From: Byssothecium circinans
Lineage: Eukaryota > Ascomycota > Dothideomycetes > Pleosporales > Massarinaceae
NCBI GenBank assembly: GCA_010015675.1
Contig: ML977038.1
Coordinates: forward strand, 1-64,000
Direction: 5' to 3'
DNA: 64,000 bases
The position numbers and the translations under genes are program-made. Of the stretch, positions 1-64,000 are shown one piece after another (within the stretch, counting starts at the first letter, position 1; each line of letters begins with the position of its first letter). The notes under the pieces are model-generated. The model was given only the letters and a program-made list of their open reading frames with translations. It did not search any database and was not told the origin of the DNA.

Positions 1-123
1 TATTTAAAATTTCAGCTTAATAGCTTTAGTATTTAAATTGTTATTAAAGGTTGAATGTTTGATTTTCCTGCCAAGGAATTTTGGCGCGCTCGATGGTGTG
101 GCGCGCTCGATGGTGCTTTACGT
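1..123 (-). mobile_element. End of a non-autonomous Fot/pogo-like element (cut by window edge)
   Basis: The segment ends with the inverted terminal repeat of the element family seen at 32772-33847: a tip reading ACGTAAAGCACC on the minus strand, then two direct copies of a 13-bp unit with a GCGCGCC core, then TTCCTTGG. A TA dinucleotide follows at 124-125. The inner part matches the left end of the 32772-33847 copy in reverse complement, so this is the left end of a minus-oriented copy whose remainder lies outside the window. Confidence 0.7.
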
Positions 124-3100
124 TATAATTTAAACCTCTTAATAAGAAATAATTAGAGGGTAAGTCTAGTACTAGCAGCTATAGTAATTCTAGCTTTAAT
201 AGCATATATTAAAGTTATTATAGTTAAAAAGCTTATAGTTACACCTTTAGCTTAGCTAGTAGGTCTACTCTACTATATATACTTATCTAGCTAGGCTTTG
301 TCTTCTAGAGAACTGTATACTCTTTACTAGGTATATTAGGGACTAGGACTTTTACTTTAAAAAAATTAGAGTATTTAAAGTAGGCCTTTACTTAAATATT
401 ATAGTATAGAATAATAAAATAGAATGTTAGTTCTATTTTATTAGTTTCTAGGACTACTATAATAATTAATAGGGATAGTTAGGAGTATTAGTATTTAATT
501 ATTAAAAGTAAAATTCTTAGATTTATTAAAGACTAACTACTATAAAAGTATTTGCTAACGATATTTTTATTAATTAGTAAACAAAAGTTAGGGGATTAAA
601 GATATTTAGATACTATTATAGTCTTAACTATAAACTATACTAACTAAGGATTAGGTAGTATTATTATTTTAACTTACTTAGTACCTTATAAGAAATTAAA
701 GTGTTTAGGTTCTAAGGGGAGTATAGTTATAAGGCTGAAACTTAAAGAAATTAATAGAAAGGTACTACTAGGCGTAGAGCCTACGGCTTAATTTAACTTA
801 ATATAAGAAAACTTACTAGGACTAGATAAAATAAGGATTAATAGATTAAGAGCTCTTTCTTAATTTTTAAGTAGTAGTGTATAGCTATTCTTAGTTAGTA
901 GAGTAATTTATCTACTTAATTATAATAATAAATAAGACTTTAACCTACTAAATAGCTAGGCTAGCTTTAGCTAGTTGCTAGCTTCTTAGAGGGACTATTA
1001 GCTTAAGCTAATAGAAGTTTAAGGTAATAATAAGTCTATAATGCCCTTAGATATTCTAGGCTGCACACGTGCTATACTAATAGAGCTAACAAGTTTTTTT
1101 CTTTATTTAAAAGAGCTCAGTAATCTTATTAAACTCTATTATACTAGGGATAGAGTATTATAATAATTACTCTTCAATAAGGAATACCTAGTAAGCGCGT
1201 GTTATTAGCACGCATTAATTATGTCCCTACTTTTTATATATACTACCTATTGCTACTACTAATTAAATAGCTTAGTAAGGCTATTAGACTAGCCTATAGA
1301 GGTTAGTAATATCTACTATAGGCTAGAAAGTTATATAAACTTAGTTATTTAGAGAAAGTAAAAGTTATAATAAGGTTTCTATAGGTAAACCTATAGAAGG
1401 ATTATTATACTTAGGTGCTCTAAAAGAACCCTTTACTACTATAAGGTAGTAACTATACCCGCTATCTACTTATACCTTTTATTATTTCCTTAGTAAACTA
1501 CTTACGCTAGCTGCTAGGAATACCTTTAACCTTTATATCTAGAGTATCTAAAACTCTAATAAGAAAAGAAATAAATTATAACTTTTAATAATAGATCTCA
1601 TGGTTCTAGCATTAATATAAAACGCAGTAAAATATAAAAAGTAGTATAAATTATAGAATTCTATAAATTATTAAATTTTTAAATATATATTACGCCTCTT
1701 AGTATTCTATAGGGCATGCCTATTTAAGCGTTATTATTACCCCTAAGCTCTACTTAGTATTAGGCGTCTATCCCGCCTTAGTATATAGACTTACTCTAAA
1801 GCTATTAGTAGTAGTTATGCTAGCTTCTAGTATAGCATATTTACGCTTCTTAAAGCTATAGTAGATTAGCATCTAGTAAGCCCTCTATAGTTTAACCTTA
1901 GATTAGGTAGGGATACCTACTAAACTTAAGTATATTAATAAGGAGAGGAAAAGAAACTAACTAGGATTACCCTAGTAATAGCAAGTAAAGTAGTAATAGC
2001 TTAAATTTAAAATCTAGCTCTTTATAGGGGTCTAAGTTATAATTTATAAAGGGTGCTTTAGTATTAGTAGTAGCCTAAGGTCCTTAGAATAGGATATTAT
2101 AGAAGGTAAAAATCTTATTTATAGTTACATACCTTTACTATATAAAGCCCCTTTAATAAGTTAAGTTATTTAGGAATATAGCTCTAAATAAGAGGTAAAT
2201 TTATTTTAAAGCTAAATACTAGCTAGAGACTAATAGCGCACAAGTAGAGTAATTAAAAGATAAAAAGCACTTTAGAAAGAGAGTTAAATAGTACGTGAAA
2301 TTATTAAAAGAGAAGCGCTTATAGCTAGACTTGCCTATAGTTGCTTACCTAGGCGTATACCTAAGGTACTTTTTTATAAGCAGGCTAGTATTAGTTTAGG
2401 TAGTTAGATAAAAGCCTCTATTATATATCTTTCTTTAGGATAACCTTATAGGAGAGGTAATATATAACTAGCCTAGACTAAGGTCTACGCTTTTATTAAG
2501 ATGCTAGCGTAATAGCTATAAGTAGCCTATCTTAAAATATAGACTAAAGAGTCTAATATCTATGTAAGTATTTAGGTGCTAAGCTTAAGCGCGTAATAAA
2601 AGTAAATAGAGGTAGGAACCCTTAGACTTACTATTAACTAATCTTAATATCTTTAGATAGATTTAAGTAAGAGTATAGCTATTAGGACCTAAAAGATAGT
2701 AAACTATGCTTAAATAGGGTAAAGCTAGAGGAAACTCTAGTAGAAGCTTATAGTAGTTCTAACATATAAATTAATTATTAAATTTAGGTATAAGGGTAAA
2801 AGACTAATTAAACTATTTAATAGCTAGTTCCTATTAAAGTTTCCCTTAGGATAGTAGTAATATTTTTAGTTTTATAAGGTAAAGTAAATAATTAGAGGCC
2901 TAGAAGTTAAAATAACCTTTACCTATTCTTAAACTTTAAATATATAAGAAGTCCTTATTACTTAATTAAATATAGATATTTAAATATATTATTACTAGTA
3001 GGCTATTTTTAGTAAGTAGAACTAGCAATATAGGATAAACTAAACGTAGGGTTAAGATACTAGAATACATACTTATTAGACACTATAAAAGGTATTAGTT

Positions 3101-3730
3101 TATCTAGATAGTAGGATAGTAGCTATAGAAGTTAGAATCTACTAAGGAGTATATAATAACTTACCTACTAAATAAACTAGCCCTAAAAATAGATAGCGCT
3201 TAAGCGTATTACCTATACCCTACTACTAGGGTAGATATTAAGCCCTAGTAAGTAGGTAAGCGTAGAGGTCTATAATAAAGCCTTAGAGGTAACCTTAGGT
3301 TAAATAGCCTCTAGTGTAGATCTTAGTAGTAGTAGCAAATACTTAAATAAAAACTTTAAGAACTAAAGTAGGGAAAAGTTCTAAATAAATAGTAGTTAGA
3401 TATAGGTTAGTTAACTCTTAGAGATAAGGTAACTTTATTTTAATATTAGTACTTACGCTACACCTCTAAAAGGGAAGCTAGTTAATATTCTAGCACCTAG
3501 ATATAGATTCTCTATAGTAACGTAACTAAGAGTAAAGACCTTAGTAGGAGCCCTAAGAAGAGTTCTTTTTTCTTCTTAATAGTCTATTATCCTAAAATTA
3601 GTTTATCTAGAGCTAGGGTTTAGTAGCTAGAAGAGCGCTATACTTTTATAGTATTTAGTGCGCCCCTAATAGGCCTTAAAAATCTACTTAAAGGAATAGT
3701 TTTTATACTAGGTTATACTTAAGATCCTTC
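124..3730. repeat. RIP-degraded AT-rich DNA, element type not identified
   Basis: About 3.6 kb of very AT-rich sequence, dense in TpA and stop codons, with no usable open frame on either strand. Composition matches the RIP-mutated transposons further right, so it is most likely one or more dead transposons, but I could not recognise a protease, reverse transcriptase or transposase motif. The Helitron at 3754-13227 interrupts this AT-rich block, which resumes at 13228. Confidence 0.6.
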
Positions 3731-3753
3731 CAATTTTCGTAAATGGGAATTAG

Positions 3754-3767
3754 AATTTGCGGAGCGA
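3754..3767 (+). repeat. Left inverted terminal motif of the Helitron
   Basis: An 11-bp core TTGCGGAGCGA is the exact reverse complement of the right terminal motif at 13214-13224; 13 of 14 bases match if the AT-rich flank is included. It lies about 25 bp inside the composition change. A weak 7-bp stem (3732-3738 with 3745-3751, two G-T pairs) sits just outside it on the plus strand. Confidence 0.6.
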
Positions 3768-4018
3768 TTTATCACTTGGGGTAGAGAAGAAGAGTAGTTA
3801 TGCAATAAAGCTTTTTCATTCAGATAGTTGAGCTACCTATCCTAGCTAGTATGTTAGAAACCTTCCGTGTTCCAGTCCATTATAACTCCTCAAATTGAGT
3901 AGTATAGAAAGCTATACTTTGCAGATAATATCCATTTAACGCTAGTAGTCATGCCTCATACCGCCTAATACCCTTGAGCTTGACATGTAGGAGATAGGTA
4001 GCATAGTGAGATACAGCA

Positions 4019-4765
4019 TTAGGCGGGCAAGTCCTGCAGAATCTTGCTGTATGGAGCAAGAATCTTGCCAACACTGATGACATGCTTAACGTCCTTGGCT
4101 TGAATAGTGACGCGCTTCCCATGGATAGCACCAAGGTTTGTAGCTAGGCACTATTGTTAGCAGAGGCTAATACCATACGAATTAGACTAATACCTTGCAA
4201 GATGTCCACTAGGAAGGCCTCAGCAGCAGCCTGTAAGGCGTCCAAAGCCCTAGACTGGAAACGGGACACAGGGTCACCATTTCCCTCTTGATTGTTCTGC
4301 AGCACCTCGCGAACTAATCTCCTGAATGGCGCTACTGGAATCAAGTCACCTAGAGTCTTCTGGTAGAAACGGATCTCTGCTAGAGCAAAGGCTAATACCA
4401 GTATTAGTCTAGCTGCAGTAATATAGGTCAAAAACTTACTGCCAGGCTTGCGACGCCTAATGCGAGGGCCTCCCTTGCTAGGGCCTTTGTAGATGGGAGC
4501 ACGCTCCTTCTGCATAGCGTAGCTTATCGGCTTCCGTGTTGGCGGCGGCGACCCTCCCTTCTTCTTGCGACCCTCATATGGGTTCGTGCCAGTATTGGTA
4601 GGAAGCTTCTTCTGGCCTTTCTTGTGAGGACCCAAAGCTAGACACAGTTAACATGTGGCTAATACTAAGACTAATACCTAGCCTACCTTGGGCGCCATTA
4701 CCCTTGCCAGCTCTGCCACGAGGAGCCTTTGCAGGCAGCTTGCCTCGATTCTTCTAGGCGGCCAT
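4019..4765 (-). pseudogene. Histone H3 variant (long-tailed, CenH3-like) carried by the Helitron
   Basis: Removing introns 4638-4686, 4392-4439 and 4144-4193 (49, 48 and 50 nt, each with a GTATTAG pair) gives four exons totalling 199 codons. The C-terminal half is an H3 histone fold: PGTFALAEIRFYQK matches PGTVALREIRRYQK of H3, followed by PFRRLVREV, an extended loop 1, then FQS.AL.ALQ.A.EAFLV and TNLGAIHGKRVTI. The roughly 95-residue tail is Lys/Arg/Gly/Pro-rich and lacks the ARTKQTARKS start of canonical H3. Long tail, longer loop 1 and divergent C terminus are typical of centromeric H3 (CENP-A), though it keeps Phe rather than Trp at the start of helix 2. The only lesion seen is TAG at codon 4, consistent with CAG changed by RIP. 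It is divergently arranged with the gene at 5582. I am sure of the H3 fold and unsure that it is centromeric. Confidence 0.85.
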
Positions 4766-5581
4766 GATGGTATGTTGTAAGGTGTATGAAAGAAAATAAG
4801 GTAGACGTAAACTGACTACTTTTTAGTTAGAAAACAGACGGAAAACCAATGACGTTGACAGTGAAAGTGAAAGTGAGAAATGAGAACAGTAAAAGTGAGA
4901 AATAGGAATAGTGACAGTACGCAAGGAAGTCGAAATTAGTAGGCAATAGAAGGGGAAATTGTAGGGGAGTATACATACAGAAAGGCTAATACCAAGCCTA
5001 ATACTTTAGTTGTAGCTGTACTGCAGCTGCAAAGCTTTGCGACTACAAAGACAGCAAAATCGCAAAGATCGAGAGTTGTTAAAGTGCGGGGTGGTAGGTA
5101 AGCACGAGAAGTAAGAAGGCAATGTGAAGGTGGCTAGTAAGGGTGAGCGGTGAAGGTGAGCGGTGAAGGTGAGGGCGCAAAGAGAAGTGAAATGAGAGAG
5201 AAAACATTACGTCAGCGAGAAAACCACGTATGAAGATGGGAAACGGCTTCTAAAGAGAGACTAATACCTAACCTAATACTATGATTCTAGTATGTACTTG
5301 TGCAGCTGACTGAGCTACACACGCTCATGCCAGAATCATGTCGTAAAGTGTTGGGCGCATTTAACGCACACGACAGGCTGGTGATAATTTCCCGTGATTG
5401 CTGCCTAGCCCCACTTTCAATTTCGTGTAACTATAAACAAACTTATTGCTGAAAATTTGCCACTTAACACTACTTCCTACACACTCCTTATACAACGTCT
5501 ACGCACTACACGCAACTTTGCCCCACTACTAAATAACGCCTAATACCTACCTAATACATCCTGCTAAGCCCTCTCGCTGCA
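4766..5581. promoter_or_regulatory. Shared divergent upstream region with short repeats
   Basis: An 816-bp spacer between the start codons of the H3-variant gene (-) and the unknown gene (+). It holds short direct repeats built from GTGAAAGTGAGAA-like units (about 4857-4920) and GGTGAGCGGTGAA units (about 5145-5175), plus three GTATTAG-type pairs near 4985, 5261 and 5537. The pair near 5261 is followed by a CTAAC-like site and an AG, so 5'-leader introns are possible. No open frame is convincing here. Confidence 0.45.
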
Positions 5582-7253
5582 ATGGCAGACCGGAAGAAGG
5601 TGAAGGCTGCTGATGCATACTCATTAAATGCAAGCACCATCAAAAATAACAAACTTCGCGCAAGCAAGCAGGGCGAAGACTTCATGATTCAAAAGGGAAA
5701 AAACGCCGATAATAAGGTATAACAACCCCCCCATACCTGAATAATTATATACTGACTTAGTAAAGGCGTGCTCTACTTTCTAGACAAAGAAGTTCTTGCC
5801 ACGTATTCAGCACCTGCTTGATAGCGCTACAGATGAAAATGAGCGTAAGCAACTTGAGGACATGCTTCGAATTCAGAGTCGCAATGCAGCGCTCAAGGCC
5901 AGGTATGAGAAGAGTATTAGTCTGGTATTAGGTATAACTAACAATACACAGGGAGAGTTAGAATCTGCTCTGGATACAGCTAGCCATGGCACGCACTGGA
6001 AAGCTAGAATCCGACTACAAAACTGTGAGATCGGTCTTCAAGCCTCAAGAAAAGGTCTGGGCACTAGAAGATGAGTTCATGCCGCCTTAGTATATTGTTG
6101 ACGCTGCCTCGTCTACTATCAATGAGAGTGCAGAGAGCAGTAAGTCAAGCAAAAAGGGCAAATCTAACGCAGGCAAAGCGGATAAAAAGATGATGGACAT
6201 CAAGGAGAAAAAAGAAAAATTTGATATAACAGTGCCTAACCTGAGCAATAAAGAGAGGGAAGAATGGACAGAGCTTAGCTACTGGCTACAGGTGAAGAGA
6301 TACTGGAATAGAGAGCTTGACATTGTAGTGGAAAAGTTGAGGATTCTCTGTTATTAAGGGCTGAAGAGATTCATTCTACGCATGCCGCAAGGCATGTTTA
6401 TTGTAAGTGCAACGCAACTAACCTAATACCATGGCTAATACCAAGCAGCGCTATATCCAGTGGCTTAACCCAACACTCAATGACCAAGTCGCTCTTCTGG
6501 TGGCTGGAAAGAAGCCAGTGCGTTTAGGATAGGTGAGTGGAGTATTAGACCTGGTATTAGTCTAGAACTAACCATTGATAGGCTGGTGCTACTCAAAAGG
6601 TGTTCAAGAAGACTAAATTAAAGCTGCCTGTGCGATGGGGTCGAGTAAGTGTGGTATTAGTTAGGGTATTAGGCATAAGCTAACTATAACAGATCATCGC
6701 TGCAAGGTCAGCACTACAGAAGTTAGAAGTGCCTTATAGATACCTGATCAGCGTTGACACCAAGTCAAAGATGCCTGTTCCGCCATTCCCTATGCTATTC
6801 CCCTGACAACAACGCGTGCTACTCTCTCTAATCTACCAAGCACAGCGTGATGGGGATTATGCAGACTCTACTATCCAACTCTTTCGCGATGGTAAAGCAT
6901 GCAAGCTTCCTAGTGCGTATAATCTACGCACTATTGAAGACTATAGCGCACATTTCCCTAAGGTATAGGGCGAGAATGCAGGATATGCTGCAGATCTACT
7001 TGACCATATCATTGCAGAACTTCCTACAGAGAATACTTCCCAAGGCGAACCAATGGAAGGTGTGCAAATGGAAGAAGATGCAATAGAAGGTATTAAGCTA
7101 GAGGTTCCCCATCAAGGCTATAATAACGGTGTGAAGATGCCTAACATTACGAAATTCATAGAGCTTAAGAGGCTAGGCGATGAGGGTGATGTTGATCCAA
7201 GTCTGTATTCAGTAGATGGTACAGACACAGAGACCATATGCTCTAGGGATTAG
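5582..7253 (+). pseudogene. Unrecognised Helitron cargo gene, six exons, broken by stops
   Basis: From ATG 5582, introns at 5717-5783, 5903-5951, 6403-6445, 6533-6581 and 6645-6692 join six exons into one frame of about 470 codons. All have GT..AG borders and four of the five contain the GTATTAG pair. In-frame stops occur near 5959 (TAG), 6088 (TAG), 6354 (TAA), 6530 (TAG), 6804 (TGA) and 6968 (TAG); each fits a single C to T change from Gln or Arg codons. The predicted protein is hydrophilic with a Lys-rich N terminus, a Ser/Lys-rich stretch around residues 130-165 and an acidic C terminus after about residue 400. I see no signal peptide, membrane segment or known domain. It shares its upstream region with the H3 variant, which suggests co-expression, but no function can be assigned. 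Confidence 0.6.
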
Positions 7254-7399
7254 GATATGGTCACGGAGTATTAGGCTGTGGTATTAGGCGCTCTATCCAT
7301 CTAGATAGATTAGGGAAACTTTCATAGGAATGCTTGTATTATAGGAAACCACCCTTGCAAAACCTCTCAATGACAGTGGTATTGGTCTAGGTATTAGAC
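7254..7399. other. Convergent spacer between cargo gene and Rep-helicase
   Basis: A 146-bp spacer where the 3' ends of the plus-strand cargo gene and the minus-strand Rep-helicase face each other. It contains two GTATTAG-type pairs (about 7265-7285 and 7378-7397). No coding potential is seen. Confidence 0.4.
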
Positions 7400-10300
7400 C
7401 TAGAAAATAGTCTGCTGCACTGTGACGTGATGACGCGCCCTACGCCTTATATCCTGCTCTCGCATCTCTAACACCTTGCTTCTCTTTTGCTTCAACCGCT
7501 GATAGGAAAACACATCCTCAAACATTAAACCATCAACAGTCTTAACCCTTGAAAGCGCAACGTACATCAAGCCAGGGCAGTGATCTCGCTCCCCACTAAC
7601 CGTGATCACAGCCTTATCCACACTTAAACCCTGGGATTTATGAACTGTAATAGCCCAGGCAAGTGTAATAGGGAATTGAATACGCACATGCATACTCTAA
7701 TTAACAGTAAATTCCCGAATAAGAGGAAACACTGGAATAACCTTTGTACCATCTGGAAGGCTGTAAAGACACAGCCCATCATACTTATCCATAGCAACTA
7801 ATACCGCCTTTGGTGTAGCCTTGCGACAATCCTGGGTATTAGGCTGCCAAAGGATATTGTCGACAACCCCCATAGCCCTATTAACCAAACTACGCTCTGT
7901 CCAGATATTGTCAAGTAGCACAACCCGGGCACCAATAAATACAGGGAGCTGGTTATGGAGATTCCCCGCATCCTTGGTGGACACCTTCTCTTGATCTTGA
8001 CTATCATGTGTGGCCTGTAAAATAAGGATAGGCTGGCCAGAGTCCTGGAGGCAGTTATGATTAATAGCAGCTACCTCTATCCTCTTTGCGCATATACGCA
8101 AGGCAGAATTAAAGGAGTTCCGTTCTACCTCGCTAAGCTCAACGCTGCAGCGTTTCATAAGGAGAAGCCAGTCATGGACATTAGGCTTCTCCTCACGGAT
8201 ACGTGCAAGAGCATCATGGAAGGAAGCTTGTTCAGAACCCTGCTGGCGCATAACTACATCTAGAACAATAGTTCTAGTAAATAGTTTATATAGCGCCGCA
8301 CCAGCTGTATCTGAAGAGCTGTGGCTCTTTGTAGTATCGAACATAGGCCTTCTCGCGATAGGGGGTAACTAGTAAAAATCACCAGCCAGGATAATGTTTA
8401 AACCGCCAAAAGGATAGCTGGCCTGTGCTGGAAAGATCTCACGGCACCTCATATCTAACCACGCTAGTGTTGTTAGCCCTACCATAGACTTCTCGTCTAT
8501 AATAAGGTAACAAACATCAGTAAATAGCGCTTGGGTCTAAGCTAACGCTGCTGGAGCAAGAGGTGGAAGCACACCACCAGGAGATCGAATTGGTATGCGG
8601 AAGGTAGAGTGGATAGTCTTTCCTAAAATAAGAAAAGCGGCTACTCCAGTTGGTGCGCACCGTATAATAGGTGATTTCTTCCCTAAAGCCCTCGCAATAC
8701 TATCCATAGTAGAGGTTATAACCTCAATAGCGTACGTCTTTCCAGTACCACCCTGGCCGTTAAGGTTAAGAAGAAGCTGCTCTGGCCTATTCCTATCTAG
8801 GTAGGCTTGATAATGATTGACGATGAGATCGAACAGTAGCCGCTGTTTAGACTGAAGGGTATTAGGCGAGGTATTAGGTCCAGTAGCGTAATTGACCGGA
8901 TGAGCTGTCTTCATCTCCTTCTAATATTGACGTGCATTAAGGCCGTAACTATCCTTATGCTCAGGTACGTTCCAATCCTTCTCTAGATCAACTGGCCGAC
9001 TGCCTAGGTTATCCTCATCAACGATAACACCATCGGCACTAGGGAGACGACCAGCAAGCTCATTCCACGATGACTCATCCGCTAAATCCACGTCTTCCTA
9101 ATCTGGATCTTCTTCCTCGTTTTCAGGTAACACCTCTCCAAAGCTATCGGGTAAAGGGTGATTGCATACCAACAGGCAGTTCTGATAGGCTTGCAAGAAT
9201 AACTGGTACTCCTGGCCGGCAAAGGTCCTTACATCTAATACCTGTCGAAATGGATGATGTAGCATAAGCTTGACGCGAGAGAAGTCTTCCCTATCTAACT
9301 CAGGAGAGTATAGAGGGTAAAACTTCAAAATCCTAGGCCTAGCCCAGGGCCTAACTCAATTCTTTGCATGGTCGTAATAAAGAAGGTAGTCTAAATAGGA
9401 TATGGCTTCAAGTGACGGAGGCCTCTCCTTGTATTTTACCAGCACAGAACGGCCCTCAGTAAACTAAGGTGTATCTTCCTCAAACACTTCATCATCAACT
9501 TGACGATTAGCTTGAAAGACGTACGTCTTAGGCTGATCCTCCTCACAATGAAGGTTAACGTTAAGAATAGTATGACTACAATCCGTGAGGGGCAGATTAA
9601 AGAGGATGTGGCAAACTTCCTGAGCGCTATAGTCCCTCTGGCCCGCCGATTTATTCATTAACTTTGCCGCAAACTTGAACATAGCATTCTCGGACTGGAT
9701 ATGAGGCAGTATCTCAGTAGCCATATCCTTAAACGACGTCGTCTGCTGCTCTGCCTTGCTAACATATAGACCAACATATTAAACAACACCTGCAGTACTA
9801 GTGCAGGGCTGTATGTCAGTATTAGCCCGCCAGCCTAATACCAGAGTTCGACAGTACGCGTTTAGAAGTGGATGATTCCGTTGAGCGTGGAGACGGTAAA
9901 AAGACTTCCTAGCTAATTTGGCGAAGTAGGGATCAGCTGTACGTGGCTAGGGAGCCTCAAAGCGACAGACTACCTCACCCGTCTTCTTGTTTTTCCTTTG
10001 GCAGTAACTAAGATGACATACATGCATGTAGCACTTAGTCAAGATAGTAGCAAGTTCGTGAAAGTCGAAAACCATCTGATCAAATGCAAGAGATAAGGGA
10101 GAGCCATATGAATGCTCTAGAGTAGCCTTGTGTGGGTCGGGATGAACAGCGCTAATGTAATAGCCCCAATACTTTGCTAATCGTCGCTTCTTAAGCTCAG
10201 TAGCATTCTGAGCCAAATACTGATCAGGATGAGGTGCATCCCCACAGTAGTATAGGCCATAGTTATGAGTACTACCATGGCCCTGCCACTCGTAACGATG

Positions 10301-12780
10301 CCAGAAGTCAACAAGGTTGAACTTAGGCATCATAACATGCTTCTTAAATAGTTCAAATCGACGGTAGAACCAGTAAGCAACAATGTGTGGGTTGTCGCGT
10401 ACGAAATCCTGTGCCAGCCTTGCTCGACGTGCATCAGTTGCAGTCTACCACTCAGCAAAGGCCTCCTCTCCCATAAATCTCATGAGATTAGCCCAATGGT
10501 AATCCGCAGCAGAGTATGTGACAAATAGATGAGGACATCGCAGCTGACGAACCTATTAATAAAAGTTAGATGTTGACAACAAGGGTATTAGCCAGGTATT
10601 AGGCAGACCACACGTACCATAGCCTTCAGGTTTATACCCTCTACTTTCCAATACGCATAAGAACCTCAAATAGAGGCAGAGAACCGTACTATAGCGTTAA
10701 TTAAACTCTGCCCACCATCAGCGCTGTTAAACTAAGCTTGAATATCCTCAGCCGTCATAGAAGCGCCGTCTAGTGTCTTCCTCACAAAGAAACCCGCCTT
10801 TGCAGTAGTTTGCCTGCGGAGAAGCGTATTAAAGGCAGCAAAACGGAAACGTGAGTGATGAGCAAAACGTCCATCCTTATAGCTTATCATGTGCTGAACA
10901 TAGTCCGCATATGCAACCTCCCGCATCCTTGGTTGCATATAGTCACCAATTCCATTTGGATATAAGGTAGGAAATGCAAGACTAAGGATCTTTTCCCAAT
11001 TGCTATATTTAGAAATAGGTGTCCTTCGCACTAAGCCCATAGTAAAGTAGGAAGGTCTTGATTGGATTTGACGATGCAAAGTCTCAAATTCGCCAACATC
11101 AGGAACAATATTAGGAACCACGGTCGTGTCGGCTCCATTATCGTCATTATCATCCTCATCAAAAATCGAGCTACCATCGTAGTAGGAATCCGCGCTAGTA
11201 TTGGGCCTGGTATTAGGTGGTGACCCATCTGGTATATGGGCGGTCGCAGCAGGTATAGACGGTGGGGGTGAATGGTCTGGCGTATAGGATGGCGACACTG
11301 GCTCTTGCGTATTAGGATAATCCCCTGGCCCAATGTCTATACCCCCATGCTGAAGCACAGTAAATTGATCGTCTACATACCCATTAATAGGGAGTTCTTG
11401 AATAGCCTCATCATTAATAACAATATCGCTGTATCCAGAGTGATGTGCCTTTAACTATTGCAGCCAACGCAACACTACAGTGCGCCTTACTTTCCAACTC
11501 TTCTTGAATTGACGTTCAACTGAAGCGTGGTCGTCCTCATCTGAATGTGGTGGTTTAAGGATAATAATATTAAGCTTAGATGGAAGGACAGGAAGCCTTG
11601 AAAATACCCTAGCTACATTAATGGCGAAATGACATATATGTCCTCTGTACTTATACTGCTGCCCACGATGCTGACATATCTGCATAAAACAGTGAACCTG
11701 GGCAATAAGCATCTCCTCAACATCAGTAAGAGAAGGGAGGTTAGGTATTACACCTAGATCCATATTGTTTGCAGCACTAAATATAGGCACCTAATCCTCT
11801 TCAGCACCATGTTTAACGCGATTAGTTAAACAGGCAGCACATTCCCCACGGTGAACGTTTAGGCGAAACTAATGACGGTTGCAAATTATACACGTCTCTA
11901 TCTCTTCTTTCTTAAGTGCGTTATAAAGCGTAGAGATATACGTTTTATCTTGATCAGATAATGCAGGATTAGAAAGATAGGAACTGTCGTCCTGAATTCG
12001 TAATAGGGGCTCTTCTAGAGGGAAGTCGTATATATTCTCTTCCGCCTCTACAAGCATCTCTCTATCCACACCATCATTAAACTCATCAACCACATGTTCT
12101 TAAGACTCGGCTGCTGCTATACCATCATCCAACTCGTCGACCACATGTTCTTCAGACTTAGCCGCTATGTAGGTTGTACGACTAATACCAGGACCAATAC
12201 TAGAGCAAGTATCGCGTGATTGCACTGAAGATGGAGGGGTATTCCACAAAACACCCTCCCCTTGCTGTTGTAAATACCACGGCTGCGATGTAGAATGTAT
12301 CACGGCCATCCATGGTAATGGTTGACTGGAAAGCGTTTGTGACGACGATAGGGGTTCAATGGGAGTCGTGGCGCTTAGCGGTGCCAACGGGGGAAGTTAG
12401 GATAGGCGAGGTAATAGCGACGTATTCGAAGACCAAGACGGTGGCCTGATACTAAGACTAATACCAGCCGCACGAAGAAGCTGCTGCTCGAGTGGAGTCC
12501 CTGGTGCGGTTGGCGCATGCGGCGTAGACGTTAGTACAGATTGAGGTTAGACTAGCGTTGGAGTACGGAGAATACTAGATAAAGGACCAGAGTCTAACGT
12601 TGGCGTTGCGTGATACTTTGTAGGGGGTGCAGCTTTGTACTCTAACGTATTCGCTCGCCGTTTATAACTCTAAGTAACTGTAAGGCAAGCCTGACAGTTC
12701 TTCTTCCATTTATTATTGCGAAATTAATTAACGCCAGGCGTAAGAGGTGCGTTGCAGCGATTGCAGTGTGGAACATCCAT
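7400..12780 (-). pseudogene. Helitron Rep-helicase (RepHel), RIP-broken
   Basis: One minus-strand frame runs from ATG 12780 to TAG 7400 across about 5.3 kb (roughly 1,770 codons) with one intron at 10553-10617 (65 nt, GTACGT..CTAAC..AG). In order: an N-terminal double CxxC motif; a second Cys pair region and a DUF6570-like block with VEEMLIA and QYKYRGH; a Helitron_like_N block (FPTLYPNGIGD, KDGRFAHHSRFRF); the Rep nuclease with EWQGHGSTHNYG at the HUH position and a Tyr pair in YVGLYVSKAE; then a Pif1-type helicase with Walker A GQGGTGKT, IIDEKSM, GDF.LPP and the closing HKSQGLSVDKA and YVALSRV motifs. More than ten in-frame stops are all TAA/TAG where Gln would fit. The gene would nick, unwind and rolling-circle-transfer the element, but cannot be made from this copy. 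The second His of the HUH motif reads Tyr. Confidence 0.9.
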
Positions 12781-13227
12781 AATAACGTGTAAAGGTACGT
12801 GGATGGAGGGAAGTAGTATTAGGTAGTGTTATGAGGTATTAGGCCTATAGTGTAGCGAATTTTTTCTTCACAACATAGGGTTTAGTCATGTTGCCGCATG
12901 CAGTGGCTGGTAGACAAAGTAGCGCAAGCAGCTTTTGGACCCTAAGCCCCTGTTTCACTGCCTAATACAGGACACGCGACACGCGTATTAGTCGTGATTC
13001 CGAAGAACATCATTCAAAAAACACTGTTTTATCCACGCATACCTATTACAACGAATTAAATATAGGCTGCTATTAGTAGAACTATCAAGGGTACAGTTTT
13101 TAGCATATATAGAAAAATCAGCAATGAAATTCAATAGGTAGAAGTACGTCAAAATGCGATTTTTTGGAAGCCCTCAGGCGCGATTTGGATTATAGATTTG
13201 CTACGCTCGTTCCTCGCTCCGCAAAAT
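12781..13227. other. Helitron 5' terminal non-coding region
   Basis: About 450 bp upstream of the Rep-helicase start (element 5' end, as the gene is on the minus strand). It has two GTATTAG-type pairs (12817 and 12960/12983) and ends with the right inverted motif. No open frame. The last 40 bp contain overlapping CGCTCGTTCCTCGCTCCGC, able to form short imperfect stems. Confidence 0.5.
13214..13227 (-). repeat. Right inverted terminal motif of the Helitron
   Basis: TCGCTCCGCAA at 13214-13224 is the reverse complement of the motif at 3757-3767. The composition switches back to AT-rich RIP DNA directly after it, which supports this as the element boundary. Confidence 0.6.
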
Positions 13228-15858
13228 AACTATAGTAGGTCTCTAAGGTAAACAGCCTCTAGTTAATAGAACAATATAGATAAGAGAAGTTAGTAAAATA
13301 GATCTATAACTTTAGGAAAAGGATTAGCTCTAAGGCTTAGGTATATTAAGCCTTAGGGAGAAGTCCTTAGCGCAGATTAGTACTAGCTATAAGGTAGGCG
13401 CCTTTTAGCGCTAGAGTTCTAGCACTCTTAGTAGGCTTTAGCTGTCTAGTATACACTTAATAACTAACTTAGAACTAGTATAGATAAGGGGAATCTAACT
13501 ATCTAAAACATAGTATTATAATAGCTAGAAAGTAGTATTAATATAATATAATTTCTACTTAGTGCCTTAAATATTAAAGCAAAGAAATTTAACTAAGCGT
13601 AGGTAAATAGTAGAAGTAACTATAACTCTCTTAAAGTAGCTAAATGCCTTATTATCTAATTAGTAATATATATAAATAGATTAATAAGATTCCTACTATC
13701 TCTATCTACTATCTAGTAAAACTATAGCTAAGGGAATAGGCTTAGCTAAATTAGTAAGAAAAGAAGGCCCTATTAAGCTTAACTCTAGTTTAATATTATA
13801 AAAAGATATAAGGGGTATAGAATAAGTAGGAGCTTTAGCGCTAGTAAAATACTACTACTCTTATTATCTTTTTACTTATTTAATAAAATAAAGCTAGGTC
13901 TTACTACCTAACTTCTAGTATAAAGGTCTTCTATAGGCTAATCTAAGTTAAAGATATTATTAGGTAAGGAGTTTAACTAGGGCAGTATATCTATTAAACT
14001 ATAACATAAGTATTCTAAGAGGGACTTATAGAGAATAGAAATCTCTAGTAGAGTAAAAAGGTAAAAGTCCCTTTAATTTTAATTTTTTATATAAATATAA
14101 ACTATAAAAGTATAGCCTATTAATCTTTTAGTCTCTTAAAATTTAAGGCTAGAAGTGCTAGAAAAGTTACTATAGGGATAACTAGCTTATAGCAGCTAAG
14201 CGTTTATAGTAATATTGCTTTTTAATCCTTTAATATTAGCTGTTCCTATTATACTAAAGTAGAATTTAGTAAGTATTAGATTATTTACTTACTAATAAGA
14301 AATATAAGCTAGGTTTAGACTATTATAAGATAGGTTAGTTTTACCCTACTAATAACCTCACCCTAATAGTAATTCTACTTAGTATAAGAGGAACTATAGA
14401 TTTAGATAATTAGTTTTTATAGCTATCTAACTAGGTATTACTATAAAGCTACTATCTACTAGATTATAGCTAAACGCCTCTAAGTTAGAATCTATGCTAG
14501 AATAGGGTGAATTCTACCTATATATTAGAGTTAGATATAAATAGGCCCCTAGCCTAGAACCTTAGTAGGCTAGTAATAGTAGTCCTACTTAAATTAGGGC
14601 TACTAGCTAGCGTATTATAATTTTACTATGCGTAGGATTAAATCCTTTGTAGATAACTTAGTTATCTAGCTAAGTTATATAAGTAGTTAAGTAGCCTTAT
14701 TATTATAAGCTACTAAGCGTAAGCCTACTACTAGCTTAGTTAAAAATATCTTTATTTTACTATAGTTAAGGTCTCCTTATTATAAGAGAGGGAGGATATA
14801 TTATACTTATATATAAATAAGTAGTAGCTTTAGTAAGATAGATAGGTACTACTACTACTAAAATACGTATAAAATATATTAAGATATATAAAAGACTACG
14901 CGCTATATTAGGGGTTCTTAGTATATAGGCTAGCTAGCAGCTAAGGCTTTACTACCTTACTAGCTACTAAAGAACTAAATTAAAGATCTAAAACTAGCGT
15001 AGAGTACTACTATAAGCCTATATACCTCTAGTAGGCCTATTTCTTAGTAGGCTTATTTTCTTTCCCCCTCTAGCTCTACTATCCCTACTAGCTACCTAAG
15101 AATAGACTTATAATATAACATTAGCGTATAAATAAGCCTTAGGGAAGCTATAGGTAGTTCTATTTTTAACTACGTTATCTTAAGGTAAGATTCACCTATA
15201 GGTTATAGGATACCTTCCCTTCTAGCTTTACCCCCTTACTAGCTATAAAGGAATAGACCTTAGATTTAAAATTAATATATAGAATAGCCCTAAACAGGCT
15301 TGTAATAAGTCTACTTCTAACTACTTTTATCTTTAGGTAGGATTCCTTAGGGAATCCCCCCCTCTAGCTCTTACCCCTTACTTAGCTACTAAGGAATAGA
15401 CCTTAGATAAAGTAGTTAGAATTAAGCCTGCTAATAGCCTTACTAGGCCTATATTTTATATAGATTATAGATCTAAGGTAGGTAGGTTATAAGGTTCCTA
15501 AGTTAGCTTTATCTTCTTTATAATTTAATATTTATAGTCTTTTTAACCTTGCGGCTTTTGTCTAATAGTAGTAGGGGGCTGCGTCTTTAACATTAGTAAT
15601 AGTTAGATTTCTTATGTTTTCTACATATAAAAGAGATGTGATAGTAATAGTAGTTAACCAGCCCTCTACTCTTAATAGATATACTATTTTCTAAGGATAA
15701 CAGTAGTTAGATTAATCTGCGTAGCAGCATAGATTATTACTAATAAGTCCCTTAACAACGTATTAACGCAATACAAAGCACTAGATGCTAGATATACTTA
15801 AGCGCACGCTTAAGTTACTATTTCTAGATGTAATTAACGTTCTCTTTCCTAATCTAAT
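13228..15858. repeat. RIP-degraded AT-rich DNA, unidentified
   Basis: About 2.6 kb of TpA-rich, stop-filled sequence without recognisable domains. Its first part may continue the element interrupted by the Helitron. The stretch 15543-15850 is slightly less AT-rich and might be a solo LTR of another family, but I could not match it to anything else in the window. A short tandem repeat lies at about 15062-15530. Confidence 0.55.
15062..15530. repeat. Three decayed tandem units of about 145-155 bp
   Basis: Units starting near 15065, 15217 and 15361 each open with a CTCTAGCTCTAC-like block and a CTAGCTA..AAGGAATAGACCTTA block, and two continue into an AACTACTTTTATCTTTAGG-like block and a GGATTCC-like block. 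The units are diverged by transitions, as expected after RIP of a tandem array. Confidence 0.55.
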
Positions 15859-16039
15859 TGTAAGGAGCTAAGCTTAAGGAGCTAGAGATACTAAGTAGAA
15901 TATAGATATATTTATTAAGAGAAAGTTCTCTTAAGCATAAATCTATATATAAGAGAACTTAGAGATTACTCTAGAGCTAGTTTAAAGGACTTAGAGTTTA
16001 AAGAGTAGCCTTTAAAGAACTAGGGCCTAGCCTATTATA
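15859..16039 (-). repeat. LTR of the inverted Gypsy copy
   Basis: A roughly 181-bp sequence matching, in reverse complement, the LTRs at 25818-26001 and 34542-34725. It still begins TGTAAGG on the plus strand, preserving a TG terminus that RIP changed to TA elsewhere. The adjacent ATGCCCCC is the complement of the polypurine tract, so this is the 3' LTR of a minus-strand element. Confidence 0.8.
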
Positions 16040-17930
16040 ATGCCCCCTCTTAAAGGCTAAAAGAATTTCTAAGGGATAGTAACTCTAGTATACTATCTAG
16101 GATTTATAATCTATAGGGTATCTTTAATAGCTCTATAGGTCTCTAATATTCTTAGCTGCTACCTATTATACCTAGTATTTCTTATATACTTAATTCTATA
16201 CATTTATAGTCCCTTCTCTATGCTATCTTAGAGTTCTTAATTTTCTTAAATAAAGTTCTTTTTATTTGCTATTGCGTTCTAGAGAATTCCTTCTTTCTTT
16301 ACTTACTTAGATATAAGAACTATTTAATTTTATAGTTAACTTTTAAGACTAGGTAAGAGAAGTTTATACTATAGTTAACTCTTTTTATACTTCTTAATAT
16401 CTAGTTTAGTCTTCCCTAGATCTCTCTACACTTACTATTATCTAATTTACCTTTGCGTTTATTCTCTTACCTAAATAAATAATATTAGTATAGTAGGGGC
16501 CTATACTCTAAGTAAATAAAAGCTTTTTTTTTTTTTTTACTATTTTCTCTTTTTTACTTCTAAACTTTTTCTTACTATTACTTATAAAGTTTTTTTACCT
16601 ACTATTATAACTCTTTCTTTTACTAACTTATATCCTACTATTATCTATGCTATTATACCTTTTTATACTAATACTTTACGTAAGACCTAAGGTACTACTT
16701 TTAAGATATATACTCTTATTACTTTATTACATAATACTAGTCTACTATCTTTATCTACTTACTATACTATCTATAGTAGAGGATAGGCTTCTCCTAAGGT
16801 TCCTTATACTAAGCATAAGTATAAGCGTAAGCATAATAATCTCTAGTATAAGATAAATACGTTTAATTTAAGGTTTAGTAAAAAGGATAGTAGTTAAGTA
16901 TTTTAATTCTCTTAGTTTTTTATTTCAAATTCCGTACTAATATTCCTAGGAGCTTAGTAATTTCCTTACTATTCTAAATAAGAAACCTACTTTTTATAAT
17001 CTCTATACTATTCCTACTAAGTAGACTACTCTTAGCTTTTTTAAGAATACTATTAAGAGTTAAGTCTAGATATTCTTTAGTAACTTATACTTATATATTC
17101 CTTACCTTTACTATCTTTAAGAGGTTAGCTTTTACTACTATAAAGCTTAGAAGAGTTATAAGGCTACTACCTACTAGGAATATATAGATACTAGTAAAAA
17201 GTACTTACTAAGGAACTCTCTAAGTCTACTATAGAAATTATTATTACACTTATTAAGACTTTCTATTACTATAATATAAAGGTAGCTACTTAAGAGAAGG
17301 CTAATAAAGCTTAGTATACTATTACTAAGGCTTTAGATAAGTTTACTAGTAAAAAGCCTTATAAGTCTACTATATCTAGGCTTGCTATCTTTAGTAATAG
17401 CTCTTCTATTAATAACTTTACTACGTATATTAGTAAGCTTACTAAGGCTACTTAGTCTTAGATAGATAAGATTATTACTAGTATTATAAGTTTTCCCTTT
17501 AAGTTCCTTTCTCTAGATACTAACTATATTAAAAGGATAAGCTTACTTTATTCTTAGATATCCTTAAGGCTACTATTAATAACTTTTACTTTTTTATTAA
17601 AGGTCTAACTATGGCTTGCTATAATTTTACTTTAATTTAATATTTATAATCTTTTACTTATAATACTACTACTTACAACTAGACTATCTATAAGGATACT
17701 TAAAATGTAGAGGAGAATAAAGAAGCTAATAATAAGACTATAGATACTATAAAGGGTTAGGTTAATAATAAGGGTAGTACTAAGTAGTATTTTTACTTTA
17801 TTTTTCTTCTTAGTTATATCTAAGAAGGGGTTTTTAAGTTCTTAATCTTATAAAGTAAGAATTTTCTTTATATATTCTACACTTTACTAAGCTATCTAAG
17901 AAGTGCCTAAAAGGTACCTAAATATTAAAC
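16040..17930 (+). other. Post-pol region of the Gypsy element, possible antisense reading frame
   Basis: This stretch lies between the polypurine tract and the chromodomain end of the minus-strand Gypsy element. Its frame with fewest stops runs on the plus strand, antisense to pol, especially 17200-17560, where stops are sparse and many are TAG/TAA at plausible Gln positions. I do not recognise a protein. The same region is kept in the plus-strand copy. Confidence 0.4.
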
Positions 17931-19734
17931 CTTATTTTCAGACTTATCTCTCTTTTCTAGACTATAATATCCTCTTTTCCTCTTATAAAGTCTTAGGTTT
18001 TTATCTAAGTTATCTATAGCTTAGACCTCTAATCTTACTATTCTCTTATCTCTTATACGTAACTACGCGTAGCTCTAGGCGTTCTATAAACCTTTCTATT
18101 ATTTCTCTATTATTCTAAGTATAGTTTTTATCTAAGGGTTCCTAAGAGTTCTATAGTTACTTTCTTTTTTATATTCCTTCTTACTACTCCTATTTCTTAG
18201 GGTTTTCTAATCCTAGAAACCTATTTCTAAACTTTTACACTTTAGGCGCTTTATTTCTCTTCTTTTTATATCTCTTTTAATACTTATAACAGTTCTACCT
18301 CTATACCCTATACCTTTTTCTAAGGATATTAGTTTTGCCCTAGTAATCTCTACCTAAACTTAGGTAGTAGACTTCTATCTTCTAGTTAATACTCTATAGA
18401 GAAACTCTTCTAGTAATCTAAGGTAGTAGTCTCCTTTAGGGCGCCTATAAGTTCTTAGGTAGTTCTAGCGTACTCTCTTTACTTAACTTTATAAAGTAAG
18501 CGTTTTCTATGCCCCCTCTATACTATCTTCTTAGCTATAATATTCTTAATTACCTACTCTAGAGCTCTATCTACTACTAATACTTTAGGTTAAGAATTAT
18601 CTATCTATTAGCTAGGAAGTAGATTACTTAAGTAGAGTCTTAGATAGTCTATATAGAATATAAGGTATATTTCTAGTAAAGTATTTAACACTATATTATA
18701 TATTCTTACTACTTTAATTACTTTAAACTTTATATTTTTCTAGTCTAGCTTCTTATTAGGCCTTCTATTTAAGATTTATTTTTTATACTAGAGCTATACT
18801 TTATCTCTAACCTTAAGTACTAAAGCTTCTTAGTAGTTTTAGTTTACTCATTTCTTCTATTTTTATTAGGCTAAGGCTATATTTACTTAGACTAATTTAA
18901 AGGTTTCTTTAAACTTCTAGACTATTAATTTTATAGCTTTCCTAAGGTTTAGGCTTATCTAGTGCTAGTTAATTATATTAAGTTCTTTATCTAGGTTTAT
19001 AGAAGCTATATTATAACTATATATAAGAAAGAAAGGACTAACTCTAGTACTTATTACTATTCTTCTCTTAATTATAATCTAAGTAGTAGGATATAGTAGT
19101 ACCTAGTTCTATTAATTCTAGTTTATAAAAACTTAGAGGTAAGCTTCTACTACTAAGTTTATATATTCTATAGCTCTATAGTCTAGGGGTAGAAGGTTAT
19201 TAATAGTCTCTTTTTAATCTTAAGCCTTTTATATATTACTAACAAAAAGTTGCTTATAAATTAGAAACTATAGTTAGATACTATAGTATCTAGGAGGAAG
19301 TAGTAGGCTACTACTCTCTTAATAAATACCCTTATAACTATCTCTACTTTTATATTAGGGAGTAGAATTAATACTATATTCTTGCTTAGCCTATCTATTA
19401 CTACTATAAGGTTAGTATAGCCTTAGCTCTTTAAAAGCCTAATAATAAAATCTATAAAGATCTCTTTCTAAATCTATTCTAGAAAAGAGAGTAGCTTTAA
19501 GAAGCTTCTCTTTAGTTCTCTCTAGGGCTTTATACGTCTATATACGTTATAATTCTTTAAATAGATCCTTATTAAAGTAGACATCCTAGGCTAGAAGAAC
19601 TTCTATATAAAGATATTATAGGTAACAGCCTTTCCTAGGTAGCTAGTTAAGGGTAAGTTATAGGTTTTAGTAATTAATCTAATGTATAATAGCTTAGAGT
19701 TTAGTACCTATTTATATTTCTAGTATAATAAATA

Positions 19735-21584
19735 ACGTAAAGCACCACCGAAGCGGCCACCCCACCAAAGCGGCTACTTTTCCTTGGCAACACCAACACT
19801 ACACTCATCACGAAATGGCTCAACCAACAAATCCGTTACTTATTCAACAAGAAGGCAGGATTGAGCTTGCCCTTCAGGCTTACCATTTAGGCCAATTTAA
19901 AAGCCTCCGACGCGCTGCTGAGGCTTTTAACGTTCGTCATCAGAGACTCTCTGCACGCCTCAACGGAACCGCCTTTCGACTAACAACAGTACCGAACTGT
20001 TCAAAACTGTTCTCAACTGAAGAGGACACGCTTGTCAAATATATCCTCGACCTTGGTTCGCGAGGATTCGCGCCTACGCTGGGCGAAGTGTTGGATATGG
20101 CGAATAAACTACTACGCGAGCGGGGTGGAGAGAAGGTTGGCCATAACTAGGCAGAACGGTTCGTGAACCGTTCAGAACAGTTACGAACGGTTTGGAACCG
20201 TTCAAAGGACCGTCAGAGAGCTCTACAGGAGGATCCTGAGGTGGTTGGCGCGTGGTTTAAGCTTGTGGAGGATACCAAAGCCAAGTACGGTGTACACGAC
20301 GACGATATACACAACTTCGATGAGACCAGCTTTCAGATGGGTATTATTGGCTCTATGAAAGTGGTTACTGGCTTAGAGAAGCGAGAAAGGCCTACAACGG
20401 TTCAGCCAGGCGATAAGGAGTGGGTGACAGACATCCAGAGTATATGTTCAAATGGTACATTCACCCCGCCATTCATTATATACAAAGGACGCGTCCACAT
20501 CTCTTCGTGGTACCAGGAAGCCGATATGCCACGCGATTGGAAGCTCTCGGTCTCAGAGAATGGATGGACGACTAATGAGCTTGGTCTCGCGTGGTTGAAG
20601 CACTTTGACGCGCATATAAAGGCGAGAACTGTTGGCGTCTATCGGTTGCTGATTTTGGATGGCCATGAAAGCCACCTAAATCAAGATTTCAAGGATTATT
20701 ATTATGACAATAAGATCCTTACGCTCTGTATGCCACCGCACTTGTCACACATCCTCCAGCCGCTCGATGTGGTGTGCTTCTCGCCGCTCAAGCGCAAGTA
20801 CTCTAAGATCATTTAGGGCTTGGCGCAAAAGCGCGTCTTTCACATCAACAAGGAAGCGTTCCTACCAGCCTTTAAAGACGCGTTTTCAAGCGTGTTTACG
20901 GTTCAGAACTGTCGAAAGGCCTTTGAGGCAACAGGGCTAGTCCCTCTAAACGCGCAGGTGGTACTTGATCGCCTTGATGTGCGTATACGCACCCCGCCAG
21001 GACCCCCACCACCAGAGACGCCATGGCTATCGAGGACTCCGAGTAATACACGCGAATTTGGCTTATAGTCAAAGTTCGTACGTGATTCTATTACTCGGTC
21101 ACCACGAACGGCGCAGGATGGGCTTTCGCAGCTCGTCAAAGGCACTGAGTTGGTGCTGCATAACACTGCGCTTATGAAGGCGCGCATTGAAGAGCTTGAA
21201 CAGCAACTTGCAGTAGTAACTAAGCGAAAAACACGCAAGCGCAAGTATCTTCAGAAGGGTGGCACTATGGAGTTTGGTCCTATAGTAGACTAGGTCAGTT
21301 CTGAACCGTCAGGAACCGTTCAGAACCGTAAGAGGGCGAGGGTGGAAGGTGAACACAAAGTGCGACAACCAGGTATTCGCCACTGCGGCAACTGCGGTAA
21401 GGCTGGGCATAACGCGAGAACGTGTCAGGCAGATGAAGAGGGTTCTTCTAAGTCAGAGGTCAGTACTCAGTTTATCATGTCAAGTAGCGATGTGGACGAT
21501 AACGATGATGAAGTTGAGTGAGTTAGTGTTGCCAAGGAAAAGTGGCCACTTCAGTGGGGTGGCCGCTTTGGTGGTGCTTTACGT
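19735..21584 (+). mobile_element. Fot1/pogo-family DNA transposon, copy 1
   Basis: An 1,850-bp element flanked by TA (19733-19734 and 21585-21586) with inverted termini starting ACGTAAAGCACC. Inside each terminus a 13-bp unit with an AGCGGCC-type core is directly repeated, then TTCCTTGGCAACACC. It is inserted in the minus-strand Gypsy element, whose sequence continues on both sides. It is less mutated than the DNA around it. Confidence 0.9.
19815..21521 (+). pseudogene. Fot1/pogo transposase (DDE_1) with C-terminal zinc knuckle, copy 1
   Basis: One frame of 568 codons interrupted by four TAG codons at 20148, 20814, 21066 and 21291. The N terminus is a helix-turn-helix of the psq/CENP-B type (SLRRAAEAFNVRHQRLSARL). 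The DDE_1 endonuclease carries the three acidic residues in NFDETSFQMG, LILDGHESH and LQPLDVV. A basic, coiled region near residues 460-480 is followed by a CCHC zinc knuckle, CGNCGKAGHNARTC, close to the C terminus. Such transposases cut and paste TA-flanked elements. The stops fit G to A and C to T changes, mostly of Trp and Gln codons, so this copy was probably inactivated by mild RIP. The open stretches otherwise look intact. Confidence 0.88.
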
Positions 21585-21949
21585 TATCCTTTATTACTAA
21601 TCTTATACTCTAATAAAGAGGCTATTAACTTAAGGCCTAGGGGAAACTTCTTTAAGCCTAACTTTACTACCTTTAAAGCTCTTTAGTAAACTTTATTATC
21701 CTTTTCTACTTAGTCTTATAGTAAGGAAAGGTCTTATAAGGGTAGGTTTTTCTCTAGTATAAGAGTAGCTAGTATAACTTATCCTACTAATACCTTTATT
21801 ATAAAGGCTAAGAAGGCGTAGAGTTCTTTGCTAAGAAATATACTACTATATATAGTATGCTGTCTTTTCTAAATAGTAATAATATAACGTATTCCACTAT
21901 CGAACCGCCTACACCATTGAACCGCTCACGATTCCTTGGCAACACTAAC

Positions 21950-23441
21950 TTACTCAACTGCATCATCATTATCGTCCGCATTGCTATCTGAAAATATATA
22001 CTGAGTACTAGCCTCCGACTCAGAAGAACCCTCTTCATCAGCTTGATAAGTTCTCGCGTTATACCCAGTCTTACCGCAGTTGCCACAGCGCTGAACACCT
22101 AGTTGTTGCGGTTATCGCACCTCGCCCTCACCCTCCACCCTCGCCCTTTTACGGTTCTGAATCGTTCCTGACGGTTCAGAACTGTTCTGGTCTGCTGTAG
22201 GACCATACTCCATAGTACCACCCTTCTAAAGATACTTGCGCTTGCGTGTTTTACGCTTAGTTATCTCCTTAAGTTGCTTTTCAAGGTCTTCAATGCGCGA
22301 CTTCATAAGCGCAGTACTATGCAGCACCAACTTAGCACCTTTGACGAGCTGCGAAAGCCCACCCTGCGCCGTCCGTGGTGATCGAGTAATAGAATCACGT
22401 ACAAACTTTGACTGAGAGCCAAATTCGCGTGTATTACTTGGAGTCCTCGATAGCCATGGCGTCTCTGGTGGTGGGGGTCCTAGCGGGGTGCGTATACGCA
22501 CATCAAGGCGATCAAGCACCACCTGCGCATTCAGAGGGACTAGCCCTGTTGCCTCAAAGGCCTTTCGACAGTTCTGAACCGTAAACACGCTTGAAAACGC
22601 GTCTTTAAAGGCTGGTAGGAACGCTTCCTTGTTGATGTGAAAGACGCGCTGTTGCACCAAGCCCCGAACGATCTTAGAGTACTTGCGCTTGAGCGGCAAG
22701 AATAACACCACATCAAGCGGCTGGAGGATGTGTGACGAGTGCGGTGGCATACAGAGCGTAAGGATCTTATTGTCTTGACAATAATCCTTAAAATCTTGAT
22801 TTAGGTGGCTTTCGTAGCCATCTAAAATCAGCAACCGATAGACACTGATAGTTCTCGCCTTTGTATGCGCGTCAAAGTGCTTCAACCACGCGAGACCAAG
22901 CTCATTGGTCGTCCATCTATTCTCTGAGACGGAGAGCTTCCAATTGCGTGGTATATCGGCTTCCTGGTACCACGAAGAGATGTGGACGCGTCCTTTGTAT
23001 ATAATGAATAGTAGGGTGAATGTACCATTTAAACATATACTCTAGATATCCGTCACCCACTCTTTATCGCCTGGCTGAACCGTTGTAGGCCTTGCTCGCT
23101 TCTCTGAGCCATTAACCACTTTCATAGAGCCAATAACACCCATCTGAAAGCCGGTTTCATCGAAGTTGTGTATATCATCATCGTGTACGCCGTACTTCGC
23201 TTTGGTGTCCCGCACAAGCTCAAACCACGCGCCAACNNNNNNNNNNNNNNNNNNNNNNNNNNNNNNNNNNNNNNNNNNNNNNNNNNNNNNNNNNNNNNNN
23301 NNNNNNNNNNNNNNNNNNNNNNNNNNNNNNNNNNNNNNNNNNNNNNNNNNNNNNNNNNNNNNNNNNNNNNNNNNNNNNNNNAAGGGCAAGCTGTAGTCTG
23401 CCTTCGTGTTGCAGTCGTTCAGACCTTTGTTGTTGAGGCAT
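21950..23441 (-). pseudogene. Fot1/pogo transposase, copy 2, gapped and broken
   Basis: Same transposase as copy 1, about nine-tenths similar where they can be compared. It starts MPQQQRSERLQHEG at 23441, enters the gap after about 20 residues and resumes at the VGAWFELV segment. DDE landmarks are NFDETGFQMG, LILDGYESH (His changed to Tyr) and LQPLDVV. Two Cys/His positions of the zinc knuckle are also altered by transitions (GYNARTY instead of GHNARTC). Stops occur near 23042, 22890-22910, 22226 and 22115. The CENP-B-like DNA-binding part lies mainly inside the gap. Confidence 0.8.
23237..23381. other. Assembly gap (145 N)
   Basis: A run of 145 unknown bases inside the Fot copy 2 transposase. 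The homologous distance in copy 1 is about 370 bp, so either the gap size is only an estimate or this copy has an internal deletion. Confidence 0.95.
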
Positions 23442-23507
23442 TTTCGCGTTGAAGATGGAGTTGGTGTTGCCAAGGAATCGTGAGCGGTTCGATGGTGGAA
23501 TACGTTA

Positions 23508-25812
23508 TCTAGCATATAAGTATATCTCTCTAATAAGGTAAAAAAGAAGTCCTAAAGTAGTTCTAAGTAAATAGGTATATTTAATAAGAGACTTACCTAA
23601 GTATTTAGTATAGCCTAACTAAGCTAGAGTATTAGGTAACTAAAGCTATAGTTATATTCCCTCTAATACTGCGTAGGATACTAAGGAGTTATCTAAAGCT
23701 TAAAAGCTATAGCTCTATTTACTATTAAGATAAAGAAATTATAGTGCTATATTAAACTAGCGCTTAATAAGGGTATTAAGATCTTAAAAGGCTTTTAGAA
23801 GGTAATCTTACTACTATTTCTTAATAATAAAAATAAAGTTAAACTTAAAGAAGAGGTTATATGTATAAAATATATAGTATTCCCCTATAAAGGTGTTAAT
23901 ATCTAGCTTAATAATATTAATAGTAATAGAGTTAAAAGGCTTAAGTAAAGGTTGCTTATATTTACTTCTTTAGGATATTTACTTTATTACTTTATTAGCA
24001 CTATATTAGAGATAGTCCTTTATAGCTAAAAAAGGAGAAGTAATCTAGATACTAGTAGAAGCTATAGTAAAGTATTCTAGTAGTTCTAGACCTAGATACC
24101 TAAAAAAAAAAATAAGCTTTAAAGCTAGTAAGAACTTAAGGTTTACGTAGAGCTATAGACTTACATAGGTATTAATAGGTAGTTATAGCATAGTGCTAAG
24201 CTACTAGTAGAGTTTAAGATAAAAATATTAGGATAGAATAGTTCTAATCTATTAAGAATAGTTCTTAACTATACTAAACTATTTTTAAGGAATTAGTAAC
24301 TAGAGATTTCTAAGCAACTAAAAGATAATAGCCTCTATTCTAAATTACATTATCCTATACTAGATAAGACTTTTAGTCTAACCTATATAGTACTAAGTGT
24401 CTAAAGTTAAAGTAAATACTACTACCTCTAAGCTAAGAAAAAGAAACTAGTAATATAATAAAGTTTAGGACAAACGTAATATTTAGTAGGATAAAGGGCT
24501 AAAGGCTAGATAGAGTTAATAAGATAACTTTATACTTTTCCTAAGTAACTATAGGTAATATGCTATCTCTACTACTAATAAACTTATTATAGGTAGAGTA
24601 TTCCTATATAAATTTAAGTAGGTTATTATAGACGTATATATTAGAGCTATAATTAAGAGTCTAAGAGTAAGCTAGTAGGAAGGGAGGATCCTTCTAAGTA
24701 ATTCTAAGAGTAGTATAGCTAGTAGTAACTAGCCCTATTAGGTGCCTTTTAGTATCTAAAGCTTAGTCTCTAGTATTAAGATAGGATTAATTTAATTAGC
24801 TTTAAGATACCAAGGCTTAAAAAGTAGAGCTTTTATAGGCTTTTCTTTAGATATTATTAAGGATATCTTTCTATTTATTCTATTAGTTAGTTTTTCCTTC
24901 TTATAGCTATAGGTAGAGATTAGATTAACATGCTTTATTAACTTTAAAACCCTTAGGGTAATTAGATAGAATAATATAAGGATAGTTCCTTTAGTAGCTA
25001 CTATAAGACTTACTATTACTATAAGGATAGGGCTTACCTTAGTATAGTCTCTTAGTTTAGCTAGAATTATCTTTATTCTTATCTACTTTTAAGTTAGTTC
25101 TTTTGTAGGATTTAGACTATATATAAGGATTAGAGGGAACTAAGCTATTTCTATTATATAAGGATCCTTTACTATTAAAGGTTATTAGAAAGGTGGTATA
25201 CTAGGTGCGTCCTAAGGTATATATAGATACTATAGCTACTAAATTAATAAATTTAGAAACTAGGTACTTAAGTATATAGCTATCTAGAATTAGAAGCTAA
25301 TTAAGTAGTATAATAACCTTATATTATAGAGTAATCTTTTTCCTAGCTATGTTAATAGTAGTAGGAACTATAATAGTTATAGATATAAGAGCTTCCTATC
25401 TCTCCTTATATTTATATTCTTACTTTTAAAGGTTAAGGATAAGGGAAGTATTAAGGTTATTATAGATTATAGCATAAATATTTAAGAGGTTATACTAGAG
25501 AGTAAAGCCTTTAACTTTTAGGAGCTTAAGTTTTTATACCTTACTAACTATAAGTTAAAACTTATATGCCTAATCTTTAAAGCCTTTTTTCCCTAGTATC
25601 TTCTTCTTAATTATTAATACTTAGCATAGGTATCTTATTTATAGAGTGCTATTTTATAGTTATATTTTATATAGAGAATTATAAGCTTTTTAGCAAAGGT
25701 TAGAAAGGTATTAAGTTAAGTAGTAACTTAAAAGTAAACTATATTAAGTAGTTTCTTAGTAAAACTATTAACCTTTTATTAATTAATATAGTAGTATTTA
25801 TTCCTTTCCTTC
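23508..25812. repeat. RIP-degraded AT-rich DNA, unidentified
   Basis: About 2.3 kb of stop-filled AT-rich sequence between Fot copy 2 and the complete Gypsy element. It does not match the continuation of the minus-strand Gypsy, so it belongs to some other dead element. No domain recognised. Confidence 0.55.
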
Positions 25813-25817
25813 TAAAG

Positions 25818-26001
25818 TATAATAGGCTAGGCCCTAGTTCCTTAGAGGCTACTCTTTAGACTTTAAGTCTTCTAAACTAGCTCTAGAGTAATCTCTAAGT
25901 TCTCCTATATATAGATTTACGCTTAGGAGAATTCTCTCTTCTTAATAAATCTATCTATATTCTACTTAGTATCTTTAGCTCCTTAAGCTTAGCTCCTTAT
26001 A
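25818..26001 (+). repeat. 5' LTR of the Gypsy element
   Basis: Near-identical to 34542-34725 apart from transitions. It contains AGCTAAGCTTAAGGAGCT-like palindromic sequence near its end (in complement) and is preceded by the direct repeat TAAAG. Confidence 0.85.
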
Positions 26002-29000
26002 TTAGATTTATTTATCTACTTAATTTATTATTTTTATCCTTGCTAGTTATAAGACTAGTAGAGGCCCCTAAAGATAGAGAACTAAAGCCCTTTAAATATT
26101 AGATTTCTACCCTAATTAGAGACAGTAGATCTAGATAATATTTTAGTTAACTACCTTATATAGTTAGTAATATAGCTAAAAACTAAAGGTACTAGTACTA
26201 ACTAAATTATTAAACGCCTAAGAGAGACCCTAGTAAAGAAAAGGTACTCTTTAGATAAAGTTAATATAAAGATTATATTAATAGAAAAGTATATAGAGGA
26301 GTATAATGCGTATAATTTAGGAGTAAAAAAATCCTCTTCTAAAAGACCTTTATTCTTAAGTAGCCTTTTTTTAATAGCTATAGAGAAGGCCTTTATCCCT
26401 AGAAAGAGTAGAAATAAAGAAGTACTAGAAGTATTAAAGGCCTATATAAATACCCTTTAAGCTTAGAATAAAGACCTACTCTACTACTTTATAAAGAGAT
26501 TAGTAAAGAACCTAAGTCTAAGCCTAGTAACTATATTAACGCTAAGCTTCTTAACTTTAAAGAAGAGACTCTAAAGGATAAAACTTCCTAACCTAGACCC
26601 CTTTAATAGGAAGTAAAACTAGTAGTAATAATTCTACCTATAGATAGAATTTAAATTAGTAAATAATAGACTTAAAGAAGGAAAGGAAGTTAGGTATATA
26701 TTTAACTAGCTAAAAGGAATAGTAGCTAATATTAGGATATCCTAGCTAAGCTAGAATAAGGATAGCTTTTAGAAGGAGTTTTAGAAGTTCTTTAATAACT
26801 AATTTATAAATACCTATCTTAATAACTATATATAAAACCTCTTAAGTACGTAGACTTAAGGAGACTAATCCCTCCCTAGTGTAAATGCTAAATTTATATA
26901 ATTAGCCTATCATACTAGAGAAATTAAGAATAGTACTATACTATAGAATATCTACTTAAGAGGACTTTATAAGGACCTTAAGGAAGTAATAGTATTAGTA
27001 GAGATACTTATAAGATAGTCTATTAACTACTTAATAGATAAGGTAGGATTAGTAGATAAAAATATTAACTAAAATAAGATAAATACCCTATTCCTTAAGA
27101 TAGGGAAAGCTCTAATAGCAAAGTTATAGGGTAATAATAAGGATAAGATAAACTAGGAACTTTTATAGTAAAAGTCTAGGCGTGTATAAGGCTTCTATAG
27201 AGGAGATAAGAAGGAGAACTCCTATAATAGAAATAAAAGAGAGTAGGCTTAGTAGGTCTCTAAAAGTATTAGGAACTAGTATATAAGGAACTAGAAGTAC
27301 CTACGCTATAAAAAGAGTAGATATTTTATTATAAGATACTTTCTTACTTTTACTACTCCTACTACTTCTACTATAGAAGTAAAGTCTAGAAAGATTAAAA
27401 AAGAAGAAAAAGATAAGAAAGCTAAGAAGGAATCTATAATAAAGGATTTAGAAAAATAGTCTCTCCTAATAATAGTTATAGCTAAAAAAAGAAAAGGGGG
27501 TTATATTATAAGAATCTAAGGTAGAATTTTAATAATTTCTATTAGATTTAGCTAGATAAGAGTCTAATTACTTTATACTTATTTATTAATAGAGAATCTT
27601 ACGCTTTTACTTTACTTAATACTAGGTGCCTAACCTTTAGATTTATCTCTATAAAGTTCCTAGATTATTATAACCTCCTATATACTAATCTCTCTATCTA
27701 CTAAGCCATAATTAGAATGTAAGGGAAGTATTCCTAGGTTATAGAAGTAGCCTAGATAAAGATAGATATCTATACGCATGTTAAAGATATTTAATTATAC
27801 ATTACTAAGGGAAAGAAAAAGTATAATATTATACTTAGAAAACTATAGATAACTAGGAATAAGGTAACTCTAGCACTAGCTAAGAAGTTAGTATATATAT
27901 ACTAGACTAGCACTTATATATAAAGTATAGAAGGTAAACTCCTATTAGAGTTAATAAAAAGAGTAGACGCACTAGTATTTATAGCCATTACCTAGAGAAA
28001 TAAGAGGAAGATAGGATTAGTAAATATCTTTATAGTATCTATAGCTAATATTAAGAAGGTCTTAGCTTTAAAGAAATAGATAGATTCTTATAAGAAGCTC
28101 CTAAAGTTCTTAAAAGACCTCTATAAACTATTCCTTTAGTCTAAAGCTAATAAACTAGCCCTATACTAAAAACTTATAGTAGACTACTCTATTAAGATTA
28201 TAGAGAAGGATAGAAAACTATAAGGAATCCTATAAAGACTACTTTATAATATAAGTAAAGAGGAACTCCTAGTACTAAGGAAGGAACTAACCTTATACCT
28301 AGACTAAGGATTTATTTGAGTCAGTAGATTAAGCGCTATAGTATTAGTCTTATTTACTTATAAGCTTAAAGGGGGACTCTACTTTTATATAGATTATAGG
28401 GTACTAAATACTATTACTTAGAAAGACTATTATCCTCTCCCCCTTATTAAGAAGACTTTAGCGTAGATTAGAAAAGCTAAGTAGTTTATAAAGCTTAATA
28501 TTATATAAGCTTTCTATAAGATCTACATTATAGAGGGGGATAAGTAGAAAATAGCTTTCAGAATAAGATTTAGGTTATATAAATAGCTAGTAACTCCCTT
28601 TAGCCTAGTAAATACTCTAAGTACTTTCTAAAGATATATTAACTAGGTCCTAAGGGAATACTTAAATAATTTCTAATTTATATTTATAGATAATATCCTA
28701 ATCTACTCCTCTAGCTCCCTAGCAGATTATAAGAAGAAGGTTTAATAAGTAATTAAAAAATTAGAAGTAGCAGGCCTTTAATTAGATATTAAGAAGTGCA
28801 AGTTTAGAGTTAAAAGAGTAAAATACTTAGAGTTTATTATTAAGGCTAAGAAGGGGATTAGTATAGACCTAGAGAAGGTTAAGGTAATCTAGGAATAAAA
28901 AAGGCCTAAGTCTATTAAAAGAGTACGTAGTTTTATTAAGTTTAGAAATTTCTACTAATAGTTTATTAAGAATTTCTTAGAGATTACTACACTCTTAATA

Positions 29001-31160
29001 AGACTAATAGGGAAGAACTCTAAGTTTATATAAAAAGAGGAATAGAAAAAGGTATTTATGATACTAAAATCTATATTTACTATAAAGCCTATCCTAGCTT
29101 ACTTTAATCTAGAATTAGAGACTATACTTAAGGTAGATACCTCTAGTTAGGTAACTAGTAGTACGCTATTATAATTTAGAAAGGATAGCGTACTATATAT
29201 AGTAGTATATTTCTTAGTAAAAAACTTACTAGTAGAGAGTAATTATACTATCTATAATAAGAAGCTACTTATAGTTATTAAATATATAGAGAAGTAAAAT
29301 AGTAAGTTATATATAGTCTTATATATTAAAGTGCTAACTAACTATAATAACCTATAGTACTTTACTATATTATATTAGTTAAGTAAGTAGCATATCTAAT
29401 AGTCTAATATCTTAAGTAGAATTAATATAACCTTTAAGTACTACTTAGGCGTAGTAACTGCATAGGTAGGCGCCTTATTAAGGAAGAAGTAAGACGTGCT
29501 ATAAGATAGTACTAATAAGAGAGTAAAATCTTAAAACTTCTAACTACTTATACTAGTTAGAGGTAGTAAACTCTACGCCTCCTTAGCCCCTATAATAAAG
29601 GTATTAGTAGGATAAGTTATACTAGCTACTTTTATACTAGAGGAAAACCTACCCCTATAAGACCTCTCCTTACTATAAGACTAAGTAGAAAAGAATAATA
29701 AAGTTTACTAAGAAGCTTTAGAAGTAGTAAAGTTAAGCTTAAGAAAGTTTCCTCTAGGCCTTAAGTTAATAGCCTCCCTATTAGAGTATAAGATTAGTAA
29801 TAAAAGGCGTCTACTATATTAGAAATATAAATAGGTACTAAACTCTAAGCTACTATATACTAGATTGATTACTAAAACCTATAACTTACCCTTAACTAGC
29901 TACCTAGGAAAGGCTGTTACTTATAATATTCTTATATAGAAGTTCTTCTAGCCTAGGATATCTATCTTAATAAGGACCTACCTAAAGAATTATAATATAT
30001 ATAGACGTATAAAGCCCTAGAAAGAACTAAAGAAAGGCTTCTTAAAGCTACTCTCTCACTTAGAATAGATTTAGAAGGAAATCTCTATAGATTTTATTAT
30101 TAGGCTTTTAAAGAGCTAAGGCTATACTAACCTTATAGTAGTAATAGATAAGCTAAGCAAGGATATAGTATTAATTCTACTCCCTAATATAGAAGTAAAG
30201 ATAGTTATAAAGGTATTTATTAAGAAAATAGTAGCCTACTACTTCCTCTTAGATACTATAGTATCTAACTATAGTTCCTAATTTATAAGTAGCTTCTAGT
30301 TAGTAATATATAAGAGGCTTAGGATTAAAAGGACACTATTAATAACCTTTTACTCTTAGACTAATAAAGCTATAGAGTATATAAACTTAGTAGTAAAAGC
30401 TTACTTCTATGCTTTTATAGACTAGAACTAGTAGAACTAGGTACTACTATATCCTACTACTTAGATTATAATTAAAGAAAGAATAGTAATAAGTACTAAA
30501 GTTAGTCCTTTCTTTCTTATGTATAGTTATAATATAGCTCCTATAAACTTAGATAAAGAACTAGATGTAATTAACTAGTACTAGATAAGCCTAAACCCTA
30601 GGAAAGCTATAAAATTAATAGTCTAGAAGTTTAAAAAGACCTTTAAATTAGTCTACGTAAATATAGCCCTAGCTTAATAAGAATAAAAGAAATAAATAAA
30701 CTAAAACTACTAAGAAGCTCTAGTACTTAAGGTTAGAGATAAAGTATAGCTCTAGTATAAGGAATAGATTTTAAATAAAAGGCCTAATAAGAAGCTAGAC
30801 TAAAAGAACGCAAAGTTTAAAGTAATTAGAGTAGTAGAAATATATAATATAGAGTTAAATACCTTACTAAAAATATACTCTATATTCTATATAAACTATC
30901 TAAGACTCTACCTAAGCAATCTACTCTCTAGCTAATAAATAGATAATTCTTAACCTAAAGCATTCGTAGTAGATAGGGCTCTAGAGTAAGTAATTAAGGA
31001 TATTATAGCTAAAAAGATAGTATAGAGAAAGCGTAAAAAATATCTACTTTATAAAGTTAAGTAAAAAGGGTACGCTAGAACTACTTAGAAACTTATAGGC
31101 GCCCTAGAGGAGACTACTACTCTAGATTACTAAAAGAGTTTCTTTATAAAGTACTAACTA
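26002..31160 (+). pseudogene. Gypsy gag-pol polyprotein remnant
   Basis: No open frame survives, but landmarks translate in fragments. A protease signature LLNTRCLTF sits near 27620 (Asp and Gly of DTGC changed by G to A). The reverse transcriptase palm reads FYIDYRVLNTIT near 28382, with PLPLI after it, and the catalytic box FIYIDNILIYS near 28680 (second Asp changed to Asn). RNase H (VYFLVKNL..ESNYTIYNKKLLIV) follows near 29200. The integrase zinc-binding region is near 29935-30020 and its core IDFII near 30090; a chromodomain (EDIIAKKIV, LLYKVK, KGYART) ends near 31130. The chromodomain marks a chromovirus, a group known to target heterochromatin. The first 1.5 kb is presumably gag and is not recognisable. 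Confidence 0.8.
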
Positions 31161-34100
31161 AGAAATAAGAGTTTACTACCTAAGTTTAGGTAAAGACTAC
31201 TAGGGTAAAACTAATATCCTTAGGAAAGAGTATAGAGTATAGGGGTAGAACTCTTATAAGTATTAGGGGGGATATAGAGAGGAGAGAAATAGAGCGCCTA
31301 AAGTATAAAAGTTTAAAAGTAGGTTTCTAGAATTAGGAAACCCTAAGAAATAGAAATAGTAAGAAGGAATATAAAGAAATAAGTAGCTATAGAACTCTTA
31401 GAAACCCTTAAGTAAGAATTATATTTAGATTAGTAAAGAAACTATAGAAAGATTTATAGAGCACCTAGAGCTACGCGCGTAAAGAAAGAACTAATAAGAA
31501 ATAAAAGTCTAGGTAGTAAATAATCTAGATAGGAACCTAGGACTTTATAAAAGAAATAAGAGATATTATATTCTAAGTAAGAGGAGTAAGTTTAAAGAGA
31601 AGGCTTAGTATTTAGGCACCTCTTAGACTACTTAATAAAGTATAGTATATATAGAGAAAATTCTTACTCTATAAAATTAGGGACTTAAAAACCTCTCCTT
31701 AGATATAACTAAGAAGAAAGATAAAGTAAAAATACTACTTAGTACTATCTTTATTATTAACCTAACCCTTTATAGTATTTATAGTCTTATTATTAGCTTT
31801 CTTATTTTCCTCTATATTCTAGGTATTCTTATAGATAGTTTAAGTAGAAGTAGTAGTATTAAAGTAGAGTAAGATTATAGTAAGCCTTAGTTAGACCTTT
31901 AATAGAGAAGTAAAAGTTATTAATAGTAGCCTTAAGGATATCTAAGAATAAAGTAAGCTTATCTTTTTAATATAGTTAGTATCTAAAGAAAGAAACTTAA
32001 AGGGAAAACTTATAATACTAGTAATAATCTTATTTATCTAAGACTAAGTAGCCTTAGTAAGCTTACTAATATACGTAGTAAAGTTATTAATAGAAAAGTT
32101 ATTACTAAAGATAGTAAGCCTAGATATAGTAGATTTATAAGGCTTTTTACTAGTAAACTTATCTAAAGCCTTAGTAATAGTATACTAGGCTTTATTAACC
32201 TTCTCTTAAGTAGCTACCTTTATATTATAGTAATAGAAAGTCTTAATAAGCGTAATAATAATTTCTATAGTAGACTTAGGGAGTTTCTTAGTAGGTAAGT
32301 ACTTCTTACTAGTATCTATGTACTTTTAGTAAGTAGTAGCCTTATAACTCTTCTAAGCTTTATAGTAGTAAAAGCTAACCTCTTAAAGATAGTAGAGGTA
32401 AGGAATATATAGGCGTAGGTTACTAAAGAATATCTAGACTTAACTCTTAATAGTATTCTTAAAAAGGCTAAGAGTAGTCTACTTAGTAGGAATAGTATAA
32501 AAATTATAAAAAGTAAGTTTCTTATTTAGAATAGTAGAGGAATTACTAAGCTTCTAAGAATATTAGTAAGAAATCTTAAATAGAGAACTAAAGGAATTAG
32601 AATACTTAACTACTATCCTTTTTACTAGAGCCTAAATTAAACACGTCTGTCTTATACTAAAGATTATTACACTTATACTTATACTTACACTTAGTATAAG
32701 AAACTTTAAGAGAAGCCTATCCTTTACTATAGATAGTATAGCAAGTAGATAAAGATAGTAAACTAGCGTTAACGTATTCCACTACCGAGCGCGCCACACC
32801 GAGCGCGCCAAAATTTGCTTGGCGGAAAATCAAAGATTCAACCTTTAATAACAATTTAAATACTTAAGCTATTAAGCTAAAAATTTAAATACAGATATAT
32901 ATAATATAGACTAAAAGGATTATTAAAAAATATTCTAGGATTTCTAATAGCTTAGTAAGCTATATAGGTATAGAGAATACTAGGTTACTTTTAGTATATA
33001 GCGTATAAATACCTACTAAACTAGCTAAATAAGTTATAATAACTTTAGAGCTAGTTTATATATATATAATACACCCATTAGCACTAAAATTATAGCGTGC
33101 AGCCTAGACCTATTAGAGAATTAGCGTAGGGAAGGTAGAAATTCCTAAAATTAGAAAACTATAATTAAATATTTTATCTAGCTAGATATTCTTACTTCTA
33201 TTCTTTTAATAAAGTTTATATATATATATATATATATATAGTAGTAATATAAATAGTTAGCTATAAAGAAATAGCTTATATAAGCTATATTATAAGGCAG
33301 TGTTAGAACCCTAAAAATCTATACTTACTAGGCTAGATCTTTTAGTTTAAAAGGTATTTACTTACTTTAAACTTATATATAGCTTTATTTAGTATATACT
33401 ATCCTCCTCCTAAGAAGAAAGTATAGCTTTCTAATATATATAACTTTATTTAGAAGGTTTTCTAAACTTTTATACCCCCTACCTTCTACCTACTATAATA
33501 GCGTTAAATCTAGGCTGCACGCTATAATAACTTAATAGCTACTAACTAATATACTAATAAGTAAGTCCTAAAAGTTATATAGTATATAACTAATGTTTAG
33601 CTATTAATCTATAGGTAAAGGTAGGTTCTACCTAAGATTTCTCCTCTTACTAATAACTACTACATTACGTAAGCTATAGTTATATAAATTTAATACCTAC
33701 TAGATTATATATATATCTATCTAGGTTTAAAATCTTAAAAGAAAATATTAAGGTTTGGCTTTGTTATTAAGATAATACTATTTGATTTTCCTTGCCAAGA
33801 AATTCTGGCGCGCTCGGTGGTGTGGCGCGCTCAGTGGTGGAATACGTTATATAATAAAGTAATAAGAGTACGTATTTTAGAAGTAGTACCTTAGGGCTTA
33901 TATAGAGTATTAGTATAAGAAGGTATAATAGTATAAAGAATAGTAAAATATAAGTTAATAAAAAGAGGAGTTATAATAATAGGTAAAGAGACTTTATAGG
34001 TAATAATAGAAAGAAGTTTAGGGGTAAAGGAGAGAAAGTAATAAGAAAGAAATAAAAAGCTTTTATTTACTTAAAGTATAGGCCCCTACTACGCTAATAT

Positions 34101-34541
34101 TATTCTTTTAAGTAAGAAAATAAATGTAGAGGTAAATTAGATAATAGTAAGTATAAAGAGTTCTAGAGAAGACTAAACTAGATACTAAAAAGTACTAAAA
34201 GAGTTAATTATAGTATAAACTTCTCTTACCTAGTCCTAAGAGTTAACTATAAGATTAAATAGTTCTTATATCTAAGTAAGTAAAAAAGAAAGGAATTCTC
34301 TAAAATATAATAGCAAATAAAAAGGACTTTATCTAAGGAGATTAAGAACTCTAAGATAGTATAGGGGAGGAATTATAGATATATAGAGTTAAGTATATAA
34401 GGAATACTAGGTATAATAGGTAGTAGCTAAGGATGTAAAGACCTATAGAGCTATTAGAAATCTCTTATAAACTATAAATCCTAAATAGTATACTAGAGTT
34501 ACTATCCTTTAGAAATTTTTTTAGCCTTTAAGGGGGGGCAT
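31161..34541 (-). other. Long post-pol region of the Gypsy element, with nested insertion
   Basis: About 2.3 kb (without the insertion at 32772-33847) between the chromodomain and the 3' LTR, far longer than a usual 3' untranslated region. It matches the inverted copy at 16040-18480 throughout. Fewest stops are on the minus strand, antisense to pol. No known protein seen. Confidence 0.5.
32772..33847 (+). mobile_element. 1.08-kb non-autonomous Fot/pogo-like element inside the Gypsy 3' region
   Basis: Flanked by TA (32770-32771 and 33848-33849). Inverted ends begin ACGTATTCCAC and hold two direct copies of a unit with a GCGCGCC core. The interior has no coding capacity, a (TA)n run at 33219-33240, and an inner inverted repeat (TATAGCGTGCAGCCTAGA near 33090, its complement near 33505). 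The inverted Gypsy copy shows the uninterrupted site near 16729, proving insertion. Confidence 0.85.
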
Positions 34542-34725
34542 TATAATAGGCTAGGCCCTAGTTCTTTAAAGGCTACTCTTTAAACTCTAAGTCCTTTAAA
34601 CTAGCTCTAGAGTAATCTCTAAGTTCTCTTATATATAGATTTATGCTTAGGAGAACTCTCTCTCTTTAATAAATCTATCTATATTTTACTTAGCATCTTT
34701 AGCTCCTTAAGCTTAGCTCCTTATA
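34542..34725 (+). repeat. 3' LTR of the Gypsy element
   Basis: Matches the 5' LTR at 25818-26001 and, inverted, the LTR at 15859-16039. It follows a polypurine tract and is followed by the target duplication TAAAG at 34726-34730. Confidence 0.85.
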
Positions 34726-34730
34726 TAAAG

Positions 34731-35332
34731 TGTCTATAAAGCTATAGTAATAGAAGTACTAAGGTTAGTAGGTAGTTTAAGTATTAGCTTATTATTATCC
34801 TTTAGATTAAGATACTTCTATACTCTAGCTAAGATAGCCTTACCTTTAAAGATATTATACTACTTATCTTAGTTTCTAAGACTAGTAAGTACTATATCTA
34901 AGGCAGTAATACTACTAGCTATAGATAAAGTAGTATAAGGTATAATAATAGTATTAAATAGTATAGAATAGTAATAAACTATCTAAAAACTATCTAGGTA
35001 AGGTTTATATCAGCTATAGATTAAGGTAATTAAGGGTATAAGAGTATACGTAGGTATATAGGATAGTTTAGAACTATTAGGAATAGTTAGCATAACTATG
35101 TAGGCGTAGGTATAGGGACTACTTAAGTTTAGATAATAAATAAAGTAGATAAAGCTAGATTAGGCTTATAACTATTAGATAGCTAAGCACTAAGAGTATA
35201 AAGAGGAAAGAATTAACTATATATAGAGTAGTAAAGCTTAGAAGGCTAGACTATATAAGTAAGTAGCTAAGGCTAGGCTAGAAAAGGCTAGAGAATAGTA
35301 GAGAACTATTTAGTACTATAGGTCTAATATTA
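34731..35332. repeat. RIP-degraded AT-rich DNA, unidentified
   Basis: About 600 bp of stop-rich AT-rich sequence between the Gypsy 3' LTR and Fot copy 3. The right 150 bp are purine-rich (repeated AAGGCTAGA). Nothing else recognised. Confidence 0.5.
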
Positions 35333-35334
35333 TA

Positions 35335-37185
35335 ACGTAAAGCACTACTAAACCGCCTATACTACTAAACCGCCTACAATTCCTTAGCAACACTAACTCT
35401 ATCTTTAACATAAAAATGCCTTAACAATAAAGGTCTGAATGACTCTAACACAAAGGCAGACTATAGCTTGCCTTTAGCGCATACAATAGAGGCTAATTCC
35501 AAAGCTATCGAAGCGCTGCTAAGGCCTTTAACGTTAAGCCTCGCGTCCTTACCAAACGCGCTAAAGGAATACCGTTTCGACTAGAAACGGTACCAAACTG
35601 TTTAAAACTATCCTTGACTAAGCAGGAAACACTTATCCTATACATCCTTAACCTTAATTCGCGAGGATTTGTGCCTATGTTAGACGAAGTATTAGATATA
35701 GCGAATAAACTACTACGCGAGCAGGGTGGTAAGAAAGTAGGTATTAACTAGGCAGAACAGTTCGTGAACTATTTAGAATAGTTACGAATAGTTTAGAACT
35801 ATTTAAAGGACCATTAGAGGGCACTACAGAAAGATCCTAAGGTAGTTAGCACGTGGTTTAAGCTTATACAGGATACTAAAGCGAAGTACAGCGTACATGA
35901 TAATAATATACATAACTTTAATAAGACTAGCTTTTAGATGGGTGTTATTAGCTCTATAAAAGTAGTTACTAGCTTAGAGAAGTAAGAAAGGCCTACAACA
36001 GTTCAGCTAGGCGATAAGGAGTAGGTGATAGATATCTAGAGTATATGTTTAAATAGTACATTCACCCTATGATTTATTATATATAAAGGACACGTCTATA
36101 TCTCTTTATAGTACTAGGAAGCTAATATACTACGCAATTAAAAGCTCTTAGTCTTAGAGAATAGATAGACAACCAATAAGCTTAGTCTCGCGTAGTTAAA
36201 GCACTTCAACGAGCATACAAAGGTAAGAACTATTAGCGTCTATTAGTTGCTAATTTTAGATGGCCACAAAAGCCACCTTAATCAAGATTTTAAGGATTAT
36301 TATTATAATAATAAGATCCTTACGCTCTATATGCTACTATACTTGTCACATATCCTCTAGCTACTTAATATAGTGTGTTTCTCGCCGCTTAAGCGCAAGT
36401 ACTCTAATATTGTTTAGGGCTTAGCGTAATAATACATTTACTATATTAATAAGGAAGCGTTCCTACTAGCCTTTAAAGACGTGTTTTTAAGCGTGTTTAT
36501 GGTTTAGAACTATTAAAAGGCCTTTAAGGCAATAGGGCTAGTCCCTTTAAACGCGCAGGTAGTACTTAATCGCCTTAATATACGTATACGCACCCTACTA
36601 GGACCCTTACTACTAGAGACGCTATAGCTATCAAGGACTCTAAGTAATACACGTGAATTTAGCTTATAGTTAAAGTTTGTACGTAATTCTATTACTCAGT
36701 CACTACGAACAGCGTAGGATAGGCTTTCGCAGCTCATTAAAGGCACTAAGTTAGTGCTGCATAATACTACGCTTATAAAGTCGCGCATGAAAGAGCTTGA
36801 AAAGCAACTTGCAGCAGTAACTAAGCGTAAAACACGCAAACGCAAGTATCTTTAGAAGGGTAGTATTATAGAGTTTAGTCCTATAGCAGACTAGGTTAGT
36901 TCTAAACTATTAGGAACTATTCAGAACTATAAGAGGGCGAGGGTAGAGGGTAAACGCGAAGTATAATAACTAAGTATTCGCTACTATAGTAACTGCGGTA
37001 AGGCTAGGCATAACGCGAGAACGTGTCAAGTAGATAAAGAGGGTTCTTCTAAGTTAGAGGCTAGTACTTAGTTTATTATATCAAGTAGCAATGCGGACGA
37101 TAACGATGATAAAGTTAAGTAAGTTAGTATTGCTAAGGAATCATAGGCAGTTTAGTAGTGTAGGCGGTTTAGTAGTACTTTACAT
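35335..37185 (+). mobile_element. Fot1/pogo-family DNA transposon, copy 3, heavily RIP-mutated
   Basis: 1,851 bp between TA dinucleotides (35333-35334, 37186-37187), collinear with copy 1 along its whole length. Nearly every difference from copy 1 is C to T or G to A; for example the first catalytic region GATGAGACCAGC becomes AATAAGACTAGC near 35923. The transposase frame is full of stops. It is inserted in a 1-kb non-autonomous element, whose right part follows at 37188. Confidence 0.88.
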
Positions 37186-37187
37186 TA

Positions 37188-37454
37188 TAGTATATTACTA
37201 ATATTTAGCTATTAATCTATAGTATAAGGTAGATTTTAGCTACTAATACTTTATAGGTTAATAATTATTTTATTACGTAAGCTAAGGCTATAAAAATTTA
37301 ATAGCTATTAGATTATATATATATCTATCTAGGTTTAAAATTTCAATAGAAAATATTCAGGTTTAGCTTTGTTATTAAGATAATACTACTTTGATATTCC
37401 GCTAAGCAATTCTGCGCGGTTTAGTAGTTTGCGCAGTTTAGTGGTAGAATACGT
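37188..37454 (+). mobile_element. Right part of a 1-kb non-autonomous element, split by Fot copy 3
   Basis: Aligns with the right quarter of the element at 32772-33847 and ends in an inverted terminus with the TTCC-type tip (AGAATACGT) followed by TA. Its left part is not present to the left of Fot copy 3. Confidence 0.7.
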
Positions 37455-37471
37455 TATCTATATTATATATA

Positions 37472-38541
37472 ACCTAAAGCACCATCGAGACGGCCACCCA
37501 TCGAGCCGGCCACTTTTGCCAAGCTTTTTTCAACCTCTTGTATCGTTAATAACTATTTTAATATAAGAGCTATTAAGCTGAAAGTTTAAATACAGATATA
37601 TATAATATAGATCTAAAAGGTTATAAAAAATATTCTAGGATTTCTAATATCTTCGTAAGCTAGATAAGTATAGAGTAAACTTACTCGCCTAAGCTTTATA
37701 CCCTACAATATATAATAAACTAGCTTAATAAATTATAATAACTTTAGAGCTAGTTTATATATATATAATATACCTATTAGCACTAAAATTATAGCGTGCA
37801 GCCTAGACCTATTAGAGAATTAGCGTAGAGAGGGTAGAGATTCCTAAAATTAGAAAACTATAATTAAATATTTTATCTAGCTAGATATTCTTACTTTTTT
37901 TCTTTTAATAAACTTCATATATATATATAATAGCAATATAAATAGTTAGCTATAAAATATTAGCTTATATAAGCTTTATAATAAGGCAGTGTTTAAATTA
38001 TCTTAAAATCCTATACTTCCTAAGCTAGATCTTTTAGTTTAAAAGGTATTTACTTACTTTAAACTTTATATATAGCTTTATTTAGTATATACTATCCTCC
38101 TCCTAAGAAGAAAGTAGAGATATCTAATATATATAACTTTATTTAAAAGAGTTTTTATTTTTTTTTAACTCCCTATCTTACACCTACTATAATAGCGTTA
38201 AATCTAGACTGCACGCTATAATAACTTAATAGCTACTAACTAATATACTAATAAGTAAGTCCTAAAAGTTATATAGTATATAACTAACGTTTAGCTATTA
38301 ATCTATAGGAAAAGGTAGGTTCTACCTAAGATTTCTCCTCTTACTAATAACTACTATATTACGTAAGCTATAGCTATATAAATTTAATACCTACTAGATT
38401 ATATATATATCTATCTAGGTTTAAATTTTTAAAAGAAAATATTAAGGTTTAGCTTTGTTATTAAGATAATACGGTTTGATTTTCCTTGCCAAGAAAAAGT
38501 GGCCGGCTCGATGGGGTGGCCGTCTCGATGGTGCTTTACGT
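37472..38541 (+). mobile_element. 1.07-kb non-autonomous Fot/pogo-like element
   Basis: Flanked by TA (37470-37471, 38542-38543). Ends start ACCTAAAGCACC / ACGTAAAGCACC and hold a directly repeated unit with an NCGGCC core. The interior is strongly similar to 32772-33847, including the inner inverted repeat GCGTGCAGCCTAGAC / CTGCACGCTATAATA. No coding capacity. It is inserted in another copy whose fragment continues at 38542. Confidence 0.85.
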
Positions 38542-38670
38542 TATGTCTATTTAAAATTTCAGCTTAATAGCTCTTATATTTAAATTATTATTAAAGGTTG
38601 AATATTTGATGTTCCTTGCCAAGCATTTTTGGCGTGCTCGGTGGGTGGCGCGCTCGGTGGTGCTTTACGT
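38542..38670 (-). mobile_element. Left-end fragment of a minus-oriented 1-kb element
   Basis: Nearly identical to the window start (1-123) and to the left end of 32772-33847 in reverse complement, ending in the tip ACGTAAAGCACC (minus strand) and TA at 38671-38672. The few bases at 37455-37471 continue the same element on the other side of the 37472-38541 insertion. This is the last repeat before gene-type DNA. Confidence 0.75.
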
Positions 38671-38672
38671 TA

Positions 38673-39536
38673 TTGATAATAGCGGACTTATATTTCACCA
38701 TGTGCACTGATTATTATGAACCACTAGCATTGGAGCAGCAAATTACGCCCCTCAAACTATTCTATAGAGCTGTGAGCAGCTGACTATGCTTTTCTGCAGT
38801 TCCCTCGCCCATGTCATGCGTGATCGCCATGTAGATGCTAACCAAAGTTTCCTCCGTGAGATGGCCTTCGCAGCCATGACAGGCACCGAAGTTGGGGTAT
38901 CTCCTTCGCCTAGAGCCTCACAAAAAGCTCTCAGAAAAAGGTGAGCCCTGTGAACGCCATCTATGTGCGACAAACCAGGAAACCTTTCCGTCGTGCAGAA
39001 GCCGCTTGTAGAAGACGACGAAAAAGACGCTCACTGAGTGGTATGACAGGGGAAGGAAACGCTTTTAGGGTAAAGAGGAAAGAAAGGGAGACAGGTCGCC
39101 GGCACCGAAAGTCCGGAAATGGAATCTAACTATAGGTCCCCAAGCAGCATGGATCGGCAGGAAATGCGGAGGCATGGAATGTTCGTAAACGCGTGTAGAA
39201 GTCGTCTTGACCTCTGCCGTCAAGATAAGTTCGACGACCTTTGCGCCGGATATCCTGGAGATGCTGGGCCCGAAGAGACGCATGTCCGTAAAGAAACAGT
39301 CGCTGTCTATATGCTGATTGGGGTATGAGATTTCAGACTTTCGTGTTGCAACCGGAAAGAATCGCAGAAACCGTGGGAAAAGAGACTTGCAAAGATAAGG
39401 AAATTAGTGAGACCTCCAACATGAGCCGAGTCATGCGTAGAGGTCTGGAGCCGCTGTCGAAGCGGCGCGATGAACCCGGGTATCATGGTGAAGTAAGGCT
39501 CCCAGGTGTCGCAGGGCCCCGCACGGGAGGCGGAAT
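38673..39536. other. Intergenic DNA at the repeat/gene boundary
   Basis: Base composition becomes normal at once after 38672. Short open frames exist on both strands, none resembling a protein I know and none with a convincing intron-exon pattern. The part nearest 39537 is probably the 3' untranslated region of the Ded1 gene. Confidence 0.5.
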
Positions 39537-41712
<2,176 letters not shown>

Positions 41713-42648
41713 GTTGTATGGGGCCGTATTACGGGTAGATCGAAGAGTCGTTGAAGTGAGTGGAGTGGACGAGGTCGTATTCGGTCGAACTAAATAGTTC
41801 CGAGACTCTGCTGGTGAACGACAGAAAAACTGTCGGTCTAGGTGACTATGAGAACCGTCAAATACCAGGCAGAAACGCGCCTGAAACTCTTCGTGATAGG
41901 AAGTGGTGTTCCCTTTCCCACAAACGACCGAAGAAATGAGAGCGAAGACCAAAGGAGTGGACTTCACCTGCGGTGTGGTAGAAGACTGGAGATGCACACA
42001 AGAGGGGTTGATGTGTGGGAGAAATTGTTGTGTGAGGGAAAGAGAGGAGCCGGGCAGAAAAAGAAGGAAAGAGCCTTTTTGCCACTAGTGCGCTAAGCCT
42101 GAATCCAACTAGTGCCTTTGCCCAGCCTGGCAGGCGGTGAGACTGGGGGCTGGATTTGTTACGGTGAGTGAGCCGCCTCTGACTTGCTGCGGCGCAACAC
42201 GGCACGACATCTGGACCTGCAAACTGCGTCGCATGTGTCTTTCTTTTTATCCCTCGTCCTGCTGGTGTGGCTTTGATCAGGTTGTGGGCCCGTCGTCGGC
42301 GAATTCGGTACACTAGATACGTAGGCTCAAGTGCTCGTACCCACGTAGTAAAATCTCGAGAAATAAGCTAACAGCCATACTCTGGAAAACCCATCCTGGG
42401 GGCATTCAATACCTAATACTCCGCGTCACCCTTGAGCTTCAATGGCAACTAGAGTTGTGACAGCTTGCTTCCCGAAATCATCTTTCCACTCGAGGTACCT
42501 TTACCGGCTGGAGAGTCTCAACGTCTGATTTGCACGTGCAGAACCGCAGAACTACGCTACCGCACGCATTCACAGGCACTGGGCAAGGTCAGGCTTGTGA
42601 ACGTGCTCCATGTATATTGACTACGAATGTACAAATGCAATAATGTAT
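41713..42648. other. Ded1 upstream region and intergenic DNA
   Basis: The 400 bp next to the Ded1 start, read on the minus strand, are CT-rich and probably contain promoter and 5' leader. An open frame of 151 codons (42313-41858, minus) overlaps it, but it has no recognisable content. 42320-42648 shows nothing definite and probably includes the 3' end of the cyclophilin transcript. Confidence 0.45.
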
Positions 42649-42932
42649 CTACGCCATGCTTTTCTCCTTGAATCCACCTAAGCCGCCGCCGCCTCGAGAG
42701 CGAAGAAAAAGGACACACACACCAACAATAGCCCCGACGAAAAACAACTTTTGCCCCATGGAAAGACCGTCATCGCCCTCGCTGTGTGATGCGGGAGCGG
42801 GAATAGGGGCTTTTGCTTTTTTAGGCTCACTAGGCTGTTCTTTAATATTAGCTTGGTCGAGTTTTGTTTGCTGAGACGAAGTAACATCGAGATTGTCGCC
42901 TTCTTTCGCAGGTTGCACTGCACCGTAAAGAT
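42649..42932 (-). CDS. Alternative last exon of cyclophilin B: linker and transmembrane tail
   Basis: An open stretch with no start ATG of its own encodes about 93 residues: a charged linker with KKAKAPIPAPAS, then MGQKLFFVGAIVGVCVLFL, one hydrophobic segment, then a Gly-rich end, KEKSMA. A splice from a donor GTATCC at 43005 to an acceptor CTTCAAG ending at 42933 (73 nt, branch-like GCTGATAC) joins it in frame to cyclophilin B just before the HVEL end; a second in-frame acceptor is GTGCAG at 42918. Without this splice the cyclophilin ends in HVEL. I infer two isoforms, a soluble ER-retained one and a membrane-anchored one. A separate gene is unlikely because the stretch lacks an ATG. Confidence 0.55.
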
Positions 42933-42985
42933 CTTGAAGTAAAGGAAGTATCAGCGCCTCTCCAGCAAATCAAACCACAATTGGC

Positions 42986-43876
42986 CTAGAGTTCCACATG
43001 GATACCTTCGTCGGGCACCTCTAGCTCGCCGCTCTTGGCGATCTTGACCGTCTTGGTCGGCTTGTCACCAGGGGCCTTGTCCACATTCTCAATCTTCTCC
43101 ACGATATCATATCCCTCAAGAACCTCGCCGAAGACGACATGGCGGCCATCGAGCCAGCTAGTGATGGCGGTGGTAATGAAGAACTGAGAGCCGTTCGTAT
43201 CCTTTCCAGAGTTGGCCATGCCTAAAAAAAGCGTCAGTCGGTTCCGGCAACAGTCAAAGACGGACGATGGAAATTTTGGAAAGTGTAACCAGTGTTATGA
43301 CACGGCACTGTACAAACGCAATTACTTACTGAGGGCGCCCTTCTTGGAGTGCTTGAGCTTGAAGTTCTCGTCTGGGAACTTCTGACCGTAGATGGACTTG
43401 CCACCTGTTCCGTCACCATTGGTGAAGTCACCACCCTGGATCATGAAGTCCTTGATGACACGGTGGAAGGTGGAGCCCTCGTAGCCGAAGCCCTTCTCGC
43501 CAGTGGCCAACGCACTGCATTCTTGTAAGCACGCATGTAGTATGTATGGGTTTACGAGTCGTACCGGAAGTTCTCAGCGGTCTATGTAGCTGTCAGTCAA
43601 GTCCACAGTCACGAAGGCAGGGCTACTTACCTTAGGGACAGTCTTGCCGTACAGACCGATCACGACGCGGCCCAATTTCTCATCGCCATGCTCGATGTCG
43701 AAGTAGACCTGTACAATGTGCTCGTTAACGAGGGGTCACTCAATGCGCGTTCCAGCGCTGCGTACCTTGTGAGTGATCTTCGGTCCTTTGACAGCTTCAG
43801 AAGTCTGCGCAAAGAACGCGAAGGTTATCGTAAGGATCAAAAGAGCCGAGATAACGAATCTCTGTATCGAAAGCAT
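42986..43876 (-). CDS. Peptidyl-prolyl cis-trans isomerase B (ER cyclophilin)
   Basis: Cyclophilin that speeds proline isomerisation during folding of secretory proteins. Exons 43876-43766, 43708-43631, 43581-43565, 43514-43330 and 43221-42986 give 208 residues. Residues 1-27 are a signal peptide ([22 protein letters not shown]). The catalytic fold shows [27 protein letters not shown], then [16 protein letters not shown] (catalytic Arg, Phe, Gln), [16 protein letters not shown] and [12 protein letters not shown]. The C terminus HVEL is an HDEL-like retrieval signal, so the protein should stay in the ER. Exon 3 is only 17 nt. The start is supported by the signal peptide. An alternative last exon may replace the HVEL end with a membrane segment. 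Confidence 0.95.
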
Positions 43877-44080
43877 GGTGTTTGGTGTCTCCGATGCGAT
43901 TGAGGGGAACGTGGGTTTTAAGGACAGCTGGTGGTCCCTGACTGGGGATGTCTGGTGGCCGCTTCCTGAAACGTGGTGGCTCGGCATTTCTTTTCTCCGC
44001 GCATTCCCCGTTTCGCAACTGACCGCCCCGTCTTCAAGGTATTTTACAGCATCGAAAACAGCATTTGCAAACCCACAACC
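43877..44080. promoter_or_regulatory. Bidirectional promoter between cyclophilin B and mitochondrial uS13
   Basis: Only 204 bp separate the two divergent start codons, so the genes must share regulatory sequence. Two AACGTGG motifs are present (about 43909 and 43971). No TATA box stands out. I cannot assign specific factors. Confidence 0.5.
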
Positions 44081-44613
44081 ATGGTATGAATGCACGCCTG
44101 CAATTGATTAAAAATGAGTCGCGCTAATATGTGTAGCCTTTCATCTACGGATTCAACTTCACAGAAGGCACGCTCGTAAAAGTATTTGCGCCCCATCTGC
44201 CGCGGCCATTGACTACGCTCTGACACATTCGCAGCGCTCTCTCGAAACTATTTTTGGCGTCGGTCCCAAAGTCTCGCAGCGAATCATGGCACAAAACCAC
44301 ATCCATCCGTGGGCGAAGGTCGGCAGTCTAGCTCAGTCCAAACTCATGGATCTCACCGAAGAGCTGTCGAGCATGAAGCTGGAGAATGACCTACGGAGAG
44401 AAACACAGGACAACATCAGACGGCTAAGAGATATGGGTTCATACAGAGGAAGGCGACATGCCATGGGTCTGCCAGTGCGAGGGCAAAGGACAAGGACACA
44501 GGTATGTGCTGTGTTTGTCTTAGGTTCAGAAAAGATATTGATATTGGCAGATCGCGACCGCGAGAAAGTTGAACAAAATAGAACGGGGCGGATCTGGGCG
44601 TATTCAAATGTAA
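44081..44613 (+). CDS. SWS2: Mitochondrial small-subunit ribosomal protein uS13 (S13/Sws2)
   Basis: Component of the mitochondrial 30S-type subunit head that contacts tRNA and the large subunit. Four exons: the start codon alone (44081-44083), 44137-44181, 44235-44501 and 44551-44613, with introns of 53, 53 and 49 nt. The product has 125 residues. FIYGFNF opens the conserved region, TIFGVGPK is the helix-hairpin-helix segment, and ENDLRRETQDNIRRLRDMGSYRGRRHAMGLPVRGQRTRTQ is the family's most conserved part (given here for recognition as LRRETQ, GSYRGRRHAMGLPVRGQ). It ends IATARKLNKIERGGSGRIQM. Phase and conserved sequence agree at every junction. The single-codon first exon is unusual and means that ORF finders miss the N terminus. 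Confidence 0.9.
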
Positions 44614-47592
44614 AAAGAGAAGGAGAACATTGTAAAATACTGTACAGCAGGCGTACGGCAATCAGTATTAGCCGCAAGAGCGAGAGCGAGGTTTCTGTAT
44701 GCATCGGATGCACCAATACCAAAACGAAACTTCACGACCTGGTTTGGCAATGGAATAAGGTCAAGCCGCACTCGTGCTTCGCACTATCGCAGACGTCGAT
44801 AGCATTCACCCGTTGTCACGCGCACTTGTTATACACTATTAGCTCATGGGCCATGTACATTCAGTTGTGTACAGCAATGAGCACAACGACCATTACCTAC
44901 CCATTCCAAATCAGCAGTTGTAGGATTTCGACAAAATATTTACTCACTTCACTGTTACCAGCAATGAACGCATGTGCAAAAGTGTCAATGATGCATAGTA
45001 AGCCATGTTCGGACTTGTTTGCTGATGAAGAAATTCATTGGCGAGGTCCTATACCTGCTGGATCAGTGCTAATACAAGGCGCACCCTCGGCGAGGACTGA
45101 TCTGATGCACTCATCTCGGGTGACTCACTACGTGGAGTTGATCTTACGCTGCTTGATCGGGAAGCTGGACCAGATACGTGCTTGAGCCTATTCAAATCAA
45201 TCTACAGCGGATGGTCACCCCAAACACCGCCAGGTCCGTATATGATTTATCAGAACAAGCGGACCGTTTGATAAAAATTTAAGAAAGCTTTAGGTCGTGT
45301 TGGATATTTCGTTCACCAGCACGCTTCGATGTTTGTGGGAAGCAGCTCAATCACCACACTGGAGGATCAGTCTCGGAACATTGATGTCGTACGAAGGTCA
45401 AGTCGTACAGTAGAGGTAGGGATTCGATCTCCACAGCTTTGGATCGGAAGGATCTGAATGTCCGATGCGAGAGTCAACGGGGCTTGGTTGGGCGTCTGGG
45501 ACGCGGCTTCCCGAGCAGGCAGGCCCAATGAGTTGCGAGTTGTACCTGCGTTTCCAAATACATACCGGCGGGCACAAGGCGAAACCCAGCGACTCCAGCC
45601 CGGCACGATCTTGAAGGAAACATGACGGCCATAACGAACCATAGCAGACTTGGCGGGGGCGGAATTTGAGATGGCGACACAGTGTTTTGAAGGAAATGGA
45701 AGGAAACGTATGCTATGCCACGGCTCGAAGGCTTGGTGCGAAGAACGAGCCTCTTTCACAAGTTGCGAGGAATTCGGATCTGCTGTGTCCCTAGAGCCAT
45801 GTACAGGGACGATTCTTAGACGTGCAGTCCCATTTTTGGAATCACAGTCTCTTGCCATGGCAATCACGGCAATAATGCAAGCCGGGCGAAGAGAGTGCCA
45901 ACTGTTAGAGTAGCTAGGAGACTTTGCTATGCGTTTAGCATGCGTACAATATGCACTGCAAGTGGAAAGTTTGGTCTAAATCTAGCAGGCTTGTAGTAAT
46001 AAATTCCACGGTGTCCGCTGTCCATGAGATGCTAGAGGCGCAATCGAGTCGTACTCATCTCCACGCGGAAAGTCAAAATCGAAGAAGTGTCCGTCATCTC
46101 CCCTGACACGGTCGCTGCAGTAGTCTTGCATCTCCGTGGTCTTCTGCCTGTCAGGCACGCGCATGCACCGACCCGTTCGTTAGCCGTTGGTCCTGGGCGG
46201 CTACCTGCGTGCAGAAGACAGCGATGAGATGTACAGTACAATGTCATTCACTTCGCCACCACGTACATCCTCAAGGGGGTGCGGCTATTAAGCGGAGAGC
46301 GAGCAAAGTCGTACGATTTCTGGCACGCAAATGTTTCCGCAATGCAATACCAGATCAGCCTCTGTAGCACACAGCCAACTCCAAACGCGAGATGTGGCAT
46401 GTGGGTGGCGCCGCACTGTCCTCGCGTTCAGCGTAAATTACGAACAGAACGAAGATACTGTAATAAGATTGACAACCACCCTGCATCTGAGGCGGGGTTT
46501 CTCATCTCGGTCTGGGCGACAAAGCTTCGCGCTCGGCTCTGGCGAATGCTTGACAGTGCAGCCATCAAACAGTCGACCGAGATAGTCATGGTGTGCCCAA
46601 TGAGCGTGCAGGAGATCAAGCACTCTGATTGTGGGTGATATCCGCTCACCGCCTGAAGCGCTCGACGCCCATCTCGATGATAGAACGGTCCTCGTAAGTA
46701 CATATTCCGTCTGATATAGCAAGGGATGCTCCAGCCAGTGCGCAGTGTGTCGCCATGACGCATCCCCGTGGCAGAGTCTTCACCACGCTCCACTGCGAAC
46801 CAGCAGGAGAAGGCCACGCCGGTATGCATAAGGCGATGAGGTCCTGTGAGACTTGAGTTCAGGTCGTGGAAGGGCAAGGCATCGTCCGTGGCGCGATCCA
46901 ATTGCGTGGGCTGAATGGCGGTTTTGGCGCCCACGCAGACAGACACATGTTTCAGCTTTGTGTACGCAGAAAGGTGGTGCCGCCCTGGTTGCAGGAGAGG
47001 AGAGGGGAGGTTGTTGAGGACAAAGACGGTTCCTGGCCGACGTCCACTTCGGCTCGACTGGCCAGGTGCACTGCAGGAACACACTGGAGGCCTGTCGTGT
47101 AGGAGCCTGTGTGCGCTGGAATGGGTAAAGGCGTTCGAGGTGCAATTTATGAGTTCCCCTGTTCGACACATCTTCATCCCAAACCTTGCTCGCTAGGCGC
47201 GTAATACACCAGTTGGGCCGTCCGTATCGACTCCCCATCTCAGCATCGCACCTGATCTATCCCATCAGCACTCAGCACTGGGCTCAAGCCTCACCTGGGC
47301 AGTGGGCTGCACACCACTTGCACACCCGGCTGGCCTGGCTGGCTCTCCTCGCAGTCCGCCGCCATCTGTATCTGCATCTGAGTCTTGCACTTGAGACTGC
47401 CCACCACCCACCACGTCCATCACACTGTCCCCTCCATCACCACACATTCGGTGCTCCGCACTGACTGTCGTGAAAAATACGAAACGCCCGGCCCCACCGA
47501 GCCGTTCCTCTCTAGCGACGAGGGTCAATCTCCAGGAGTGATCCCGGCCGCGCTGCTAGGCTGGTTTAAGCCAGCACTGCAACCGAAAGGTC
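44614..47592. other. Long intergenic region without a supported gene
   Basis: Nearly 3 kb between uS13 and the RhoGAP gene. Open frames of 166 codons (45867-45367, minus) and 249 codons (47177-46428, minus) exist but show low-complexity-free, unrecognisable sequence with overlapping open frames on both strands, as chance frames in GC-balanced DNA do. The last 350 bp before 47593 are pyrimidine-rich with many CACC and CATC runs, fitting a fungal promoter and leader. A non-coding RNA or divergent gene is not excluded. Confidence 0.4.
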
Positions 47593-50500
47593 ATGCTTCG
47601 ACGCAATGAGGACTCCACAGAAGACACCACAACCTCAATTCCGCTCTCCTCGCCGCTGACCCCGTCTCCTCCCCGCCCTCTCCCGTCACCGTCACCGTCG
47701 AGCCACGCCGAGGGCATTCGGACGCTGCGCCAGTCGACGCGCCCGAACACGGTGCTGCCATCGCCGTCTTTGCCCGCCAACGCGCACCCCCCAGGTCCTC
47801 TACAACGACGCCCCGTGCCGAGTCCGCTACATTACTATTCTGCCAGTCAGACTGACGACACTCCCTTTTCCCCATCACTGCTTTGCGCCAGCCCTCGCTC
47901 CCCGCGGGAGAAGCTTGATGCTTTGATTGCTGAGGAGCAGAATCACCCATCAGCCGCCGCCACACCCACCGTGCGGGCCAGTCCACCCACTCCTCCAACG
48001 AGATCCCCATTTGGCGGCATCCAGTCCGCGAAGCCACCCTCGCATGCTTCGGTACGGAACGTCTCTGCACCAGTTCTGACCTCGGCCGGCATCTCGCCTC
48101 CAGCTTCGCCCGTCGCCATGCCTCCCCCCTCACGGCCGAACCGACCAGACACCCGTCCGACACCTCCCCAGCGCACCCATTCGATGGACTCGGCTACATC
48201 GTCATTGTCGTCCAGTGCACCGTCTATGCGGGGCAATGCGGGTACAGGGCAACGGCTGGCAGACACAATTGCCTCAAATCCGCCGAATGTGGCAGCCCTC
48301 ATGGCCACCGCATCGTCTCCCGAAGCAGCTTTCATGGCCCTGTGGAAGGAGAAACAGAGTGCAGCCAACCACAATGCCCAGCTCTGGCGGCTGGTCGAGA
48401 AACAGCGTGCCATGATCATCGGCCTGCAAAAAGACCTCGAGCGGGCGTTGAAGGACAAGGACCGCTACCGGAAGAAACTAAGAGAGTACACGAGCCAGGT
48501 GCCACCCGTACCCGGTGCGCCACCGCGCTCAAACACATTCGACTCTGTCGTGGAACGCGACGACAGTCAGTCACCCGCCCCGAGTGAGGGACAGGACGAT
48601 TCAGCCAAGGGTGTCGCAACAGCGAAACCGGCCGAACACAAGGCATCACCACTTACACAAGAAACTTCTGCAGGAACTAGGATCGTGCCAGGGGCTCAAT
48701 TGGCGCAATCACCAACAAACTCGTCAGAAACACACAGCGCGTCTAATCCAGGCTCGAGCCTGAGTTCTCCTACTGACTACTCCGTCCAGCCGCTCAATAT
48801 TGGCGTCAAGGGACTTGGGCTCAGCGCTGTAGTCAACGAAGACGTCTCCCCAGTGGAACCTTCAGAACCCCCGAAAGCAGTGACCCCGCCCCCCACGGCA
48901 CCTCCTGCTGCCGCACCGTCTTCCGGAGAGTCATTGAATGCCCCTGCGTTATCGCTTACACAACCAACACCAGAGGTCGGAGGAGATGGATTCGAACCAC
49001 CTCCAGGGAAGCCGTCGCATCCGTCGCGAAAGGCTCCTCCAGCCCCTCTCAACCTCTCCAAGCCAGGCATTCCCAGCGCCCACTTACATCCCGCAGGCTC
49101 TGGCAACAACGAAGATTCTGATGATTATGATGATGTTTTGGAAGTGGATGAAATTCCCATCGTTGATCGCGGCAGAAGGAAAACGCGCGAAGAGGACGAT
49201 CGCATACGGGAATCAATGGCGCTCAAAGAGGAAGCAGCTCGAAGCAAGTCTAAGAAGAAGAAGAGTGGAAGCAAGCCTGCATCTGCTAGCTCCATGACCG
49301 GACAGTTCTCCACCGCTGTGTCGCCGCAGTTCAGTCCACATCCGACTGGGTTACCGCTTTCGCCCCGTCACCCACCTGCTAATTCGCTGAACGCTCTTCT
49401 GAGCCCTACCGCTTCCGAGAGCTCGACAATGGCACAGCGCAGCGTAGGATCTCCAGCACCTCTTATGAGCCCACCCTTGATGAGTCCAGGCCTTCCGACT
49501 AGTCCCCGCCCCGGAGACAGGCCTATCGGCTCACCCTTGCCCAGAAACCCGAAACAGTCACTAGCATCGCCGCCATTGTCTCCAAGATCCGATGCAAATG
49601 GGGCACCCCAGCAAGTCTCGCGGCCTCCGCGACAGCCGGTCCCACTGCCGCCAAACACGCCTCAGTCCTACACTTCGCCTCAGGCAAAGCAGCCTGATGG
49701 ACCATCACGACCCAAGTCGTCGGATCTTTTGAAACCATCAAACGCTCAACCAAGTCTAGAAGCAGACAATGCCTCTATCGTCGACACTTCCACCTCGGCG
49801 CACGTCTACCGAGGCCTCGTATCGGACCAGTATCCGGGGCTTTTGCTACCTCCCAACGCGCTCCCTTCCATTGAAGTCAAAGTCTCGTCTTCTAGACTGC
49901 GACCTTCACGTTTGAGCTACTTGGCCCCCAAACCTCAAGAAGAAGATCCGGTCTTCCACTTGGCCATTTATGCACGCTCAGATAAAAAGCAGCTATGGCG
50001 CATGGAGAAGACTATCATGGCTCTGCCTGCTTTGGACCAGCAGCTTAAATCTCTCTGCGACTTCCAGGGCAAACTCCCTGATCGGATTTTGTTCAGTGGG
50101 CATGCCCCTGCTAAAATAGACGCGAGAAGAGCCGCTCTGAATCAGTACTTTGACATCATCCTCGACACGCCGATGGATGAAAAGGCTGCGTTGGTGGTTT
50201 GCGAATTCTTCTCAACGGATGTTATTGGCGCGCAAAATGCGGACACCCTAGCTCCAGAACCCATTGCACCTGAAGCTAGACCCGCGCCCAAGGGCAGGCA
50301 GCAGAAAGAGGGATATTTGACGAAGCGCGGCAAGAATTTTGGAGGGTGGAAAGCCCGATACTTCATTCTCGATGGCCCTGAGTTCAGGTACTACGAAATG
50401 GTTGGCGGTGCGCATCTTGGGACCATCAAGCTTTTGAACGCACAAATAGGAAAGCAATCCCAGCAACAGTCCAACCAATCTCCACAACGTCGCGATGACT

Positions 50501-52251
50501 CGGAGGATAATCAGTATCGACATGCTTTTCTCATCTTGGAACCAAAGCGAAAAGACTCAGCAAGCCTGGTACGACATGTGCTTTGTGCAGAGAGCGATGA
50601 AGAGCGAGATGCATGGGTTGACGCATTATTGCAACACGTCGATTGGCAAGAAGAGACCTCACCCACGGAAGCACAGTCACATGCCTCCTCCAATCGGCCT
50701 GCTGTCTTGACAAAATCCCAAGGAAAAGACTCGTCTCGCCCAAGAAAGCGGGAAGTTCCCGAGCCCGAGAAGGCTGCCCGGCTACAAGCCCTTAGCTACG
50801 ACGACACCGTAGCTGCCGAAGCACCAATCCGCGGGCCTACCCACCGAGAGGCTAAGGAATCTCATGGACATTCACCCAAGAACAGCTCATTGTCAAGCGA
50901 GAGCTCCTCTAGACAACATCCCTCAATTTCTGGACCGAGCAACGGCGCACCTATTCAGGATGCCGGAAGCTGGGGCAACCGCTCTCTCGCCGCTCCTACA
51001 ACGGTCAAAGATAAAAAGCGGAGTATCTTTGGGTTTGGATCGAGAGGACGACCTGTAGACATTGCTGAACAAATGCAATCTCTCCAACAGCAGGCAACGG
51101 ATAGAGTTGTTCAACAGAACCGCAATGTGTTCGGCATACCATTAGCCGAAGCCGTCGAGTACACTCAACCCATTGGTCTCAGAGAACCCCTTCCGTCGGT
51201 TGTCTACCGTTGCTTGGAGTACTTGAGGGACAAGAAAGCTATGAATGAGGAGGGCATCTTCCGGTTGAGCGGTTCCAATATCGTCATCAGGGGTCTTCGT
51301 GAGCGTTTCAACACCGAGGGTGATGTAAAACTCCTTGACGGACAGTACTACGACATTCATGCTGTTGCATCCCTTCTTAAATTGTATCTCCGAGAACTCC
51401 CGTCATCGATTCTCACTCGAGAGCTGCATCTTGACTTCCTCAAAGTCCTTGGTAAGTCTTACTTTTTCAACCAAAGCGTACATCCGCTAACACATTTCAA
51501 AGACATGGACGAGCGCTCCAAGAAGATACAGTCCTTCAACGTGCTCGTGCACAAGCTGCCAAGAGTGAACTTTGAACTCATCCGTCACATGTCGCTGTTC
51601 TTGATCGAGATTATCGAGAATGCTGCGATGAATAAGATGACGGTCAGAAACGTCGGAATTGTCTTTGCCCCGACATTGAACATTCCCGCGCCGTTGATAT
51701 CGTTCTTCCTGACTGATTACCCTGACATCTTTGGCGTACCAATTGATGAGGCCAGCTCACCGATCCACGAAATCCGCACAGAAACCCCTCAACTTGGAGA
51801 CGAGATCAGGTCGCCCCGACACCAGATGTTCTCCGATATTCCCACACCGGCTTATAGCGAGACGTCGTTTCCGCAATCTTATCAGCAGCCATACGATCGC
51901 GTCCCCTCGTCTTTTCCAATGGGACAACCACCGCAGCATCCTCCCCCTCAACTACCACAACAGCAATATCAGCATTACGCCGGTTATGATACCGGATTTA
52001 TGCCAATGCGTCCCAGCTACGAAGCGCCTGCCTATGAACAATACTACCAGCAAGCCGATGGCCACGGTAGCTTGAAAGGATCCCCCCTGCCTGGCAGCGC
52101 TCGGGAACAGAAACAGAGACGTCGGGAGAGTGGTATGCTTCTGATGGGCATGGGGCAGCGGAAGGGCTCCAATGGCTCACTTCCAGGTCGTCCAAGAGAG
52201 GAGCATCGTGCCAATCCCCTCTTGATTCGAGAGGAAACAGCATTCGACTGA
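47593..52251 (+). CDS. Bem3-type Rho GTPase-activating protein (PX-PH-RhoGAP)
   Basis: GTPase-activating protein, probably for Cdc42, acting at membrane sites of polar growth. Of 1,552 codons, 17 belong to an in-frame intron (51452-51502), leaving about 1,535 residues. Residues 1-240 are Ser/Pro-rich and disordered. About 245-305 form a coiled coil (LWKEKQSAANHNAQLWRLVEKQ). A second disordered part runs to about 730. A PX-like domain covers about 736-880, and a PH domain about 904-1030 (KEGYLTKRGKNFGGWKARYF to the closing Trp helix). RhoGAP spans about 1178-1385 and has the arginine finger context EEGIFRLSGS, LLKLYLRELP and the NVGIVFAPTL helix. A Gln/Pro/Tyr-rich tail follows. The same domain order is found in yeast Bem3. 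The start is the first ATG of the long frame. Confidence 0.9.
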   Translation: MLRRNEDSTEDTTTSIPLSSPLTPSPPRPLPSPSPSSHAEGIRTLRQSTRPNTVLPSPSLPANAHPPGPLQRRPVPSPLHYYSASQTDDTPFSPSLLCASPRSPREKLDALIAEEQNHPSAAATPTVRASPPTPPTRSPFGGIQSAKPPSHASVRNVSAPVLTSAGISPPASPVAMPPPSRPNRPDTRPTPPQRTHSMDSATSSLSSSAPSMRGNAGTGQRLADTIASNPPNVAALMATASSPEAAFMALWKEKQSAANHNAQLWRLVEKQRAMIIGLQKDLERALKDKDRYRKKLREYTSQVPPVPGAPPRSNTFDSVVERDDSQSPAPSEGQDDSAKGVATAKPAEHKASPLTQETSAGTRIVPGAQLAQSPTNSSETHSASNPGSSLSSPTDYSVQPLNIGVKGLGLSAVVNEDVSPVEPSEPPKAVTPPPTAPPAAAPSSGESLNAPALSLTQPTPEVGGDGFEPPPGKPSHPSRKAPPAPLNLSKPGIPSAHLHPAGSGNNEDSDDYDDVLEVDEIPIVDRGRRKTREEDDRIRESMALKEEAARSKSKKKKSGSKPASASSMTGQFSTAVSPQFSPHPTGLPLSPRHPPANSLNALLSPTASESSTMAQRSVGSPAPLMSPPLMSPGLPTSPRPGDRPIGSPLPRNPKQSLASPPLSPRSDANGAPQQVSRPPRQPVPLPPNTPQSYTSPQAKQPDGPSRPKSSDLLKPSNAQPSLEADNASIVDTSTSAHVYRGLVSDQYPGLLLPPNALPSIEVKVSSSRLRPSRLSYLAPKPQEEDPVFHLAIYARSDKKQLWRMEKTIMALPALDQQLKSLCDFQGKLPDRILFSGHAPAKIDARRAALNQYFDIILDTPMDEKAALVVCEFFSTDVIGAQNADTLAPEPIAPEARPAPKGRQQKEGYLTKRGKNFGGWKARYFILDGPEFRYYEMVGGAHLGTIKLLNAQIGKQSQQQSNQSPQRRDDSEDNQYRHAFLILEPKRKDSASLVRHVLCAESDEERDAWVDALLQHVDWQEETSPTEAQSHASSNRPAVLTKSQGKDSSRPRKREVPEPEKAARLQALSYDDTVAAEAPIRGPTHREAKESHGHSPKNSSLSSESSSRQHPSISGPSNGAPIQDAGSWGNRSLAAPTTVKDKKRSIFGFGSRGRPVDIAEQMQSLQQQATDRVVQQNRNVFGIPLAEAVEYTQPIGLREPLPSVVYRCLEYLRDKKAMNEEGIFRLSGSNIVIRGLRERFNTEGDVKLLDGQYYDIHAVASLLKLYLRELPSSILTRELHLDFLKVLGKSYFFNQSVHPLTHFKDMDERSKKIQSFNVLVHKLPRVNFELIRHMSLFLIEIIENAAMNKMTVRNVGIVFAPTLNIPAPLISFFLTDYPDIFGVPIDEASSPIHEIRTETPQLGDEIRSPRHQMFSDIPTPAYSETSFPQSYQQPYDRVPSSFPMGQPPQHPPPQLPQQQYQHYAGYDTGFMPMRPSYEAPAYEQYYQQADGHGSLKGSPLPGSAREQKQRRRESGMLLMGMGQRKGSNGSLPGRPREEHRANPLLIREETAFD

Positions 52252-53565
52252 GAGTAGATGGGATCATGACTGACGAGGATCAACTATTTCATTACGACAA
52301 ACACTCAGGAACCATCAACGCAAGGATGGTCGCGCCTTATACCCGACGAAGTTCCTTTCGCCACATCTATCTTTATCAACTAATTTCTGATTATAATTGC
52401 CGCCATACCAGGGCCTAGGGACCGGATCCTTACGTCCCTTCTATGCGGTAGCTCTTTACACTGTACAGATAATACCCACCGACCATGTGTCGTTTTCCCG
52501 GCGTTCAAGAGCAGGCAGCAAGCTCTTTTGTCCTTCTTCGGTTCCCACCACCCCCTTGCATACCCCGAGCACTGCAGTACTCTCTTCGCGCATGACTGTT
52601 TGACCGAGGCGCTACATTGAGTTGTCTACGTCGTACTGCATGCCTATTTTTTTTCTATTGCATGCTTGTAAGGAATCGTCGAGACTCCTCAGCTTGCTAC
52701 TTGGACTCCTCTGCTTGATTATTGCCATTTGCTATTGCGAGGTCCAGCGTCTTTGGCGCTTGCGTGGTTGACGCTTGGCTGGTTTAGCGTGGGATACTTC
52801 TTGCATGTTTTGGATTCTTTGATTTGGGAAATGAGATTAGGACAAAGATTCTTTTACATAGTGGTGCTTGCCGGAATATAATCTTGTTCAAAGTGCATCC
52901 TGGCTTTGGTGTTGTGGGGCTTGGCTTGTTGTACAGCTAGACGTAGTGGTGAAGTAACTTGAAGAGCCCGGCTGGTAGCGTACCATGCAGGTCTGGTAGG
53001 CTCCATGCGGACTCTAAGTGGGGACCAGGTGCAATAACTTGCAGATGATGGCTTACCGTTTTTATTCGGGTGGTAGGGTCCACTTTCAGGAGTTTCGATA
53101 GAGTTCCTTTACTTACAGGCGATGCATGCAACTACCCTACTCCCTACCTGCGTCAATGGTGTGGTCGGTGAAATTTTACTCCGGTACGCCCTTTCTTGAC
53201 ATACTCATTGCTCGTATCATTTATAAATATGCTACAATAGTGCGTACCATTTCATGCATGAAGATGTCTCGCCGCTTTTGGAAGTATCCTACATGGAAGG
53301 TAAGATACAGAGTAAGCGCCCTTCTTTATCATAATTAGAAGCTTCAAAACTGGATAAAACAAGACGCGACTTCCATGTTCACCAATTATCGCTGCCACGC
53401 CGTTTATCAGTCCAGAACATCTGTTTCTCTCGCTCTCACTCATATTCTTCTTCGTCTCCCGCACCCATCTCGTCACCCTCCGACCGACCCACCCCGCGTC
53501 CATCTTTTGTCGACTCCTCTGTTAATCTCCGATATATTCAACAGTAGCAGGGATCGTGAGTAAAG
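52252..53565. other. Intergenic region
   Basis: About 1.3 kb holding the 3' untranslated end of the RhoGAP gene and the promoter of the PLAC8 gene. 53400-53560 is CT-rich (CTCGCTCTCACTC, TCTCCGATATATTC) as expected for a fungal leader. No supported gene. Confidence 0.45.
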
Positions 53566-54451
53566 ATGTCTTCGAATACCCCTGCTGTTAACACGGCTGC
53601 TATCAATACGCCTGCTGCCAATACACCTGCTGCCAACCACCATGCTATCGATCTACCTGCCATCGAGTCTGACGCAAGCTTTTGGATGGACCGAATCAAC
53701 CAAGAAGTTATCAACAAGTCGTGGAAAGAGCGCAACAATGGACCGCACGCACAGTCGTGGAACCACAGCTTCTGGGCATGTTGCTCGCCGCCAAGTACTT
53801 GTAAGTAGTCCTTGGAACCTCACTCACGCTTTCCATAGATTCCATGATCAAGAGTGTGTTCAGTATACCGCACCTAGTCTGGTAAGCACCATGCTAATTA
53901 GCGTCCAACAGGCTTTGCCGCTTGGTGCTGCGCCTGCTTCCTCTTTGGCAAGACCCATCACCGTCTCCGCAAGAATGCAAACCTGGAAGAGTATGCGATT
54001 TGCAACACATCAGTAAACCTCACTGCTTCCACTCCCCCATTACGCCTCCCACTGACCTCCCCAACAGTGCGTCTGCTTCTACCTCGCCGGCCACGTATGC
54101 TTCAACTGTTTCATGACCGCCATGCAACGACAAGATATCCGCAGGCGCTACAACGTCAAGGGCAGCCGCTGCAAAGACATTCTCGCGTCCTTCTGCTGCC
54201 AACCTTGCGCTTTAATGCAGTCGGCAAAGGAAACTAAGCTGAGGGCTGGTTCTGGTGGCTACGGTACGAATGATCAGCAATACGCCAGCGAGGACATGGT
54301 TATGGCGTCACGACCTGTACAGCAGTCCCCCACGGGCCCTACCCCTACGGTGCAGCCTAATGGTGCTTTGGGGAGTCAGAGCCCGGCTCCCCTTCCAGCT
54401 CGTACCCAGGCGGAGCTGGAGGATATTCAGGTGTTGCCTCCGCCTATCTAA
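53566..54451 (+). CDS. PLAC8-family cysteine-rich protein
   Basis: Three exons (53566-53800, 53912-54012, 54068-54451) joined across 111- and 55-nt introns give 239 residues. The N terminus is a repetitive Asn/Thr/Pro/Ala stretch (NTPAANTPAAN). The PLAC8 domain spans about residues 60-165: WNHSFWACCSPPSTC is joined across intron 1 to WCCACFLFGKTHHRL, then ICNTSCVCFYLAGHVCFNC, and QRQDIRRRYNVKGSRCKDI followed by CCQPCALMQ and a KE pair. The family is membrane-associated; fungal and plant members are linked to metal tolerance and size control, but the role here is unknown. The Pro/Gln-rich tail is probably disordered. The phase at intron 1 requires skipping an apparent internal exon at about 53841-53880. 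Confidence 0.85.
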
Positions 54452-55584
54452 CGGTGGATGTGTATGTGCTGAGGGGTAGACTGAGGTGTCGGCGTGGGTT
54501 TGGTGATTGAGACTGGGTCTGTTATTTTTTTATTTTTTTGTTAGTGTCCTGTTTTGCATTCCTTGCGTGTTACTCCTTTTCGTATACCCATCCCCTAGTC
54601 GCTTGTTAGTCGTTTCAAATCATCTTCTTTCCTGCTTTGCTCTAACAACACCGTGTTCGAATCCGAGTATATTCAACGTGGATATAAACATCAAGGGCTG
54701 AAGCGTAATCCTTTCCAAAGTGGATGTGAGTGAGCAATGCTCGTTTATGGGAGAGAACGTTACTTCGTACAAACCTTTTGGTGTTTAACTTCATCACCTC
54801 ATCTCTATTTTACCACACTTCTGCTCCAGCCCACGGCACATCCTCCAAGACCATAATCTGTTAAACCAGAAACTTTGTCGCATCAGGCTAAGCCGAGATG
54901 TCAAGATACTTTCTAAAGGCGCCGGTTTAGGCCGTCAATACGCCCGTATGAAACAGGCCGTCGCCAAGTGTCTCCATTAATTAGATGATACTTCGGAGTA
55001 CCGACTCGTTCGATACATCGAAACGCCCCGCTCCATTCCAGTCTGTGGACGTTTTACTTAAGATCCGGTACATACTTTATGACGATTGTGGTTTCGCATG
55101 AGAAGATGGGACTCAAGGTACGACGGCGCGTTTCAACGTTCTAGTATCACTCCAGGCAGCGAATGCAACGCATGGGATTGAACTTAACGCATCCACATCA
55201 GACAAGGTAAGCCATTGTCACAGTAGGCGATGGAAGGTGCTTATAGTATTATATAATTGTTTCTCTTTTCACTTTTATTTCTAGTATTTCATGTCCTAGC
55301 ACCTAGATAAGCACCTTGTGCGCTACCTGTGTTGCTATAACATATCCGAAGATTGATGGCTATGCGCTAGTATCTACCACAGTCATCTCCGTTTGAAGAA
55401 ATGACACCTATACATCTGTACCAGTCCGTCGCGGGTATCATATCCTAGTATCATGTCGTGTCGTGTCGTACTCGCGAAAGTGCGAATAACACATTGGTAC
55501 AGAAGGAAAGCCGCCGTGATTATCATACCCTCCACCTACGCTAGAAGTGGAGCTGGCCTAGACGGACAGCACTGCTGTCCGATA
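54452..55584. other. Intergenic region between convergent genes
   Basis: About 1.1 kb between the 3' ends of the PLAC8 gene (+) and the large minus-strand gene. T-rich runs at 54520-54540 suit a 3' untranslated region. Nothing else is supported. Confidence 0.45.
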
Positions 55585-58500
55585 TCAAATCTCGTACCCT
55601 TTCGCTTCCTCTTGCTCCTTGGTGAGCTTCCTCAGAAGCCGATCGCAAGACTTCCTCATCTTGCCAGTCTTGTTGTCCATTTCCTTCGACATTGCTTCGA
55701 TCTCCTTGTTGTGACGATCAGCCAGGCTTTGCAAAACGTGATGTCCGTCTGACTGATAAGTGTTCGCAATGTCATCCACGGAAGTCTCACTGTCGACAAT
55801 GTGTCGCAATACACGGTTAGTTATGTGATCAAGATGCTCTCCAAGGGCACGCTGATGCGGTTGTAAGCGTGCTTCCCACTCTATCTCTTCGGATTCTGAT
55901 GTGGGTATCGGAGGGTCCGTTCGAGGCTCCGGCTCAGCAGATGTCGAGCTATGGCTGCTAGGCGAGTCGCCATCCAAAGGCGGCGGTGACGAGCGCAAGT
56001 TGATCGGAGTTCCGTTTGCTTCGGGGAATGGGTCATCCGCATCGTCAATGAGCGTGTCGCCATCAATTGCCATCCCTTCGGCGTCGAAGTGACCTGGCTG
56101 AAGCTGTGTATGCTCAACTAATTCCGGAGTGGAATTGCGAATAGAATCATTCGTTTCCATATTTTTCTGCGGTTGTGCCATAGGCGGGACTGTAGTCTCA
56201 CCAATCTCCAAAGTCCAGCTGTTGTAGTGTTTGGTAGGCTTACCAATAATTATTGAACCTTGCTCGAACTTGTTCATCGGGACCGCAACAGCCTTTTTGG
56301 GTGCACCTGGTGGCTGGACCGGGATGGAAACGGGATCCGTTCGTGGATCGGGGAGTGGCTTTGCCCCCGAAAGCAAGTTGGTTGAATTGCTACTGTCACC
56401 AAGTTCGATCGGAATTGTCTGCAAAGATCCGCGTCCTATTCCTTTAGGTGCATTTTCCCCGGTGAGCCGTCGCGTGAAAGCTGTTACTTTAGACTTCTGG
56501 GATGATCGTCTGAATGGATCACTCCTTGCAATCTCGGATTCAGCTATCTCTTTCTCCATAGTAACGCGCTGAGGATCCGCATGTCCGGATATCGCTGTTG
56601 ACTCTGCATGAGGTGAAGCCGGTGTAGGTTTGCTATTGCTTGAAAGAAGCTCAACATTGGCTGAGTTCTCCGGTTGACTTGGTCTCGAGATGCGATGCAT
56701 TGGTGTGCGCCCGCCCACGACGCTCCGCTTTTGAGATGCAGGAGGCAAAACGTCCACCACATTCTCAGTGTTCGAGTTGCGAGGGGGTTGCATCTCACCT
56801 ACCTGGTGTGGAAGGGAATCAGCTGAACGAGGGTGTCTCCTAATTGGGCTCGACGGGTCCTCTAGCACTCGCTGCGGCCCTTTGGTAGAGACTGCATGTG
56901 TAGCTCCAGTAGTGTCCTTCTTCGCTCGCTTCGTGGGCGGCGTGGTTGGAGTTGAACCGTTCTCTGCAGGGCGTTTGCGGGGCAGGGCGTTCTTTGCTCG
57001 CACAGCATCGTGGTTGGCAGCGGTACTACAGTCTTCATTGCCGATGTCAGGATTCAGCTTGTCCACAATGTTGATCTCAGCATTGAGCATCCTCTGATCG
57101 AGAGTCGGCTTTTTGCTCTTACGCTTCAAGAGCGTGGATTTCTCAGCGAAATTCGACAACATGCTAGATATCGGTGCGTCGTGAGATGTGGACTGAGTTA
57201 TTGGGCCAGGAGACCGTGCTTTACGACGACCCACGGTGGCCTTTGAGATAGGTGGCGGGCCGGTCTTCCTCGGCTGGCGTGCCTTCGCAACCCGACCGTT
57301 GCGCTTCGTTGGTGACGGTGGTTTTCTCCTGCTCTCAGCATACTCCGAGCCGGAACTGCCGCCTTCTATGCTCTCCTCCTCAGAAGTGCCTTCAATATAC
57401 GCAACCGTTTTCGCCGCTTTCCGTTTTACTCGCGAATTTGCCTCATGTTTCGCGTCCTCTTCTTCAGGTAGGTCAAAGTCGTTCCGCTGTCCCGAAAATT
57501 TGTCCCCAAGTTGTTTTCCTTTGGGCGGTTTGGAAACCTTCGGTAAGCCGGATGATCTAGATAGAGCGTCGGTATCCGGTGCCTCTCTCTGCGATGTTCC
57601 TACAGTCTCCGGTGCGCGAGGAGAAGGTCGTGCGCGCGTGGCTACTGGCTCTGGTAGAGCAATCGGATCCTCGTCGTCTTCTGTGTCGTGCACATCCTTC
57701 CGAGGTTTAGGCTTTGGGCTAATTGGTTTGGCTTTTATGGCCGGGTTTCCTTTGGTACGTCGAAAAATCCTCGGCGACTGATCTGGGAAGTCGAACTCAT
57801 TATGATTTTGCGATAGTGGAGGTGGCTTTCGCGTTGTCTGGTTCGACATGGGCTTGTGGACGACAGGAAGCGCACCAGCCTTGTCCTGAACGGTATGCTT
57901 TCGCTCGGGTGGGTTCTCCTTATCCAGAGATACGCCATCCAAACGTTGTGTGTCCTGGCTCCTGTCTTCTTCCTCTTGTTGTGTAATCTTGGTATAATTG
58001 ACATCATTGCCTTTCGCAACAGAGGCCATATCTGTGGTTTTGGAGAGGCCTTCAGACTCCCCAACGGGACAGCTTTTGTTGGGCCGCTGATTCGACGCCG
58101 GCTGACTAACATCGACGTCGGAGTCGCTGCCCCCGGAATCTAGGGACGAAGGCCACCCAAGGAGCTCTTTTAAGCCCTTCTCGACCTCCTCAGCATCGGA
58201 TCGGTTCTCGAGCAAGATAGTCAGCTTTTCTCCTGCATGGGCAGAGGAGTTGACTTGATAAGTCCGCATTCCAACCTTGAGATCGACCACAACCTCCCAA
58301 GGTTTGAGGTTCGTCTGTAGGTTCTGTGAGTCATGCAACTTCGATGCCTGGCGTCTCACACCCTCGATATGATCGAACGGTACGTCGATGAAGGTGATGT
58401 GTGGTAGAGATTCGTCGGGGGTCATGATGGTAAGACCATGTCCTTGCGCGAAAAGCGTTGACCTCGCATCGCCGAACCATTTGAACCCATCAGATGCAAC

Positions 58501-59013
58501 AAGAGACACTGGGTAGAAGATCATCGGCTCTACAGCCGCCTCGATGTTGAATTTGGTGTGCAGAACGTCCACGAAGCGTTGGAATCGCGTCATCCAATCG
58601 GCTCCTTTGTCTGTAGGGAAAGTCGGCTCAAGAATCTTCTTCTGCCAGAAGCTCGAAAATGCAATGCCTCGATAGCGACCTTCTCGAATGATGAGGCCTG
58701 CTACCACTCTCGTCTCTTCGGGTGCCGACTTGCTCAAGATAATGTCACCAACCTTGACCAGGTCGCTGGACAGGCTTTTCAGTTGCTTTCCTACATCTGC
58801 TGACGCTTCGAGCATCCTGGCCAGGGCCATACCTATCCATCTCCGCCGGACGACTGAACAATCGCTGTCGCAGAACGTTCGTAGGTACGCCACCGCCGTT
58901 TTTGGTAGCGTGCTGCTGCTGAAAGGTCCTTTGACGACGAGGGAGTATAGCTGCTCATAAGAGGCATCATTGTCGGGCGCCTCAAGCGCAGCCGCCAATT
59001 CCTGCGCGGACAT
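55585..59013 (-). CDS. Large nuclear-type protein, possible meiotic axis (Red1/SYCP2-like) protein
   Basis: One uninterrupted frame of 1,142 codons from MSAQELAAALEAPDN. Residues 1-150 are helical and leucine-rich with repeat-like helices. Residues about 165-290 look like a PH-type beta domain: ITFIDVPFDHIEGVRRQ, WEVVVDLKVGMRTY, then LTILLENRSDAEEVEKGLKEL. Residues about 300-1030 are disordered, Ser/Pro/Lys-rich with basic clusters (PRKRP, PPTKRAKKD), fitting DNA or chromatin binding. The last 110 residues are a charged helical, coiled-coil-like end (RHNKEIEAMSKEMDNKTGKMRK). ARM-like part, PH domain, disordered linker and C-terminal coiled coil is the plan of Red1, Rec10 and SYCP2 axis proteins. 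That is inference from layout only; I recognise no diagnostic motif. Confidence 0.6.
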   Translation of the reverse strand: MSAQELAAALEAPDNDASYEQLYSLVVKGPFSSSTLPKTAVAYLRTFCDSDCSVVRRRWIGMALARMLEASADVGKQLKSLSSDLVKVGDIILSKSAPEETRVVAGLIIREGRYRGIAFSSFWQKKILEPTFPTDKGADWMTRFQRFVDVLHTKFNIEAAVEPMIFYPVSLVASDGFKWFGDARSTLFAQGHGLTIMTPDESLPHITFIDVPFDHIEGVRRQASKLHDSQNLQTNLKPWEVVVDLKVGMRTYQVNSSAHAGEKLTILLENRSDAEEVEKGLKELLGWPSSLDSGGSDSDVDVSQPASNQRPNKSCPVGESEGLSKTTDMASVAKGNDVNYTKITQQEEEDRSQDTQRLDGVSLDKENPPERKHTVQDKAGALPVVHKPMSNQTTRKPPPLSQNHNEFDFPDQSPRIFRRTKGNPAIKAKPISPKPKPRKDVHDTEDDEDPIALPEPVATRARPSPRAPETVGTSQREAPDTDALSRSSGLPKVSKPPKGKQLGDKFSGQRNDFDLPEEEDAKHEANSRVKRKAAKTVAYIEGTSEEESIEGGSSGSEYAESRRKPPSPTKRNGRVAKARQPRKTGPPPISKATVGRRKARSPGPITQSTSHDAPISSMLSNFAEKSTLLKRKSKKPTLDQRMLNAEINIVDKLNPDIGNEDCSTAANHDAVRAKNALPRKRPAENGSTPTTPPTKRAKKDTTGATHAVSTKGPQRVLEDPSSPIRRHPRSADSLPHQVGEMQPPRNSNTENVVDVLPPASQKRSVVGGRTPMHRISRPSQPENSANVELLSSNSKPTPASPHAESTAISGHADPQRVTMEKEIAESEIARSDPFRRSSQKSKVTAFTRRLTGENAPKGIGRGSLQTIPIELGDSSNSTNLLSGAKPLPDPRTDPVSIPVQPPGAPKKAVAVPMNKFEQGSIIIGKPTKHYNSWTLEIGETTVPPMAQPQKNMETNDSIRNSTPELVEHTQLQPGHFDAEGMAIDGDTLIDDADDPFPEANGTPINLRSSPPPLDGDSPSSHSSTSAEPEPRTDPPIPTSESEEIEWEARLQPHQRALGEHLDHITNRVLRHIVDSETSVDDIANTYQSDGHHVLQSLADRHNKEIEAMSKEMDNKTGKMRKSCDRLLRKLTKEQEEAKGYEI

Positions 59014-60123
59014 TCTGAGGTGGAAGTGAGAACTCAGCGCATCTGAGTTTCGGCGGCGGGAGGACGCGAGAAGACGCGAGACGCGACGGCAGGGATACGC
59101 GAAGGAGAACTGACGTCAAGAAGACGAAGCGCCAGCGCAATAATGGTACGAAGAGAGGAATTGAGAGTCTGAGAAAGCGTAGAGTAGATGAAATAGAGAC
59201 AAGGTGAGAAAGAGGGATGGGAAATTTGACAGCGGTCGGTGGGTGTTAGGAGGAAGGCGCAAACGCCTGGGAAGGAGCGATTTGGCTGCGCGACACCTCG
59301 ACCCTCACCCGTTCAAATGGGCAATGCTCCACATTTGCCCTTCTTTTAGCATTAGGACCGGTCGATCGATCAAAGCATGAAGCAGTATGATGATGATGCA
59401 ATAGGGAAAAGCCGCGCACATTCGTTCGTGGTGCCGGTAGAGCGCATTCGCGTCTGGAAAGAGCGCGTGCTATATATACAGCGCTTGTTCAAGTGTCAAA
59501 AGTTCACAAGGTCCCGTCCCGAGGTCCCATCGGTCCTTTCAGTCCTTCTACACGTGACGTAGAAATCAAATGTGCTGCACGTTCAAAACATCGTAGGGGA
59601 ATTGATATCTGCACGTTGAGGAACATCGGATGTGACGCGCTCGCGTTGTAGGCTAGCCGAATGCAGGATGGCGCACACAACTCGGGCACATTGATCAATG
59701 GTCTGTCCACACCGTTCATCACTCTCTTGCTTCATATGCATCTTTAAACGCTGTACTAAAGGCAGACCATAGCATTTAAGGCAACGGAGAGTATTGTGTC
59801 CGACGACTTTGAAAAGTATGCTCCTTGAAGCTCTCAGTGTTCCTGCCTGGAACTCGTCAAAAGAACACAGGGTTATGGTGAGAGACGGTAAGGACAGCCA
59901 TATACAGCACATCTGATACAATAAACCCAGCCTGGGATATTTGACAATACTAGGCGCTGGTCCTATATCACAGCTTACGCAGCCACGATCCTTCGGACAT
60001 ATCAACGCGGCTGTGCAGACAAAGGACAAGCAAATGCCCTTACAAATTATCGAGGACACCTTTCTAGACCAGCGACAACCCAACTAACGACACCGCATCT
60101 GCGCTTTGTAGGACGAGCTTGCC
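59014..60123. other. Upstream and intergenic region
   Basis: The first 300 bp are probably promoter of the gene at 55585-59013. A minus-strand frame of 166 codons (60083-59583) has no recognisable content. No RNA gene seen. Confidence 0.4.
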
Positions 60124-61300
60124 ATGATGGCTAACGATGGAGTTGAAAGCAGCGCGGCTTCAACAGCACCAGCCGCGGTGTCCAGCATCAGCAACACCAG
60201 ACTGCATTTGATCATCGTTGGGCAAGTACTGCCCACACTGTCCAGATATCTACTAACAGGCACAGGTTCTGGCTCTGTCTCTTTATTTCTGCTACGGAAA
60301 CGACTATAATCACGACGGCCTTGATCAAGATATCCAGCAATTTCCATAGGCTCGATCAGGCGGCCTGGCTCGTTGCGGCCTGCCTGCTTACTTACAATTC
60401 CTTCTGATGATCACGGCGAAAATGAGCGACATTTGGGGATTGAAGAGAACCTTGCTTGCGTTCAATGGTTTCGTCCTCGTCTTCTCAATGGCCTGCTCTG
60501 GAGCGCAAACAATGACCCAACTGTACGTCCCGACTCCAACGAACTCAAACGTGGGCTCACATATACAGGATTGTTTTCCCTGCCTTGCAAGGTATCGGAG
60601 GATCCGGCCTCTACTCACTCGTCTTCGTAGCAATCGTGAAGCTCGTCGTTCCAGGGAAGATGGGCTTCTACTCTGGTGGGGTGCGTTCAGTATTTACCTT
60701 AGCAAATCGACTCGGTCCCGTCCTTGGAAGCGTCATATAAGACCACACGAGCTGGCGATGGATATTTTGGATAAATGGTCCGATTATCGCCACTGCCATG
60801 GTCATCCTCTTCCTCATTATGCCCAGCCTCGACGACGGCAAGTCCACTGAAGAACAACTCCGAGGCTTTGACGGCATTGGCGGTGTCCTCTCCATATCGT
60901 GGCCAATACCGCTACTCTTTGCGCTTCAAGAAGCTGGTGTACACTATGCGTGGAAGTCAGGGGTCATCATAGGGACGCTCATCACCGGCGGAGTCCTATT
61001 CTTCTTCTTACAAGCAATTCCAGGTCATGCTCACCTTTTCCCTTTTTGAACTTCATCGTCGCGATTGTTTTAGCAATTGTGCGGGAAACGCAGGGTATAT
61101 TTGGGAAGATGCCAGTGAGGAGAGTAGGGAACGAGTTCATGGAAACAGTTCAAAAGGGAGAAGCAGTGGAGACGAAAGACACCACAGAGCTCAATGATGT
61201 GTTAACCCGCGGAGAAGACATGGGAACTGATAATGGTGACCCACCTCGCAAAGCATCGGCTAGCGCACCCGACCAGGAAAGCATGGAGTCAAAGAATTGA
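60124..61300 (+). pseudogene. Decayed DHA2-type MFS drug transporter
   Basis: Remnant of a 14-helix H+-antiporter. Removing a GC-AG intron (60222-60265) and a GT-AG intron (about 60522-60567) gives recognisable helices: ISATETTIITTALIKI (helix 1), DQAAWLVAACLLTYNSF, AKMSDIWGLKRTLL (the loop 2-3 MFS motif), GIGGSGLYSLVFVAI, PGKMGFYSGG, SWRWIFWINGPI and the linker helices to about 61048. Lesions are a 1-bp loss near 60401 (TTC|CTG), TAA near 60738 in place of the usual residue before the SWRWIFW helix, and loss of most of helices 7-13: the sequence jumps to a last helix and a tail ending ESMESKN at 61300. It cannot make a functional transporter. Confidence 0.8.
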
Positions 61301-62113
61301 GGGGACACCCAGCACTTTCTCTCGTCGCTACGGTACCAAAGGTAATCCATGAATTAACCATCTCCAAGTTTAAAAGATACACAGCATCTCACGGTAGTTG
61401 TTCAACTGCTTGGCACCAAACTATCATAGTATCAATGCAAGTACACCTCTATCGTGCTACACTTCTGCAAAGATCAACATGCAGCCACCCCACGCACCCA
61501 TCCGTCAACCAAACCTCAGACCTGCACCCGCATCACAGTGCCGACGTTTAGCGTTGCTTCCCCAACATCGCCATTGGTCCGCTTCCCCGCACACGCACCC
61601 GCTCCGAACACCCCCGACGGCTCAATCGTCCCGGGGAACGTCAACGACAATGACGTCTTTGCATCACCATCCAAATCGCCTGTCCATCTCCGCGAAAGCG
61701 ATGGGCGAGCGGCTGACGGCGACATGGGTCTCGCACAACAGCATCTTTACATTACACGAGATGGACTATGGTTGGTTCAAATTCCAGGTGTGTGTGCTGT
61801 GGTTGGTTGTACCGCCTCATGGTAGGATTTGGAATTTTGTGGGTTGATATGCAAAGTCATGGGATGCGGAGCACGAACGGCTTTCTGGGGATCGTCCACG
61901 GATTACTTACCTCGGGTTAAACATAGTCCTGAGGGAACTTACTTATGAATCATTGCTCGCGCCTGTGTGCGCAGACTGACGTTGCGCACCTGTCTTTCTC
62001 ATCTCTCGTCGTTTCGTCCGTCTAGTTATCGATTCAGGTTTGAGCTCGGCACTGAAACTCTCTCCCATGACACTTCAATACACGCCACGCTGATTTCGAA
62101 CTGATCTGTCTAA
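61301..62113. other. Intergenic region
   Basis: About 800 bp between the decayed transporter and the MFS permease gene. Overlapping short frames (for example 61398-61847) are not convincing. The last 130 bp are CT-rich and likely promoter and leader of the permease. Confidence 0.4.
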
Positions 62114-64000
62114 ATGGCTCCTATGGTTGAAAAAGAGCACGATGCTCACAGCAGCAACGACTCGAAGCTTATCGACGAAGCGCAGAATCAAGAAACTGTC
62201 CTTCCTGTCGACGACCTCCCAGATCCCGATGCGGGACTAAGCGAAGAGGAACGCGCTGCCATCGTGTGTCTTCCTCTCTCGCTCTCTCTCTCTAATTCAA
62301 GAATCTAAAGCCCAAACTAACATTGCACAAAGGACCGAAAACTTCTCTGGAGACTCGACCTCAAGCTGATCCCCTGGCTTTCCTTCCTCTACCTAATATC
62401 TTTCCTCGATCGCACAAACATTGGTCCGTTCCCTCTCCAATCCGTTCTTTTAACCCTTAACCCTGTACACCGAGTCTAACCCACCACACAGGCAATGCCA
62501 AAGTCGATGGACTCCAAGAGGATCTCCACCTCTCCGATAGCCAATACAACTCCACACTAACCATTTTCTTCATCTCCTACTCGCTCTTCGAACCTCTCAC
62601 TAATATCCTCCTCAAGAGAATGCGACCAAGTATCTTCCTACCGATCATCATGGTATGGTGGGGGATCTGTATGACGACTATGGGGCTTGTGCATAATTTC
62701 GCGGGGTTGATGACTGCGGTAAGTTCAAGCGCCATCTACGTAGCAGAGAAGAGGGATTAAAAGGGCTGGTGTGTATAGTATTTGGGAGGCTGATGGGTAA
62801 CAGCGTTGGTGGCTCGGTGTCGCAGAAGCAGGGCTCTTCCCCGGCGTGAATTACTACCTTAGTTGCTGGTACAAGAGATCTGAATTCGGAATCCGCGCCG
62901 CCATCTTTTTCTCCGCTGCTGCACTCGCTGGATCCTTCGGAGGTCTGCTTGCTGCCGCCATTGCACAGATGCGTGGTATAGGAGGGAAACCGGGATGGGC
63001 GTGGATTTTTGTATGTCCCCCTTTGGCACTCTCCGGCCTTCCCCTTCTTTCTTCCCCCTTGAACTGACAACTCTCAAGATCCTCGAAGGTCTCGCGACTA
63101 TCCTCGTTGGCATCGTAAGTTACTGGATGGTGCACGATTTCCCTGATGAAGCGTCTTTGTGCGTATATCCCCTCCCCTCTCCCTACTTTTCCTCTCCATT
63201 CCCATCTTGCACTCATTCTGTCCGTTCTCCTATGCCACACGCACTCATCCACTCAACCCCAAAACCTATTCCTTCTTCCTCTACCCCATCGTCCACTCTT
63301 CCCCTCCCCTCTTCCTTCCACCACAAAACACCCCACTAACGCCATCCCCCAGCCTCTCCCCCAGCGACCGCACCCGCGTCCTCCGCCGCCTCCGCGCCGA
63401 CAAACAAGCCTCCGCAAACCACGAATCCTTCAAAATGACCTTCTTCTGGGCCTCAGTCAAAGACTGGAAAACCTGGCTCTTCGCCATCATCTACATGGGC
63501 GCCGACGGCTCCCTCTACGCCTTCTCCCTCTTCCTCCCCTCCATCATCGCCGGTCTAGGCTACACCTCCACGACCGCGAACTTACTCAGCGTGCCGCCGT
63601 ACGCCGCCGCTGCGATCGTCACAGTGCTGGTGGGATGGCTGGCGGATCGTACGCGCCAGCGCGGACTTTTTAATATCTTTGTGAGCTTGTTTGGGATTGC
63701 GGGGTTTGCAATGCTTTTGGGGAGTGGGAGGCCCGGGGTGCAGTATGCGGGAACCTGTAAGTTTATCTCCCATTCCCGTCCCTTTTCCTTCGTCCCCAAC
63801 TAACAACCAAACTAAACAACCCCCAGTCCTCGGCGCAATAGGCATATACCCCTGCATAGCAAACACCATATCCTGGGCCTCCAACAACGTCGAAGGCGTC
63901 TACAAGCGCGGCGTCACCCTCGGCTTCGTCATCGGCTGGGGCAACCTCAACGGCGTCGTCTCCTCCAACATCTACCGCGGCCGCGATAAACCGCGCTACT
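62114..64000 (+). CDS. ACS-family MFS permease (Dal5/Tna1-like), 3' end outside window
   Basis: Anion:cation symporter family permease of the plasma membrane. Members import nicotinate, allantoate, tartrate and similar organic anions; the substrate here is unknown. Exons: 62114-62263, 62333-62423, 62492-62718, 62804-63010, 63079-63158, 63353-63756 and 63827 to the window end, all in phase, with introns of 68-194 nt. A hydrophilic N terminus (acidic, SEEERAAI) leads to LDLKLIPWLSFLYLISFLDRTNIGNAKVDGL, the family signature (parts: LISFLDRTNIGNAK). LGVAEAGLFPGVNYYLSCWYKR is the second signature. About 9 helices are visible, including RGVTLGFVIGWGNLNGVVSSNIYR near the cut. It lies beside the decayed transporter but is from another MFS family. 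Confidence 0.9.

Follow-up and report, generated by a model that had tools for sequence, protein, structure and literature searches.

Does a rolling-circle transposon of Byssothecium circinans carry a core histone gene of its own, and if it does, what was the gene used for? The question is raised by the window (the whole 64,000-nucleotide stretch of DNA that was analysed), for which the original prediction placed a histone H3 variant gene inside a Helitron at 4019 to 4765. Transposons counter silencing through proteins and RNAs. If one of them indeed supplied a core histone of its own, it would act on the substrate of silencing itself.

Structure and Identity of the H3 Variant Gene

The gene was spliced in silico from 4765 to 4019 on the minus strand, giving 199 residues with one stop (codon 4). 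Exon 1 (4687..4765) encodes a basic tail and contains that stop, exon 2 (4440..4637) continues the tail to the PG of αN, exon 3 (4194..4391) runs from αN to α2, and exon 4 (4019..4143, with the terminal stop codon) holds the end of α2, α3, and a C terminus that is divergent, as had been predicted. Intron 1 (4638..4686), intron 2 (4392..4439), and intron 3 (4144..4193) measure 49 bp, 48 bp, and 50 bp, respectively, and all three are GT..AG introns. The spliced product matched Pfam Histone with 88 bits (E 7.4e-25, cut-off 26.4). The three tiny introns and the complete H3 fold of the original prediction were both recovered in this way; the H3-like stretches quoted there occur in order in the product, and the profile search proposed there as a test of the fold found it.

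The closest solved structures were histone H3 chains (PDB, E 8e-23), and the element protein shows the H3 signature PGT..AL..I...Q, F.RLVRE, and AIH.KRVTI. A second AlphaFold model, the better one with a pLDDT of 65.6, showed the H3 helices in order. When the predicted model was submitted to Foldseek, the best 18 rows were all nucleosome, UAF, or Cse4-H4 entries with 42-49% identity, and one of these 18 reached E 0.001. The tail is unrelated to the H3 tail. The stretch that precedes PGT in the fold has roughly double its H3 length, and neither ARTKQ nor ARKS nor the canonical ARTKQTARKS was found in the 199 residues, which agrees with the doubled tail lacking ARTKQTARKS that had been described from the sequence.

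A Byssothecium circinans database protein, publicly annotated as 'histone-fold-containing protein', was 100% identical to the H3 of the window across 84% of its length. Its gene model has 171 aa, begins further downstream, and so bypasses the codon-4 stop. Because exon 1 is recognisable in other copies, we infer that the longer 199-residue model is the original one. Besides this record of its own, the protein search of the H3 variant returned just five weak H3-like proteins. Judged by its sequence, the gene is a full-length, strongly diverged histone H3 gene, and chance is excluded because it recurs in many copies with the introns in place.

Relation to Canonical H3 and CenH3

The comparison set contained 33 fungal CenH3 sequences and nine H3 sequences, the H3 being mostly from organisms other than fungi. 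Splicing by eye combined with a script gave the host H3 (L001) and the host CenH3 (L002), and this CenH3 was 100% identical to a Byssothecium circinans database record. Loop 1, by the definition used here, has 15 residues in the H3 variant, against 10 in the nine H3 and 11-16 in the 33 CenH3, and is longer than in H3, as had been claimed. The Phe of AEAFLV is of the CenH3 type (28/33 CenH3). In the Trp column of RWQ, all 33 fungal CenH3 have Trp, and the H3 variant and 9/9 H3 have Phe; in a further diagnostic column, the variant and 9/9 H3 have Ile, and 28/33 CenH3 have Leu. Two of the three diagnostic columns therefore favour H3, and one column together with loop 1 favours CenH3. The best core identity of the variant (55%) was to one fungal CenH3.

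In the tree, the terminal branch of the H3 variant amounted to 8.8 changes per column. The CenH3-constrained tree, which the search had missed, beat the free tree by 3.7 log units, and the H3-constrained tree fell 0.25 short of the free tree. The AU test rejected neither the CenH3 grouping (p 0.60) nor the H3 grouping (p 0.51). The original prediction had called the variant CenH3-like. This description holds for loop 1, but an identity as CenH3 was not supported, given the Phe at the diagnostic Trp column and the two AU values.

Among the 38 columns that are invariant in the 42 other H3 and CenH3 sequences, the variant kept 29, and it had the majority residue at 20 of the 57 variable columns (Fisher p 1.3e-4). 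This column pattern is as would be expected for a protein that was selected for function during its divergence, before or after capture. Nine invariant residues were lost, five of them consecutive (QLARR) near the C terminus. We take the QLARR block to lie on the side of H3-H3' pairing, and tetramer formation by the H3 variant is doubtful because of its loss.

In the host genome search, the closest genes to the element H3 were the host CenH3, with 41-52% identity depending on the exon, and the host H3, with 51% across 131 residues; no donor gene was found. The two core introns of the element H3 are positioned unlike those of host H3 and CenH3, as compared by eye; the tail introns are not comparable.

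The Helitron2-Group Element

The H3 variant lies within a Helitron2-group element of 9506 bp on the minus strand (3721..13226). Both ends are flanked by a host T on the plus strand (3720 and 13227). The 12-bp inverted repeat TTTGCGGAGCGA stands near both ends with asymmetric spacing: its left arm (3756..3767, plus strand) lies 35 bp inside the end at 3721, and its right arm (13214..13225, minus strand) 1 bp inside the end at 13226. As the spacing of the repeat and the sense of the RepHel gene agree, 13226 is the probable 5' end and 3721 the probable 3' end, and the H3 gene therefore adjoins the probable 3' end. The left end was common to all 15 fetched copies and the right end was visible in 10 of them; copies were fetched at 10 kb each, and the remaining five right ends were cut by the fetched stretch, truncated, or interrupted. 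The base next to the element was a plus-strand T at 15/15 left ends and 10/10 visible right ends, which is an A on the RepHel strand, and a one-base duplication would be indistinguishable from it.

The RepHel gene (7400..12780, minus strand, start codon set by eye) is broken. Along it, DUF6570 (11455-11790, Pfam 9.4e-23), Helitron_like_N (10732-11454, below the cut-off, and 9947-10444; Pfam 7.7e-10), and the PIF1 helicase (8369-8920, Pfam 5.7e-11) were matched on the minus strand. The Rep and PIF1 matches, which fall on successive same-strand pieces with broken frames, probably belong to one gene. Its same-frame pieces, which may include introns, contain nine in-frame stops in 1508 codons. No Pfam match to an endonuclease was obtained among the scanned pieces of the element, where the broken frames limit sensitivity. 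The Helitron context proposed for the gene is thus borne out by DUF6570, Helitron_like_N, and PIF1 on one strand, by the shared ends, and by the inverted repeat.

A second gene runs on the opposite strand (5582..7253, plus), with four motif pairs (see below) at its candidate introns, which were placed by eye. Neither its pieces nor its two read-through halves gave a Pfam match, and the region was found in other copies of the element too.

Copies, Stops, and RIP

The searched genome comprises 48.4 Mb in 109 contigs, and all copy counts are lower bounds. The query (window 3724-5000) gave at least 32 rows, which include at least 26 long copies (that of the window among them) with H3. Those 26 cover the gene because their match begins at the 3' end and takes in at least 1017 of the 1277 bp. 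The row on C59 has part of H3, the row on C14 covers 68 bp of a copy that has lost this end, and four rows match nothing but the terminal stretch, over 38-60 bp. The H3 end is missing from at least four long copies (C14:1.08-1.09 Mb, C30, C23:107-114 kb, and C99); those on C30, C23, and C99 retain the 5' end and the helicase and gave no row in this search. The four copies may indicate that movement without H3 was possible, or may have been truncated later. At C33:228556-229562, the site of one of the four terminal matches, both element termini were seen about 1 kb apart without H3, probably as a short non-autonomous derivative. The original prediction had named a conserved locus outside Helitrons as evidence against it; in the host genome, the gene was found at many Helitron insertions, and the other H3-type matches were only host H3 and CenH3.

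Over 1267 sites compared in 16 copies, 259 sites showed transitions and 10 showed transversions. The classic CpA context of RIP accounted for 150 of the transition sites and other contexts for 109. Few transversions and many transitions indicate that the copies were nearly alike and then underwent C-to-T mutation, as after RIP. Every one of the 16 spliced H3 copies carries at least one stop: the window copy has a single stop, and the remaining fifteen have between 5 and 19 each. An unchanged H3 exon length was seen in 15 of the 16 aligned copies, and 47 of all 48 introns still have GT..AG; in copy L010, the match to the element reaches no further than 4740, and part of its exon 1 is DNA from outside the element.

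The low number of stops in the window had been taken to mean that H3 was spared from mutation. This was not upheld: the rate of stops in H3 (1/199) is the same as in RepHel (9/1508), with a probability of 0.67 for at most one stop, so H3 was not spared. A stop within the first four codons was seen in 0/15 other aligned copies, and the codon-4 difference of the window is a transversion and not of the RIP type.

The surroundings of the element in the window (1-3720 and 13227-20000) are AT-rich (28-29% GC) with strong RIP indices. On these indices, RIP has worn the element itself much less than its flanks, and the DNA that it entered had therefore been worn beforehand. Among the left flanks of the 15 fetched copies (226-232 bp each), the mean GC was 0.32, with every value below 0.42, compared with 0.54 at window positions 40000-52000, and TpA exceeded ApT in all 15. 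Either insertion preference or survival bias could account for such AT-rich flanks.

The GTATTAG Array

GTATTAG or its complement CTAATAC occurs at 41 sites in the element (3965-12985), often as same-strand pairs 11-13 bp apart. The paired form GTATTAG-N4-6-GTATTAG was found 11 times in the window, always inside the element, and never in 100 shuffles. One pair (GTATTAG-N5-GTATTAG, 4659..4677, minus strand) lies inside H3 intron 1, and the other ten start at 4986, 5261, 5540, 5914, 6423, 6542, 6654, 7268, 8859, and 10585. Genome-wide there were 376 pairs, against 1 for the reversed control. Among the 100 pair places listed, 90 fell in copies of this Helitron family (counted by coordinates), nine in Ser-Asn-Thr-type repeats on C3 and C7, and one on C13.

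Six of the 41 sites fall in the 147 bp of H3 introns, two per intron (in intron 2 the two copies face each other), and none in H3 exons; 13 single sites lie within RepHel. Two motifs per intron were kept in 14 of the 15 other copies, and L012 has one in intron 1. The motif was also seen to supply the 3' splice site of intron 2, which ends in it, and the 5' splice site of intron 3, which starts with GTATTAG, and motif gain may therefore have created introns.

In RepHel, the motif reads Pro-Asn-Thr at 7836, 8859/8871, and 11210, the last two places being outside the Pfam-matched spans, and sites 7798 and 9235 read differently. C47 holds a relative with 79% identity in the helicase region, in which 8/8 motif words were kept, against a baseline of 19% for all 3139 7-mers and 58% for the 281 RIP-proof 7-mers of like GC content. 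By the 58% baseline, the chance of keeping all eight would be near 0.01 if the sites were independent, which neighbouring sites are not. A 12-bp motif unit, in frame in RepHel, was observed twice at 8859-8877, where the C47 relative has it six times. The product of the plus-strand gene is a candidate for the motif-binding protein.

Capture, Use, and Rival Explanations

We give a probability of about 0.5 to the reading that H3 was a standing component of a multi-copy Helitron2-group family: captured, kept working while it diverged, and used while the element was mobile. An ancestral element would have read past its own 3' end and taken up an H3 gene (end-bypass capture). The captured gene would then have been maintained as a working gene during its divergence and put to use as long as the element moved, and RIP would have inactivated the family later. 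The constraint seen in the columns may predate capture, because the copies, RIP apart, are too alike to measure selection (10/1267 transversion sites).

The H3 variant would presumably pair with host H4. Its likeliest use, which we propose tentatively and at odds well short of even, would be in nucleosomes with host H4 on the element DNA or on a circular intermediate. Such nucleosomes could not take H3K9 methylation, because the tail is without the H3 sequences around K4, K9, and K27, and the formation of heterochromatin would be delayed. This would fit the hypothesis that the element marks its own chromatin. It is unlikely, in our estimate, that the family possessed a whole chromatin kit, in which a K9-less H3 is combined with an array of GTATTAG sites paired at one helical turn, and anti-silencing or deposition of the H3 variant is directed to these sites by a protein of the element, for which the plus-strand product might serve. 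On that reading, the GTATTAG sites in spacers, linker codons, and self-made introns would make up a convergent, histone-based counterpart of VANC.

The H3 gene may instead have been a mere passenger, captured by chance and functionless, which the amplifying copy happened to carry. There is precedent in a Culex Helentron, whose eight copies hold fragments of H4 and H15 in broken form (PMC4067079), the gene adjoins the probable 3' end, where end-bypass cargo is placed in the part of the Fusarium survey that was available (PMC5148889), and the copies look like one recent burst, so that H3 in all long copies could be hitch-hiking. Even so, we consider this rather unlikely. The H3 is full-length with its introns in place, has no closer gene in the genome than host H3 and CenH3, and besides its own record finds just the five weak H3-like proteins. 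Its core introns stand, by eye, at other positions than those of the host genes, and all three introns hold the motif of the element. H3 resided in the element long enough for remodelling.

Mimicry of CenH3, giving entry to centromeric or AT-rich chromatin and steering insertion, or transmission via kinetochore chromatin, would suit the loop of 15 residues, the AEAFLV Phe, the 55% identity to one fungal CenH3, and the AT-rich left flanks of all 15 fetched copies. It is improbable in view of the Phe for Trp and the Ile for Leu, both H3-like, and of an AU test that rejects neither grouping; moreover, the loss of genic insertions could also yield AT-rich flanks. Very improbable is interference with host histones, by which titration of H4 or chaperones, or poisoning of H3-H3' pairing, would open host chromatin during transposition: the invariant QLARR block is lost in a protein that kept 29 of 38 invariant columns, but a toxic effect would harm the host of the element.

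A mobile family in Byssothecium circinans with an altered H3 suggests that an element may have shaped its own chromatin. Such an element would also show a route by which histone variants could move and arise. The family offers a case open to testing, in which a rolling-circle element has spread a histone gene at full length together with a motif array that resembles a targeting code; the GTATTAG array merits study of its own.

Comparison with Known Systems

The original prediction knew of no established Helitron that carries a core histone variant. This needs qualifying, since Helentron-Cq-32A of Culex quinquefasciatus contains H4 and H15 fragments in its eight copies (PMC4067079). These have a stop, a frame shift, and indels, and are 83-84% identical to putative parental host genes (PMC4067079). 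In both cases, a multi-copy rolling-circle element of the Helitron2/Helentron group holds histone DNA; the present element is set apart by an H3-type gene that is complete and has three introns, by the lack of a close parental gene in the host, and by at least 26 long copies. Within the literature searched, mostly openly readable papers, no report of a full-length H3 in a Helitron or another transposon was found. The word 'histone' is absent from the available portions of the main texts of a paper on the cargo of Helitrons from fungi including Pleurotus (PMC4289320) and of the Fusarium survey (PMC5148889). Histone capture by a Helitron is already published; the searched literature gave no case of a Helitron family that retains a diverged H3 at full length.

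As far as the consulted part of the Helentron paper goes, a Phytophthora proto-Helentron encodes a SET domain, and the subterminal repeats of Helentrons are set 2-4 bp in from the 5' end and 38-60 bp in from the 3' end (PMC4067079). Unlike a strict Helentron, the present element gave no endonuclease domain match fused to RepHel, within the limits set by the broken frames. The accessible sections of the Fusarium survey describe asymmetric repeats in fungal Helitron2-group elements and an end-bypass capture that would add cargo next to the 3' end (PMC5148889). By the same sections, FoHeli of Fusarium oxysporum resembles the present element in being fungal, about 9-11 kb long, with asymmetric terminal inverted repeats and no endonuclease, and FoHeli3 in its extra opposite-strand ORF with no known domain; FoHeli differs in its termini and its target preference (PMC5148889).

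With fungal CenH3 (Cse4/Cnp1) and canonical H3, the element H3 shares the H3 fold, and with CenH3 the long loop 1. It differs from both in a core identity of at most 55%, a remodelled C terminus, an unrelated tail, and its place on a transposon, and from CenH3 also in the Phe at the Trp column.

The GTATTAG array recalls VANC and VANDAL21 of Arabidopsis. In the available part of the source, the VANC target motif of VANDAL elements, YAGTATTAY, whose spelling happens to resemble GTATTAG, is dense in introns and spacers and grows by the formation of tandem repeats (PMC5735166). Both systems have a short, family-specific motif in same-direction arrays in introns and spacers (PMC5735166, in part). 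The elements are unrelated, and no VANC-like protein was recognised in the present one; the resemblance is one of arrangement and not of kinship.
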